This document shows positions 1 to 64,000 of a DNA stretch of 64,000 bases, piece after piece. A program made the translations under genes and the position numbers. The stretch covers positions 24,096,412 to 24,160,411 of the forward strand of contig NC_092675.1 of NCBI RefSeq assembly GCF_964355755.1, in the 5' to 3' direction. Each line of letters starts with the position of its first letter. Position 1 is the first letter of the stretch. A model generated the notes under the pieces. It did not search any database and was not told the DNA's origin. It was given only the letters and a program-made list of their open reading frames with translations. The DNA comes from Antedon mediterranea. Lineage: Eukaryota; Echinodermata; Crinoidea; Comatulida; Antedonidae.

Positions 1-4
1 ACTA

Positions 5-820
5 CAGCACTAAGACAGATATATTACTTAAATGATAAAATAATGTTAACCTACTTTTGGATCTTAAGTATTATTTGGATTTCAAGTTCATTTAATTTAC
101 TTCAAAGTGTGCTGTAATGCATCTCTAGTATCGCGTTGTATAATACAAATTGAATTAATTGCATTTTTTTTACTATTACAATATGAATAAGAAATTCTTA
201 CCCTCTGTATTTGTGCTCCCCATGATTGTTGTGCCGATTGTATTCCCTAAAAACATGATATAAATTTTATTTTATTTTATTTTTATTTTTTTATATTACA
301 ATAATATGAATAAGAAATTCTTACCCTCTATATTTGTGCTCCCCATGATTGTTGTGCCGATTGTATTCCCTAAAAACATGATATAAAGCATTTGTTACTA
401 TTACAATATATGAATAGATAATAATTGTTATGTTTTATTTAAAAATACATATATAAAGAAAATCTTACCCACTGTATCTGTGCTCCCCGTGATTGTTGTG
501 CCGATTTTATTCACTAAAAACATTATATAAAGTTATTTAAAAAATGCATTCTGACTATTTGTTTTCTCATTTTTAATGTATTTTGTAAAAATAAAACAAT
601 TAATTAATCTTTTACCTTACATTATCATACTTTTTAGTATTCAGACAGCACTAAGACAAATATATTATTTGAATGATAAAATAATATTAGCTTACTTTGG
701 GATCTTTAAGTATATTATTTAGATTTCAAGTTCATTTAATTTACTTCAAAGTGTATCTTCACATTCGCGTTGTATGATACAAATTGAATTTATTGCATTT
801 TTTAAATTATTACAATATAT
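5..820. repeat. Tandemly duplicated segment containing the mini-exon units
   Basis: Bases 5-185 and about 645-820 are clearly homologous (both begin near AGCACTAAGACA and share a long ATTTACTTCAAAGTGT stretch). Inside, the 177-262 block is repeated at 296-387. The mini-exon units sit at equivalent places in the copies, so the exon array grew by duplication of exon plus intron. Confidence 0.75.
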
Positions 821-915
821 ATGAATAAATAACAATTGTTATGTTTTATGTAACATATATAAAGAAATTCTTACATTTGTTGTGTTCTCCATGACTGTTG
901 TGCCGATGATATTCA
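202..915 (-). other. Array of four mini-exon-like units (partial gene, runs off left edge)
   Basis: Four copies of a short unit lie at 875-915, 469-513, 325-369 and 202-246. Read on the minus strand, each is preceded by a T-rich tract ending in TTTTTAG and followed by GTAAG, so each looks like an exon with both splice sites. Three are exactly 45 nt and the first in reading order is 41 nt. Only one frame is open in all three 45-nt copies. It reads roughly N-x-I-G-T-T-x-x-G-S-T-x-T, which is Thr/Ser-rich. The two leftmost copies differ by one base. I do not recognise a family; a mucin-like stalk or repetitive secreted protein is possible. The 41-nt copy breaks the 45-nt periodicity and may be degenerate. 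No transcript evidence exists, so this could also be a repeated non-coding unit. Confidence 0.4.
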
Positions 916-2960
916 CTAAAAACATGATCTGTTTTTCTCATTTTTAATGTATTTTGTAAAAAAAAGTAGTTAATCTATTAACTTACATTATTTAGATGTT
1001 TGTCAGTGTTCCTTCCACGTTCCGTGTTTATTCTAAAATGATAAAAGAGATTCAAGAATAGATTCAATAAGTCGATAGCTGTAACAAAACTAAATCTTTT
1101 GAACACATTTTTAGGGAAAATCCAGATCGATTATCAGAACATGAAACATGTTATTATCTAAAATATCATGGCTCGTTATTAGAGGTTTCAACAATTTGCT
1201 GAGGTACAGGTACTTACCAAACTGCGAATTTCGAGGATGGAGTAGATGTCTTGTCACCAGTATTCGGTCTGCTGTATTCAGTTGATTCAGTTTGTTTTAG
1301 TCTGAAGGTTTCTATGCTGCAGTGTACAGAAAGTGATACTCTAAACTGTTATGCTCATATTGAAACTATCGATATGCAGATTATGTTTTTAAAACAAATA
1401 GACAAAAGGTTTCAATAATATGTTGAGGTTTATAAATATAATGTAATCGTGATTAGGCCTAAACTCTTGCGTTGTTTAGATAGCAAAGTAGCTAGGAGGT
1501 GACATTCGCTTAGCTTGTCTGAATTTCAGACAAGTATAATTTTAGGATTATGGGATACATTTGAGAATATTAGGTTATTTTAAAAAGAAGTGGGAAACAA
1601 AATCTATGGGATGCGAAAGATTTGATCCGCAAAACCGCGGAACAAACAGCATTGATTCAATCATAGGCCTATATACGTTTTTCAAGATTCTGAATAAAAA
1701 TTTTACATGATTAGTATTGCCATCGTTCTCATAATACCTAACTTAACTTAACATTGGGAGTATTGAAATGTAGGCCACGTAGTTGTTTGTACTCCTCCTC
1801 CCTACACAGAGTTAATACAGTTGTGGATATTTTACTTCGTTTTTTGATCCCAGCAGTTCTTATTTAATGTTACCATTTTAAGTTATTGTAATTAATGTAT
1901 GCTGTTTTTATTTCTTGAACTGTTTCTAAATAAATTGCATTTTTTACCTAGGTCAAAGGTCAAATTCTCAAAAAGTGCAATTCAGTGACCCCGTACATAT
2001 ACGGGCTTCGTGGGACAGTAAATTACCCTGTCAAAGGGTTAACAGTGCGTCATTTTAAAAGTAATGATAAGATGACGAGAGCATGGATCTCGTCATTATT
2101 GTCTACAATGTTTAGATGACGAGATTAGAAGAGACGATCAGAATGACGATTTCTCGTCATATCTATCTTTAGAAAGGATTATCAGAACGGTAGAACTATA
2201 ACTACTTCGCGGAAGCCATATGAGTATCAAGATTACATATTAGTTAAACTGAAACGCTCAAAGCAAAGCACCTCTCCTACGTTAGATGAAATCAATCAAT
2301 ATGAAAACATGAGTATTGCTGCTCTACCATGACTCATGGTAGGACCCGTAAAACTAATTCTAACACAACACTAAATTAATACAAGGAGCCATCAACATGA
2401 TTGCCTATATTTCTATAGTCCAATTTTTATATCAAGAAACCAAGGATCAGAAATTTATAAATAGAGGGTTTTATTTTTAAATGAATTGAATTTAATTGGA
2501 TCAGTAAGTTGTGTTTGTATTACAACTATACATTCCAAAGAAAAGTAAGTAGATATCAGGAAACGTATTTATTTTAAGGCTGAAATAAAATGTATGGTTG
2601 TTAACAATGGTCTTGTTATTATTATAGACATTACTCTGTTTTGAGACATTCGAACGTATTGACACAGACAGTCTAAAATCAAGGAAAAGTGACATTACAT
2701 TACGTAAAAGTGAATACAAGGTCAAGTACTCCGAAACAGGAAATAGGAAAGTTAAGCATTGAAGAGTTGCGCCCTCATATCGTTACAATTGAAGACAATG
2801 AATTGAATACACATTATTTTCAAGGAGAGGAAAGTGACGAAAAGTAGTCAGCCTACTATATCTTCCTTAATTCGTTGATCGTACTCCTACTGGTAGTTAT
2901 TATTATTCTATCACAAATACACTGAATGCACTAAACTCGCGTTATACGTTGAACGACAGC
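916..2960. other. Intergenic stretch, no recognised gene
   Basis: I see no ORF with domain similarity, no tRNA and no large repeat here. The only clear structure is an inverted motif at about 2071-2161, where ATGACGAGA recurs in both orientations. Confidence 0.5.
2071..2161. repeat. Short interrupted inverted repeat (ATGACGAGA / TCTCGTCAT)
   Basis: GATGACGAGA near 2073 and 2115 is matched by TCTCGTCAT near 2086 and 2152. The result is a compact cluster of direct and inverted copies, possibly the remnant of a small foldback element. Confidence 0.5.
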
Positions 2961-5900
2961 ATGTTTTCGGCATTTCCCAAAATATTTCATCAGTGGATAG
3001 GCATACACGTTATAATGGGCACTATAAATACTTGCATTGTTATAACAATGCTGATTCCATTTATTAGTGGTAGGTAATTCAATTTTTTTGTTAGTTGATA
3101 TTTTATTTAATATGAAAGGAAGGCAAAATGAATGAATTGGATTTATCCAGAGAAGAGGGAAATTACAATGTTTGTCCGCACTATTCCCTGGTTTTATCTA
3201 ATCGAAATTGTTGATTATTTCATATATTTATTTTCTTTTATAATAAAAGTGAATGAAAATGTAGTAAACACACATTTGTTGGTGATGAAGTGAGTTATAG
3301 GCCTTAAATGTTGAACATATTCGCAGCCTTCTTGGCTGGTCAATTCAATATTGGCCATTTTCATTGTCGTTTATTAGGCATTATTTTACATCTATAGGCC
3401 TACTTTGTTTTTATTTCAATTAAAATATTTATTGGACATAAAGTCCAGACCAACTTGTTGTTCTTACCTGGGGCCGATTGTAGGGTCGTGTGGCATGAAT
3501 GTCAGCACTAACATTCTTCCATTCATTCGTAGGCCTACATTTATATGCAATGCAACGTTTTTAGTCGCTTGGACGCGACTCTATAGTTCACTATGTCGGT
3601 CGGTCGGTCTGTCGGTCTGTCTGTCGGTCCGGTATCACTATGCGTTTTTAGCACGCGACTTATGGCTATTGGCCTTGTTCTTTATATTCCAGAGTCTTTG
3701 GTAAAGGCAGAGAAACGTTATTAATTACATTTTTAAAAAAATCTTTTTAAAAATCAATGTTTACAATGTTTACAACTATAACAGGTCAATTTGAAGGAGA
3801 TGTTCGATTAATGCCGGAAGAATCAGACTATAACTTTGTACAAGTTTACCACGACAGCCAATGGGGAGCAGTATGCAGTGGTCAACAGTGGGATAGGAAC
3901 GACGGTGACGTCATTTGCCGACAGTTGGGTTAGTATAATGTTAACTTGTTAATTTAAATGTCCTAGTTATATCTTTCTTAAATAGATGTGTTGATATACC
4001 TTCATTATGTAAAATATTGTAATTAACAATGATATATAGATATTAGGCTTTTATAAATTAAATATATTTACTTTCAGTATTACCTTTGTATTATGCCCTT
4101 ACAACTCGTACACTTTATCATTTAGATGATATTGTATTGTCTGTATTATTTATTATTGAAATCAAAATCATAGTAAAAACTGAATTGGATATTTTTCACA
4201 ATGTATATAATGCATGAAAGCAATAAAATACATATTAATAAAAAAAAAATCATTAAACATCAATAAAATATACACATATGTCGGATTGGTGACACGTATA
4301 AATAACCGTATCGTAATTTGTTTATAATATGTTCCAATAATAAAATTAAGATTTTACTGTACTAAATATGACGATGATGATTATTGAAATTCTCTACCAT
4401 CAGCATAGTAATGAATAATACACTTTAAGTAGGCTTATTGGTGCAATAATCGCAGTGGATTATTCTAAGCTGGTCAACAATGACGAACTGTTACCGCAGA
4501 TAATACCGTAAATATACAACTGGCCTATGGTGTGCTTTGGTTTGCACAAATCTCAACTTATTCCACTATGAAAATTGTTCACAATGTAAAAATGAAATTT
4601 TACCCTAACAATAACTTTCATTCAATACATAAGCAAGAATGCTGCGGGGTCTAAATTAACACACAACCGTACGAGAATCGAGTGAAAATAAACTTTAGTA
4701 AATCAGACTATCTATCCTCATCATCAAATAATGTTTTAAATAGTCCCAGCTCCCAGCACGTGCACTTACTTTTTTATTCAGGTCGCAGAGAGGTAAAATT
4801 GACTACAAGACATCGTTTCTAGGACAAGAAACCATAATGGAGGAAGATGTATTTTAGTAAATTAATGTTATGCTATTTCTATCTATGTCATTGTGACCCT
4901 TCTATAAATTTACTTTAGGACTAGGTAGAGCTCGGTACGTATTCACAGCATATGGACGAGACAGTAACTCAGTGTACAATAGTGTCAACGTAAGTCAAGG
5001 GGAGCCCATCTGGTTGGCTGATCTACAATGTAATGGTAACGAAGATCGGGTAGCTGAATGCGAAAGACCAATTGAGTGGGGTTCACGCTCTCCAATATGC
5101 TACCGTGCTGGAATTGAATGCTCAAAAGCTGGTGAGTTATGGTATACAATAGAAACTCATTTCAATATTGTTTATATAGAAGTAAAGAAGGTTTGATGAA
5201 ACTACTTAATCGGAGAATTTATTCAAAACAAACATTTGACCATGGTTCAGAGATTTACAATATAAACCAACTAACATAGAAATCTGCTTCATATACGCAG
5301 CATATTTAACTATAATCATATACCGGTATACTTTTGCATTATTTAGCTGTAATACATTTTATCACTCTATTTAATCTTCTAGAAACGTTAAGTCGTTTTT
5401 TTTTTAATATTTGAATTTTTTTTCTTTGAGATGATATATATTTTTTTAAACAACATCATTTAATTCAACATTCAATGTCCTGTGAATCATACTCACGAAT
5501 TCAAAAATATTTTTGTTTATTCTTCAAGCTGTAATTGCACAATATATTCTAGAGATTAATATACTTTTGCTTCATGAGGACAATTGTCCGCAATGAGATC
5601 AACTCATGAGTCATCGACCAGTGTATTGTATACATAACTATTGTTGTTATATTATATGCAAGTCAGATATAAATTTTAATCCACTTACAGTGTTCAATCA
5701 AGAGATTTAAAATATTTTGGAAACAAAGTAGTATTGAAAGGTTTTTAGGAATTTCTTCTATTTTTTAGGAACAATTATAAATACTATACAATTAGGCCTA
5801 CATCTTACGTAAAAAACATTGTAGAAATGTAGGCCTATGTTGTTATTTTCAATAAACATAATTATTGCTTTACCAACAGCGAAACCTAAGCATTTGTTGG

Positions 5901-8829
5901 TTGTGTCAAATCAAATATTGATTAGATGACCCTTAATTTTATTATAACATTTCTTAATAATATTTTAAACATTGTTTCTTATATCTCTTGGTTAATAACA
6001 CTATTTATTAAAACATATATTTATTTGTTGTGCTTCCAGAGAGCGAAAGTTACAGATACATTGGTTGTTACAACGATAACCTTGGTGGTGAGCCCTTGTT
6101 GAAGGGGTATGGATGCAATGTGAACAAAGACCCTAGATGCCATGAATTCGGGTGTCTTAACAGATGCGTTAACAGCCTGATGACAGTAGAGCTATGTGCC
6201 AACATTTGCTGTGATGAATTCAAATATTTTGGACTTGAATTTCGCAACGAGTGTTATTGCGGGCAAACAAATGTTTCGTATTACATGTATGGCCAGTCAT
6301 CTGATGACAACTGCGTTGCTCCATGCAATGGAAACTCCTCCCAGAATTGTGGGAGTAATCAAGAGATAAGCCTATACGAATGTGGTCCCAGTAAGTAACA
6401 CATCCGCCTATTTCGGGAATTAGAATTATTTATTTGTGATGCGGGCCTACATACCTTCATATTAAGAAGAAGGAAATAAGAAAATTACAATAAGGAGCTG
6501 TAATTTAACAACTCGACGACCAGATCTTGAGGATGTCTTTCTGCAAATCCTCTAAAAATACGAGCATGCGCGCGCAGAATTACTTTTTTTAATCAACAAA
6601 GCTCCCTAACGTATGTAACCTTCACCCTTTCCTAGAAACGGTACACATGGACATTCAAATAACAGTTTTATAAATATATTATTTGAAAAAAAAAATATTA
6701 TTAATAATGAAATAGAAAATAAAATGTATTAAAATGTTTGTATTTTGTATTATTATTATTTTTTAGCTTTAATGCCAGATATACTTGAGGAAACTAAGGT
6801 TAGTGATGCCACGCTTCCGCCATTATGGGGAAGTTCACCATCCAATAACGGACACTTCTTAAAACCGATAAGTAAGTTATTTTTCTTTTCATATATTACA
6901 CAAACTTCTCCATTTTCTAAAGTAAATTGTATAGTCCGAACGGGCGCATAAAAGGTAATCCATAAAGATAGTTTGTTTATAGTGGATATGGACTTAATTG
7001 TCATCCTGTAATTAAGCTAAATGTACACCAGCTGTGTTAATATTTTATTTTATTTCAAATCCTAATCTAGTTTTCTTGATGTGTATTGAGGTCAGATGGA
7101 AGTCTGCTTACATAATGTTAATACTTCGCTTTGCATGTTTTTTTATTTTTTTGTTTGTAAAGCATAATTATTAATCATCTTGTTTGTTTCTCTTTTAAAA
7201 TAGTTATGTACCTAATTATTGGTGGCGTAATTGGTATTGCTATAATGATTATAATTGTCTATGCTGTTTACATGAGGTAATTATAGTGTAATTTCCAGGT
7301 ACTTTAAAAAGAAATTATACCACATTGTCTTAGTAGTGGCACTGTGGCTTGCTGGTTGTTGTCAACTATGTGGCTAGACTAAAATTCTGTTATGGTTTTT
7401 TAATGGCGTTTTGATTTTGGTCCAGCTCAATTATACGTTTTACTGAAATGCTTATCTTTTTACCAATATTAAGTCGAATGATCATCTAGAACCACAATCT
7501 ACCCTAACCGAATTATGTATTTCCTGTTGGATGGTGTGTGAAAGCATGTCATGTCAATGTCATGATTTCCGGACATGTTTAATGTCGATCTTTAAAGTTA
7601 CGGGTAACATAGGCTTACATATAAATAAAATTATACATGACTTATGTTACCCAAAATATTAAGATTCCAGAAATGTATACCTTTCTGCTGATTTCTCAAA
7701 AGTCACTCATGTTTGTGCTGAAATTACATTTCATGTTACTCATTGAATTTAAAATACAACATAATTGTTAAATACTTTAATGTTGGTAGTATAATATAGA
7801 ATAACATTCATATTTTTTGTTATATCTGGAAATAGGAAATCAAATCAATCCCATATGCGGCAAATTGGTAAGTATATTTTATTTAAAGATATTGAAGTAT
7901 ACCATAAACATTGTGTGTTTATATGGAATATTATCAGAATGTGTAGAATAGGATCATTTGTAGCTACATACCTTTCAATGGATTGTTTGGTAAAGATTAG
8001 TCTAGAAATAGTAAAGGTACAGTGGTCCAGAATTGAGATCTTAGTTTTGACGTTATACTGCTAACAGACAAACACACAAACACAAATTAAAGACATAAAA
8101 TAAGAATATAACCTCTTTGGTTGAGGTAATAAAGCCACGGTATTATGGAATAACATGAGAACGTTTGTTTAAATTTCCAAGGAGGTATATCGATAACTTA
8201 CAACTTTCCATTAATCACACTATTTCGTTTTAGGTGATATATCGATATATTGCGAACCAGATCACATTCAACTACCAAATGGCACAGGAAATGTTGAAAA
8301 GTACCTGGAAGCAGAATACAATTTTATATCCGAGAGGCAAATTATAGAAGAAAAAGAGCACATGTATAAAGCGACATTACTTCCAAATGGCGCTATAGCA
8401 CCTTCAATCGTTAGGACTTCAGGGAGCGAGCCCAATGCTGAAGAGGAAGGAGCAATTGGATACGCCTCAGTTGCTGCTGACTGCAAAGATGACGAATATT
8501 GTGTACCAATTATTCCAGCTAAAACTGTTGTGTGCAAAGAAAAGAAACCAGTAGCACCACCCCGACAGTCATCTCTAGAAAAAGGACAAAGGCACACAGC
8601 AAGCAACGACCCATTGTATGCTCAACCTAAAAAACTGTTAGTAGGTTTACCAAAGAAAACGGACAGTAAAATCGAATACTACGCAACTTCTGATGTAGTA
8701 ACGAACGCAGATGAGAATGAAGACATGAGGGATTACCGATATATGTCTTCATTAACGGATACTGGGTACACAAAACTGGATGATCAGGGAAGAGTCGTGA
8801 ATGAGGAGTACGCGCATATTAAGGACTGA
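2961..8829 (+). CDS. SRCR-WSC single-pass receptor with tyrosine-rich cytoplasmic tail
   Basis: Predicted type I membrane protein of 540 residues. Exons: 2961-3069, 3785-3928, 4919-5131, 6040-6390, 6767-6871, 7204-7276, 7836-7867, 8234-8829; every junction is AG/GT and the frame is continuous to TGA. Residues 1-36 form a hydrophobic signal; an internal ATG at 3015 would give a tighter 18-residue leader. Residues about 40-155 are an SRCR domain with six cysteines (group A pattern). Residues 156-272 are a WSC domain (starts YIGCYND, contains ECYCG). A 35-residue stalk, one TM helix (about 308-330) and a 210-residue tail follow. The tail has about 14 tyrosines, including IGYASV (ITIM-like), YCVP and YAQP (YxxP), YRYM (YxxM), GYTKL and EYAHI, plus PVAPPR, a class II SH3 ligand. 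SRCR and WSC suggest glycan or microbial ligand binding; signalling through SH2 adaptors is inferred. I know no named orthologue. Confidence 0.88.
3563..3660 (+). mobile_element. Internally deleted MITE (98 bp) with GTCGGTCGGT core
   Basis: This lies in intron 1 of the SRCR-WSC gene. Its ends are AGTCGCTTG and the inverted CACGCGACT. About 90 bp matches, in reverse orientation, the right part of the 589-bp element at 46062-46650, including the GGTCGGTCGGTCTGTCGGTC run. The middle of the longer element is missing, as in deletion derivatives of DNA transposons. Confidence 0.75.
3785..5131 (+). other. SRCR domain exons (2 and 3)
   Basis: Two exons (3785-3928, 4919-5131) split the SRCR domain after VICRQLG, a usual intron site in this family. 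The order VRL, WGAVC, WD, VICRQLG, C(LQC), C(AEC), C(PIC), C(IEC) matches SRCR. Both introns are phase 1, so the domain is a shuffle-ready cassette. Confidence 0.9.
6040..6390 (+). other. WSC domain exon
   Basis: A single 351-nt phase 1-1 exon encodes a cysteine-rich WSC module of about 117 residues. It has the hallmark YIGCYNDN start, a CANICC/FGLEF centre and ECYCG. The module is known as a putative carbohydrate-binding domain in yeast cell-wall sensors and animal polycystin-1 and kremen. Confidence 0.88.
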
Positions 8830-11800
8830 GATGATCAGATAAATTAATGTCTGCTATCACAGACACTGTTATTTGCTTGTATACACCCATTCACAAATAA
8901 TTTCATGTCACACTTGCATCATATTTTACAAGTAATTTACATATTCAGATACTGTATGTTAACTATAAGTATAGCCATATCCTTTCTACTTGCCAACGGC
9001 TCTGTGGACTGAAAACGTGAGAAATGCACAAAGCTCGTTAAAGTTTTATTGTACACACCAGAACAAAGTTGGTTGATGATGAAACCTAACAACTTTAAAC
9101 AAAGATAAAATGTTTGTTGTTGCGTGCTATATGGTAGAAATGTATAGGCATAGACATCGAAATATGTCAAACATTATTTACAACGCAAATTATTATAGAA
9201 ACCAAAACCTGAATGAATTGATTAATGAAGATATATACTACTAGTTCTTCTTTGGCTCAGTCAGCAAATAAGACTTAAGGGTTTAAGCAAAATTTTGATT
9301 ATGATTATGAAGATGCTACTTTGTGTTTGAATTCTAGTTTTACCAGTCTTCAGTTATCACGTATGATAGCCTTAGTTGCATATTTACACAATACACACAT
9401 TATATTTGTATAACGTTATAAGGAGTGGAATGTATGTATGACTACAATTTCGGTTATTATTTTATATCTGTAAGCCCATTTTATTTATGTCTTATGTTCT
9501 CTATATTACTATTCACATTGTTTTACATTTTTTATATTATATTTGTAAAGTTTACACAATTATATCATTTTCATTATTTTTTAATTACTATTTTTAATGT
9601 GTATACTGTACCAATAAATACCATAACAAATATTGATATATTGTTTCTGTCAACTTTTAAAAGTATTATAATTAATAAAAGTAGCATTATTCTCAAGATA
9701 AATACGTTGAAATTATTATTATTAATAATCAATGTCAATTAATAATATAATATTATCAATTACAATAACATCATAAACATATTTGATTTAAAATAGGCCT
9801 ACACTATCACAACTTCACAAAAATACAAGCACATGACCGGTCTTAATTCTATCGTAGGTTTGAACAGCAAATACTATAGTCTATACTCACAATGAAAGGA
9901 CTACTGTATTTATAAAGTCCTTGCGTCGTCGATACTTAAACTCTAGTACTCGTATTTGTTTTCAATGTTCTGTTTTGTATGTACTAAAGGTTCCCATTCC
10001 TCCTGTCCAATCTCTTAATTTTCTTCGAAACCTCAAGCTAAGGTAAGATAGAGTAAGAATCATATTATAGTTTTCTTTTTAGAGTAGCCTACACACTGCA
10101 TTGTAATGAATCAAATGTTTGAAAACAAAAATATTGTTAAAAAATAATTGCTAAATATGCTCTCAAAAATAGATCATATCAAACTATTAGTATTGGGTAT
10201 GTAACATACGACGCCTAAACGTAAACTATATTATTTTATGATTACTTTTATGAATATGCAATTTAATAGCTTATAATACCCAATTCCTTGTTTGCTTCGA
10301 TTATTTTCTTATTGTTTGTGTTGTGACGTCTATAGTCTACGCAATGACTTATTTGCATATTTTCCACCTGTGGGTTGGTTGAAATAGACGAGGTATTTGT
10401 ACGTACAGGGAGTTCTGGGCAGGCGGTTGTGCACAACGAATGAATAAAGTGAACGGTACCGAGTAATGTGTTGCGTTGTGTTTCTATGTAAATGGTTTAA
10501 CGAGTAGGCTACATTTTCCCCGATGCAAGCTCGATGCTATATCTACACTGTATATAGCAGACACGACACTGTGTGCTTATTGTTATTGCAGACACGATGC
10601 CGTACTATACGACAATAGGCCGAATTTCTCTGTAAGATCTTATGATGTTTTAATGAAACTGTTCCTGATGTGAGCTGACTGATTAACATTTTATGGTTAT
10701 CATTTAGGAAGTGAACTACAATATTAAGTCTTCAAGACGTATGCGTCAATCACTAATTTGTTACACAGGAGACTTTCTGACAAAAGACAAACCGCACAAA
10801 CTACTATATATACAATGAGCAATAACAAATTACTAAATTCCCAAGTATACTGTTCATGTTATTTGTCTTGTACCGGATGACAAGAATGATCAAATTGCAA
10901 ATAGATGGAAGTCGACATGTTTCAAAACTTAATCTCTGGGTTATTTTTCGATTGTTGGAATAATGCAGATATTTGCTTTCTCAAACAATAACAGACGCTA
11001 ATGACAACCATGTGGAAACAATCGTAATCATATACTTCCTTTTTGTAGAGAAAACAAGATAAACTAGTATAGTCAATAGTTATATGATAGCGCCCCCATA
11101 TCTAATTACGATCCCCTTGATGATTCATAAGTGGATTATGAGTAGTGGTATCTGGATATTTCCTTCCGAACTTACCTTAATCAAAGACTCATCCAAAATA
11201 ATTATAGATTATTCCATGGAAGTATAAATACCTCCATGATTATTCCATTGTAAACTATATAATATTTCTGTTCTGTACACATAAAAAAACAAAACAAAAC
11301 AAGAGCACACTAACTATAATAATTTGCATCTATTAAAGACTAAAAAATGATACCATCCAGTGAGGCCAGACAATTGAGTAGTTATGAGAGTTTACCATTA
11401 ACAGTTTCGTTTAAAATCGTATTCATCTTAAACGATTAAAACACAATTCATTGTAAATTATAGAATTTCGGAGAAAAAATCCGAATCAGACGTTTATACG
11501 GCATATAAACGATCTATAAGACAGCTATAAATAACACTTAGTAAGGAAACAATACACACAACTACTTACAGTGTCTTTCATAGTGTCTTATTTTGGTTAT
11601 GCGGTCCGTGACCTATTACACAGTTAATCTCAAATAATCTCTAATTAATTAACAAAAACCAAATCCGTACTTTAAAATCGATCTTAAAGTGTTTTCCAAG
11701 AACGCAATCGACTTAAAGTTGCTGACTCATAATCTGTTTATACCAAACGAGAGTACACTGCCAATTTTAAATACATTTATTTATAAATCTAAAATTACTA

Positions 11801-12224
11801 AAGATATGTTTGTCTTCTTGAACAAATATTATTAATAATAATACTGTATGCCTATGTATTGTTACATAATAGATATTCAATTAGACAAAAAAATAGATTT
11901 AAAATATTTCGATTTTGTCTATACATAATAAATCAATATATATGTGTTGTTTTCGGAAATGAATGAACTAAAAACTACAAAATTGCACATTGATTTTATT
12001 TAATTTTATTTTTCATCTTTTCGTGGGACATCTAGAAAAGGAGAAAATCAGTCGCTCAACAAACAATTGTACAAACATATGTTCTAATCCGCTTGACCTC
12101 AAAGGGATGTAATATTCGAACACCGGAATTTGCATTGAAAGCCGAGTGATACATAAATCCTCCGAAGCATAATATATATATCTACTCGAGATGGGGCGTA
12201 TTTACTTCCACTTCAGTAGGAATT
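8830..12224. other. Intergenic region between the two receptor genes
   Basis: About 3.4 kb of AT-rich DNA. Six-frame ORFs here (for example 9425-9742) are low-complexity Ile/Phe/Tyr-rich and show no domain. I see no tRNA or recognisable transposon. It presumably holds the 3' UTR of the upstream receptor and the promoter of the lectin receptor. Confidence 0.5.
12093..12181 (+). promoter_or_regulatory. Candidate promoter of the lectin receptor gene
   Basis: A TATA-like run (CATAATATATATATC, 12167-12181) lies about 45 bp before the start codon at 12225. A nuclear-receptor-like motif, TTGACCTCAAAGGGATG, lies at about 12093. If the TATA run is used, the 5' leader is very short. This is read from sequence only. 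Confidence 0.3.
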
Positions 12225-15200
12225 ATGATAGGATATCGGATAACTCTTTTCTTGCTCTGTATTGTTGAAGGTAAGAGAGAATTGAATTGTCGAATTATAG
12301 GCTAATTGAAAAATATAAATACTTTAAGTTTGTTATTTAAAATATGGGGTATAAATCTCTCTTTTGTCTGTCAATTTTTTCGTAAAATAACTCTTTTTTA
12401 AAGTGTTTATTTTGAATAAATCCTCAGAAATTGGGTACAAGGAGATACGTTTTTTTTTTATAGATTCACAATAATCATTTGAGCATTCTTATTTTTATTT
12501 TGTAGCATAAAAATCAACTTTATTTGTACCTTAAAACACATTCCCACTATTCGTATTACACAAAACGTATATGTATAATATTAACAATTTTATTTTGAAT
12601 TAGGTCAGTTTGATGATTCAAAATTGTTCGTTAGTTTCTATAAAAGTTAGTTTTTCATATCAAGAGTACACTCCATGGTAATTTAAGTTACTTTTGTCAC
12701 ACCCTACATTCATTTATCAATCAAAAGCCATTAAGTAAACAAATAGCTTAACAGAGTGGTATGGTAAACATATTTCCAACTTAGTATTAGAGAATTATAA
12801 AGCCATCTACGATATACGATTGTGATTTTAATATCGCGTTTCCCTATTCCAAAATTCGAATTTATTCAATTCATTTTAACAGACCTGTTGTAAGTTATTA
12901 GTACTATTATTTGACACCTCATATTTTATTTTTTAATATATATATATTATTAAATTACTATTATTACATTCATATGAGACTCAATTTTGTTTTCTTACAT
13001 TACTGAAACAATTGTGGAATCAAGTATGTTTGTAAAGTACACTTATTCTAAATTTTTGAATGGAAATGTGCCCACTAATTCATGCCAGGACATACATACA
13101 TTCTATATAGATACATTCTATGAAGATCTTAAATGTACGTAGATGCAGCATTATAAAATACATTATCAAAATAATAAATGTGGTAATAACGTTCATTTTC
13201 TTTAATAGTACTAAGCTGCAATGTTGGACGGATTAATATCAACAATTCATGCTATGATTTTGTCAAGCCAGAACAAAACCTTACTTGGATGGACGCTCTC
13301 AAAGGCTGTATAGACTCCGGTGGAAGTTTAGCCAGTTTTGAAACAGATTCGGAGCAAGATGCGGTGAGGAATCACCGATATGCACTATATAAAACCGAAG
13401 AGAAGTTTTATATTGGTCTATATAGTCAAGGAATTACTCCGATGTGGGTGTCTGGGGAATATTTGTCGTCAGACAGATGGAGCTTAAAATCAGCACCACA
13501 AGGAGATCATTCGTGCGAAGGAACTGTATTGGACATTTCAGATAATAATTGGCTTCGAGTAATGTGTACAGTTCGATACCACAACATTGGATATATATGC
13601 GAGTACGGTAAATACATATCTTGTAAATTATTTTGAACTTAATTAAAATCTAAAAGCAATCGCAAGGCAACATGATTGGAAATTACATACGATGAAACGG
13701 GTAGATTCTAAGAAAACAAAATTGAGACTGATATGAATGGAATTATTTATTTCCTACAATAGATAAATATGATTGATTCAAATTATTGAAACAGTGCTCA
13801 TATTGGGACATGATCTTAAAATCACGTCGAAAATACCTCATCGGCGAAAGTTCCGTATTGTTAGTGAATGAAAAAATGTATCTGACGGGATTAAATAATA
13901 AGGAATTATTTTAATGTGGTCATTTCCAATCATGTTAAATTTTAATTAAGTACTATACAAACTGGAAACAAGACTGAGAATGCTGTTTAATTAAAATTGT
14001 TCTTATTTGATATAATTGTTACAGGCCTATACTTTTTTTGTATGATAGTTTTCTAATTATTTCAGGAACACCGGCTTTAAAATCCACACATCTTCCTGTG
14101 TTATACCCGACAAAACAACTAACTACAGTTGAGGAAACACAGAAAACAAAAAATGACTTAACTGGTAAATATTCACTTTATGCTAATTTGAGAATAATGT
14201 TAAATACAACAACATATATTGAGATATATTGTATGACCAATGTCACTCTTAGTCAGAGTTTCACAATACATAATAAAAAAGAAATGACACATTACCGTAT
14301 GCTTTAACAAATTAAATTTTTTTACTCAATATTACAGCGCTTTGTCCCTCGGATCGTTTTGTTCATGGGAATTCCTGTTACGAGTTTGTAGAAGATCCTA
14401 ACACCTACAATTGGACATACGCTGTCAAATCCTGCTCATCAAAAGGCGGTCAACTTGTAAGTTTGGAAACTGAAGAAGAAAACGATGCATTAATCAACAG
14501 TCTTAAAACAAACTACCTTTATAAAGAGCTATATATTGGTCTTAGACTCCCAAAAAATGAAGAAAACGCCAAATGGTTATCAGGAGCACCTCTTACGTAC
14601 AATCGTCATGGAGCGGCAGCATCAACTTTCAGATGTACTACAATATTTGCCTTCCAGTCAGTATGGTTTTCTAGACCTTGTGATGCCGGGATACCCGTTG
14701 GACACGGGTACATATGCGAATATACTAGAGGTGTGGTGTCATTTATTTATCTTACTATGTAATGATATCAATGATAATCAATAATAGTAACAATACATTT
14801 ATATTTTCAAGACTAAGATACGAAAATCTGTTTTTGCGAAATATTCATTTAAATTATTTAAAAAGCTTGTTATAGTTAATTAGTTCTCTTAAATCAATGA
14901 TGTTTTGCAATCTGATACTTCAAATGAAATTTAAATTGATTACCACGTAATAGGATTTTAATATTGACATTTTGTTATCTTTTTTCAGAATCTATTACTA
15001 ACCCGGTAACTTCAGGTAAGTTCATGATCTATCGATAAAAATATCATCAAATAACATTCAAAATCATTATATTCAGTTGTGTGTATTTTGGTATTAGGAA
15101 ATGCTGAAATGCTTTATTTGCTTATACAATAGAAATTCTTCTTAAACAAAATATTCCTTTTATTTCTAGCTATAAATTCGTAAAATATTTTAACACATTA

Positions 15201-16972
15201 TTTTGACACTAGATAACTATTTGAATACTTCAATTTTCATTTTTTCAAGATTGAAAGATAATCAAAACATAGTTGAAAATTATTGTTTAATTTTTTGTTT
15301 TATTCTAATTCTTTAATTACAGCAACATCAGGAAACAATAATAAATAGTAAACTTACAGTACAGATAAATAATGATACACGTATTATACTGTACCGTATC
15401 CATATATGGTAATGCAACTTAAATAATATCGAGCATTTGTTTTGGCAATATTAGATGTCGGGCATTCCGATTAGCTCATGACTTACCGTATTTGACTCAC
15501 AATTGTGTCATCATTTACACCATATTTATTGAAATAATGTTTTCAGGAAATTCTGACTTTACTGCTAACGTCACAAGTATACAGCAAATTAAGAAAGGTG
15601 ACGACAACACATTGAATATGGGTAGGCCTAAGGTTTTCTCATGTTAATCATTGTATTTTTTTGTTACCAGAGTAGGCCTACAAAGCGATAAACTATGAAT
15701 TGCAAATATGTAAATTGTTCACATGTGGCATATTCGAAACTACAGTAGCTTCTGATTCCTCGTCATACATTAAAACAGTGTCTATGGGAGGGATTTTGTT
15801 ACCTACTTTTGTAAGTAATTTACGTTTCAACTATGCAATGAATCACCAGTATATTCTTGATATATTTGTAATTATAAGGTAATTCTACCATCAATACAAT
15901 GTATGTCTTGTTTTACAGGTGTTTTAATTTCGGTTATTATTGTATTGTTTATCCTGGTATTGGTGGTAATTGCTCTGTTATGGAGGAGGTAAGTATCAAT
16001 CTAAGGTATAAAGCATGAACAAGAAGACATTCTTATTTTTAGCAGCCTTGTTTGTCGCCCTCTCCAACCATGGAGATATAGAAGTAAAGAATTAAAAATG
16101 TTCATATTTTCGTTTTGTATTATGTTTTATTTTTTGGTTTATCAAATAGAAACATTCAAGGTTGATAATTGTCTTTTAGGAGCAAGATCAGAAAGCAACA
16201 TATTACGTCACCTCAGGAAATACCATCGACAGCGTTTACAGGCGGAACAAATAAAGACATTGCCAAAGAAGGGGTTTCAGTGCCAGTTTATATGCAACTT
16301 GAAACTTCAGATATTATTAGAGAAACACCAAACACTGGCTTAGAAATTAACATCAATCCAAGATGCAAATCAGTAAATCAAGTGAATCAGGAGTTAGAGG
16401 GGAGATATTACGAAATTCAACAATTACATCCAACAGAAACAGATCTCCCTAAAGAAAGATTCAGTAGTAAAAATATTTCTAGAGCAAATACTGTTTTTCG
16501 ATTGAGTGGTAGGAAGAAATTTGAAGACAAGAAGCAAAGTCAAACAGAAATTAAAAGCAATCGACCTAAAACTTGTAAGCCTCAGTATATTGCAGGACAA
16601 GAAAGAACATGCTACGCACACTCGAACTTGGGCTTCACTTCCAACACTTGTACCTTACCAAAGCAAAGTTCATGTTCTGTAGAGAGTGAACATTTATACA
16701 ACAAACCAGTGTATGACGTTTGCGGACCTGCGCAATGTGGTGCTGAACAGATATATACAATTCCGTGCACTGTAACACTTTCCAGTAAACAACATTCTAC
16801 CAACATTGAAACTGAGCATTATTATTCTTCAATGACTGATCCAGATAATGAACAGTCTGTCCAATCAAATGGAGTCTATTTTGTTTTGGAAAAGCCAGAC
16901 AATGTTGAGAAAGCAGATTATGGAACATTAAGCAAAGAAGTTGAAAATGAAATTTACGAAAGCGGTTCCTAA
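12225..16972 (+). CDS. Tandem C-type lectin transmembrane receptor with tyrosine-rich tail
   Basis: Predicted type I receptor of 633 residues. Exons: 12225-12270, 13209-13607, 14066-14164, 14338-14730, 14989-15015, 15547-15621, 15919-15988, 16180-16972; the frame is continuous to TAA. Residues 1-15 are the signal core. Residues 16-148 and 182-312 are C-type lectin domains (WMDALKGC, FYIGL, MWVSGE, GYICEY; then WTYAVKSC, LYIGL, KWLSGA, GYICEY). Thr/Ser-rich linkers lie between them and before the TM helix (about 347-368). Neither domain has EPN/QPD or WND, so calcium-dependent sugar binding is unlikely. The 264-residue tail has 13 tyrosines, including VYMQL, YNKP, YDVC, YTIP, YSSM, YFVL and YGTL. 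The start at 12225 was chosen because the upstream ATG at 12191 runs into a stop. The donor after CTLD2 (GTGTGG) is weak. Known relatives are single-CTLD layilin/chondrolectin-type receptors; no exact orthologue is recognised. Confidence 0.87.
13209..13607 (+). other. C-type lectin domain 1 exon
   Basis: A 399-nt phase 1-1 exon encodes the whole first CTLD (residues 16-148). The core WIGL equivalent is FYIGL. The WND position reads NNWLRVMC, so the calcium site is not conserved. Confidence 0.9.
14338..14730 (+). other. C-type lectin domain 2 exon
   Basis: A 393-nt phase 1-1 exon encodes the second CTLD (residues 182-312). It has the same layout as the first but diverged sequence. The WND position reads VWFSRPC. 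The two exons look like an old duplication. Confidence 0.88.
15323..15348 (+). other. Candidate alternative terminal exon giving a soluble lectin
   Basis: After a pyrimidine-rich tract and ATTACAG, an in-phase reading adds eight residues (ATSGNNNK) and then TAG. Its first codons resemble the start of the next constitutive exon at 15547. If spliced to 15015 it would end the protein before the TM helix and release a two-CTLD ectodomain. No transcript supports it yet. Confidence 0.3.
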
Positions 16973-17668
16973 CTGTTCTTAATATTAACACTAAAAACAA
17001 ATACATGATTTAATTTTCGATGAAGCACGCACTTCATCAATGACTTTAAAAAATTCGACTTCCTTGCCCATCTCGTTTATAAAGAAGTTAATAATGTCTC
17101 CAGGACCCTTTGGGAATATATTTTTAACCAGTGTTTTTATTAATTAATAATTTTCTGAAAGCGATCATATACAAGATACAAGATAACTTTATTGTCAAAT
17201 AGTTCAACGAAAGATTTGAAATTTGTTTTTCTCATGGAAACTTAATATAAAAATAGAATAAAATGTTAAAACACGAAGTAAAATACACAGTACAGTAAAA
17301 ATATACAGATTAAAATGCATATACAGGATTTACAAAATACAAAAATTAATAAGAGGATAAATGCTATAAATACCTTTTAATGAACGAAATAATATTAATA
17401 TTACACCCAAACTATGTAAGTTTATATTGAAGAAGACCATGTGAAACTGTATTATGCCTATAGTACGTTGGTCATGTATTTAGTGTGAAATGTGTTTCAC
17501 TTGATCTTCCGGGATAAACCATATTAATGGCCGGATTCAAGATCCGATGAAACAAAACCTTTCCATGAACTTGTTAAGTCATCATTATCATGATGAACCT
17601 GTATTTTATTTTTTTTAAAAGTTCATTGTTTCTAATTTGTATAACTCCCTTACAGCAGTTACGTAACC
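16973..17668. other. 3' flank of the lectin receptor gene
   Basis: No coding signal is seen. An AATAAA at 17257-17262 could be the polyadenylation signal, about 285 bp after the stop. The palindromic satellite begins immediately to the right. Confidence 0.4.
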
Positions 17669-20600
17669 AACTGGTTACTATAGCACAATTGACATGCGCA
17701 GAACCTATTATTCGTCTCTACGCATATTTATTATGCAATAGTAACCATTTATGTCAAAACTGGTTACTATAGCACAATTGACATGCGCAGAACCCATTTT
17801 TCGTCTCTGCGCATGTTTATTATGCTATAGTAATCTTTTATGTCAAAAACTGGTTACTATAGCACAATTGACATGCGCAGAACCTATTATTCGTCTCTGC
17901 GCATATTTATTATGCAATAGTAACCATTTATGGCAAAACTGGTTACTATAGCACAATTGACATGCGCAGAACCCATTATTCGTCTCTGCGCAAGTTTATT
18001 ATGCTATAGTAATCATTTATGTCAGAAACTGGTTACTATAGCACAATTGACATGCACAGAACCCATTATTCCTCTCTGCGCATATTTATTATGCAATATT
18101 AACCCTTTATGTCAAAAAATAAAAGGGTCGAAAATCGGCCATTTTTCGAAAAATTCCCTGTACTATAGTACAGGGATTTTTTCAAGAAATGGCCAATTTT
18201 CGACCTTTTTATTTTTCGATAAAACTGGTTACTATAGCACAATTAACATGCTTAGAACCCAGTAGTCGTCTCTGCGCATGTTTATTATGCTATAGTAACT
18301 ATTTATGTCAAAACTGGTTACTATAGCACAATAAACATGCGCAGAACCTATTATTCGTCTCTGCGCATGTTTATTATGCAATAGTAACCATTTATGTCAA
18401 AAAATAAAAAGTGTCGAAAATCGGCTATTTTTCGAAAATTTCCCTGTACTATAGTACAGGGATTTCTTTAAAAAATTACCAATTTTCGACCTTTTTATTT
18501 TTCAATAAAACTGGTTACTATAGCACAATAAACATGCGCAGAACACATTAGTCGACTCTGCGCATGTTTATTATGCTATAGAAACCATTTATGTCAAAAA
18601 CTGGTTACTATAGCACAATTGACATGCGCAGAACCTATTATTCGTCTCTGCGCATGTTTATTAGGCAATAGTAACCATTTATGTCAAAAAATAAAAGCGT
18701 CGAAAATCGGCCACTTTTCGAAAAATTCCCTGTACTATAGTACAGGGATTTTTTCAAGAAATGGCCAATTTTCGACCTTTTTATTTTTCGATAAAACTGG
18801 TTACTATAGCACAATTAAAATGCGTAGAACCCATTAGTCGACTCTGCGCATGTTTATTATGCTATAGTAACCATTTATGTCAAAAACTGGTTACTATAGC
18901 ACAATTGACATGCGCAGAACCTATTATTCGTCTCTGCGCATGTTTATTATGCAATAGTAACCATTTATGTCAAAAAATAAAAAGGGTCGAAAATCGGCTA
19001 TTTTTCGAAAATTTCTCTGTACTATAATACAGGGATTTTTTCAAAAAATGACCAATTTTCGACCTTTTTATTTTTCGATAAAACTGGTTACTATAGCACA
19101 ATTAAAATGCGCAGAACCCATTAGTCGACTATAGTAACTATTTATGTCAAAACTGGTTACTATAGCACAATAAACATGCGCAGAACCCATTAGTCGACTC
19201 TGCGCATGTTTATTATGCTATAGTAACTATTCATGTCAAAACTGGTTACTATAGCACAATAAACATGCGCAGAACCTATTATTAGTCTCTGCGCATGTTT
19301 ATTATGCAATAGTAACCATTTATGTCAAAAAATAAAAAGTGTCGAAAATCGGCTATTTTTCGAAAATTTCCCTGTACTTAGTACAGGGATTTCTTTAAAA
19401 AATTACCAATTTTCGACCTTTTTATTTTTCGATAAAAATGGTTACTATAGCACAATTAAAATGCGTAGAACCCATTAGTCGACTCTGCGCATGTTTATTA
19501 TGCTATAGTAACCATTTATGTCAAAAACTGGTTACTATAGCACAATTGACATGCGCAGAACCTATTATTCGTCTCTGCGCATGTTTATTATGCAATAGTA
19601 ACCATTTATGTCAAAAAATAAAAAGGGTCGAAAATCGGCTATTTTTCGAAAATTTCTCTGTACTATAATACAGGGATTTTTTCAAAAAATGACCAATTTT
19701 CGACCTTTTTATTTTTCGATAAAACTGGTTACTATAGCACAATTAAAATGCGCAGAACCCATTAGTCGACTATAGTAACTATTTATGTCAAAACTGGTTA
19801 CTATAGCACAATAAACATGCGCAGAACCTATTATTCGTCTCTGCGCATGTTTATTATGCAATAGTAACCATTTATGTCAAAAAATAAAAAGTGTCGAAAA
19901 TCGGCTATTTTTCGAAAATTTCCCTGTACTATAGTACAGGGATTTTTTCAAAAAATTACCAATTTTCGACCTTTTTATTTTTCAATAAAACTGGTTACTA
20001 TAGCACAATAAACATGCGCAGAACCCATTAGTCGACTCTGCGCATGTTTATTATGCTATAGTAACTATTTATGTCAAAACTGGTTACTATAGCACAATAA
20101 ACATGCGCAGAACCTATTATTAGTCTCTGCGCATGTTTATTATGCAATAGTAACCATTTATGTCAAAAAATAAAAAGTGTCGAAAATCGGCTATTTTTCG
20201 AAAATTTCCCTGTACTATAGTACAGGGATTTCTTTAAAAAATGACCATTTTTCGACCTTTTTATTTTTCGATAAAACTGGTTACTATAGCACAATTAACA
20301 TGCGCAGAACCCATTAGTTGACTCTGCGCATGTTTATTATGCAATAGTAACCATTTATGTCGAAAACTGGTTACTATAGCACAATTGACAATCGCAGAAC
20401 CCATTATTAGTCTCTGCGCATGTTTATTATGCAATAGTAACCATTTATGTCAAAAAATAAAAAGTGTCGAAAATCGGCTATTTTTCGAAAATTTCCCTGT
20501 ACTATAGTACAGGGATTTCTTTAAAAAATTACCAATTTTCGACCTTTTTATTTTTCAATAAAACTGGTTACTATAGCACAATAAACATGCGCAGAACACA

Positions 20601-21605
20601 TTAGTCGACTCTGCGCATGTTTATTATGCTATAGAAACCATTTATGTCAAAAACTGGTTACTATAGCACAATTGACATGCGCAGAACCTATTATTCGTCT
20701 CTGCGCATGTTTATTATGCAATAGTAACCATTTATGTCAAAAAATAAAAGCGTCGAAAATCGGACATTTTTCGAAAAATTCCCTGTACTATAGTACAGGG
20801 ATTTTTTCAAGAAATGGCCAATTTTCGACCTTTTTATTTTTCGATAAAACTGGTTACTATAGCACAATTAAAATGCGTAGAACCCATTAGTCGACTCTGC
20901 GCATGTTTATTATGCTATAGTAACCATTTATGTCAAAACTGGTTACTATAGCACAATAAACATGCGCAGAACCTATTATTCGTCTCTGCGCATGTTTATT
21001 ATGCAATAGTAACCATTTATGTCAAAAAATAAAAGGGTCGAAAATTGGCTTTTTTTTTCGAAAATTTCCCCGTAGGCTTACTATAGTGCTACAGGGATTT
21101 TTTCAAGAAATGGCCAATTTTCGACCTTTTTATTTTTCGATAAAACTGGTTACTATAGCACAATTAAAATGCGCAGAACCCATTAGTCGACTCTGCGCAT
21201 GTTTATTATGCTATAGTAACTATTTATGTCAAAACTGGTTACTATAGCACAATAAACATGCGCAGAACCTATTATTAGTCTCTGCGCATGTTTATTATGC
21301 AATAGTAACCATTTATGTCAAAAAATAAAAAGTGTCGAAAATCGGCTATTTTTCGAAAATTTCCCTGTACTATAGTAAAGGGATTTCTTAAAAAAATGAC
21401 CATTTTTCGACCTTTTTATTTTTAGATAAAACTGGTTACTATAGCACAATTAACATGCGCAGAACCCATTAGTCGACTCTGCGCATGTTTATTATGCTAT
21501 AGTAACCATTTATGTCGAAAACTGGTTACTATAGCACAATTGACATTCGCAGAACCCATTATTCGTCTCTGCGCATGTTTATTATGCAATAGTAACCATT
21601 TATGT
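17669..21605. repeat. Two-component palindromic satellite array (~3.9 kb)
   Basis: About 30 copies of unit A (~90 bp) and 12 copies of unit B (~105 bp). Unit A runs from TGGTTACTATAGCAC to AATAGTAACCA and is itself an inverted repeat: 31-nt arms ending in TGCGCAGA/TCTGCGCA around a 14-nt loop. Unit B is a longer inverted repeat with arms of about 47 nt (ATAAAAGGGTCGAAAATC and its complement) centred on CCCTGTACTATAGTACAGGG. The array starts with five A units. It then becomes a higher-order B-A-A repeat of about 285 bp, with B centres near 18170, 18465, 18740, 19033, 19385, 19672, 19937, 20225, 20513, 20798, 21098 and 21375. Several A units are truncated. Confidence 0.95.
18798..19790. repeat. 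Block duplication inside the satellite
   Basis: The stretch from about 18798 to 19140 is almost identical to 19440-19790. Both contain the same truncated A unit (ATTAGTCGACTATAGTAACT at 19120 and 19763), so a multi-unit block was copied after the truncation arose. Confidence 0.8.
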
Positions 21606-21632
21606 AAGTATAAGTTTCCGAGGTGGATTTGA

Positions 21633-21941
21633 CTCACTGAAAATGATTTTAAAACACGATACAGAAATCACACCTCATCATTCCGTCATACACGTTCTAG
21701 AAACTCAACCGAACTCAGTAAACATATTTGGACACTCAAGGACAACAACACAGACTATTCAATCTCATGGCGCATCTTGGCATCTACTAAAGCATATAGT
21801 AGCGCAAACAAAGAATGCAACCTCTGCCTCAAAGAGAAATTATTTATCATCCGCCACCCTGAATTATCGACATTAAACAAACGTAACAAGCCTGTGTCCG
21901 CCTGCCGGCACAGAAGGAAAGCATTGTTACATAACAGCTGA
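21633..21941 (+). pseudogene. Penelope-like element: C-terminal GIY-YIG region remnant
   Basis: Reading from 21633 to TGA at 21939-21941 gives about 102 residues with the pattern TENDFKTRYRNH, ELSKHIWTLKD, YSISWRIL, CNLCLKEKLFII and ACRHRRK. I recognise this as the conserved C-terminal (GIY-YIG, CxxC...H) part of Penelope-like retroelements. The frame is closed by TGA just upstream, and the reverse transcriptase is absent, so this is a 5'-truncated copy. It starts within 30 bp of the end of the palindromic satellite. Confidence 0.8.
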
Positions 21942-22025
21942 CATTCCAAAACATATCACCTGTAAATTCTAATTCTACAAGTAAATGTGCTTATAAGCAA
22001 CGTTGTAATTGATTGTTCTCATTAT

Positions 22026-22076
22026 AGTCTCCTGATGAGTGAGTTGCACGACTCACGAAACAAGCCTGTAGAGACC
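22026..22076 (+). ncRNA. Hammerhead ribozyme (Penelope-associated)
   Basis: All core elements are present. Stem I GTCTC (22027-22031) pairs with GAGAC (22071-22075). CTGATGA is at 22032-22038. Stem II GTGAGT/ACTCAC (22039-22044 and 22051-22056) is a perfect six-pair helix with loop TGCACG. GAAA is at 22057-22060. A very short stem III (CAAG/CCTG) ends in the cleavage triplet GTA at 22068-22070. The location, about 85 bp after the Penelope ORF, fits the known presence of hammerhead motifs in Penelope terminal repeats. Self-cleavage is inferred from structure. Confidence 0.88.
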
Positions 22077-22215
22077 AAACTGTAGTTTTTACTTCTTTTC
22101 CAGACTTAACGTATATATATATATATAAATCTAAAACAATAGGCTGTATACGACTTCCTGATGACCCACTTCTATTAAGCACTATGAGACAACTGTGTCA
22201 CTTATGTTTTATATT

Positions 22216-22271
22216 TCACCTGAAGAGTGCGGCCAGCTACATGCTGGTCGTATGAAACAAATTTGTAGTGA
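22216..22271 (+). ncRNA. Degenerate hammerhead-like fold
   Basis: Same topology as the ribozyme 190 bp upstream. TCAC/GTGA forms stem I, CGGCCAGC/GCTGGTCG forms stem II, GAAA follows, then the self-complementary CAAATTTG and TA. The core reads CTGAAGA instead of CTGATGA, which replaces an essential core uridine, so it is probably inactive or weak. Confidence 0.55.
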
Positions 22272-22303
22272 TTAAAACAATGAAGTAACCAAGTTTTCTG
22301 CTG

Positions 22304-22311
22304 TTATTTTA

Positions 22312-22346
<35 letters not shown>

Positions 22347-22347
22347 T
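22304..22347. repeat. AT-rich microsatellite (TTTA/TA)n
   Basis: TTTATTTATTTATT is followed by about a dozen TA units. It directly follows the second hammerhead-like fold. Confidence 0.9.
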
Positions 22348-22560
22348 TAATGTACATATCAATTTTATACTGCATATTAAAATAAATAATAGATAAATAA
22401 TATCCAAATTTAACAGCATATTTCCTCAATATAATACAACATTTACTAACCTTTTAATTTTACTATGTACTGATTACTTAAATACAGGAGCAACACTTTA
22501 CGTTATATTGACCAACTGAATCCTTATAGAAATAGAAATTGTTTAAAAATCTAAAGAACA

Positions 22561-22857
22561 ACACAACAGGCAAAGAACATTAATTCTAAACCGCCCGGTG
22601 ATATACTGGAATTTAATTAATTAATTTGAAATGATAAAAGTGTTATAGAGTCGTTATCCAATCGAGTTTGAACAATACCATGAAAGCCCCAGTGGTCTAA
22701 TGGTTAGGACATCTGCATATCAAGCAGAAGGTTCCGAGTTCGAATCTCAACTTGTTCTCATTCTCACAGATTTCCTCATCTTATCGTTTCAAATGAATTA
22801 ATTAAATTTCAGTGTAAAAACAGACAGTTTAGAAATAATTTTGTGCCTGTTATGTGT
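22561..22857. mobile_element. TIR-bounded element carrying a tRNA-like sequence
   Basis: The left ~75 bp (from ACACAACAGGCA through CCGCCCGGTGATATACTGG to TTGAAATGATAAAA) is inverted on the right (TTATCGTTTCAAATG through TTGTGCCTGTTATGTGT). Between them, 22688-22760 looks like a tRNA: anticodon stem TCTGC/GCAGA with loop ATATCAA (anticodon ATC, Asp-like) and a B-box-like GAGTTCGAATCTC. The acceptor ends do not pair well. Related half copies occur at 54189-54268 and about 35475-35555. Confidence 0.65.
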
Positions 22858-23479
22858 AAAGACAAAGATAAGAATTACAAAAATGAGAATATTTCCCCAA
22901 CCTAGCATAATGCTTGTTTGATAAACCACATGTCTATATACAACCATGGTTTACTGTATACACACATTTTAATGTTTTCCCCATGAAGTATCACCTGCTT
23001 ATTTGTGAATACGATAAATATTAAATATATTATACACACTAAAAGGCTCTCAAGAAAACGATAATACTGCAATATTTTTTTCCTTAAACTAAATGTTATT
23101 ATGTCGACACTATAAAACAAAAAGTACAGTAATACATACATATATTTATAATATCATTTACAACATTGCCTTCAAATTGGGTTGAATAAGGCATTAATTT
23201 ATCTGTTACAATATGAATTTTGTGTATAATTTGGTAAATCACTCATAGACTATTAATTATGTCACGTTAACATTTTTTTAAGCATTTGGCTGTTTTAGGT
23301 TAGGTTTACATACAAAATTAGCATGATTATCAACAATTTCTATGTAAGATTTACCAGATCAGCTTTAAAATACAACTTTTTCTAAATTGTACTATAAGCT
23401 CATTTTTACAGGACAAACAGAACCATAGGATACATAGTAAAACAATGTCACATTTTAGTTTTGCAATTTGTTCGATTTT

Positions 23480-26400
23480 TTAGTACCCACTTGGCTGAAG
23501 CCATAGACTTAGATCTTCACTTTTTCCAGTCGGTGGTCTTGAATATATAAAAAAAAAAAGATATTACTTAGTTGTGAATATATTGTGCCAGTTATGTGGT
23601 ACATAATCATTAATCTGAGCAGCTGCACTGACAAGATATATTTCAATCAAATCTATTAAGATCGAAACAGTATTGTCTGCAGATTGGACAACAATTTTGA
23701 ATTGTGCACTCAATATTCAAAAGCAAGCACTGAAATACAGTACTTCTCATGAAAAGACCTGCAGTGCATTAAAATGTTCAAGTTTTAATCATGGAGAGAA
23801 TAAATATATCTCCATGTCATTAAGTGTCATTGACTTTTATTTCTATTTGCATAATCATTTTGTAGAAAGGAAAAAAAGAAATTAACATAAATCTCTAAAA
23901 TGTCATTTTTATTATTCTTATTTTGTATTATTGTAAATCTTCTATAAAATAAATCATTATTAGGACTACTATTAGTATGGTATCAGCAAATCATCTGGAC
24001 GTTTGCAGTCAATTAGCAGTGTTCTGTTCTGTTCTGCTCGACAATCAGAAAAACTGGAAGTGTGCAAACTATAAATTTGTTGGAATTGGATAACACAAAC
24101 TTACAGATAAATCAACAAGTATGCAACTTTTAAAATGAATATAGTAAATATTGTACCTACCTGTCACTTGATCCTTTTGACATAAACTTCTGTAATACAT
24201 CATCTGGGTCTTCATTTGACATGTCACCTGAAACAAATACATGCACAATAATATGCCAAATATCCTAGTGCAAGTCTGAAATGATCTAAATGTAATATAT
24301 AATTACTGTGGTACTCTGTTATCACATCGATCAAACTTGTTTCTGAATGTAGTAGTATTTTTCTGTTCATTATCATTTTACTAATTTTAGATGAATCTTT
24401 ACCTAATTTAAATCACTTGAGTAGCTACAGAAAACTTGGAATCAATTCTTGTAAGGGCGTGTGGCGCAGTGTGTTAGATGTTCGACTACTGATCGTGAGA
24501 TCGAGGTTCAAATCCTACTCTCACCGCGTTGCTAGTATCCTTAGGCAAAGATACTTTACTTACGTTTGCCTCTCCCCATCCAGGTGTATAAATGGGAACC
24601 GAGTTAGATCAAAACACAACTTTGCGCTGATTACTAGCTGCATTATGTATGTTTATATACGTGTTTGATCAGAAAAAAATGACTGGGGTAATAATGTTCA
24701 GCGCTTAGAGGTTTCACAACATTAGGTGCTATATCAATCTAGAATATTATATTATTATTATTCTGAACCACTTTTAGGAATGTTGGCCAAATTGTGACAT
24801 TTTGTGGTCACCAACTGAAAACTATATAATTTTTATATAATAATAAATATATTACATTTTAATTTGGTTTTTAAACAATAGAATATCAAAATTGGGCTAA
24901 TCATTTTTAATTTTGGAGGTCAGTCTTTGACAGACAGCAATTTCTGGTTGCTTTTGTATAATCTATATTTTTTATGGTTAGCTGGATCATTTTAGTTACA
25001 CAGCAATGTAGTTTGAATAAGTTGTCCTAAGTCATACATTTTTACATGTTGTATTGTATGTTATGTCGATATGCTGGTTAAAATGAAACAAAATTAAAAA
25101 AACAAGTGGTTGAAATGTCTTACTCTCTATCGCTGCTAAAGCAGCTATTCTTTCCTTATTTTTCCTCTCCATAACTTCTAAAACGTCTTCATTAATACTT
25201 CCAATATCGCCATAAAGATCTCTGGTCTGTTGTTTTAAAATAAAAAGATTAACATAAATTACAGTAGAGAACACATTGGGACCAACAGAGAAGGCCACTG
25301 AATAGGGGTTGTGGTGGAGGTGTTATATTTATTTTATTTTATTTCAACCACATTCAACCGCGAAAAATCGCCAATTACAGGATGCCTTAAAACTCTTTAG
25401 ATATAAATATAGAATTAAAAGCACATAAAAATACAAAACATGAAACATACAAAATGGCAAACAAAAAAATATCGATAGTCTTATCCTTAACAGAAATTGA
25501 ATTAAAAAGCTTGGATAATCCCATTTTTGGTTACGTTGAACCCGACAATGGGCAAGGGAAAATAAGTCGGTATTGCGAGAGTTTGCTCGATTAATTTTGA
25601 GAGAAAAAAAGACAGAAAAGTTTCTCCTTAATAGGGGTGTCACAAATTGTTCTACTGTATACTGTATTACCAAATTATGTGATGAATTTTGGTTGACTTT
25701 TTCAAACTGAACCATTTAATAGATGCCAATCATAAAAATTCAATAAAAACTATATGAAACAAATTATATGAATAGACAATTGAGAGTTTTCGGATGTTTT
25801 TCAGCAATAATGCTTTGTTTGCAGCGACTACATTGTTAAAGTTAAAACCTACTACTTCAGGAATTGTGAACTCACCCGAGCCGACCCTGGTAAAGACCTC
25901 TCATCGGGTGGTATCTTAGATTCTCCTGAATCAAGTCCAATGAATGCACTTGAAGACTCGAGGGCTATCAGAGGAGATTCATTTCGCTAAAAAAAAAAAA
26001 GAATATTAGAAAAATAATATTTAGACTCTAAAATAAAACACTGCTCATCTATTGATACTACTCAATCACTATAATTTGCAAACAAATTTGAACAAGTTCA
26101 AACAAGACTATAAAAAATAAAGCATTTAATGAAAACAATGTTCATTTTATATCACAATATGCAAAATTCTGTCAACAGAATCACAAAAAATAGCGTTATT
26201 ATTGGTAAAAAATAAAGCATTGATGGTGACAGCCAATTTAGATTAGAAGGTGGAATTTACAAGTTTACAAGTCATTTCTTTATTTAAATTGTATTCAAGG
26301 ACTGTTTTAGAAAGCACTGATATTACATGGCCATATTATTATGGCAGAGCAGGGCATAGCAATTTAAATCAGCAAATCTGATGGATTTGTTCTAACAATA

Positions 26401-28796
26401 TTACAAGTTTCATGGGTTGGATGAATTTAAAGGTTGATTTGATTGTATTATGCTATCCATCTGTTTGATTTATTTTTTGTACACTATCAAAGCAGGCTCG
26501 GTTTTGGTGTTTGCAATAAAAATTAGTTTGCACAGCATTAGTGTTAGATTACATAGTATGTTTTGCTTGCCTCTTTGTTTACATCATCCACAGGCTGATT
26601 ATATGAAGCAAAAGATTAATAAAATATATAAATAAAAAGAATTACATGTATTCAAAGAAAAGATGATGGTAAAGGAGTGAATTAATAAATGAAGATCAAA
26701 CGAGAGAATACTTATTATCTGTGAAATGAATAAACTGACAAGTTGCTAGGTGTTTGAATTTACAGTTACATTGATACAATTTGATAAATAATATACTACA
26801 AGAATGAAGAGATTTATACATATCGGTTGAAAACATTACGGAAATTCGATTTTGGTGAGTGTCGTAGAACAGTATCAAACCTTATTTTAATATACTACAA
26901 CTTACCCTTCCAATATTATGCAGATTAATTGTTGTATCATATGCAGAGGGCCGATAAGCTGCAAACAAAAAGTGATTCATAATTTGTGAAGTAAACAATG
27001 TAATAAATAACTCTTTTGTAATCATAGTACAGTAGTTTTAAAACAGTAGTTGAGTAGATTTAGGTAATATTAACATTTAGAGGATGGTAATTGGTTTGAT
27101 TGTTTGCTTGACAGAATTATAATGTGAAAGGGGCTTACGGTAACCTCCTAATACTATAAATACTTACCTTTTCTCATGTTGTCTAACTTCTCTTCTTGTT
27201 GCCTTAAGAGTGCTCTCTGTTGAGCTTCAAGGGCAATATCTGTAGTTGGTTTGTCAGGGTATTGTTCTCTCATCTTTTGTCTTGATTGAGAACCTTTAAT
27301 AAAAATAATATATCAACATACACAAAACATATACATTGGTGTTTTTTTCAATATGATATTAATTAATGGCATGGATTAATAAAATAATAATAATGCTTGT
27401 CTTATAGAATGCCTAATAGTAATACACATAAAACAAAGAAAGAAGCCATGATATATGTTAAAGAAAGACATCCAGATGAAATGAGTCAACAATATTATGG
27501 TGATAGGTTAGATTTGTATGTGATCGGTGTGTAGTCTAAGACCCTCATAGCCACCCATAGCTCAATCACATTTGCATGGTCTTATTCTGTGTCATAAGTG
27601 CTAAAATGCATCACAATATGATGCACACTTTAATACTGTATTATGACATTTTATTTTCTCAATAATTTTACACCCCAACCCATCTTGCAAGAAGGTGGTC
27701 TGATGTCTGAATAACATAGGATTATTGAGGCAAGTTTAAATTAGCATTGTTTTTTTTGTCTATACTTGCTTTTACAAATTGTATAAATCTAAATAAACAA
27801 ATAATACAGTACTCAGTAGAATTTTATTTTTATTTTATTTATTTTTTATTTATTCAATTTCTGCCATATACATAACAAAAAAGACAAAACAATTATAAAA
27901 GGAGGCACGGAAAGACCAAACAGGTGCTAAACACCTATGCTAGTTGGTCAACCCAGAACAGAGAAAAATAAATAAATTACGTTCCACAAGTGTATTAAAA
28001 CACAAATCTAACCTCTATCTTTGAGATTATTAAATTCCTGTGCTGCTGCATGGTTTGTTAGCTCACGTCGAACGGTAACTGGTTTTGGTTTCTTTTTTTT
28101 ATCAAGGTCAAGAACGTTGACTTGTGGGCTGGCACGACGACTTCCATGAGAACTGGGAACATGGGTGTAAGGGTCATACTGAAAATAATGAGACAAAAGT
28201 AATTAAATAAAAAATATTTGTAATAATAATTGTTATTATTAATAATTAACAACATTACGAACATTACCAACGGACACATGTTTTAATAGCACTAACCAAA
28301 AACTTTTCTACTCTTATCCCATAAAGCACACAAAAGATACTCACTCCATTTGATCAGGGAAGCTTCTTTCAATTTTTAGCCATTTGGCAATGTAAGTACA
28401 GCAATTTTTTTACAAAACAATTGTATATAAACAAATTTCTTTGCAACTACTGAATGCAATGTTCGATAATTCTCTCTATATTGTTACACAATCAGGTAGA
28501 TGCATCCATATTGAACAGAGAAAACCACTAGCCGTGTTTATATTTTATATATCTTTTTCCTATTTTTAATTTAAACACACATGAAACAAACATTACAATG
28601 AAATGCATATTAAATTGTAGTCAATTTATAATAACATATACTGTACTTCTCTTTCAAGGGCCTGTTGAACTCGCCTCTGCTCACTCTGAAGCTGTTTACG
28701 CATTGTTGACAGAGCACTCATAACGTTGCGTTCCTTATCTCCTGCACGTTCTTTAGTTGTCACTGCTGGCACTGGAGGTGACCGTCGACCATTAGG
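23480..28796 (-). other. CSPP1: CSPP1 exons 37-44 (C-terminal region)
   Basis: Exons: 28647-28796, 28013-28178, 27168-27293, 26906-26958, 25876-25986, 25124-25226, 24161-24227, 23480-23537. They encode the RSPPVPAV plus [11 protein letters not shown] helix, [36 protein letters not shown], a charged helix, DPDDVLQKF and the final LWLQPSGY. Confidence 0.93.
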
Positions 28797-31700
28797 CTGA
28801 GATAAAAATATAATAAGTTTGAAAGTACAGAAAATCCACAGAACAGAAAGTTCATTAACATGTCTAATATGAAACACAAATATCTATTACTTTAATTTGA
28901 ATAATGAAAAAAACTGATCACACATGACGATGTTGTTATGTCACTGAAAACTAAGAAAATAACATTAGTTAAAAGATAATTTAATCTTCAAGAATATACT
29001 ATAAATTCTAGAAAATATATCTAAAAAAAGTGAATGTTTTGCATAATTTGTTAAAATATCTACAGTATTTAGTGAAAGAGTAAAAAAGCTGATGCGCTTG
29101 ATTAAGCACGACGCACACTAGAGTTTTTGGCTGAGCCAACTGGCACGAGTAACACTTGGCTCACTGACTTGATAATTACTTACTACGCTACACAGCACGC
29201 GCTGATACATTATAATAAATCTGAACATATCATGCGCAGTGGAACTTTTTAGTGAACTACCTGCTCACGTTCGGCGCACACTGTGAGGAAAATGTCATGC
29301 ATGGCAAAACATATTAAACACGATAGATATTTTCCTCATCGGCATGTGTGGCCGATTCCTCACGAATTCCCCGGTGCACACTGTGAGCCACGTGTTACTC
29401 GTGCCAGTTGGCTCAGCCGAAAGCTCTAGTGTGCGCCAGGCTTTAGGTCTTCTATAGAACAAACATAAAACAACATTTTTTACATTGCAATATTTTTTAT
29501 ATAAGCGTTACTTAAAATATGAGCAAGTAGTGAACGTTTGGGGGTTGGGGGATGAGGGGTATCATGAGCTTGGTTGTTATGTCTATAAACCACCAGTTCC
29601 ACTGCTGTTTGAAGACCAAGGACAATTAAATACCATTTACATTTATTTACATGAAAAAAAAAACATTTAGAAAACAATTGTAAAGAAATATACAACTAAT
29701 AGTAGAAGTAGCTATAAACTAATGTGTACATAAATACTTGAAATTTAATGTACTTTAAATAATAATCTAACTACATGTTTTTTATAAATAATAAAATTAA
29801 AATACAGGATATTATACTGGAGAGTGATGGTGTAATGGTAATATCGGACTAGCATGTGATAGGCATGGGTTCGAGGTTATCTGTACCATAATAATTGCAT
29901 CCTTAGGCAAGATGCTTTACTCTCATTGCCTCGCCCTTCTGATGGGATGTAAAGCCGTAGGTCCAGTGTACTTAACAGTGCACGTTAAAGAACTTGGTAC
30001 ACTATTCGAAAAGAGTAGGGGATCGTCTCCCGGTGTGCTGATCTGGTAGGCGCTGCACTGCTGGCTGCCGTGGGTTCGTGGAGGGCCTAATCCGAATTTC
30101 CTTAGTTTCCAGTTAAGCTTGAGGACAAATGAATACCTTTACCTTTATTACTTTAACACCCTGTTTGGCTTACACTTTAGTTTGCCATTTAAACAAATAA
30201 ACTGTAACTGTAAAGTTCTAATACTGTGCATCAAAAGACTGACAATATAACAACACAAACTATTCAGCAAAACAGTAGCTAGTCCAGTACATAAAACCTT
30301 AATAAACCGTTCTTACTGCATGTGTATCCTCGTCATCAGATAAGAATTCAGGCAGTTCTACATCAGACTATAGTAAAATATACAATCCATTATTTTAGGT
30401 AAGACATTTTAAACTATGAATAATCATAATATGAGACAAAACTGCCACACTGAACTATAAAATACAATGGGCAATTAATAATCACAGAATATGTATAACA
30501 GCCAGTAGTAGGAGAGATGATACCATTAAGAGATGTACAAGTATTATTCACTGTCATACAGCTAGTGAGCATTATCAAAACAGTTGCAAAACAAATGTTG
30601 TCAGAAGACTAATATAATTAGTTATAGCTGATGTAACAAGCTGTTCGGACACCCAAAGCAGACCTGCCAACCTTGAGTTAGATTTGGTGGCATAAAAACA
30701 TGCTATATATAAGAGTGATGTTTCAATGGTGTCATTCAGTGCTGTGTGAGTTTTGACGTTGTTTGTGTTAACCGTAAGATTCAATTGCATAGCACAAATT
30801 GACAGGTATGCCAATCATAATGAAGTGCAGACAACATACAGTTTGATGTTACAAATTGATGTAAAGATAAGATGATGAACCATGGACGGCAAAGCATGTC
30901 ACCTAAAATGTACACATCGCTGGAAGCTGCATAAAACATTCTGAACAGCAACGTATCAGAGAAACAATATCAAAGTGTCATGGAATGTTTAGTCCTACGT
31001 AAACACATCAAATGATAATAAAAGATATACCAAACATTAAACACAATTACGGATGTTATTAAACTTGTTTTATAATTATGGAGGACCCTCCATTATCAGT
31101 TAGAGGAAAAATGGTAAAATCAGCACTGTGGTCATGTTACAAGAGTTGTCAAAACAATATAGATTATATAGAAAGTAGGAAACCTTGTATCATTGCCCCC
31201 CCCCCCCCACCCCCCGACTGTCATGGTATAATTATTTTCCTTTAATTTGAGAAATAAGTGGGTAATAAAGTATAAATAGATTAACTCCATTATCTTTTAA
31301 AGTATAGAACTCATTTTCAATCATGATACCAACTATTTAGGGAGAAGATAATGTATTCTGTACGACAATATAACTAGTACCTCCTCTTTTGCCATTATTC
31401 AGCAAAATATATTATTAGAAATTACCAAGCAGTTTAGACAATGAAAGCATATTTATCATCCTTGAAGATAAAGATAACGCAAAATAAAGAAAAGGCAATT
31501 GGCACCATACAGTGATGTTTATAAGGAAACATCTTATGGTGGGTATTATTAAAATGAGTACGAAACTTCAGGTTGTTACAAGACATTAATACACAACAGG
31601 CAGAACTATAATATCATCATTTTAACCAAATAATACCTCATTATTGAGTTCTGCATCTAAATCCATATAAACCACTTCCTATATAGATATAAATAAACTC

Positions 31701-34700
31701 TTCAGTCAGTCCATGTTGTAATGTCCCAAGATCTGACATCTTGAGAGAAATATTATAGAAAAGTCACTATTGAATATATTATTGTTGTTTTCTAACTGCT
31801 GAATGTTTGCATAAAAAAAAGTAATAGTTGGTCCTGAATTAAAATAGTTCAGCATTTTAAATTTATTCAGAAAATAAATACTAGAACAGAGATTGGAAAT
31901 TTGGCGATATTTTCAATCTTTCTTTTCACAAAAAACCAAAATGTGGGCCAACAGGCTACCAGAAACCTATGCCTTGTTTAGTACAGTTTAATAATTATTT
32001 CTATTTTTGTATTAATAAGCAATTAAAAATGTGACCGCTGTGTAACTTACAATTTTTTTCTTCATCAATATGTCTTCAATTTCTAGTGGAGGCTTGTAAA
32101 TTAAATTTAAATTCATGACAAAATATTATTTCAGCTATGTACTATAGTATATACTCAAAGGTACATAATATGTCCATGACATAATAAACAAACAATTGAT
32201 AGAAAATCCAATAATAACTTTTAAATCAACATTAATATAAATCGTGTACTAGACATCACTGGTTTAAGCCCAGACACTACCAACTGAGAAGCTAAACTAG
32301 GAAAACACTTTGCTCATCACTATGTTGGCTGAATCTCAAACAAACGCAATAAAGTTGTTTTATATATTCTGTAATAACTTACAAAATCCTGCTTGACAGG
32401 TATTTCTTCCACTTCCACTGGAGGCTTTTAATTAAAATATTATTAACATCTCTAAATATACTGTAAATTCTAACCACATTGTATCATAGAAATACAATTA
32501 ATTGAAAAGCTATACAAATACTCGTCCATGCTACAATGACTGCTTTACAAACTTAGAACAAAATGTGCTAGCAACTCATCACCTGCATAACATAGCTAAA
32601 CATGTTCACATACTGTAACATTTAAAACAAAGCAGTAAATTTAGATGAGTTAGGGAAGAAAAACCAACAAATGCTATTAAAGCAGAACATTATCTGAAAA
32701 CATCCTCTATCATTTTTTCTTCTTCAACATGAAAATCATTATGGAAAATGCTTGGCTTTTATTTATTAGATGGTACTCTTCTGCACTGTGTAACTTACAA
32801 TTTTTTTCTTCATCAATATGTCTTCAATTTCTAGTGGAGGCTTGTAATTTAAATATAAATTCATGACAACATTTTATTACAGCTATGTACTATAGTATAC
32901 TGAAATGTACATATAACAGGCCCATGACATAATAAATCACTATTGATATAAAATCCAACAATGATAACTTACATTAAACTGTATACTAGACATCACTGGT
33001 TTAAGTCCAGACACTACCAACTAAGAAGCTAACATCATTATGTTGGCTGAATCTCTAACACACACAATAAAGTTGTTTTATATATTCTGTAATAACTTAC
33101 AATATCCTGCTTGACAGGTATTTCTTCCACTTCCACTGGAGGCTTTTAATTAAAATATTATTATTAATAACATCTTTATAAAAAACCACTATACAAATAT
33201 TCTCCATTCTATACTGACTGCTTACAAAACTTAGAACAAATGTACTATCAACTCATCACCTGCATAACATAGCTAAACATGTTCACATACTGTAACAGTA
33301 AAAACAAAGCAGTAAAGTTAGATGAGTTGAGCAACAAATGCCAAGCATAAAAAACATCCTCTATCAGTTGTTAAAATATCTTCTTCGACATGAAAATCAT
33401 TATGGAAAATGCTGGTATTAAATGTCAATTGAACATGGGTAGTAAACTCTATAAAACTAATTTTAGGTTAGTTGGTCTAGTTGGAGCAACCATTGACAAC
33501 AATTTCCCCTGCTCAAATCAATTCACAAAAACAACATGTACTGCATATAATGTAAATACAGACGTACAGAAGCAGCAGAGTGAGTTTAAATAAATAAGTA
33601 GGGAAACAACAACATCCTGTCTGTTATAACATCCAGTAAGCAAGCTCCCTCCCTCTTACAGTATATTTTCGCAGGTAAGGGAAGCATCATGGTACCTAAG
33701 ATTTTTAGAAACTAATTCACATTTAATACCGGACTACTTTCAGAGCTGATATTTGAATGGGTCCTTGGTAACTTTTGACTTTCTAATTGCTATATAGAAT
33801 ATTTCATTACATGATTATATATTTTGGCACAAATGTAGGAACAAAAAGTCTTGTTGGTTTCAAAATGGTTTAAAAATATTTGGTAAAGTCATGTTGATTA
33901 TATTCCCAAGTCTTAAATTGTAAACACACTGGGTGTATTTGTAGTAAAACTAAGTTTTACTTAAGTAATACTAAGTTTTTCCAACTCTTGTGTGAACAGC
34001 CCAGCAACCCTGTCTAACAGATTTAAAATCCAGTGGGAACATACACAGGAATGCTTTTTGGCTTTCCTAGCATAGAAAGAAATCCCTATTCAGACCGTGG
34101 TAATTTTTACTTTTCTGATGTCTTGTAAAGAATTTTAATAAGGCCAGTGTGGTTGACGGTGGTTTAATACACTATCTGAAACACTTTAACTAAAAAAAAA
34201 TATGACAAAACCAATTACCATGTTATCACCCTGCATCTGCTCAAGTGTGGGAACAATGGGGGAATTATTTCTTGGTGAAGGAATCTGAAAAACAAAAAGG
34301 AGAGGCAATGTATATATTTTAAAATAAATCTTTCAAATTCATTTATATCATCTTCATAATATAAATGGATTTCAAAGATCAAATTTATTTGTAGCAAAAA
34401 CAGAATATATTAAAACAACTTAAAAAATGTATTAGATGCATCATAAAAAAAGCAAGCCGTATAGTACTTCCTAAATTACTCAAAGAATAACAGAAAAGTA
34501 ACCTATAAGAAAAATCGGTCACTCCTGGGTTTCTCTACAATTGAAGTCAATTTAAAAAGTCTAAAACTACAATAGTTTCTTTTTATTCTGAAACAAAGAT
34601 GCTGCACAAACCTTAGTTTGCTCCTGTTTGCGCAAAGCTGGTACTGGTGGAGACTCGGTTCTGGACTATTAAAAGATAGTAATTTAAAATAAATATTATA

Positions 34701-37700
34701 TTAACGTAGGCCACAGCAATGATAGTGAATGATAACCATTCTAACTTTTCATACAAAAAATATCTGTGGCAGTATTCACCTTTCACACTTAGGCTTAGGG
34801 AAACACTTACACGTATTAAGGTCAAGAAAAATCTCATATCTAAGTGAATACAATTTAAGGGAAATACTTAAATATTCATTAAGTTAAGTGAAATACTTAT
34901 ACTGAAGGAACAAATCTCACTTTAATGAGATTGGTGAATACGGTCACTGATTATGAATAAACTTCTATTTACATAAAACATCCAGCTCCTAACTAGGGTC
35001 ATTTCGTCAGTCTAATTTCTCCACCTAGAATTTGATATTGAAAATAAACTAATTCACTTACTGGTTCTGCCTTCCTAAGTGTTGGAATCGGTGGTGATTC
35101 TACCCTCTATCAATATTAATAAATGAAAATGGAGTTATGAATAAAACTAACATAAAAGATCAGTAAATAGATAAATACAAATTTAAACAAATGCTTGAAC
35201 CAATTCATTTAATTTATTTTGCCATTTGCACCAATTTCCAATATTTATCTGTCTGCTGATCTGGTTAATCAAGAATGTCTTTGTCAGAGATTGAAAATGA
35301 ATTGATTTAAAATAATATTGTACTTACAGGTTCTGTCTTTCGGAGGGTTGGAATTGGTGGTGATTCGACTCTCTGCAAATAAATAAAAAATTTAAAAACA
35401 TATTTATATACATAAATACCACTCAATTATAGGAAGAACACTAGGTTTGAATATTGGTTGTGGCAACTTTTTCTCATTTCCTCATCTTTATCGTTTCTAT
35501 TTAATTAATTTTCTTATACAGTAGCCTAATTTTCAGTATATCACCGATTGACAGGAAAACAAAAAACAAATTTACCAGCACTTCAGTCTCCTTGTGAATC
35601 TCTGTTATTCTGCTATGTTGTTTTACTGACTTTTCTTCCATGACTGCTTGTTTCATTTCTGCTTGTTTCCTTTTTTCTTCTGCCAATTTAGCCATCTCTT
35701 CGTTTTGTTGACGTGTCTAATGTAAAGAAAACAAGATAAAACTCTAATCATTCTTGATTTAAGTCATGTTCAAATAGATCAAGTTATGGCATATATGAAA
35801 TGTAAAATATTTCAATTAAAAAATACAATAAATGGGGGTATATATATATAGCAACACTTAACAAAGTTTCAGGCTATGCATGTGGCATCAGCAAATGGTT
35901 GCCTGTCTATGAATGGCAACAAATTCGTCAATTGCATACACACATGTGTTAACATGACATACCTAATAGTCATTCTAATAACAACCAAGCATGTCTAACT
36001 ACATACCTTCTCTTCCTTTAACCTTTGTTTTTCTTTTTCGGCTTCAAACTCCCTTTGCATTTTATCTCTTTGTTCCTGAAGATCCCGTTCTTGCTTTTCC
36101 TCTCTTAATCGTTCACGTTCTTTTTCTTCAGCTTGCCGTCTTTTCTTTTCTTCAATCTGTTAACATTACAGTAATATCTTCTCATTTACTTTAGAATTAT
36201 AAACAACTTCTCTGACCTACATTTTCTCTGCTCAAATAATTATTTGATATTAAATATTTTTTACAAAAATTGCGGTGACATTGATATACTGTTTCATAAT
36301 TATCCACCTACTATAGATTTAAATTTAAAAAAAACTCAGTCTTGCAGAAGCATATGAGGGAATGTCTTTTCACATAGCCAACATTGCAAAGTGTCATTTT
36401 TCTCCAGAGTGACAAACACAAGATGCTCTACACGAACAAAGTCTTTAAACAAGCTTTTGGTATTTGAGAAACTTTTTAGAAACCAGACACCTGCAGAGAT
36501 CACATCCAGACATCTCTGACCTATAAATTAGTAACAGAGTATCTAAACCACCAAGCTATCCAATTCTTCTCCTTTTTTGTTACATCATTACAAATTCCTA
36601 CCTGAAGTCTAAGGCTTTCTTTATACTCATCCTGAGCATTCACAGGAGTTGTGTCACCACCTACAGTAAAACTTTCAGGTAAAGTATGATGGACAGGTAT
36701 CTGTACTTGGCCTCTTGGAGAAATCATAGGATTACCTACAAAAGAAAACGCTCTGTTCATGCAGATCTTATTCTTCCAGGATTTAATTACACTTAATACA
36801 GTAACCATTTTTGTTATGGCTGTGTTTCTGTAGCTATAACATATTGTTGGTTTAATTTCTTAACTAATCATATAATTATATATTATTATTATTATTATGA
36901 CTACTTTAACATCAATCACTCAATTCTCTATACCATAAACATAATTGAGTGATTTGAATGAAATAATTTTTGGATAATTTGTCTTGAGTGGAATTGGTTA
37001 AATCCTGTTTCCACAGAACCTTTATCGGTTGATTATCAGTTAATTTTTTATCAGATAATTATAGGTTCATTTTTGGCTGTGGAAACATGGCTTATGAATG
37101 GAAAATCAATGAAAAAAAAACTCTCTCTCTAGTGGTATAGTAAGTAAATTATTTCAAACAAAGTTAGGACTATAGCTGCCCCTAATCTATGTATTACTAG
37201 ACAATATTATACTTTACCTTGAATGGTTGAGCCTCCAAATACATCCTCTGTTGTCTGCATTTGTTTCACTTGTTTTAAGTCAGCTGAAAAAATATTATTC
37301 AATAAATTATGGAAAAAAGAATATGCCCGTCTTGTTATGGTTGTAATAATGGTAAACTCCTATTCAAGGCACACACTTTTAAGGGACATTTCATCTAGGC
37401 ATGAATTTTTTTCTTTAGTTTGCCAGTTAGCCTGACATGAATCAATAGTAATACTGTAGTAAATTTCTTGGACTTTTCGTTCATCAATGCTTGGTTTGAA
37501 ACAGGTATCCAAGTTGCACTTTGATGGGATTTGCATTGTGAATTTGTATTGCATTTAATTAATTAATAACTGCACATGATCATTTCAACTTACCAATGAT
37601 ATGTCCCTTATTGTCACGCATCGGTGCTCCTCCGCCTCCTTTGCCAAATGGCTCATAAAGTTTAGCTTCAGCTTCCATCTTTTGATCATATCGTTCCTGT

Positions 37701-40700
37701 GCAGCTTTCTCTTCTCGTTTTCTTCTTTCTTTCTCTTGGATCTACAACAAGGTAATAAGAATATTTTGCAATGAATTATTTATTATTATTTATTCTCTTC
37801 TTGATAATTTTTATACTGTATATACAGTATATTTTTTGTTGTCTTGATTGATGAGTTTTTTTGTAGTCTTGAAGTTCATAATTATTTATATTTTCCATAA
37901 TAATGAAACAAACAAAAGAATTTACCTGCAATAGAAGTTCATCTTGGTAGCTTCTAGAGCCACCTTTTTTCTGAGGTGTCTTCGAATCATCACCTACAAA
38001 TCCTTGAATTGATGACCGTCCATTTTTCTGAATTGGTCTGAAAATAAAAATAATGATATACACAAAAGTAATGAACAATCAGGGATACAATTTCACTAAA
38101 GTAAGAATAATTAATTAAAATTCATCCATATAAACATGTTACAGTATTATTAAGGTACTATAATAAGAATGTCTTACTGAGTAGGTCTTGGATTGAGTGT
38201 AGAATTGTAACCCTGATTCAATGAATTTCCATTTTGTGGAGGATTATCTTGACCCCGTCCATATGGAGACACACCTAAATATCCATCATTGTAACCATTA
38301 TAGTATGGGTTTATTCCAGATGGAGGACCTAAAAAAATAACAAGAACAATTTCAGTTGAAAATGACTTCTTAAAAGGTAAGGCATTAAAATAGAAAATGG
38401 CAAACTGTTTGTTTGTCCCTAATTTTATTTTAATTACATACATTTTTGAATTATCATAACAATAGTTATCATGTAATGTAATTCCTTGATACTTCAATTT
38501 GACAATTATATTCAGTAACAAAGAAATAAAATAAAAAATTGATCAAACGAAAAAAAGATGGCTGACTTAAAAGAAAAAAAGTGTCTACAATTTCAGTAAG
38601 CTAACACTAGTTTAGTTTGTCCTTGTATGTATTTATTATTGCACAGCAGGTGTACAGTATACATTCAATGTATTTTAAATTCTTGACTTCAATTGATGAT
38701 AATTATAATAAACCATTAAAGACAGAAAAATAGGCGTCCCTTACCAATTCAGTGCATCACAGATTGCAAATTGAATAAAGGAAAACAAAACAATTAGAAC
38801 AAACAAATTATTTGCAATGATTAACAAACTTCTTTAACTATTCATGTAAATTGATTTTCGGCAAAATAAGAAAAAATACATTTAAATAATTTCTGAACAC
38901 ACCATACATATATAACAGTGACTTTATGCAAGGTTGATGTACACAAAAAAAAAAGTGACATATACCATTAGAAGGTGGATCTTCATGAGCTTTCTTTTCC
39001 AGAAATGTTTTAAAAACTGAGAGCATGTGTCAAAATAAAATCCAATAAAATAAGAAACTTAATAATACATGTGTTTACAATATTATTACAAATTAATTAA
39101 ACTAATATAACAACTTTAATTTAATTAATTCCATTGTTTGTGCACAGCTACAGTTATCTTATTAAACTATTCGTTCCACAATTTTTAAAATAATAATAAC
39201 AAATGTAGAAATAATTATTGAAAAAAAATATTTATATTGTACACTCCCAATTTATTTCATAAACTTTATCATTATATTGTACACTAAAACCAAACCAAAT
39301 TACTTTCATAAGGTGATTGCTTGAACTCTGACACTCCGGTTGTATGAGCTAAAAAGTAGTAAAAATAATTACGGTCTTTGTTAATAATTCATTATTTTAA
39401 TAAAAGGAAGCAAAGCAAACAGGAACATGTACTGTTTAGCAGAAATTATAATTCATACTCTATGTACCAAGGAAGCAATATTTGACAGTTAAATTTCTAC
39501 CTAGTTTCAATGACATACCCTATCCAAATAGATCTATCCAATTTTAACAACCATAGAACCAATTCAAAATCCATGATACAACAAGTATTGAAATTACCAA
39601 AAAGTAATATCACAAATGAACATTACCAATTAACAAACTAGAACCCCTTTCTCACAGCCAAGTTCTGTAAATATACCCTTAGCATGATTCCTCCATGCTT
39701 TTGTAACATTCTGTTATTAGTCAAACCACCTAGCGACCAAGAATGCAGGGACCCCATGAAGGGAAAATAAATGTTATTTCTCAATCTTTATTTGAGAGAG
39801 TTTCTTTTGGTTATTGAAGTGTATCCCCAAGAACAAAATAAACAGTATTTAAATCAAAAATAGGTGTTTTATAGGCAATGAATGTATTAAGACAAATAAA
39901 GGCAAAAAGGATATAGTTATAAACAAAAAGAAAATTTGTTCTGGGGATATAAAGCATTTTGTTGGAAACAAACTGTACTAAACGTGAGAAAGGGACTAAG
40001 AATGTTGATTGCAATGTTCCTAAAGCACTGTTGAATCAGATCACAACACGCAATGATTGGATGCACATCTACACAGGATATAAATAATATTTAAAGCTAC
40101 ATCATTATTAAAGCTTTACAATAACTGCTTCAATAAAAAGAGTTAAATATATCTAAATGTATTTTTATTAGAAGTTTAACAAATTAAATTAATGCCATAA
40201 CATTAGTTAGTGAATAAAAAACAATAAATTCAAGTAAAAACAAATCTAAGAGACATTGTTTTTGAATACGATTTACTCCAAAAATAAACCTAAGCAACAA
40301 AAGTTATTACTGTATTTGCAGAAAGTAGGACACAAATAATAAAAGGTACTGGCAACCAAACAAACATTATGCAATTTTGCCAAAGCTTCATTAAACGTCC
40401 ATGATCAACATAAAATACAGTTTTCTATAAAAAAATAAGTTGTAGTTGTACATAAACCACAGCAACAACCATTTACCCTCTTCTAATACTTCATTTATTT
40501 CAATCCTACGAAGAATGTCTGAGATACAAAAAGTGAAAATAGTGATAAATGAAATATCAGACTGTTAAACACATTTACACTGCTAATAGTTACATTTAAA
40601 ACTTTTATCTTTCATATTTTTTATTTTAGTTAAAAATCAAAAAATCAAAATAATGGATCTGTATCTTTTGATGAATCTGAAAAAGAAATAATTATGGGTT

Positions 40701-43700
40701 TAGGTCTGATTGTGAATGGTTTATGAAATTGTAGATCACCATTTTTCTTCTGCAAAATAAATAACAAAGATTTCATTTTTAACACTGAATTGGCAACAGT
40801 AGAATATTGCATACTTTACTACTACATACATTCATTTGTTAGATGTTAGTGCAACCAATGTACTGCATGTCACAAGAATGCAGACAAAGATCTAAAATAA
40901 GAAGGAACCTGAAGTAAAACAGAAACTTAATATACAGCATTTGCTATAGAATAAATAAAGAAAGAAAAACACTTGGAACACCCGCAGAAAAACAGGGTCT
41001 GAGATGTAAAAGTCTTCTCCGAAAGATGACCTTTTAAGGAAGCAAAATCCAGATGAGTAAACTGGACCTCCAGTTTAAGTCCTTATCAAAGAAAGGACTA
41101 TTATGGTTGAGAATGGGCTTTGAACCTGTGCCGATTCTATAGCTATAAAAGCAATTTTTTTTTCTGTTTTGCCATGAGCAATTAAAACAAAACCTAAGCC
41201 TCTCACTTTATCACTCTTATTTACATTAGACACTATATTTATTCTAGTATTAAAATCTAGAAAATATTTTAAGATAATTGCACATTTTACATTACCAAAA
41301 TAGCAATAACAATATAACAAAAAGAAGAAGAAATGCTTATTTATTTACTGCAGATCTAAACTGAAAAATTAATGAATATCAAAAGCATTTCTAAGAAAAA
41401 GTAAAATTAATTATACCTTGGGGTGAATCTCCTGGTCTTGATACAACTTAGAAAAACATATATTTTGTTAAAGTTTCATTTTGTATAATTTTATTTCATT
41501 TTAAAAGCAAATTAGTAGAAACAGAACATTTTTTGAGATATCAACGAATCTAATAAACACAGAAGGCAATCATTGTATTGAACAGAGTTTTAAACTGTTC
41601 ATATTCTAATTATGTCGGTAGTACAATATATTTAAGACTATAAAAGCTGTACATTTACCACCAAATTGCTCAACTGGTAAAGTTGCTAAATTAGAGCCTG
41701 TTAAAAAAAGATATGAAAACCTTAATAAAGATACAGGATACATACAAATATTTGATATACAATTGTTTTTACACCTGTCTATTTAATACATACCAAACAA
41801 TAAAAAAAAAACAATAATAATAATAAAAAAACAGTGTCAGTAGTTAGGACTAGATTTACCTAAGATATGCCTAAAATACCATATTATCTTACTAGAACAA
41901 AAATCGGAATCATCTAAGTATGCATGTGTGCAATCGCATGTGTGGCCTATCAATTATATTACTTCAAAAGATCTTTCATTTTAAGTTAGCAATAGGGAGG
42001 TTTCGCAATCTTACGAATACGATAACGTCACGCACACGTATTCGTTTTTCCTAAGCCAGGAAAAATCTGTTTCACATGGCAACGAAATATTGAGGGCGCC
42101 GCCCAAAATATGACTGCGGTAATTTTAGCGAAACGACAGGTAAGTGTTGCTTGGTGCTTGGCTGCCTAGGCTTAGCGTAACATCAAAGCGAGTGAGGACT
42201 TTAAAAACTGCTATTTAAAAAAAATTGACCTGGCATTTTAGTAAATTACTTTAGTAAATTACTTTCAATAAATCTATAATTATATTATAATCATGAATCA
42301 TTCCTGATTCAAATGCAAAATGTGCAAAATAGATCAAAAACTATACTCGTTTTGTAGTTACGAATATGACTGGTGATATTCGTCAACACGAATACGCTTT
42401 ACGAATATGAAATGGGGATCAGTTTAAAAGTTTCACAAATGTGTGACGTATCCGTTTTCGTTATCAGATTCGTAAGGTTGCAAAACCTCCCTATTATCTC
42501 ACTCATTTCACTGAGTACATTTTATCAATTTATGATTAAAGTAAACAAAACATTTCATTTTTATTACAATAAAAATAAGTTATAAAAGTTTAAAACTTTA
42601 CCTGGTTCTCCTTCCATTGGGTTTCGATGTCCATAATATGAATAAGGATCAACAGAATCAGATTTATATTGGTATCGCTCAAGTTCAAATGGCCTGAAAG
42701 GTGTTATAAAAAGAGAATGATTCCTATAACATACGCCACATATCGAGACAGTCTATATACAAAAGCAGGCAGAAAAAAATGTGCCAAAAGTGGAGTTGTA
42801 TAATTCGGTCAATTAGGATTTGTTATTACAGCAAAACAAGTCCCAGAAGTTAAGATTTGACTAAATAATCTGCAAAACCGTAAAAAGAAACCCATTTCTT
42901 GGTTTGGCTATTGGGAATAGAAGATTGAGATGTACTTACTTTTCTAGCATTGGGGCTTTAGACTTGAGGAATGCAGCCTCAAGGCCTAGATCTTGTGCTG
43001 GTGGTGGCACATATGGCTGATTCATTTGTGGGGCAAATGAAGGTTGATACTTGGTGTTCTGTGTTGTTGTATTATAACCATGTGGAGGTGCTTGCCGGCT
43101 GTTTCCATGTTTTGATAAGCCTTTTAGACGATCAGGCTGATGGTAGAAACATGTAAAAAAAACAGTTTAATTTTAAAATCAATATTTGCAATGAAAAGTT
43201 TTGGAGTAGCTGGAGATAAATTAAATACACTATATAGAGAATTCTATGAACTATGACAAAGTACTTTAAGCAGAAAACTATATTTATAAATAAGTACTAC
43301 AAGAATCATTGCAATCAACTAAATTCATTGCTATAGTGGCTGAAAACAATTTAAAAATACTCACCAATTTCTCAGGATCTTGGAGACCAGTTGCATTGAC
43401 CTTTAACCCTTCTTCTCTTTCTCTGTAACACATGAAGTATTTGAATGAGATATTCGAATGAGATATTTCTTTCGTGGATATACAATGCTACATTTCTCCC
43501 AAAGCAAGGGTTTTGGTACCAATATTTGCCGGATTAAATTAGCTTTAACCGGAATAAAAAATGGTGCAAGAAAATTATACATAAATAAAAACCTATCTAG
43601 TAAGTGGTAGGTAAGGCCTAGCCATTTAAAATCATAGACCAAATGCAATCGAAAACTATATTTTGTTAATTGAATCGACGAAGTACAATATTATTAGACA

Positions 43701-46700
43701 GTTTTTCATTTAGTAGTTACATCTCATATAGTATATCAATAATTTGGTACTTCGCTTAATTAATTGATTGGAATTGATTTCAGAATATTCTTTTTTTAGC
43801 TTAAATTGAATAGAAAAAAAACCCCTAAAGGCTGATAAATGATATGTGTACTTACATGTTTCTGTTTCTGTGAAGATAACATAGCAGAAATTGTTATAAT
43901 AAAGCAAGGCACAAAAATATAAACAAAACATAAATTGAAATAGCAACTAAATTAATATCTACTTTGTACAATCGCATGAATGTTTTAATATCTATTAATT
44001 TCTACAATGTATGCATTTCCCGGTGAAAATTTAGACAGGCACAATGCTTTTATATTTGGTCTGAAATTATTTACTTCATCTATTATTCAATTTGCATATA
44101 CACAGGATGATTAAAACCAAGTGTCTGAGTAAGGGGTACTTTTTATTCACTGTTTACATAGCAAATTAAGTAAACCCTGAATTATAAAGCAAGCTTCTGA
44201 AACACATTTCAAATGGCACTAACAATGGCATTTTAAAGCTGTCTATTTTCAAATTGAATTTTTGCATATGTCATGAGGAAAATTGTTTATTGTTAAATGT
44301 TAAGTGTCATTTGATGTGGATGAATTAGCGCACCCATCTCTACTATGCTATATTTCCAAGTAAAAAATGTTCAAATAATCTTTTATTTTGTATGTGTATT
44401 GGATAATTAATTTGAAATTTGTAATAAGCATCCTTGATATAGCAAGCAGCAGTGCAGTAATCTCTCTATTATACCCTTGAATAAAAATTTTCCGACTGAA
44501 ATATGATTGTTATTATTAATTATTTATCTCAAACACCAGTAGCTTGAATATGCTATGTGTTGCAAACTGAACTAACCTTCGTTTTGTTTCCTTGGCCTCT
44601 TCCATTTGTTTCTCTAATTCTTTACGATATTCTTCTTTCTTTCGTTGAGATGCACTTTGACTTTGCCGATGACCTGAAACAATATGCAGCATGACACCAG
44701 TTACCCTTTTCAATTGTATTTAAAATTAATATACCTTTCTTTAATTGTAAGCTTGAACATACTAAAATAAGAGTGAACAAAAATTCAATGTTGACCACGC
44801 AAGCTTTCTGGGTAACAGATTGTGACGTACAGTATGCCAAATACCAATATACAATGGTGCTTCCTTTCTGGGAAGAAAACTGTGTAGAATGACTTACCAA
44901 TAAAAAAACCCTCATCTTCTGCGGATTTAGGCCGTGGTTTTCTGGTGTTAACTGGTTCTGGTTGATTATTCTGGACTGGCCTGTTGAGATATATATAATA
45001 ATAGAAACTAATTTATAATCTAATAATCGATATTGGTTTCTAATATCCCTGGCTAACAAAAATGTTATATACAATCTTGACCTTCAACATCATACTATAC
45101 ACGCAGACTTAAAGTTTTCAATAGGTTCTTTTCAGTAAAATCATTCAAAAAGTTGTTGAAACTATTGTAGTTCATCAGAAAGCAATCTATACTATAAGAG
45201 AGAATTTGTATATTTTTTCTATATCAAAATGACAGAAATTGTATCCTAGTGTAGCCTAGAATGTGCACTATTGCTATGCTTTATTGTTATGCTAAAGAGC
45301 ACAACATTAAGAATTTTCAACATAAAGGTGACAATATACCTGTCCATTTCTGGCATGGTTCTACTTCTTTCCTCTCTAAGATTTTTCTGTAAAAATAATA
45401 CTTATAACGTTAAGTTTATAAATTACAAAACAGAACTGTAAAATCGGCTTTATGGATAGTTCCAGCTGGAATTTAAAAGTGACTTTCAATTGTTTATCTT
45501 TACAATGATAATCTCAAACATTCTGGCAGTTATTAAACAACTCAATATTTATAGTGATCTGGACTTTGTGGATTTTGGGTCAACATTCAAATTCAAATGA
45601 AATGAATAAAACTTACATTGTCAATATCATCATATGGATCATCTCCTTTTGAATAACGCCCTCTACCACTATATTCTTCAAATCTAACTCTCCTGGAGTA
45701 ACAAGAAATTCAATTAAAAGACAAATGAATATTTTATTCAATTATTTTATAAAGAAAATTAATACGTAGGTTATACAGTGGTGAAGAAAAATAAGCACAT
45801 TTTTTTTTTATTGTTGAACAATTTATATAGGCATTTATAAATGATGGTTATTATGACAATACTAATTCTTTCCCACTATACCATATCTATCCAAAATCTG
45901 CAAAAAAATACTGAACACAAGATACTATTGAGTAAAAAATATATATAAAAACAATTTAATCAATTACCTATCATCATTATCCCTTTCATCTTCATATCGA
46001 TCATAATATCTCCGCCTCTGAAATGCAAATCATTATTAAACAAGGCCATATAGATGGCTGCAGTCGCGTGCTCATTAGTGTTTACCGACCGACCAACCTA
46101 CCAACTGACCGAAATTACTGAACATGTTTAAAAATGTTGGAATGTTTAAAAACATTTATATTTTTTTAATTTACACGTGCGTAGCCTGTCACTTTTGACG
46201 TGCTCGTATAACGTAATTTCGAGTTGAAAAGTAAGTCAAGAAAACAGAAATCGGGCAAATAGAGTGCGCATCGAAAATAAATTTTGAAAATTTTAAGCGC
46301 GCGTACGCATGCGTTACATGCGCTACGCATGTAATTGTATTGCCATATGATGATTTATGCCCTGAAATTTATGAGTACCAAATTTTATTTAATTGTGATT
46401 CATGGTTGTGAAGATATGATTACAAACGTGATTTCGTTAAATCGTGCGTAGACCGCGTAATTTTTTATTGCGCACCGTGAAAACATAACCACATCGATTC
46501 CTGGCCATAAGGAATATACTGTGAAAAATTGACTTAGCTAGATTAAACTGATATCAAGATAAGGTCAGAAAGCGATAAAACGCATAGTGATACCGGACCG
46601 ACAGACCGACCGACCGACATAGTGAACTATAGAGTCGCGTCCACGCGACTAATAAATGCAGGGTTGTGTAACAAATCAGGTTTGTAAATGGCCTAATGCA

Positions 46701-49700
46701 TTCAAATTATTGTAGTCAAAACCTTTCTAAAAGGTTAAGTCTAGAAAGCAGAAGAAAGGTCTAAGTACAGTAAAGAAAAAGAACCGAGTTCAAGCACTGG
46801 AAATATTAGAAAATGCACCAAACCAAAGGGATCCAAGGATAACCTATTAATGAATTTTGATTGGCATTGCACATTGTTTATTCAGAATAGGTTGTAGTTG
46901 ATGATACAGCAGTAGTTTTCTTTGAATTATCATGTAATTGCTATATCATAATATTCCTTAGATATATACTTACACTAGGTCCAGGTCGATTTAAGTAGGG
47001 GTCACTTATAGAAGGCTGAATACCCCTTTCTCTATAGTAATCCATATCATCATCGTATCGCCTAAATATAGAAGGAACAAAGGAATGATATTATTTACTA
47101 ACATGATATTAATACTAAACAAATATACGTGGTGTACCGGAAACTTTATATCAACATTTGATTTCGCCATGCAAACCTTCAAACAAGAGTAATTAGTGAA
47201 CAAATAATGTATGACAAACGATTACATCTATGCCAAAATAGAAACCATGAATGCCTTTTTTTGTATTGGAGGATGGAAATTTCATGTGCTTCTTCTGCAC
47301 ACTTTGTGCTTATGAGTTAACCTACAGGTTTTTATAAGGATCAGGATACACTGTAGCAAAACAGAGCAGATCGTTTGTTACTCAAAGATCTTACCTGTAT
47401 CGAGCCTCTTCTTGCCTTTTCCTTCTTAAGATATCATCATAATCTAAATGAACTGGTGTTCCCCATCCTCGTCGTGGTGGCGGTGGAACGTCATCGTAAT
47501 ACCTCCGTGGTGGTGAATGGTCATCATAACGAGGAAGAGGAGTTCTGGATTCTTTATTATCATAATGATGTGATCGTTTAGGACGGGAAGTATCGTAATA
47601 GTGCTCTGCATGCCTAGGCCGAGGAGATCCTGATGTATTTTCTGAATACCCATTAATATCTCTGGGACTGTGATCTTTCTGGACTTTTGGTGACTGTCTA
47701 TCAACGCCATTCATATTACGCTATTAAGCAGAAGAAAAAGGAATTATATTCATCGTGTCATGAAAGAATTTTATTTTTTAGTTTAAGATTGGACTTGGGT
47801 TGGGAAATTTATCAAAATTACAACTACTTACCTGATCTGATTCAGTAGTGCCTCATGATTTGGGGTGTAATTGATAAAATAAAATATTCAATCAAATAGA
47901 GGTTTTACCCCTGTTGGCATTGGCATTAGTTGTTACTGAAAATGATAATAATCTCCAGATTAGCAAATTAACCAGTGAGCACCATCTTACTTACAATTTT
48001 CTGTTCATCTGATACAGACTGTCCATTATTCTTTTGCCCTTTCTGTTTTAAATATTCATTGTACTCTTGATTGCGTTGACGTCTAGCATTCAATTTGGCC
48101 GAGTTCCTTTCACCAATACCCAAGCTGTTTGTAGCATTCTCATTTGGACTTTGCTTTTGATTTCTTCCATTTTCAGGACCAGAACGCATTTTTTTCTAAT
48201 TAAAATAAACGTGGTGAACATGCAGTTAAATTTCTTCTAATCAGTATACTGTAATAGAATCAGAACAGGCCGGTGCATAACGATGTTTATTTTAAAAAAC
48301 ACACCAAGGAAATTCTTGCCATAAAATAAGTCTCTGAAATTGGAACAGTTGCTGTGAGATACAACTTTGGCACAATGATGCTAGTAAATTTAGTAGATTA
48401 TGAAACAAATTTCACCAAACATTTCTGACTGGACCTGGATTTAATTGTATATCACCTGACATTAGTAGAAGTGTATTAAGAGACATACAAGTGTATTAAT
48501 ATACATATCATGTGTATTAATATTAATATATTATGTGCTATCTGCAATTATCCTTACCTCCTCCAAGAACCTCTTATATTCTTCACGGCGTTCAGCGTTT
48601 AACTTTTCTCTAAGGTTTGTATAACTTCCTCTGGGTAAAGCTCTTCCATCATCTAATAATAATAATTGTCTATTTTTGTTTTCTTCAATAAAGTTTAGAA
48701 TTGGTGATACTACACACTGTAGGACTTGTCTTTTTAAAATTGTAGGTGTGCTACAAATTGCACTCCTCAATACATCCAGGAGTGCTGTAGGTGTGCTGTT
48801 TGTATTTTAGTGTCTAGAGTTTACCAAATTTAAGTGTGTTGTAAATCATACTCCTCAAGGGCTCACCTCAAACAAAAAGGCCTGTGTCACAGTAATAACT
48901 GAGGATGTGGAAGGTTGTGAATACAGGCTGCTAGTTAAAGAGAGAAGAATGGAAGTTTGAGATCTACTAGTTACCTTGCTTATTTGATTGAGCTGCATCT
49001 TTGTTTGACCGAGCAGTTTGAATGATTTCATTTGATCCAGATACACCCAATATATCTCTTCTCATGTCATGTGACTACAAATAAAAAACAACAAACCATC
49101 CCAAAAGTTGTTACGTCTGATCTAAATTAAAATTTATTTTTCAGACTACACCAGAGGTCACAACAAAAATTAAATGTCGCGAGACTTTTCAAAGCATAGT
49201 TGAACAACCAAATTATAAACAATGGGTACTACTGTATACGCCATGCAATGCTGATGTGCATAGAGTAGGTCTCACTTTTTAGTTAAAACATAAGGCGCCA
49301 TAGGAGAATAAATGGTAAATGATGATCTAGGCTTTATCATTTAGTAAAACAATCGGGAGAATTTGCATATTAGCAAAAGAAGGGAGATCACTTGAAATAG
49401 GAAACGATTATTATAGAAAGTCTGAACTAAAATGTTACTGAACTGGTCAATTAACTTTCAAGGAGAAAGTGTTATAGTAATGTAAATACACTTTTATTTA
49501 AATTTGTTTTATTTACAAGAAGCCGACTCCATTTTCATTTAACACATCAATATATACTATAATTTACCTTCGCCAAGGAGGTACAGTATATGTAATCGGT
49601 AGCGTGTGTTTGTTTGTTAGCAGGATTACTCAAAAAGTAATTACAAGATCTTTACCAAAATGAATATACAGATAGTCAAGGACCATTCCATTAAATTTTG

Positions 49701-50941
49701 GGATCACTTGGGACCATGGTCCCAATTCTGGACCACTTTTTAGTATACTTTTCAAACCTGCTAGTGTTAAAAGATAGGACAGAATTTTTCAAAAGCCGGC
49801 GAGCAGTCTTAAAGTAACAAGTAAACTGAAATTGAATGTTCTCAAGAACTACTTGTCCAAAAAACTTCATTTTTGTACAAGAGGCAAGAGTTATAATTTG
49901 TGATTTGTAATTTTAAAACATAATTTGATTTAATGTGCACGTTTGTTGATGCGAGTAGTTTAAAAAACGTATTTCTTTTCAAATTCACTCGTTTGATTTT
50001 CGCGTTGCTGTAAGTTGTTATTCAACTGAAGCTATTGTTAATTGAACGGCTTGTTACATAACCATTACACCAAACTCGCATACACATGCTTGTAGTGAAA
50101 TTAGCCTAAATCACAAACAGCATTAAGAGACACACAAATATATAATTACCTCCGCCAAGGAGGTTATGTTTTCACCCCTGTATGTTTGTGTGTGTGTTTG
50201 TGTGTGTGTTTGTGTGTTTGTGTGTGTGTTTGTGTGTGTGTCTGTGAACAGCCTGGAGGCCACAGTTTTTATCCGATTCTAACCAAATTTGGACACAATG
50301 ATCTATGCCCAAAAAGCTCGGACGAGTTCGAATTTGAGGGGGAAAGGTCATAGGTCAAGGTCACAACTAACAAAAAACTATTTTACTGCCTAGAGACCAC
50401 AGTTTTGATCCGATTCTCACCAAACTTAGCCACAATGATCAATGGTGGTTACATTTTGAAGGGTCAGGGTCAAAGATCAAGGTCCACCAAAAAAAAAAAA
50501 AAATTAAAAAAAAAAAAAAAAAAACCCTCAGTGGGACTTGAACCTGCGATCTCAACTGTAAGAGGCTGGATACATAACCATTACACCACACTGTCATCCA
50601 CAACTTTGTAGTGTGCAGTTAACATATTTACACTTAGAACTAATAAAAAAAAATGTAAAAAAAAAAATATTCAGGTGGCATTTTATGTAGGGGAATTTTA
50701 CATTAGGCGGAGGTTTGTACTCTCGGAGTACCCTCTAGTTATATATATTTTTGTTTTATCGGAGAAATCTTATGTAGGAGAATTTTACAGTAGGCGGAGG
50801 TATGCACTCTCGGAGTGGCTTTCTAGTTAGTATTGTTGTGTATACCTTATCAAGACTCTTATTAAGTTCTAGTTGCTGTCGTTCCTTTGCAATCCTTGCC
50901 TTCTGCTCAGCAATGAATAGCTCTAGCTCATCCTCTGTCAT
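23480..50941 (-). CDS. CSPP1: Centrosome and spindle pole-associated protein 1 (44 exons)
   Basis: Complete CSPP1 orthologue, 1339 residues, ATG at 50939-50941 and TAA at 23480-23482. CSPP1 binds microtubules at centrosomes, spindle poles, midzone and ciliary axoneme, and works in mitosis and ciliogenesis. Similarity to the vertebrate protein is collinear throughout: [16 protein letters not shown] at the N-terminus, [147 protein letters not shown] and a Trp-containing C-terminus. All 43 introns keep frame. The middle is Pro/Gly/Tyr-rich and disordered; strong charged coiled coils lie at about residues 692-741 and 808-905. It is longer than the human protein (about 1250) because of duplicated mini-exons. 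Exons are listed by block below. Upstream 5' UTR exons are likely but not placed. Confidence 0.96.
24455..24760 (+). mobile_element. tRNA-derived SINE
   Basis: The head GTGGCGCAGTGTGTTAGATG is followed by GAGGTTCAAATCC (B box). The body then reads CCTTAGGCAAAGATACTTTA..CTCCCCATCCAGGTGTATAA and the tail AGCGCTTAGAGG..ATATTATTATTATT. This organisation is typical of deuterostome tRNA SINEs. It lies in the CSPP1 intron between exons 42 and 43. Confidence 0.75.
29105..29446. mobile_element. MITE with ~46-bp inverted ends in CSPP1 intron
   Basis: The left end (GCACACTAGAG..GGCTGAGCCAACTGGCACG) and the right end are near-perfect inverted copies. The ends share GCTGAGCCAACTGGCACGAG. There is no coding capacity. 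It lies between exons 36 and 37. Confidence 0.85.
29823..30155 (+). mobile_element. tRNA-derived SINE
   Basis: A tRNA-like head (GTGATGGTGTAATGGTAATA, then GGGTTCGAGG) is followed by a body with CATCCTTAGGCAAGATGC and TGGTACACTATTCGAAAAGA, and an ATACCTTTACCTTTATTA tail. It lies in the same CSPP1 intron as the 29105 MITE. Confidence 0.7.
30317..33142 (-). other. CSPP1: CSPP1 exons 31-36 (duplicated acidic mini-exons)
   Basis: Exons: 33101-33142, 32799-32840, 32383-32424, 32051-32092, 31637-31678, 30317-30367. Five are exactly 42 nt and all are phase 0. Exons 31 and 33 encode [13 protein letters not shown](I/F); exons 32 and 34 both encode [14 protein letters not shown]. Then come [14 protein letters not shown] and [17 protein letters not shown]. 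Confidence 0.88.
31198..31216. repeat. Poly-C tract
   Basis: A run of about 13 C, one A and six C within an otherwise AT-rich CSPP1 intron. The copy number may vary between individuals. Confidence 0.85.
32034..33415. repeat. Tandem genomic duplication of ~0.7 kb within CSPP1
   Basis: 32034-32758 and 32779-33415 are homologous over exons and introns, including intronic CTCATCACCTGCATAACATA and ATGAAAATCATTATGGAAAA. This is the direct cause of the doubled exon pair 31/32 and 33/34. Confidence 0.92.
34219..35372 (-). other. CSPP1: CSPP1 exons 27-30 (repeated SPP[IV]P exons)
   Basis: Exons: 35328-35372, 35062-35106, 34612-34665, 34219-34284, all phase 0. They encode [48 protein letters not shown] and a [11 protein letters not shown] exon. 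The first two differ by one residue and are recent exon duplicates. Confidence 0.92.
35576..38037 (-). other. CSPP1: CSPP1 exons 21-26 (coiled-coil core)
   Basis: Exons: 37926-38037, 37594-37741, 37218-37283, 36602-36735, 36007-36156, 35576-35716. They encode [11 protein letters not shown], the charged helix with [20 protein letters not shown], and two long Glu/Lys/Arg coiled-coil exons. This is the best conserved part. Confidence 0.94.
38178..42693 (-). other. CSPP1: CSPP1 exons 14-20
   Basis: Exons: 42602-42693, 41659-41697, 41417-41446, 40477-40518, 39304-39348, 38966-39016, 38178-38328. Five consecutive 30-51-nt exons share phase 1-1, so each can be skipped without a frameshift. They cover residues 505-655, with YSYYGHRN and a Tyr/Gly/Asn-rich stretch ([12 protein letters not shown]). 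Confidence 0.88.
41991..42494. mobile_element. MITE (~504 bp) with AATAGGGAGGTTT inverted ends
   Basis: The left end AATAGGGAGGTTTCGCAATC and the right end (…TTGCAAAACCTCCCTATT) are inverted copies over about 35 bp (shared CTTACGAAT..ATAACG). No ORF of interest. It lies in the intron between CSPP1 exons 14 and 15, about 110 bp from exon 14. Confidence 0.85.
43856..43867 (-). other. CSPP1: Candidate 12-nt alternative micro-exon of CSPP1
   Basis: Between exons 11 and 12, ATCTTCACAG precedes AAACAGAAACAT, followed by GTAAGT. Inclusion keeps frame and adds four residues after ETKR. Alignment to human CSPP1 fits better without it, so it would be optional. Confidence 0.3.
46062..46650. mobile_element. 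MITE (~589 bp) with AGTCGCGTG inverted ends
   Basis: It begins AGTCGCGTG and ends CACGCGACT, with subterminal ACCGACCGACC runs at both ends. The interior is rich in CGCATGCG-like palindromes (about 46300-46330). It lies in the CSPP1 intron between exons 6 and 7, starting about 45 bp from exon 7. The short copy at 3563-3660 is the same family. Confidence 0.82.
50177..50242. repeat. TGTGTGTTTG microsatellite
   Basis: An imperfect (TG)n/(TTTG)n run inside the inner nested element. Confidence 0.85.
50527..50600 (-). tRNA. tRNA-like sequence (SINE head or pseudogene)
   Basis: The minus strand reads GTGTGGTGTAATGGTTATG (A-box like) and CAGGTTCAAGTCCCACTG (B box). The anticodon stem is poorly paired, and A/T-rich tracts follow, so this is a pseudo-tRNA within a repeat rather than a working gene. 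Confidence 0.45.
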
Positions 50942-51638
50942 CTTTCTTTATTTAGTCTATTAAATACAAAACCAATGTGAATTATACAGATTAAAGGTAT
51001 GGACAGATGAAATATAAATGACAATACATACATCGCAACATGGTTGAAAATATATCATTGGGTTTGGGATTCAAATGTACACTTTTTACAATACGTGTAG
51101 TTAAAAATATATGCTGTGGTTAGGGTTCAATTGTCCATCGTTACAGAATCCGACATACATAGGCTAGGCCCACAATTGGTGATGATGGTGAGTAAAAAAA
51201 CAATGAAAAATTGGCTCTAAAGAATCTTAGATCCTTATTCATCCTAGCTAATCTAGGCCTATCTTAGCAGGCCTTCTAATCTAGCCTAGTAGGCCTAGCT
51301 AGAGTAGGCTAAAGAAAGAAGGTAACACTTTTACTTTTACAATAGGCCTAGGCCTAGTCTTTTTAATGCAAAAAAATAGTAATTGTTTTTAATTCATAAA
51401 TTACTAGCCTAGAATTATTGATCACAATGCGATAAATTATATAATAAGAGTACAAATCTATAATAAAACAAGTATACGCATATGCCTAGCCTACTAGGCC
51501 CAAGTAAAATAAAACGACGGTCAGGCTTTCATTCAGGGAGACCGCCTAGCAACACGGTAAACAGCAGGAGTGTGTGTAGGCTAGCTGGGCCTAGCTCCCG
51601 CCTAGGCCTAGCTTTACTACTGAGCAGATGAAATAATC
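50942..51638. other. Upstream flank of CSPP1 exon 1
   Basis: Minus-strand TTTAATAG just before the ATG could be an acceptor joining an upstream 5' UTR exon. The region holds many AGGCCTA/CTAGGCCTAG motifs and no ORF with a recognisable domain. Confidence 0.4.
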
Positions 51639-52316
51639 GTATGAGCCCAGCCCACGAAATTCAGAAAAAAGAAGGTCGGCAAAAAATTGCCGACCTTAAA
51701 TTCGGCAAGGTCGGCAGTCTCGGCAGTTCTAAAAATAGAAAATTCACCAAGGCCTAACCTCTTGCTAACTAAAGGCCTAGCTAGGCCTAGCCTCCTTAAT
51801 TAGCTAGCTATATGTTATGCAAAAGGAACTAGCAAAATTAACTAAAATATAAAAACCTAACACTAAAATCTACAAGATAAATTCTATTTGATAATTAATT
51901 GCTGAACATCATGGTTCTGGAGCTAGCCCTACACATAGCATAGTTGCTTGCTTGGCATAACAGGGTATTCCCCTACACACAGGTCTGTCGCGCACAGCGC
52001 TGTGCCCAGCCAGCTTGGTTGATAGGATCAGATCGAAAGCATGCAGCTCACACACAAAATGATGTAATGGTTGAGTGAATTCAGGGATCATCTTAATTCC
52101 ATGGTTTGTTAACTAAACACAACATGGTGGTGAATATGCCTGTTAAAATTTCAATGATACGATCCCTTAAAGTACCATGTTGTTGCTAGGAGGCTTGAAA
52201 GGAGGGATCTAGCCTAGTTTCTAGGTCGGCAATCTCTTGCCGTCCTCTGACAATTTAAGGTCGGCAATAAGGTCGGCAATTGCCGATTGCCGACGTGAAA
52301 TTCGTGGGCTGTGAGC
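51639..52316. mobile_element. Inverted-repeat element with GTCGGCAAT palindromes
   Basis: The ends read AGCCCACGAAATTCA on the left and TGAAATTCGTGGGCTGTGAG on the right, as inverted copies. Next to each end is a cluster of GGTCGGCAA/TTGCCGACC repeats that fold back. The ~400-bp interior shows no transposase. It is a non-autonomous DNA element. Confidence 0.72.
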
Positions 52317-52548
52317 CTATACTAGCCTAAACTAATCTCATTCATTTTCCCTAATGAATATATAGTCAATTACTTTAACTTACACACTATTCATTTGCCA
52401 TTACGTAACTATACCAACGACAGAAACTCCTTTAAATTAGCTGCAGTTTATTAAAATTGTACTGTAAATCGATCGTGCATTTTAAAAATAATAATAAACA
52501 GGGAGGAATGTTATAGCGCCACCAACCATCGGGTAAGCTTGATTATCA

Positions 52549-53320
52549 TTGTTATGCGCGATTTGAACGATTTGCGCAATTTGAAATTGCGCAAAAAAAA
52601 TCCTTGCGCAATTTGAATTGAAACATGTGTTTCAAATTGCGCAAGCAACGTATTAAATTGCGCAAGTAATCTGCAAATTGCGCAAGGTTTTTCGACAGAT
52701 TGTGAAATCATGTACACCCATATTTTTATAGTAATTTCTAAGAATGATTCAAATTTAAAGATAAATATCGCATTTCCTTATTTTAGTAGTGCAAATATTG
52801 TTATAAGTTAGCATACCGTCGAAGAACAGACGAAGGAAAACGAAGCGGTGGTGTTCCACCAGGCGGGCGCGGGGCGGGCGGCCGGCTATACTACTCTAGC
52901 CTAGCTAGAGGTCTGGACTACTGATACTGACTAGGTTACATGGCCTAGCTTAAACTAATATTAAAAACTTAAAAAGTGAGTATTAAACATTATCTTCATT
53001 GAAATGGTCTTATTTATATAATAAAATACTAAATTTTAAACTCCTCTGCCTAGGCCTAGCCTATAGCCATGTATGGGAAAATTTACAGTTCGTTTTCAAA
53101 TTGCGCAAAGGTGTCATATTGCGCAAGAACTATCTTGCGCAATTTACAAATTGTGCAGCGCAATTTAAAATTGCGCAAAGATTTTCTTGCGCAATTTGAA
53201 ATTGCGCAAGTTGATTGCGCAATTTTAAATTGCGCAAGAATTATTTGCGCAATTTCAAATTGCGCAAGGATTTTTTTGCGCAATTTTAAATTGCGCAAAT
53301 CGTTCAAATCGCGCATAACA
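52549..53320. mobile_element. Foldback element built of TTGCGCAA repeats
   Basis: Both ends start GTTATGCGCGATTTGAACGA in opposite orientation. Each arm has 6-11 copies of TTGCGCAATTT or its complement. The arms are about 140 bp on the left and 220 bp on the right. The unique centre (about 52700-53090) holds a GC-rich patch. Confidence 0.82.
52800..52890. promoter_or_regulatory. GC-rich, GC-box-bearing patch (possible promoter)
   Basis: The sequence around 52858-52885 contains GGCGGGCGCGGGGCGGGCGG, which holds GC-box/Sp1-like sites in an AT-rich background. It lies 1.9 kb upstream of the CSPP1 start codon and could be the CSPP1 promoter or CpG-rich cargo of the surrounding foldback element. 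Confidence 0.3.
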
Positions 53321-54151
53321 TCATCAAAGAAAAATCCATCTATTACGGATGTATTTCCAAAAAAAGACGGCTTGTTTAAGATTTTAACAATGGAGATATA
53401 ATTATAGCTCCATAATTTAACTTTTCGGATGCTTATTATTAAATATAATTCCATTTCATCGAATGAAATTATTTGCACCATTAGGCCTACACGGATAATT
53501 ATAAAACATTATTCCTATCATATTTGTTTTATAACACACCCTAACTATTATTTAAACACATATACCTAGACCTCTGGCTAGGCTAGGCTGTTTTTTACTC
53601 CGAAAATAGTGTTTTGATGTATGATTCGAGACTCAGGGTTGTTTTTGGAGAAATATAAATCATACTGAACTAAAGTTAACATATAGTAAAATTGACAAAT
53701 ATAACTGAAACTAAGTATTTCCCATTTATTATAAATATATACGGTATGCATACACATTTTTTATCAAACTAATACAAAAATAGTAAATCTAAATTATAAA
53801 AGTTTTTTAAAGATATTAAAATATATTTTTTTAACATAGGTCTACTGGTTTCAGTTTAATTAATTGCGATTAGGCCTAACTAACAGTAAACATTATCGAT
53901 TTTGACTTTGAATGTATTGGGCAGTAATTATAATGTATGATTTGATTTGAATTTATTAGGAAAATCATCATACAAATAGGCCTACATACAAAGTGATAGC
54001 ATACATTACTGACACTATAAAAAAAATACATTTATAAAAGATTTTCTATGATAGCCCCAAAAGCTTATTAACTTATTTCCATTGGGATCTTTTTATAATC
54101 TAAAATAAAAAATATAACAAAATATTGCATTACACACGTAAATATAACAAA

Positions 54152-54190
<39 letters not shown>

Positions 54191-54439
54191 ACAAGAGGCA
54201 AAAAACATTAATTCTAAACCGCCCGGTGATATACTGAAATTTAATTAATTAATTTGAAACGATAAAGATACATATATATATATATATATAATATAGGCCT
54301 CATAACTAAATCACTTCAAGATAATATAATATTTATGATTTCTAAAACAAAGCTATATTGAATGAAAGGTTTCGATATTCTAATCAGTTTTATAGTATAC
54401 TAATTTAATCCAATTTGGGGAGTAGGCGTTGTCCACATT
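53321..54439. other. Flank between the foldback element and the mucin gene 3' end
   Basis: No gene is seen. AATAAA on the minus strand at 53952-53957 could serve the mucin gene, about 480 bp after its stop. A half copy of the 22561 element lies at 54189-54268, flanked by (AT)n runs at 54157-54186 and 54271-54291. Confidence 0.45.
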
Positions 54440-57400
54440 CTATTTGTAGTAATTCCTATGGCGGCGATCAACCCATCTTTCTTCATCTATATCACCTCTA
54501 TTGTCGTACACATGCTGTTGGAAAGAAAGAAACACATCAAATTATCAAACAGTGAATTAATAAGGCATTGTGACTAATTCTTTTAATATTATTATTGCAT
54601 TATTTTTGCTAACATTCATTGTGTTATTAGTCACAGCCAATTACATTCACACAAATGTATTGAATTCCAAAAAAGCAAATTATAATAAACTCACCATGCG
54701 TTCCTCCTGTCCAGTGGCAACGTATGGCCGACGGAATTCAGTATGAGGTAGAGGTCGGTTATATCCAATGACCTATAGTTAAAGACAATGGATAAAAAAC
54801 TATGATGCTATGCCTACTCTTTTCTTTTTGGTGCAACGTTTACATAAAATGATATGCTCTTACTAAAAGTATAATTATATTAATTTCATAGAAAAACATA
54901 ACTTACATCGGCTGGCGAGTTTAACATATGATGACGTATATTTCGGGGGACGTCTGAGTTAGATGAAGTAGTAAGACTGTCACTATCCAGGTGTCCAAAA
55001 TGATAAGGCATTGCATTACCATAAATCATTGATTTCTTCAGACGTTGCATTCTTCTGTTGTACATGAACAATAGACCGCCGACAATGCAGCAAATCAATG
55101 TAAAAACAAGGATTCCAACACCCAAACCAATCGCAAATATAGTTATGTAATCTGTAATGAATTATTATTATTATTTGCATTCATCTTAACAAAGAGGATG
55201 TAATAATTTAGGCCTACATGTACTCTCGAAATATTATTTAACTGAAAACATATTGTGCAATCACATTTTAATCTAATGTGGGGGTCCCGGTTTATGGATG
55301 CTTATACTCATTACTTTAGGGCCTTCAGTACAGCATAGTACAATGTTATAAAACGACAACATAACCTTAACCCCTAACCCCTAACCCTAACCCTAATGTT
55401 ATAAAACGACAACATAATGTCTTACATGTTGAAAATCGCATACTACATAAAACATTTATATTATTCTTGTTTTGGGAATATGATGATATTCAATTATATT
55501 ATTCTGACAGAATTACTTGATATGCCTAAAAACAAAGAAACAATTAAGCCTGAAATAGTTATTACATACCACTTTCATTTTGACATTTATCACCTTCGTA
55601 ACCAGATGAACATTTGCAAATAGGAGGTTGTACACTGTCAGAACATGTCCCTCCATTAGAACAGTAATCAGAGGTACATAGCAACACTAAAGAAATATAT
55701 GTTAATTGATTTATTTAGCAATTACATCTATGGGTCAATAATGTAAATACGGTGTTTTTTTATGTTTGACAACATTTTAAAAGTAAATGTTCTTTTGTTT
55801 AAATAAAACTCATCTTAAAGATAACTTCTTAGTATGGTTTGATTGACCCCAACTTCATTATCGACTGACATAAAAATTCATTAGTAAACAACATGATTCT
55901 ACATTATAAATAAAAAAATAGGAACCCATTTTAAAAAGGAATTTATCTTATCTTAACTTACTTTCTGTTACTGTTATGGCTGCAGCATCAATAACAAACT
56001 CGGTATCCGGCAACTGATCATTGTCGATTCCTTCTGAAAGAACTGTTTGAATTTCTTCAGAAGATGTGGTGTCTTCTTGGTATACTAGGTCAACGTTGGC
56101 AATAATGCTACCAGACTCGAAGCTTGAAACCGAGCATGTGCGACTGTTACGGGATATTGTACTCTGATCAACTATATTTGTTACCTATGAATAAGAAAAT
56201 AATTATTAGAATACTGGTCAAGCATGGATGAAATGTTACTTCTTCCGTGAATCAAAAGTACAATTTGACAAGAACTTGAACAACACATTAAAACGACACA
56301 CAACTAACGAAAAGAACTGAACGAGAAACTGTTTCGGTTTATGAAATATCTAAAATAAATTGATTACTACAAAAACAAAATGTATACTAACAATAACAGT
56401 TAATGTTGAAATCTCTCATAATTTGTGATATAAATTTATTTTATTTAAGAATTTTTGTTTCAATAATATTCTTAAAACAAATTTTTATAAAGTAAATAGA
56501 ATTTCAATTCAATTCAATTCACATTTATTTACTCATCGTTTATAAATACAGTTTCATAGCATAAATGATGGCAAGGATCCTGCATAGAGAAGTTTACACT
56601 TCTGTTTTCGCAGGACCCTTTTACATAAAAGACATAAAACAATAAACACAACATAATAGATACAAAATAAAAAAAAAACATTCCTATATACATTTTAGAG
56701 TTGTTCATCATCAAAAAGCGATACTGTTTTTTTAACATGATTATTTGTACTATGTGTGTATACTCGCACACACCAACACAAATGCATAATATATGCATCT
56801 ATATTTTATGAGTAAAGCATTTTAAGTTCTGTAATTCGATAAAATGTCTCTTTTTACATATTTTTTTAGTATTTTATAATTTTTGTTAACAATATCTAAG
56901 TGATTTCTACAGAGCTCGTTCCATAGTTTCGGTCCGTGAATACTGATAAAATGTTGACCAGACGTTAACCTAGAGTATGGTTGTTTTACGCTACAAATAT
57001 TTCGAAGATTATGGGTAGTATTTTCGTTTCTTTTGAATATCATTTGGATTCGTCTGGGTAAAACATTGCTTTTAATCTGGGCCATGAAACCTAGGACGGT
57101 AACTCTGTTGATATCTTGTATGTTAAGAATATTTAATTGCTTAAACAGTGGCTCAGAATGTTGCCATGGCTTTTTAAATAAAATTATTCTAGCAGCCTTT
57201 TTCTGGAGTTTAAGAAGGGATTCTAGTGTACTATCATATGTACTGCCCCAAATAATGTTTCCATACTGAAGGTGCGGTAGAATTAATGTATTATACAAAT
57301 TTGTTAAAATATAATTAGGAAAAAAATGTCTAGTTTTTATCAATATTCCAATAGACCTAGCGGTTTTTTTGCTAATAAGCCTTATATGATTTTTCCAGCA

Positions 57401-60400
57401 AAGGTTCTCATTTATTACAACCCCAAGAAATGTTACATTTTTTTGTTGTTCTAAAGTAATGTTATTCATTTTCAATTCAATGTTGGTTGTAATAATACGC
57501 CTTTGGGCAGTTTTAAAGATTACGTAATTTGTTTTGCTGGTGTTTAATAAAAGTTTATTAGCTTTGAACCACATATTAATTCTATCTAGTTCCACATTCA
57601 TAGTGTTTGCCAATGCGTTCAGGTTATTTCCACACTTGAATCCTGTTGTATCATCGGCAAAGCTAATTAATTCAATTTGTGTACTTGAGTTACATATATC
57701 GTTTACATATACAAGAAACAACAAAGGTCCCAAAACGGACCCTTGTGGAACACCAATACTAGTCTAGTCTGGTAATTAAAACCAAGTTGGAGACAAGTAT
57801 TCGTGAGCCTACTCATGAATATGTAGAATAATGATTGTTATAATAGGACAAATATCCTATAATATATATTTAATTAACTAACGTCTGAATGCTCAAATTA
57901 CAAACTTTGTTTTAAAATTGGTACACTTACCGAATTACAAATTTGTTGTTCATACAACATGTAAAGTGCAGAATTTGGGTCACCTAAATCATCAACATAT
58001 TCTGCATCTGAACTTCCAATACTGATAATGCGTATGGAAATAGAATATGTTGTACCTGAAAGAAATCGATGATTGGAATGACATAATTATACAAAGTTTG
58101 TAATTGTAGTTTTTTCGTCTGGGAGTTGAGTAATTAGATGTTTTGCCCTACTCTGACGTCATTTGTACTTTATACCAAGTACATTTGAGTAGGGCAAAAC
58201 ATCTAATTACTCAACTCCCTGACGAAAAAACTACAATTACAATCCTGTTGGTGCAGTACCTGCTGCTTACTTGGGCTCGAATCTAACCACTAGTCATCAG
58301 CGCAAGCTCGGTGGTCTAGAGGTATGAACGCCAGGCTAGTGATCTGGAGGTCATGGGTTCGAGTCCCATCCGAGAACTACTAGTATTCTCAAATGTACTT
58401 AGTATAAAGTACAAATTACGTCAGAGTAGGGTAAAACATCTAATTATATACAAAGTTATTTCTCAGGTAGCGGGAGTGATTTGTGTGGGGTGTTATAATG
58501 GTTGGCGGTGATAAAATACAACCTCATTGGCGGAGGTAACACACAAACCTTCTGTGGCTGTAGTAGTTTCAATTTTTGGCGTAGTTTGCTGTCCTGGTGC
58601 TGTAGTTTGTACTTGTGGTACTGTAGTCCTCACATCATCAGGTGCTGTGGTCTTCACTTCATCAGGTGCTGTAGTCTTCACTTCATCAGGTGCTGTGGTC
58701 TTTACCTCGGCAGGTGCTGTAGTCTTCACTTCATTGGGTGCTGTAGTCTTCACTTCATCAGGTGCTGTAGTCTTCACTTCATCAGGTGCTGTAGTCTTCA
58801 CTTCATCAGGTGCTGTAGTCTTCACTTCATCAGGTGCTGTGGTCTTCACTTCATCAGGTGCTGTAGTCTTCACTTCATCAGGTGCTGTGGTCTTCACTTC
58901 ATCAGGTGCTGTGGTCTTCACTTCATCAGGTGCTGTAGTCTTTACTTCATCAGGTGCTGTAGTCTTCACTTCATCAGGTGCTGTAGTCTTCACTTCGGCA
59001 GGTGCTGTAGTCTTCACTTCATCAGGTGCTGTGGTCTTCACTTCATCAGGTGCGGTGGTCGTCACTTCATCAGGTACTGTGGTCTTCACTTCATCAGGTG
59101 CTGTAGTCTTCACTTCATCAGGTGCTGTAGTCTTTACTTCATCAGGTGCTGTAGTCTTTACTTCATCAGGTGCTGTAGTTTGTACTAGCGGTGCTGTAGT
59201 CTGTATATCTGGAGGTGTGGTTTTTGCATCTGGTGTTGTAGTTGACTCTCCTGTCATGGTAGCATCTTGTGTTGTAGTAAATGTGGATTCAGTTGAAGGT
59301 TGAATTGTGGATACAACTGAAACGGAAAACAATATGATTGACATACAAATTAAATATAATATTATTAACTTGCATTATTTTTGTGTATATATGCTAAATT
59401 AAAATATTTTTTTTTCTGGAATTGAGGTCACTGCTGAGAACTACAACCTATTGGCAGACTTACCAGGCAACATTGCAATCAAAGATGCTGTATCTATAGA
59501 ACTGTCAGGTGGTACTTGGCTATTATCCGCACCAGACAAACCTCCGTAGAATGCTGCAGCAATGTCGTAAGAGTCAAGGTCAGTTGATGCAGGAAGATCA
59601 AGTCTGAAATTAACTTCTTGAAACAAAGACACTGTTCTGTACGTATGTATGTTTACTTGCAATATTGAGCTACTGATGCTTGACATCTCAAAAATAGCAA
59701 ACACCTAGTAAAAATATGAAATTGACACTATAGAGATGTACTCAAAATATTAGTAAAATGTCCAAGTTGCTGGTTTTATAAGCAGACATTTGTGAACAAA
59801 CACACAATATAGGCCTACAAGTACCATTTTTTCTTTTTTGGAAATTACCACATTGTATCGAAATGAAAGTATGCATAATAAACATGTAACAGTGTCCATT
59901 GCAACACCACTATTCTATGGCAGTCAGCATTTTAACTAGGTTGGTTAGCAGATCATGGAGATTAAAACTATAACTGAATTCAAAATTGTGTATGATACTA
60001 AGCAATTATAATACAAAACGTTATTATAAATCAACGACCTCCGATAAAGTACAGATTAGTAATAATAATAATAAAACTATAAAAACATATATACATACAT
60101 CAGCTGCAAGTTGTGTCTGTATATCAATCGAATTCAGAATAGTGGGCATGGCACTGACAACGACTCCCTTAATGTCCGTGAAATTGATTCCTAGGTACAT
60201 CGTTAATGATTCTTTAAGAAATGAAAAACCATTTGTTTTTGTTGTGTTAATCTTTCGGCTTATGACTAAAAAACACTGCGTAATGTTTTATATAAATAAA
60301 TAATTAATTCATCAACTATTAATTTGATAAAATTGTTAAATTTTAGTAGATCTGGAATAGCATAGAAAAAATTACCTATACAGGTATCTTGTACTTCTAC

Positions 60401-63400
60401 AAAATTTTCCTCGCAAACACATGTATAGTTCCCATCATAATTAACACACATTCTGTTTTCTTCATTGTCACATCGATTAGAAGAAAGACATTCATTAACA
60501 TCTACAGAATTACACACAGAAACAAAAATGTAAATGTGGTTTTAATGTTAATAATATAAATTGCATCTATAGTGACTTTCAGACTACAGAATGAGATGAT
60601 TAGTTACTACATTAATTATAACAAATGAAAAAAAAACAAAAACATATCTTTAATACCTGAACACAGATTTCCATTGCCTTGATATCCGTCTAAGCAGGAA
60701 CACTCAAATATACCAGGAACATTTTCACATGTTGCCAAGTTAGAGCAATTGTGAGTATTCAGTTCACACTCATCAATATCTAGAAAAATATAAATGCAAT
60801 AGACACATCTAAGCATTAGTAACATAATACGGTATATTATAATATTTATGATTAGTTTACAATCTGGAGTTTAAAACTACAATAAGACCTTTAATATTGC
60901 AATTCACTTATAATGTGTACTTACCGTTACAGTTTCCATTTGTTGCAATATCTCCATTACTAGCATATCCATCATTACACATGCACAAGAAAGATCCTTC
61001 CAAGTCCATGCAAGATGCATTTTCATCACAGTTGTTAAGATCATTAGACGCACACTCATTAATATCTTTTGAATAATCAAGAACGTATAGTACTAGTATA
61101 TAATACTAAAAGTACAGTAATAATATTTTATTTGTCATTGTCTATAATGTTTGTATACAGATAGAGCAGTAGTGGCTAACTATATTATATGTGAACTTAA
61201 CAGTTAATCAGTTCTGTGTGTATTAATAACATAAACAATAAATCAACAATGTGTTTTCAATCGTTCGTGAAAAGCTATACTACATTCTAAAATGTATAGT
61301 GTTTCTGACAATAACACGTATTACTAATTAATGAACTTCCTTTTCCCTTTCGGGTACTCTAAGTATATACAGTAAAGTGTAATACGTGCTCACTGTTTAA
61401 ACATTAATACTACTTACTGTCACAATTATTTCCTGTTCCATTAAATCCAGAATTACATACACATGTAAATGATCCAGGTGTATCAGTACAGGTGGCTTTT
61501 GTGTGACAATCATGTGTATTTTCTTCACATTCATTTATGTTGGTACAGTTTGTTGATCCGTCTCCTCGGTATCCATCCTGGCAGGTACATGTGTATGATC
61601 CAACCGAATCTGTACAATCAGCGTTTTCAACACATGTATTGTCTATGTCACATTCATTAATATCTAACGGAAAAAAATACAAAATATTTATTATTTGTAC
61701 TAGATTCCACTAGATTAGAAAGCTGTCAGAAAAAATGTGACTATGTCAACATTATTCTTCAAAATATTACTGTTACTAGTTCTACTAGTTTGGTATAAAA
61801 TTTAACCAATATATTAAAAAACAACTCCGCCAGTATATTTATATTTTCTTATTACATAATTGTGTTATTCATAAGCCTTCAAGTATATTAAAAACAAATT
61901 ATAGTCTTACTTTGACAGGTTTCACCATCGCCAGTAAACCCCGCGTTACAGGTGCATGAATAATTACCAGGTGTATTGATACAGGTGGCCATTGAATCAC
62001 ATGGCATGGTTGAACATTCATCAATATCTACAGATACAATAATAAAACCAAATACCCTAACAATACGGCAAATACCATTATGAAGAAGTAATGAACCTAG
62101 TATTCAGTGGTATCAAATATTGGCCTACAGATAGAGCATGGGTAAACTAAGAAAGAACAATAATATTTTAAAATGGAACATTCCACATTTGCACACACAA
62201 AATGACTTACCAAAGCACATCATTCCGTTTCCAGTATATCCATCATTACAATGACACATGTAGTATCCATTATTATTGTCGCAGTACGCAGCATCATCAC
62301 ATCGCTCATACTCGCATGTTTCATTTCCCGTACAGTAAACACGAATATGTTCACATTCATTGATATCTGCGAGAAAAACAAAATCATAATGCTATGTTAC
62401 ATTCTTTACAGCAGTCAATATAACAACAATCAATGAATCAAACAATAATGATTCAATTTAGAGCATTATATTCAATCCTGTCTAAGCATGGAGGTGTAAT
62501 AGTTTAACTAATAAATTTCACTTGCAAACTAAATAAACATTTTTACAATTAAATAGTACTAGTTATCATTTTACAATGTATATCAGTATGCACATGTTTC
62601 TATTTAGTTTGAAGTTAGTAGAAAGACATTGATTTAGTAAATTCCATTTGTTGTTGCTCATCTGTCTTAATGGTTGATCATCTGTATACTTGTTTCATAA
62701 ATACAAGTTTAAGAATAAAAATAAAGTTATTAAACAATCTAATGAAATCAAAGATTAGATAAAAAGGCATTGCTTTTTTCGCCAATTTTGTTCAACTAAT
62801 TTTAAAAAAAAAGTTGTACTTTACCAGTACATTGTAAACCATTGCCGTTATATCCAGAGTTACAGGAACATATATGGGTACCAGGTATATTTGAACACAT
62901 TGCATTTTCACTGCATGTACCAGGAATCTCACATTCATTTATATCTATTAAATGTAGTAAATCATAAGTAAATAAAGCAAGACTTCTTAATAAAGTAAAC
63001 ATAATAACAATATTAATTCATGTTTTATCACATATATTAGTCTCAGTCGTTACACTACATGTGTACCTTCACAACTCCTCTTGTCATCTGCCAACTGATA
63101 TCCAGAAATACAGGAACAATTGTAAGATCCTTCAGTATCAGAACAAGAACCAGAACACATGTGATCTCCAGTCGAACATTCATCAATATCTGTAAAACAA
63201 ATAATAGAAATATGAATCGGTTAGGTGTTGATGACAATCCAATTAATCGGTTCTGTCAGACAATTTTTTTTTGTATTAAACATAATAATCATGACTTACA
63301 AGATCCTTAAACCAAAATTGAATGTTTATGTAAATCTTATTAGATTTATGTTTTTTCTCGGCATCTAAACATTCCTCTTTTGTGTTGTAAACAACCACTT

Positions 63401-63913
63401 TTACATTAGTTATTTATCCCAAATATATAATAGATATTCGTTAATTATTATATTTCTATTATTATTTTTATTAATTCTTTTCTTGTTTTTTTTTATTATT
63501 GTTTTGAAATCATAATAATTTCTTTCATAAAATGTAAAAACGTATAATAATAAACAAATTTCGACACATTTCTGAAATTATTGTTATTCAGTCTTTTCTA
63601 GCTTTCTGTTACGCTTTTAAGTGTATTGATTATTTTTGTTTATTTTTTGTTATTGAACTTAAATATCTACAGTTGTATCCATTGGTTTTTTATACAATAG
63701 TAGGGAAACTATTCATTTTAAATGCCCATTATTACGTTGTCTTAGTACACGTATTCATTCTAAAAAAAATAAAAAAATACATACTTTGGCAATGCGTTGT
63801 ATTTCCCTCAATTGCTTCATAACCTTGTTTACACAAACATTCAACGTCATTTCCGTTCATTGAACAAAATGCATTCACACATGGGTCAGTATCACATTCG
63901 GCTCCTTGTATTG
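54440..63913 (-). CDS. EGF/SEA transmembrane mucin (5' end beyond window)
   Basis: Partial type I membrane mucin; 1105 C-terminal residues lie in the window. Exons: 63785-63913, 63067-63189, 62825-62944, 62211-62366, 61911-62027, 61418-61663, 60925-61065, 60657-60779, 60376-60501, 60099-60265, 59464-59704, 58549-59316, 57931-58055, 55962-56184, 55570-55686, 54907-55151, 54695-54772, 54440-54514. Order: ten EGF domains (most [10 protein letters not shown], calcium-binding type), SEA 1, a Thr/Pro VNTR, SEA 2 with [10 protein letters not shown], an eleventh EGF, TM ([15 protein letters not shown]) and a tail of about 80 residues ending HRNYYK. EGF introns are all phase 1. SEA 2 probably self-cleaves at Gly-Ser to give a non-covalent two-chain mucin, as in MUC1-type proteins. 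The closest named relatives by layout are membrane mucins such as MUC13/MUC4 and HEG; orthology is not established. The signal peptide is not in view. Confidence 0.9.
55342..55417. repeat. Interstitial telomeric repeat between 23-bp direct repeats
   Basis: About 30 bp of CCCTAA-type repeats (55365-55394, including CCCTAACCCTAACCCT) is flanked by identical 23-bp copies starting AATGTTATAAAACGACAAC (55342-55364 and 55395-55417). It lies in the mucin gene intron just 5' of the TM exon. Confidence 0.9.
56500..57765 (-). mobile_element. 5'-truncated non-LTR retrotransposon (CR1/L2-like)
   Basis: It encodes the second half of a reverse transcriptase: [19 protein letters not shown], the catalytic [12 protein letters not shown] and a C-terminal GPKLWNELC motif, open for 303 residues from 57733 to 56822. 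The element ends in an (ATTGA)n tail at about 56503-56520. The 5' end is cut at about 57765. It lies in the intron that splits SEA 2. The intact frame suggests a recent insertion. Confidence 0.88.
58104..58244. mobile_element. Palindromic MITE with 52-bp arms
   Basis: The left arm (from AATTGTAGTTTTTTCGTC to TTTTGCCCTACTC) and its inverted copy on the right are nearly perfect, separated by about 35 bp. A third, inverted partial copy lies at about 58395-58445, beyond the tRNA-like sequence. Confidence 0.85.
58306..58376 (+). tRNA. tRNA-Thr(AGT)-like sequence, probably SINE head
   Basis: It folds as a tRNA. Acceptor CTCGG/CCGAG; T arm ATGGG-TTCGAGT-CCCAT is perfect; anticodon arm CCAGG/TCTGG with loop CTAGTGA gives anticodon AGT. 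The A box TGGTCTAGAGG and B box GGTTCGAGTCC are intact. The first acceptor pair is missing, and it sits between inverted copies of a MITE, so a SINE or pseudogene is more likely than a working tRNA. Confidence 0.55.
58549..59316 (-). repeat. Coding VNTR: ~23 copies of an 8-residue mucin repeat
   Basis: A 768-nt phase 1-1 exon contains about 23 near-identical 24-bp units encoding TTAPDEVK, with variants [24 protein letters not shown] and TTAPDDVR. Thr/Pro content marks it for dense O-glycosylation, but each unit also carries D, E and K, which is unusual. Homogeneity implies recent expansion. Confidence 0.95.
60376..63913 (-). other. EGF-like domain cluster (ten domains)
   Basis: Nine exons encode ten EGF modules; the 61418-61663 exon holds two. 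Most start D/N-I-N/D-E-C with the Asn and aromatic residues of calcium-binding EGF. The module at 62211-62366 is longer, with eight cysteines instead of six. Confidence 0.92.
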
Positions 63914-64000
63914 CTGAAAATAAACAGACAAAAATAAATTGCAACTCCGGGTTCTTTTCAACTATTAATCTAAGAGTGATATTCTTCTAGGAGGCGAAAC

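Follow-up and report, generated by a model that had tools for sequence, protein, structure and literature searches.

Two neighbouring receptor genes in the crinoid Antedon mediterranea with different ectodomains and equally spaced ITAM-like tail motifs

Two neighbouring genes in a 64,000-nucleotide stretch of the Antedon mediterranea genome, referred to here as the window, join different ectodomains to tyrosine-bearing tails, each of which ends in a single ITAM-like motif of the same spacing. The same genome contains a gene for a Syk-type kinase. With a probability of about 0.5, the pair can be read as two separate single-chain recognition receptors coupled to Src- and Syk-family kinases. Both products would be type I, single-pass recognition receptors from separate genes, gene 1 presenting an SRCR and a WSC domain and gene 2 presenting two CTLDs that lack the motifs for calcium-type sugar binding. 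Clustering by a ligand would lead Src-family kinases to phosphorylate the tails, and the doubly phosphorylated YxxL-x10-Yxx[LI] could then bind the tandem SH2 domains of the Syk-type kinase to give an activating signal, phagocytic or inflammatory, in a presumed immune role. The upstream YxxP and YxxM sites may recruit adaptors of the Crk/Nck and PI3K types, perhaps in that pairing.

Gene 1 occupies positions 2961-8829 of the + strand in the order SRCR, WSC, transmembrane segment (TM) and tail; gene 2 occupies positions 12225-16972 of the + strand in the order two CTLDs, TM and tail. Their features are given below, exons from gene models built on the sequence (with further evidence in brackets) and motifs from a scan of the tails.

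2961..3069, + strand: gene 1 exon 1, start codon and signal peptide (N terminus hydrophobic on inspection; translation could also begin at a later in-frame ATG)
3785..3928, + strand: gene 1 exon 2, first half of the SRCR domain (Pfam, PDB match)
4919..5131, + strand: gene 1 exon 3, second half of the SRCR domain, six Cys in total, group A-like (Pfam, PDB match)
6040..6390, + strand: gene 1 exon 4, WSC domain (Pfam)
6767..6871, + strand: gene 1 exon 5, stalk
7204..7276, + strand: gene 1 exon 6, transmembrane, 73 nt, phase 1 to 2
7836..7867, + strand: gene 1 exon 7, 32 nt, phase 2 to 1, keeps the tail in frame
8234..8829, + strand: gene 1 exon 8, last exon, 198-aa part of the tail
8767..8820, + strand: gene 1 C-terminal ITAM-like motif, YxxL-x10-YxxI
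12225..12270, + strand: gene 2 exon 1, start codon and signal peptide
13209..13607, + strand: gene 2 exon 2, CTLD 1 (Pfam)
14066..14164, + strand: gene 2 exon 3, linker
14338..14730, + strand: gene 2 exon 4, CTLD 2 (Pfam)
14989..15015, + strand: gene 2 exon 5, stalk, 27 nt
15547..15621, + strand: gene 2 exon 6, stalk
15919..15988, + strand: gene 2 exon 7, transmembrane, 70 nt, phase 1 to 2
16180..16972, + strand: gene 2 exon 8, last exon, 263-aa part of the tail
16877..16930, + strand: gene 2 C-terminal ITAM-like motif, YxxL-x10-YxxL

Group A of the SRCR superfamily is defined by six cysteines in a domain split over two exons. The gene 1 domain has a profile match (Pfam 1.4e-15), six cysteines by eye count in the translation and a two-exon structure, and belongs with this group. 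Its best PDB match is CD163 at 1.5e-45, a value taken over the repeated SRCR domains of CD163, while CD6 is matched at 2.2e-6. The WSC domain (Pfam 1.7e-9) gives a Kremen-like match in the PDB comparison. Turning to gene 2, two stretches match Lectin_C (PF00059) at 1.6e-17, the profile of the C-type lectin domain superfamily. Classical calcium-dependent C-type lectins bind sugars through EPN/QPD and WND motifs; a pattern scan found neither in either CTLD of gene 2, which places them outside the classical class.

The gene pair has part of the layout that the earlier note proposed. Both genes lie head to tail on the + strand, every modelled ectodomain exon beyond exon 1 is phase 1-1, and a single TM exon of 73 nt (gene 1) or 70 nt (gene 2) enters in phase 1 and leaves in phase 2 through a split AG/G arginine codon. 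AG and GT flank the exons at every modelled junction, and the arginine at the phase-2 boundary is expected because the splice consensus AG/G spells Arg. As a family signature this codon was rejected, since of seven phase 1 to 2 models three split an Arg codon and four a Ser codon. A single large last exon encoding a tail of 210-260 residues had also been claimed; the size is about right (210 and 265 aa from the end of the TM), but in gene 1 the additional 32-nt exon 7 lies between the TM and last exons, so that the last exon is entered in phase 1 in gene 1 but in phase 2 in gene 2. Read from the frame, skipping of exon 7 leads to AGG and then TGA, and would yield a tail-less receptor. The 13-14 tyrosines reported per tail were recounted as 13 in each, with YxxP present three times in gene 1 and twice in gene 2 and YxxM once per tail. 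The tails are not consistently enriched in tyrosine: the gene 1 tail holds 6.2% vs 5.2% in its ectodomain, a slight excess, and in gene 2 the order is reversed (4.9% vs 5.8%).

Each tail contains exactly one ITAM-like motif, C-terminal and equally spaced, namely YTKL-x10-YAHI in gene 1 and YFVL-x10-YGTL in gene 2, and both begin within the last 31 residues. The scan looked for paired YxxL/I at a spacing of 6-12, the wide definition of an ITAM, within which the x10 of both tails falls; NPxY was absent from both tails in the same scan. Instead of Syk-coupled receptors, the genes may encode unrelated adhesion or scavenging receptors with ordinary endocytosis and SH2-type tail motifs, the ITAM-like spacing being coincidental and Syk unused. 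This is a real possibility, though a less probable one than Src/Syk coupling. Against coincidence stand the composition shuffles, in which the chance of a motif in the last 60 residues is 0.0155 and 0.0064 for the single tails, and both tails carry one in 1.7e-4 of 200,000 shuffles, or 3.5e-5 when equal spacing is also required, the test having been chosen only after the tails had been seen. Among window ORFs of at least 100 aa, 2 of 30 have such a motif in their last 60 residues, and these are the two receptor tails; the corresponding count in 43 other loci is 3 of 204.

The Syk-type kinase also speaks against coincidence. Genome searches located a gene with two SH2 domains at C6:0.54 Mb. Its first SH2 is best matched by SYK with a whole-chain E of 6e-38, a value that sums two SH2 stretches; the best single stretch scores 73.8 bits (SYK) against 48.7 bits for SHP-2, the best other family. 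The second SH2 was found as a fragment, and the kinase exons share 69, 64 and 52% identity with the SYK query. Since this query scores highest at other kinase loci, whose long exons match it at 37-42% identity, the assignment relies on exon identity together with the SH2 pair. Because both tails end in an ITAM-like motif and the genome encodes a Syk-type kinase, the idea of different ectodomains over tyrosine-based tails gains support.

Several observations nonetheless favor coincidence. YxxL/I sequences double as sorting signals, and the ITAM-like motif is missing from six other modelled receptor tails of similar genes by the same motif scan. The vertebrate ITAM consensus is described with a spacing of x6-8, and the x10 of both tails falls outside the strict 6-8 of CD3zeta, FcRgamma and DAP12. 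For one invertebrate Syk, from a schistosome, the published account is that the conserved sequence which binds ITAMs is missing and that the kinase is believed to work without them. The tails also show no homology to one another: the alignment that the earlier note had called for gave a BLASTP E of 1.4, and Smith-Waterman scores against shuffles gave p 0.31 for the whole tail and 0.32 for the C terminus. Tails lacking detectable homology are one of the outcomes that the earlier note had named as refuting its reading. The earlier note's common signalling chassis with swapped ectodomains is accordingly retained in part, as tyrosine-based tails with an equally spaced ITAM-like motif; in the absence of detectable homology, a shuffled module common by descent is not established. 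The two tails probably resemble each other because their functions converged on the same motif, or because their common origin is so ancient that nothing but the motif has survived.

The same alignments weigh on a second alternative, in which the genes are tandem duplicates of one receptor whose ectodomain was replaced, the TM exon and C-terminal tail being of common descent. The genes are adjacent and in the same orientation, with TM exons of near-equal length and the same phases, and the equal ITAM-like spacing is accompanied by a collinear Y.SS[LM]TD stretch in both tails. A precedent may be provided by two WSC genes elsewhere in the genome (L012 and L026), which have otherwise different ectodomains and seem to have tail sequence in common, their alignment beating 399 of 400 shuffles as the best of 28 pairs compared. 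Duplication is nevertheless unlikely, given that the local tail alignment is not significant, that gene 1 has the extra 32-nt exon and a different last-exon phase, and that the TM phase pattern also occurs in other genes. When the 354-Mb genome was searched with each tail, only the self matches and two at E 0.94 and 1.8 were returned, at limited sensitivity. Such empty searches are weak evidence because a query with the L026 last exon (164 of 229 residues) did not list the L012 tail.

The wider occurrence of the TM phase pattern was gauged from 40 comparison loci of 5.8-6.2 kb (L001-L040; 16 from WSC, 16 from CTLD and 8 from SRCR matches), chosen not at random but mostly for being the strongest match, the final one in a cluster or a nearest relative. 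Pairs of TM and tail were chosen by eye, and six were modelled in five loci (L005, L007, L012 with two, L019 and L026); the L005 model has a weak donor, and the ectodomain of the second L012 model was not found. Phase 1 to 2 occurs in 5 of these 6 further non-kinase receptor models chosen by eye (binomial p 0.018) and in 5 of 9 (p 0.14) when three other TM exons, from L011, L034 and L035, are counted without tails, which makes the pattern weak as evidence. The remaining loci gave no convincing pair, the end of L030 being left out. These include five fetched relatives of the gene 2 CTLDs (L021, L022, L023, L024 and L025), in which no convincing TM and tail pair was seen by eye; CTLD relatives of gene 2 elsewhere in the genome are weak, with a best E of 3e-5.

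The earlier note had also counted a lack of nearby family members against its own reading. None was seen: by eye, no receptor-like exon (SRCR, CTLD or WSC) appears among ORFs of at least 85 aa in the 20 kb upstream (L042, L043), and none of the other WSC matches, out of 34 found in the genome, lies within 0.7 Mb. The upstream survey is a weak test, as a list with this threshold would miss SRCR half-exons like those of gene 1. CTLD matches in the genome number at least 154 (150 of 530 candidates scored) and SRCR matches at least 150 (150 of 408 candidates scored). A COX1 probe matched nothing, which says little. Among the matches listed, those to WSC, SRCR, CTLD, SH2 and kinase queries all fall on contigs C1-C11 of 18.

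Also unlikely is a scheme in which ectodomains were exchanged over an ancestral ITAM cassette, both receptors would feed one Syk pathway, and exon 7 of gene 1 would toggle between a signalling receptor and a tail-less decoy. Although start codons were picked by eye and the models come from sequence alone, each gene has its own signal peptide, unbroken reading frames, splice sites that fit the consensus and a stop, and these make it most improbable that one or both genes are inactive or mis-modelled, as pseudogenes or as exons of one larger gene.

The two gene products resemble several known systems in part. CTLD 2 of gene 2 matches Mincle (6.5e-10) and NKR-P1A (5e-8). Coupling to ITAMs and Syk is typical of the Mincle, NKR-P1 and Dectin-1 class, whose members are type II with one CTLD and signal through an adaptor's ITAM or a hemITAM, whereas gene 2 has a type I layout with two CTLDs, and the motif sits in the receptor chain itself. 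CD5, CD6 and WC1 place an SRCR ectodomain over a long tyrosine-bearing tail, as does gene 1, which differs in its additional WSC domain, its two-exon six-Cys SRCR and its ITAM-like motif.

In published accounts, Draper-I carries the ITAM YXXI-X11-YXXL, which binds Shark; the ITAM of MEGF10 binds Syk; and Draper-III has lost its ITAM via a frameshift and premature stop. The likeness to Draper, CED-1 and MEGF10 as described there is that of a single-chain type I receptor with the ITAM in its own tail, the x10 seen here being near the x11 of Draper, and skipping of gene 1 exon 7 would remove the motif by frameshift as in Draper-III. The differences are an EMI/EGF ectodomain in that group as opposed to SRCR-WSC or CTLD here by Pfam, and the NPxY that the Draper and MEGF10 tails are described as also carrying, unlike both tails here. 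The fester co-receptors (FcoR) of Botryllus are likewise described as invertebrate type I receptors with long tails bearing ITIM, hemITAM or core Yxx[ILV] motifs, but have Ig/sushi ectodomains, a polymorphic fuhc locus and a hemITAM instead of a paired motif.

The earlier note's view of the genes as the best candidate for an undescribed innate recognition system is overstated, since ITAM/ITIM-tailed invertebrate receptors, as well as WSC domains within sea urchin SRCR-superfamily genes (PMC10855680), have already been published. Among the matches listed by a search for echinoderm or sea urchin ITAM-Syk literature, titles and abstract openings described no such receptors, which does not prove that none has been reported. 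No paper was matched by a search for WSC with scavenger receptor cysteine-rich and transmembrane, and this means little because both domains are mentioned for sea urchin genes in PMC10855680.

In the account given in PMC5978004, the way Syk/Zap70 is distributed together with CARD-CC and Bcl10 led to the inference that invertebrates have ancient ITAM-type upstream receptors. Genes 1 and 2 are concrete candidates whose own chains carry the motif, in a genome that also has a Syk-type kinase, and they make this inference directly testable. If the exon-7 switch of gene 1 is used, it would offer a parallel to the Draper-III isoform as described.

The SRCR-WSC receptor gene (gene 1; 2961-8829, + strand) and the double-CTLD receptor gene (gene 2; 12225-16972, + strand) are each modelled from the sequence with eight exons, encoding proteins of 540 and 633 amino acids, respectively. 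Pfam matches identify SRCR (1.4e-15; six cysteines, two exons) and WSC (1.7e-9) domains in gene 1 and Lectin_C in two stretches (1.6e-17) in gene 2. By sequence, the nearest solved relative of gene 1 is CD163 (1.5e-45 across its repeated SRCR domains), with Kremen 1 nearest to the WSC part (6.8e-7); for gene 2 the nearest are the PLA2 receptor (4.9e-22 over three stretches) and Mincle (6.5e-10). Since a pattern search of both gene 2 CTLDs found neither EPN/QPD nor WND motifs, calcium-dependent sugar binding is not expected. Directly after gene 2 lies a long tandem array (17669-21605, +) whose units measure roughly 89 and 286 bp.

The earlier note proposed a shared signalling chassis, with common transmembrane (TM) exon phases and a tyrosine-based signalling tail beneath shuffled ectodomains. 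The gene models bear out TM exons of 73 nt (gene 1) and 70 nt (gene 2), both of phase 1->2. The layout from TM to last exon is not the same, as gene 1 has an extra 32-nt exon (7836-7867) between them; because of it, the last exons enter in phase 1 in gene 1 and phase 2 in gene 2. The boundary arginine is present but does not serve as a shared signature, given that a phase-2 donor with consensus AG|G spells arginine; a basic residue after a TM segment is expected in any case. Tyrosine content is slightly higher in the gene 1 tail than in its ectodomain (6.2% vs 5.2%) and lower in that of gene 2 (4.9% vs 5.8%). Nor did alignment reveal homology between the tails (BLASTP E 1.4; Smith-Waterman p 0.31 for whole tails and 0.32 for C-terminal parts). 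In genome-wide searches of limited sensitivity, the gene 1 tail found itself alone and the gene 2 tail found itself and two weak matches (E 0.94 and 1.8). Judged by sequence, the two tails are not the same module.

In a pattern scan with a wide ITAM spacing range of 6-12, each tail nevertheless shows a single Yxx[LI]-x(6-12)-Yxx[LI] motif, C-terminal and with a spacing of ten:

8767-8820, + strand: gene 1 ITAM-like motif, YTKL-x10-YAHI
16877-16930, + strand: gene 2 ITAM-like motif, YFVL-x10-YGTL

In a shuffle test devised post hoc, once the tails had been inspected, the chance that an ITAM-like motif begins within the final 60 residues was 0.0155 for gene 1 and 0.0064 for gene 2 (20,000 composition shuffles); for both tails jointly it was 1.7e-4, or 3.5e-5 with equal spacing (200,000 shuffles). 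As a control, 3/204 ORFs of at least 100 aa from 43 fetched loci carried the motif in this position. In the window, the two such ORFs among 30 are exactly the gene 1 and gene 2 tails. The x10 spacing fails the vertebrate consensus of x6-8 given in one source and is one residue shorter than the x11 described for Draper-I. Elsewhere in the window, an EGF-domain protein (54886-63986, -) has EGF matches at 61410-61709 and 62125-62391, a 24-bp mucin-like repeat (58617-59179) and, by eye, a TM-like exon (54886-55161); it is perhaps a third membrane protein, of different layout. A reverse transcriptase frame (56822-57763, -; PF00078, 5.4e-11) lies within this region.

Six further TM-plus-tail pairs were modelled from 40 loci chosen in the same genome:

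L005 and L007: WSC and CUB-like exons (ectodomain read by eye)
L012, two pairs: WSC and mucin stalk; the second pair without an ectodomain found
L019: CTLD ectodomain, TM exon phase 1->1
L026: WSC and sushi-like exons

All but L019 have a phase 1->2 TM exon (5/6); counting L011 (1->0), L034 (1->1) and L035 (1->0), the figure is 5/9 (p 0.14). Tyrosine-tailed single-pass receptors with this phase are therefore not rare in the genome. The ITAM-like motif was found in 0/6 of the other modelled tails, and this C terminus is what distinguishes the window pair among the eight examined. A scan of the eight also gave ITIM-like motifs in L019 (SVYTEL), L026 (SLYAKV) and gene 1 (IGYASV). The best of 28 tail pairs was L012 with L026 (1/400 shuffles as good; LY.[RK]VD.SKK in common). 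Because these WSC-mucin and WSC-sushi tails are probably related, genes whose ectodomains differ in part may share tails in this genome, although no sharing with gene 1 or gene 2 was detectable among the eight.

Several of these loci have features of their own. L011 (G000:C11:12997400-13003399) carries the closest paralogue of the gene 1 WSC (36%), sushi-like exons, a 122-nt TM exon and, about 3 kb further on, an exon resembling by eye a tyrosine-kinase piece; it is possibly a WSC receptor tyrosine kinase. In L012 (G000:C6:23349300-23355299), TM exons of 79 and 70 nt, both 1->2, are each followed by their own tail with differing tyrosine motifs below a single WSC-mucin ectodomain, which would make the locus a pair of genes or one gene with alternative TM-tail cassettes. 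Three single-pass WSC receptors with tyrosine-containing tails (G000:C6 at 23.12, 23.35 and 24.10 Mb) lie within 1 Mb. L006, L009 and L014 show, by eye, seven-TM adhesion-GPCR-like exons downstream of WSC exons.

A candidate effector is encoded at L041 (C6:536,600-546,100); the genome-wide SH2 search lists 53 matches. Among the best 60 of 221 PDB matches, the SH2 domain of L041 is closest to SYK and ZAP-70 (E 6e-38 to 2e-33 for whole chains, a sum over two SH2 stretches). Its best single stretch scores 73.8 bits, and the next-best family, SHP-2, reaches 48.7 bits; a second piece resembles, by eye, the C-terminal SH2 of Syk. Against the SYK query its kinase exons reach 69, 64 and 52% identity, and other kinase loci outscore it at 37-42% because their exons are longer. 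One published survey links the Syk/Zap70 homologues of invertebrates to ITAM-containing receptors that are themselves inferred (PMC5978004). Against ITAM use by an invertebrate Syk, a schistosome Syk is described in one account as being without the conserved ITAM-binding sequence.

From the observed anatomy, motif and Syk-type gene, the best reading of genes 1 and 2 is as single-chain recognition receptors that couple to Src/Syk and give an activating signal. Src-family kinases would phosphorylate the tails and the Syk-type kinase would then bind them, while presumed ligands would engage the ectodomains; the receptors would most likely sit on phagocytic or blood-type cells. The ITIM-like IGYASV of gene 1 would leave room for mixed signalling. 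By frame reading, joining the gene 1 TM and last exons without the 32-nt exon spells AGG, then TGA, and inclusion or skipping of this exon 7 could thus switch between a tailed and a tail-less receptor; a published parallel is Draper-III, in which a frameshift with a premature stop reportedly removes the ITAM.

Tails bearing ITAM, hemITAM or ITIM motifs have already been published for invertebrate receptors, and WSC domains are reported in sea urchin SRCR-superfamily genes (PMC10855680). Among the matches listed in searches of open-licence papers, no description was found of neighbouring genes that join SRCR-WSC and double-CTLD ectodomains in cis to a paired motif. This would be a new combination.
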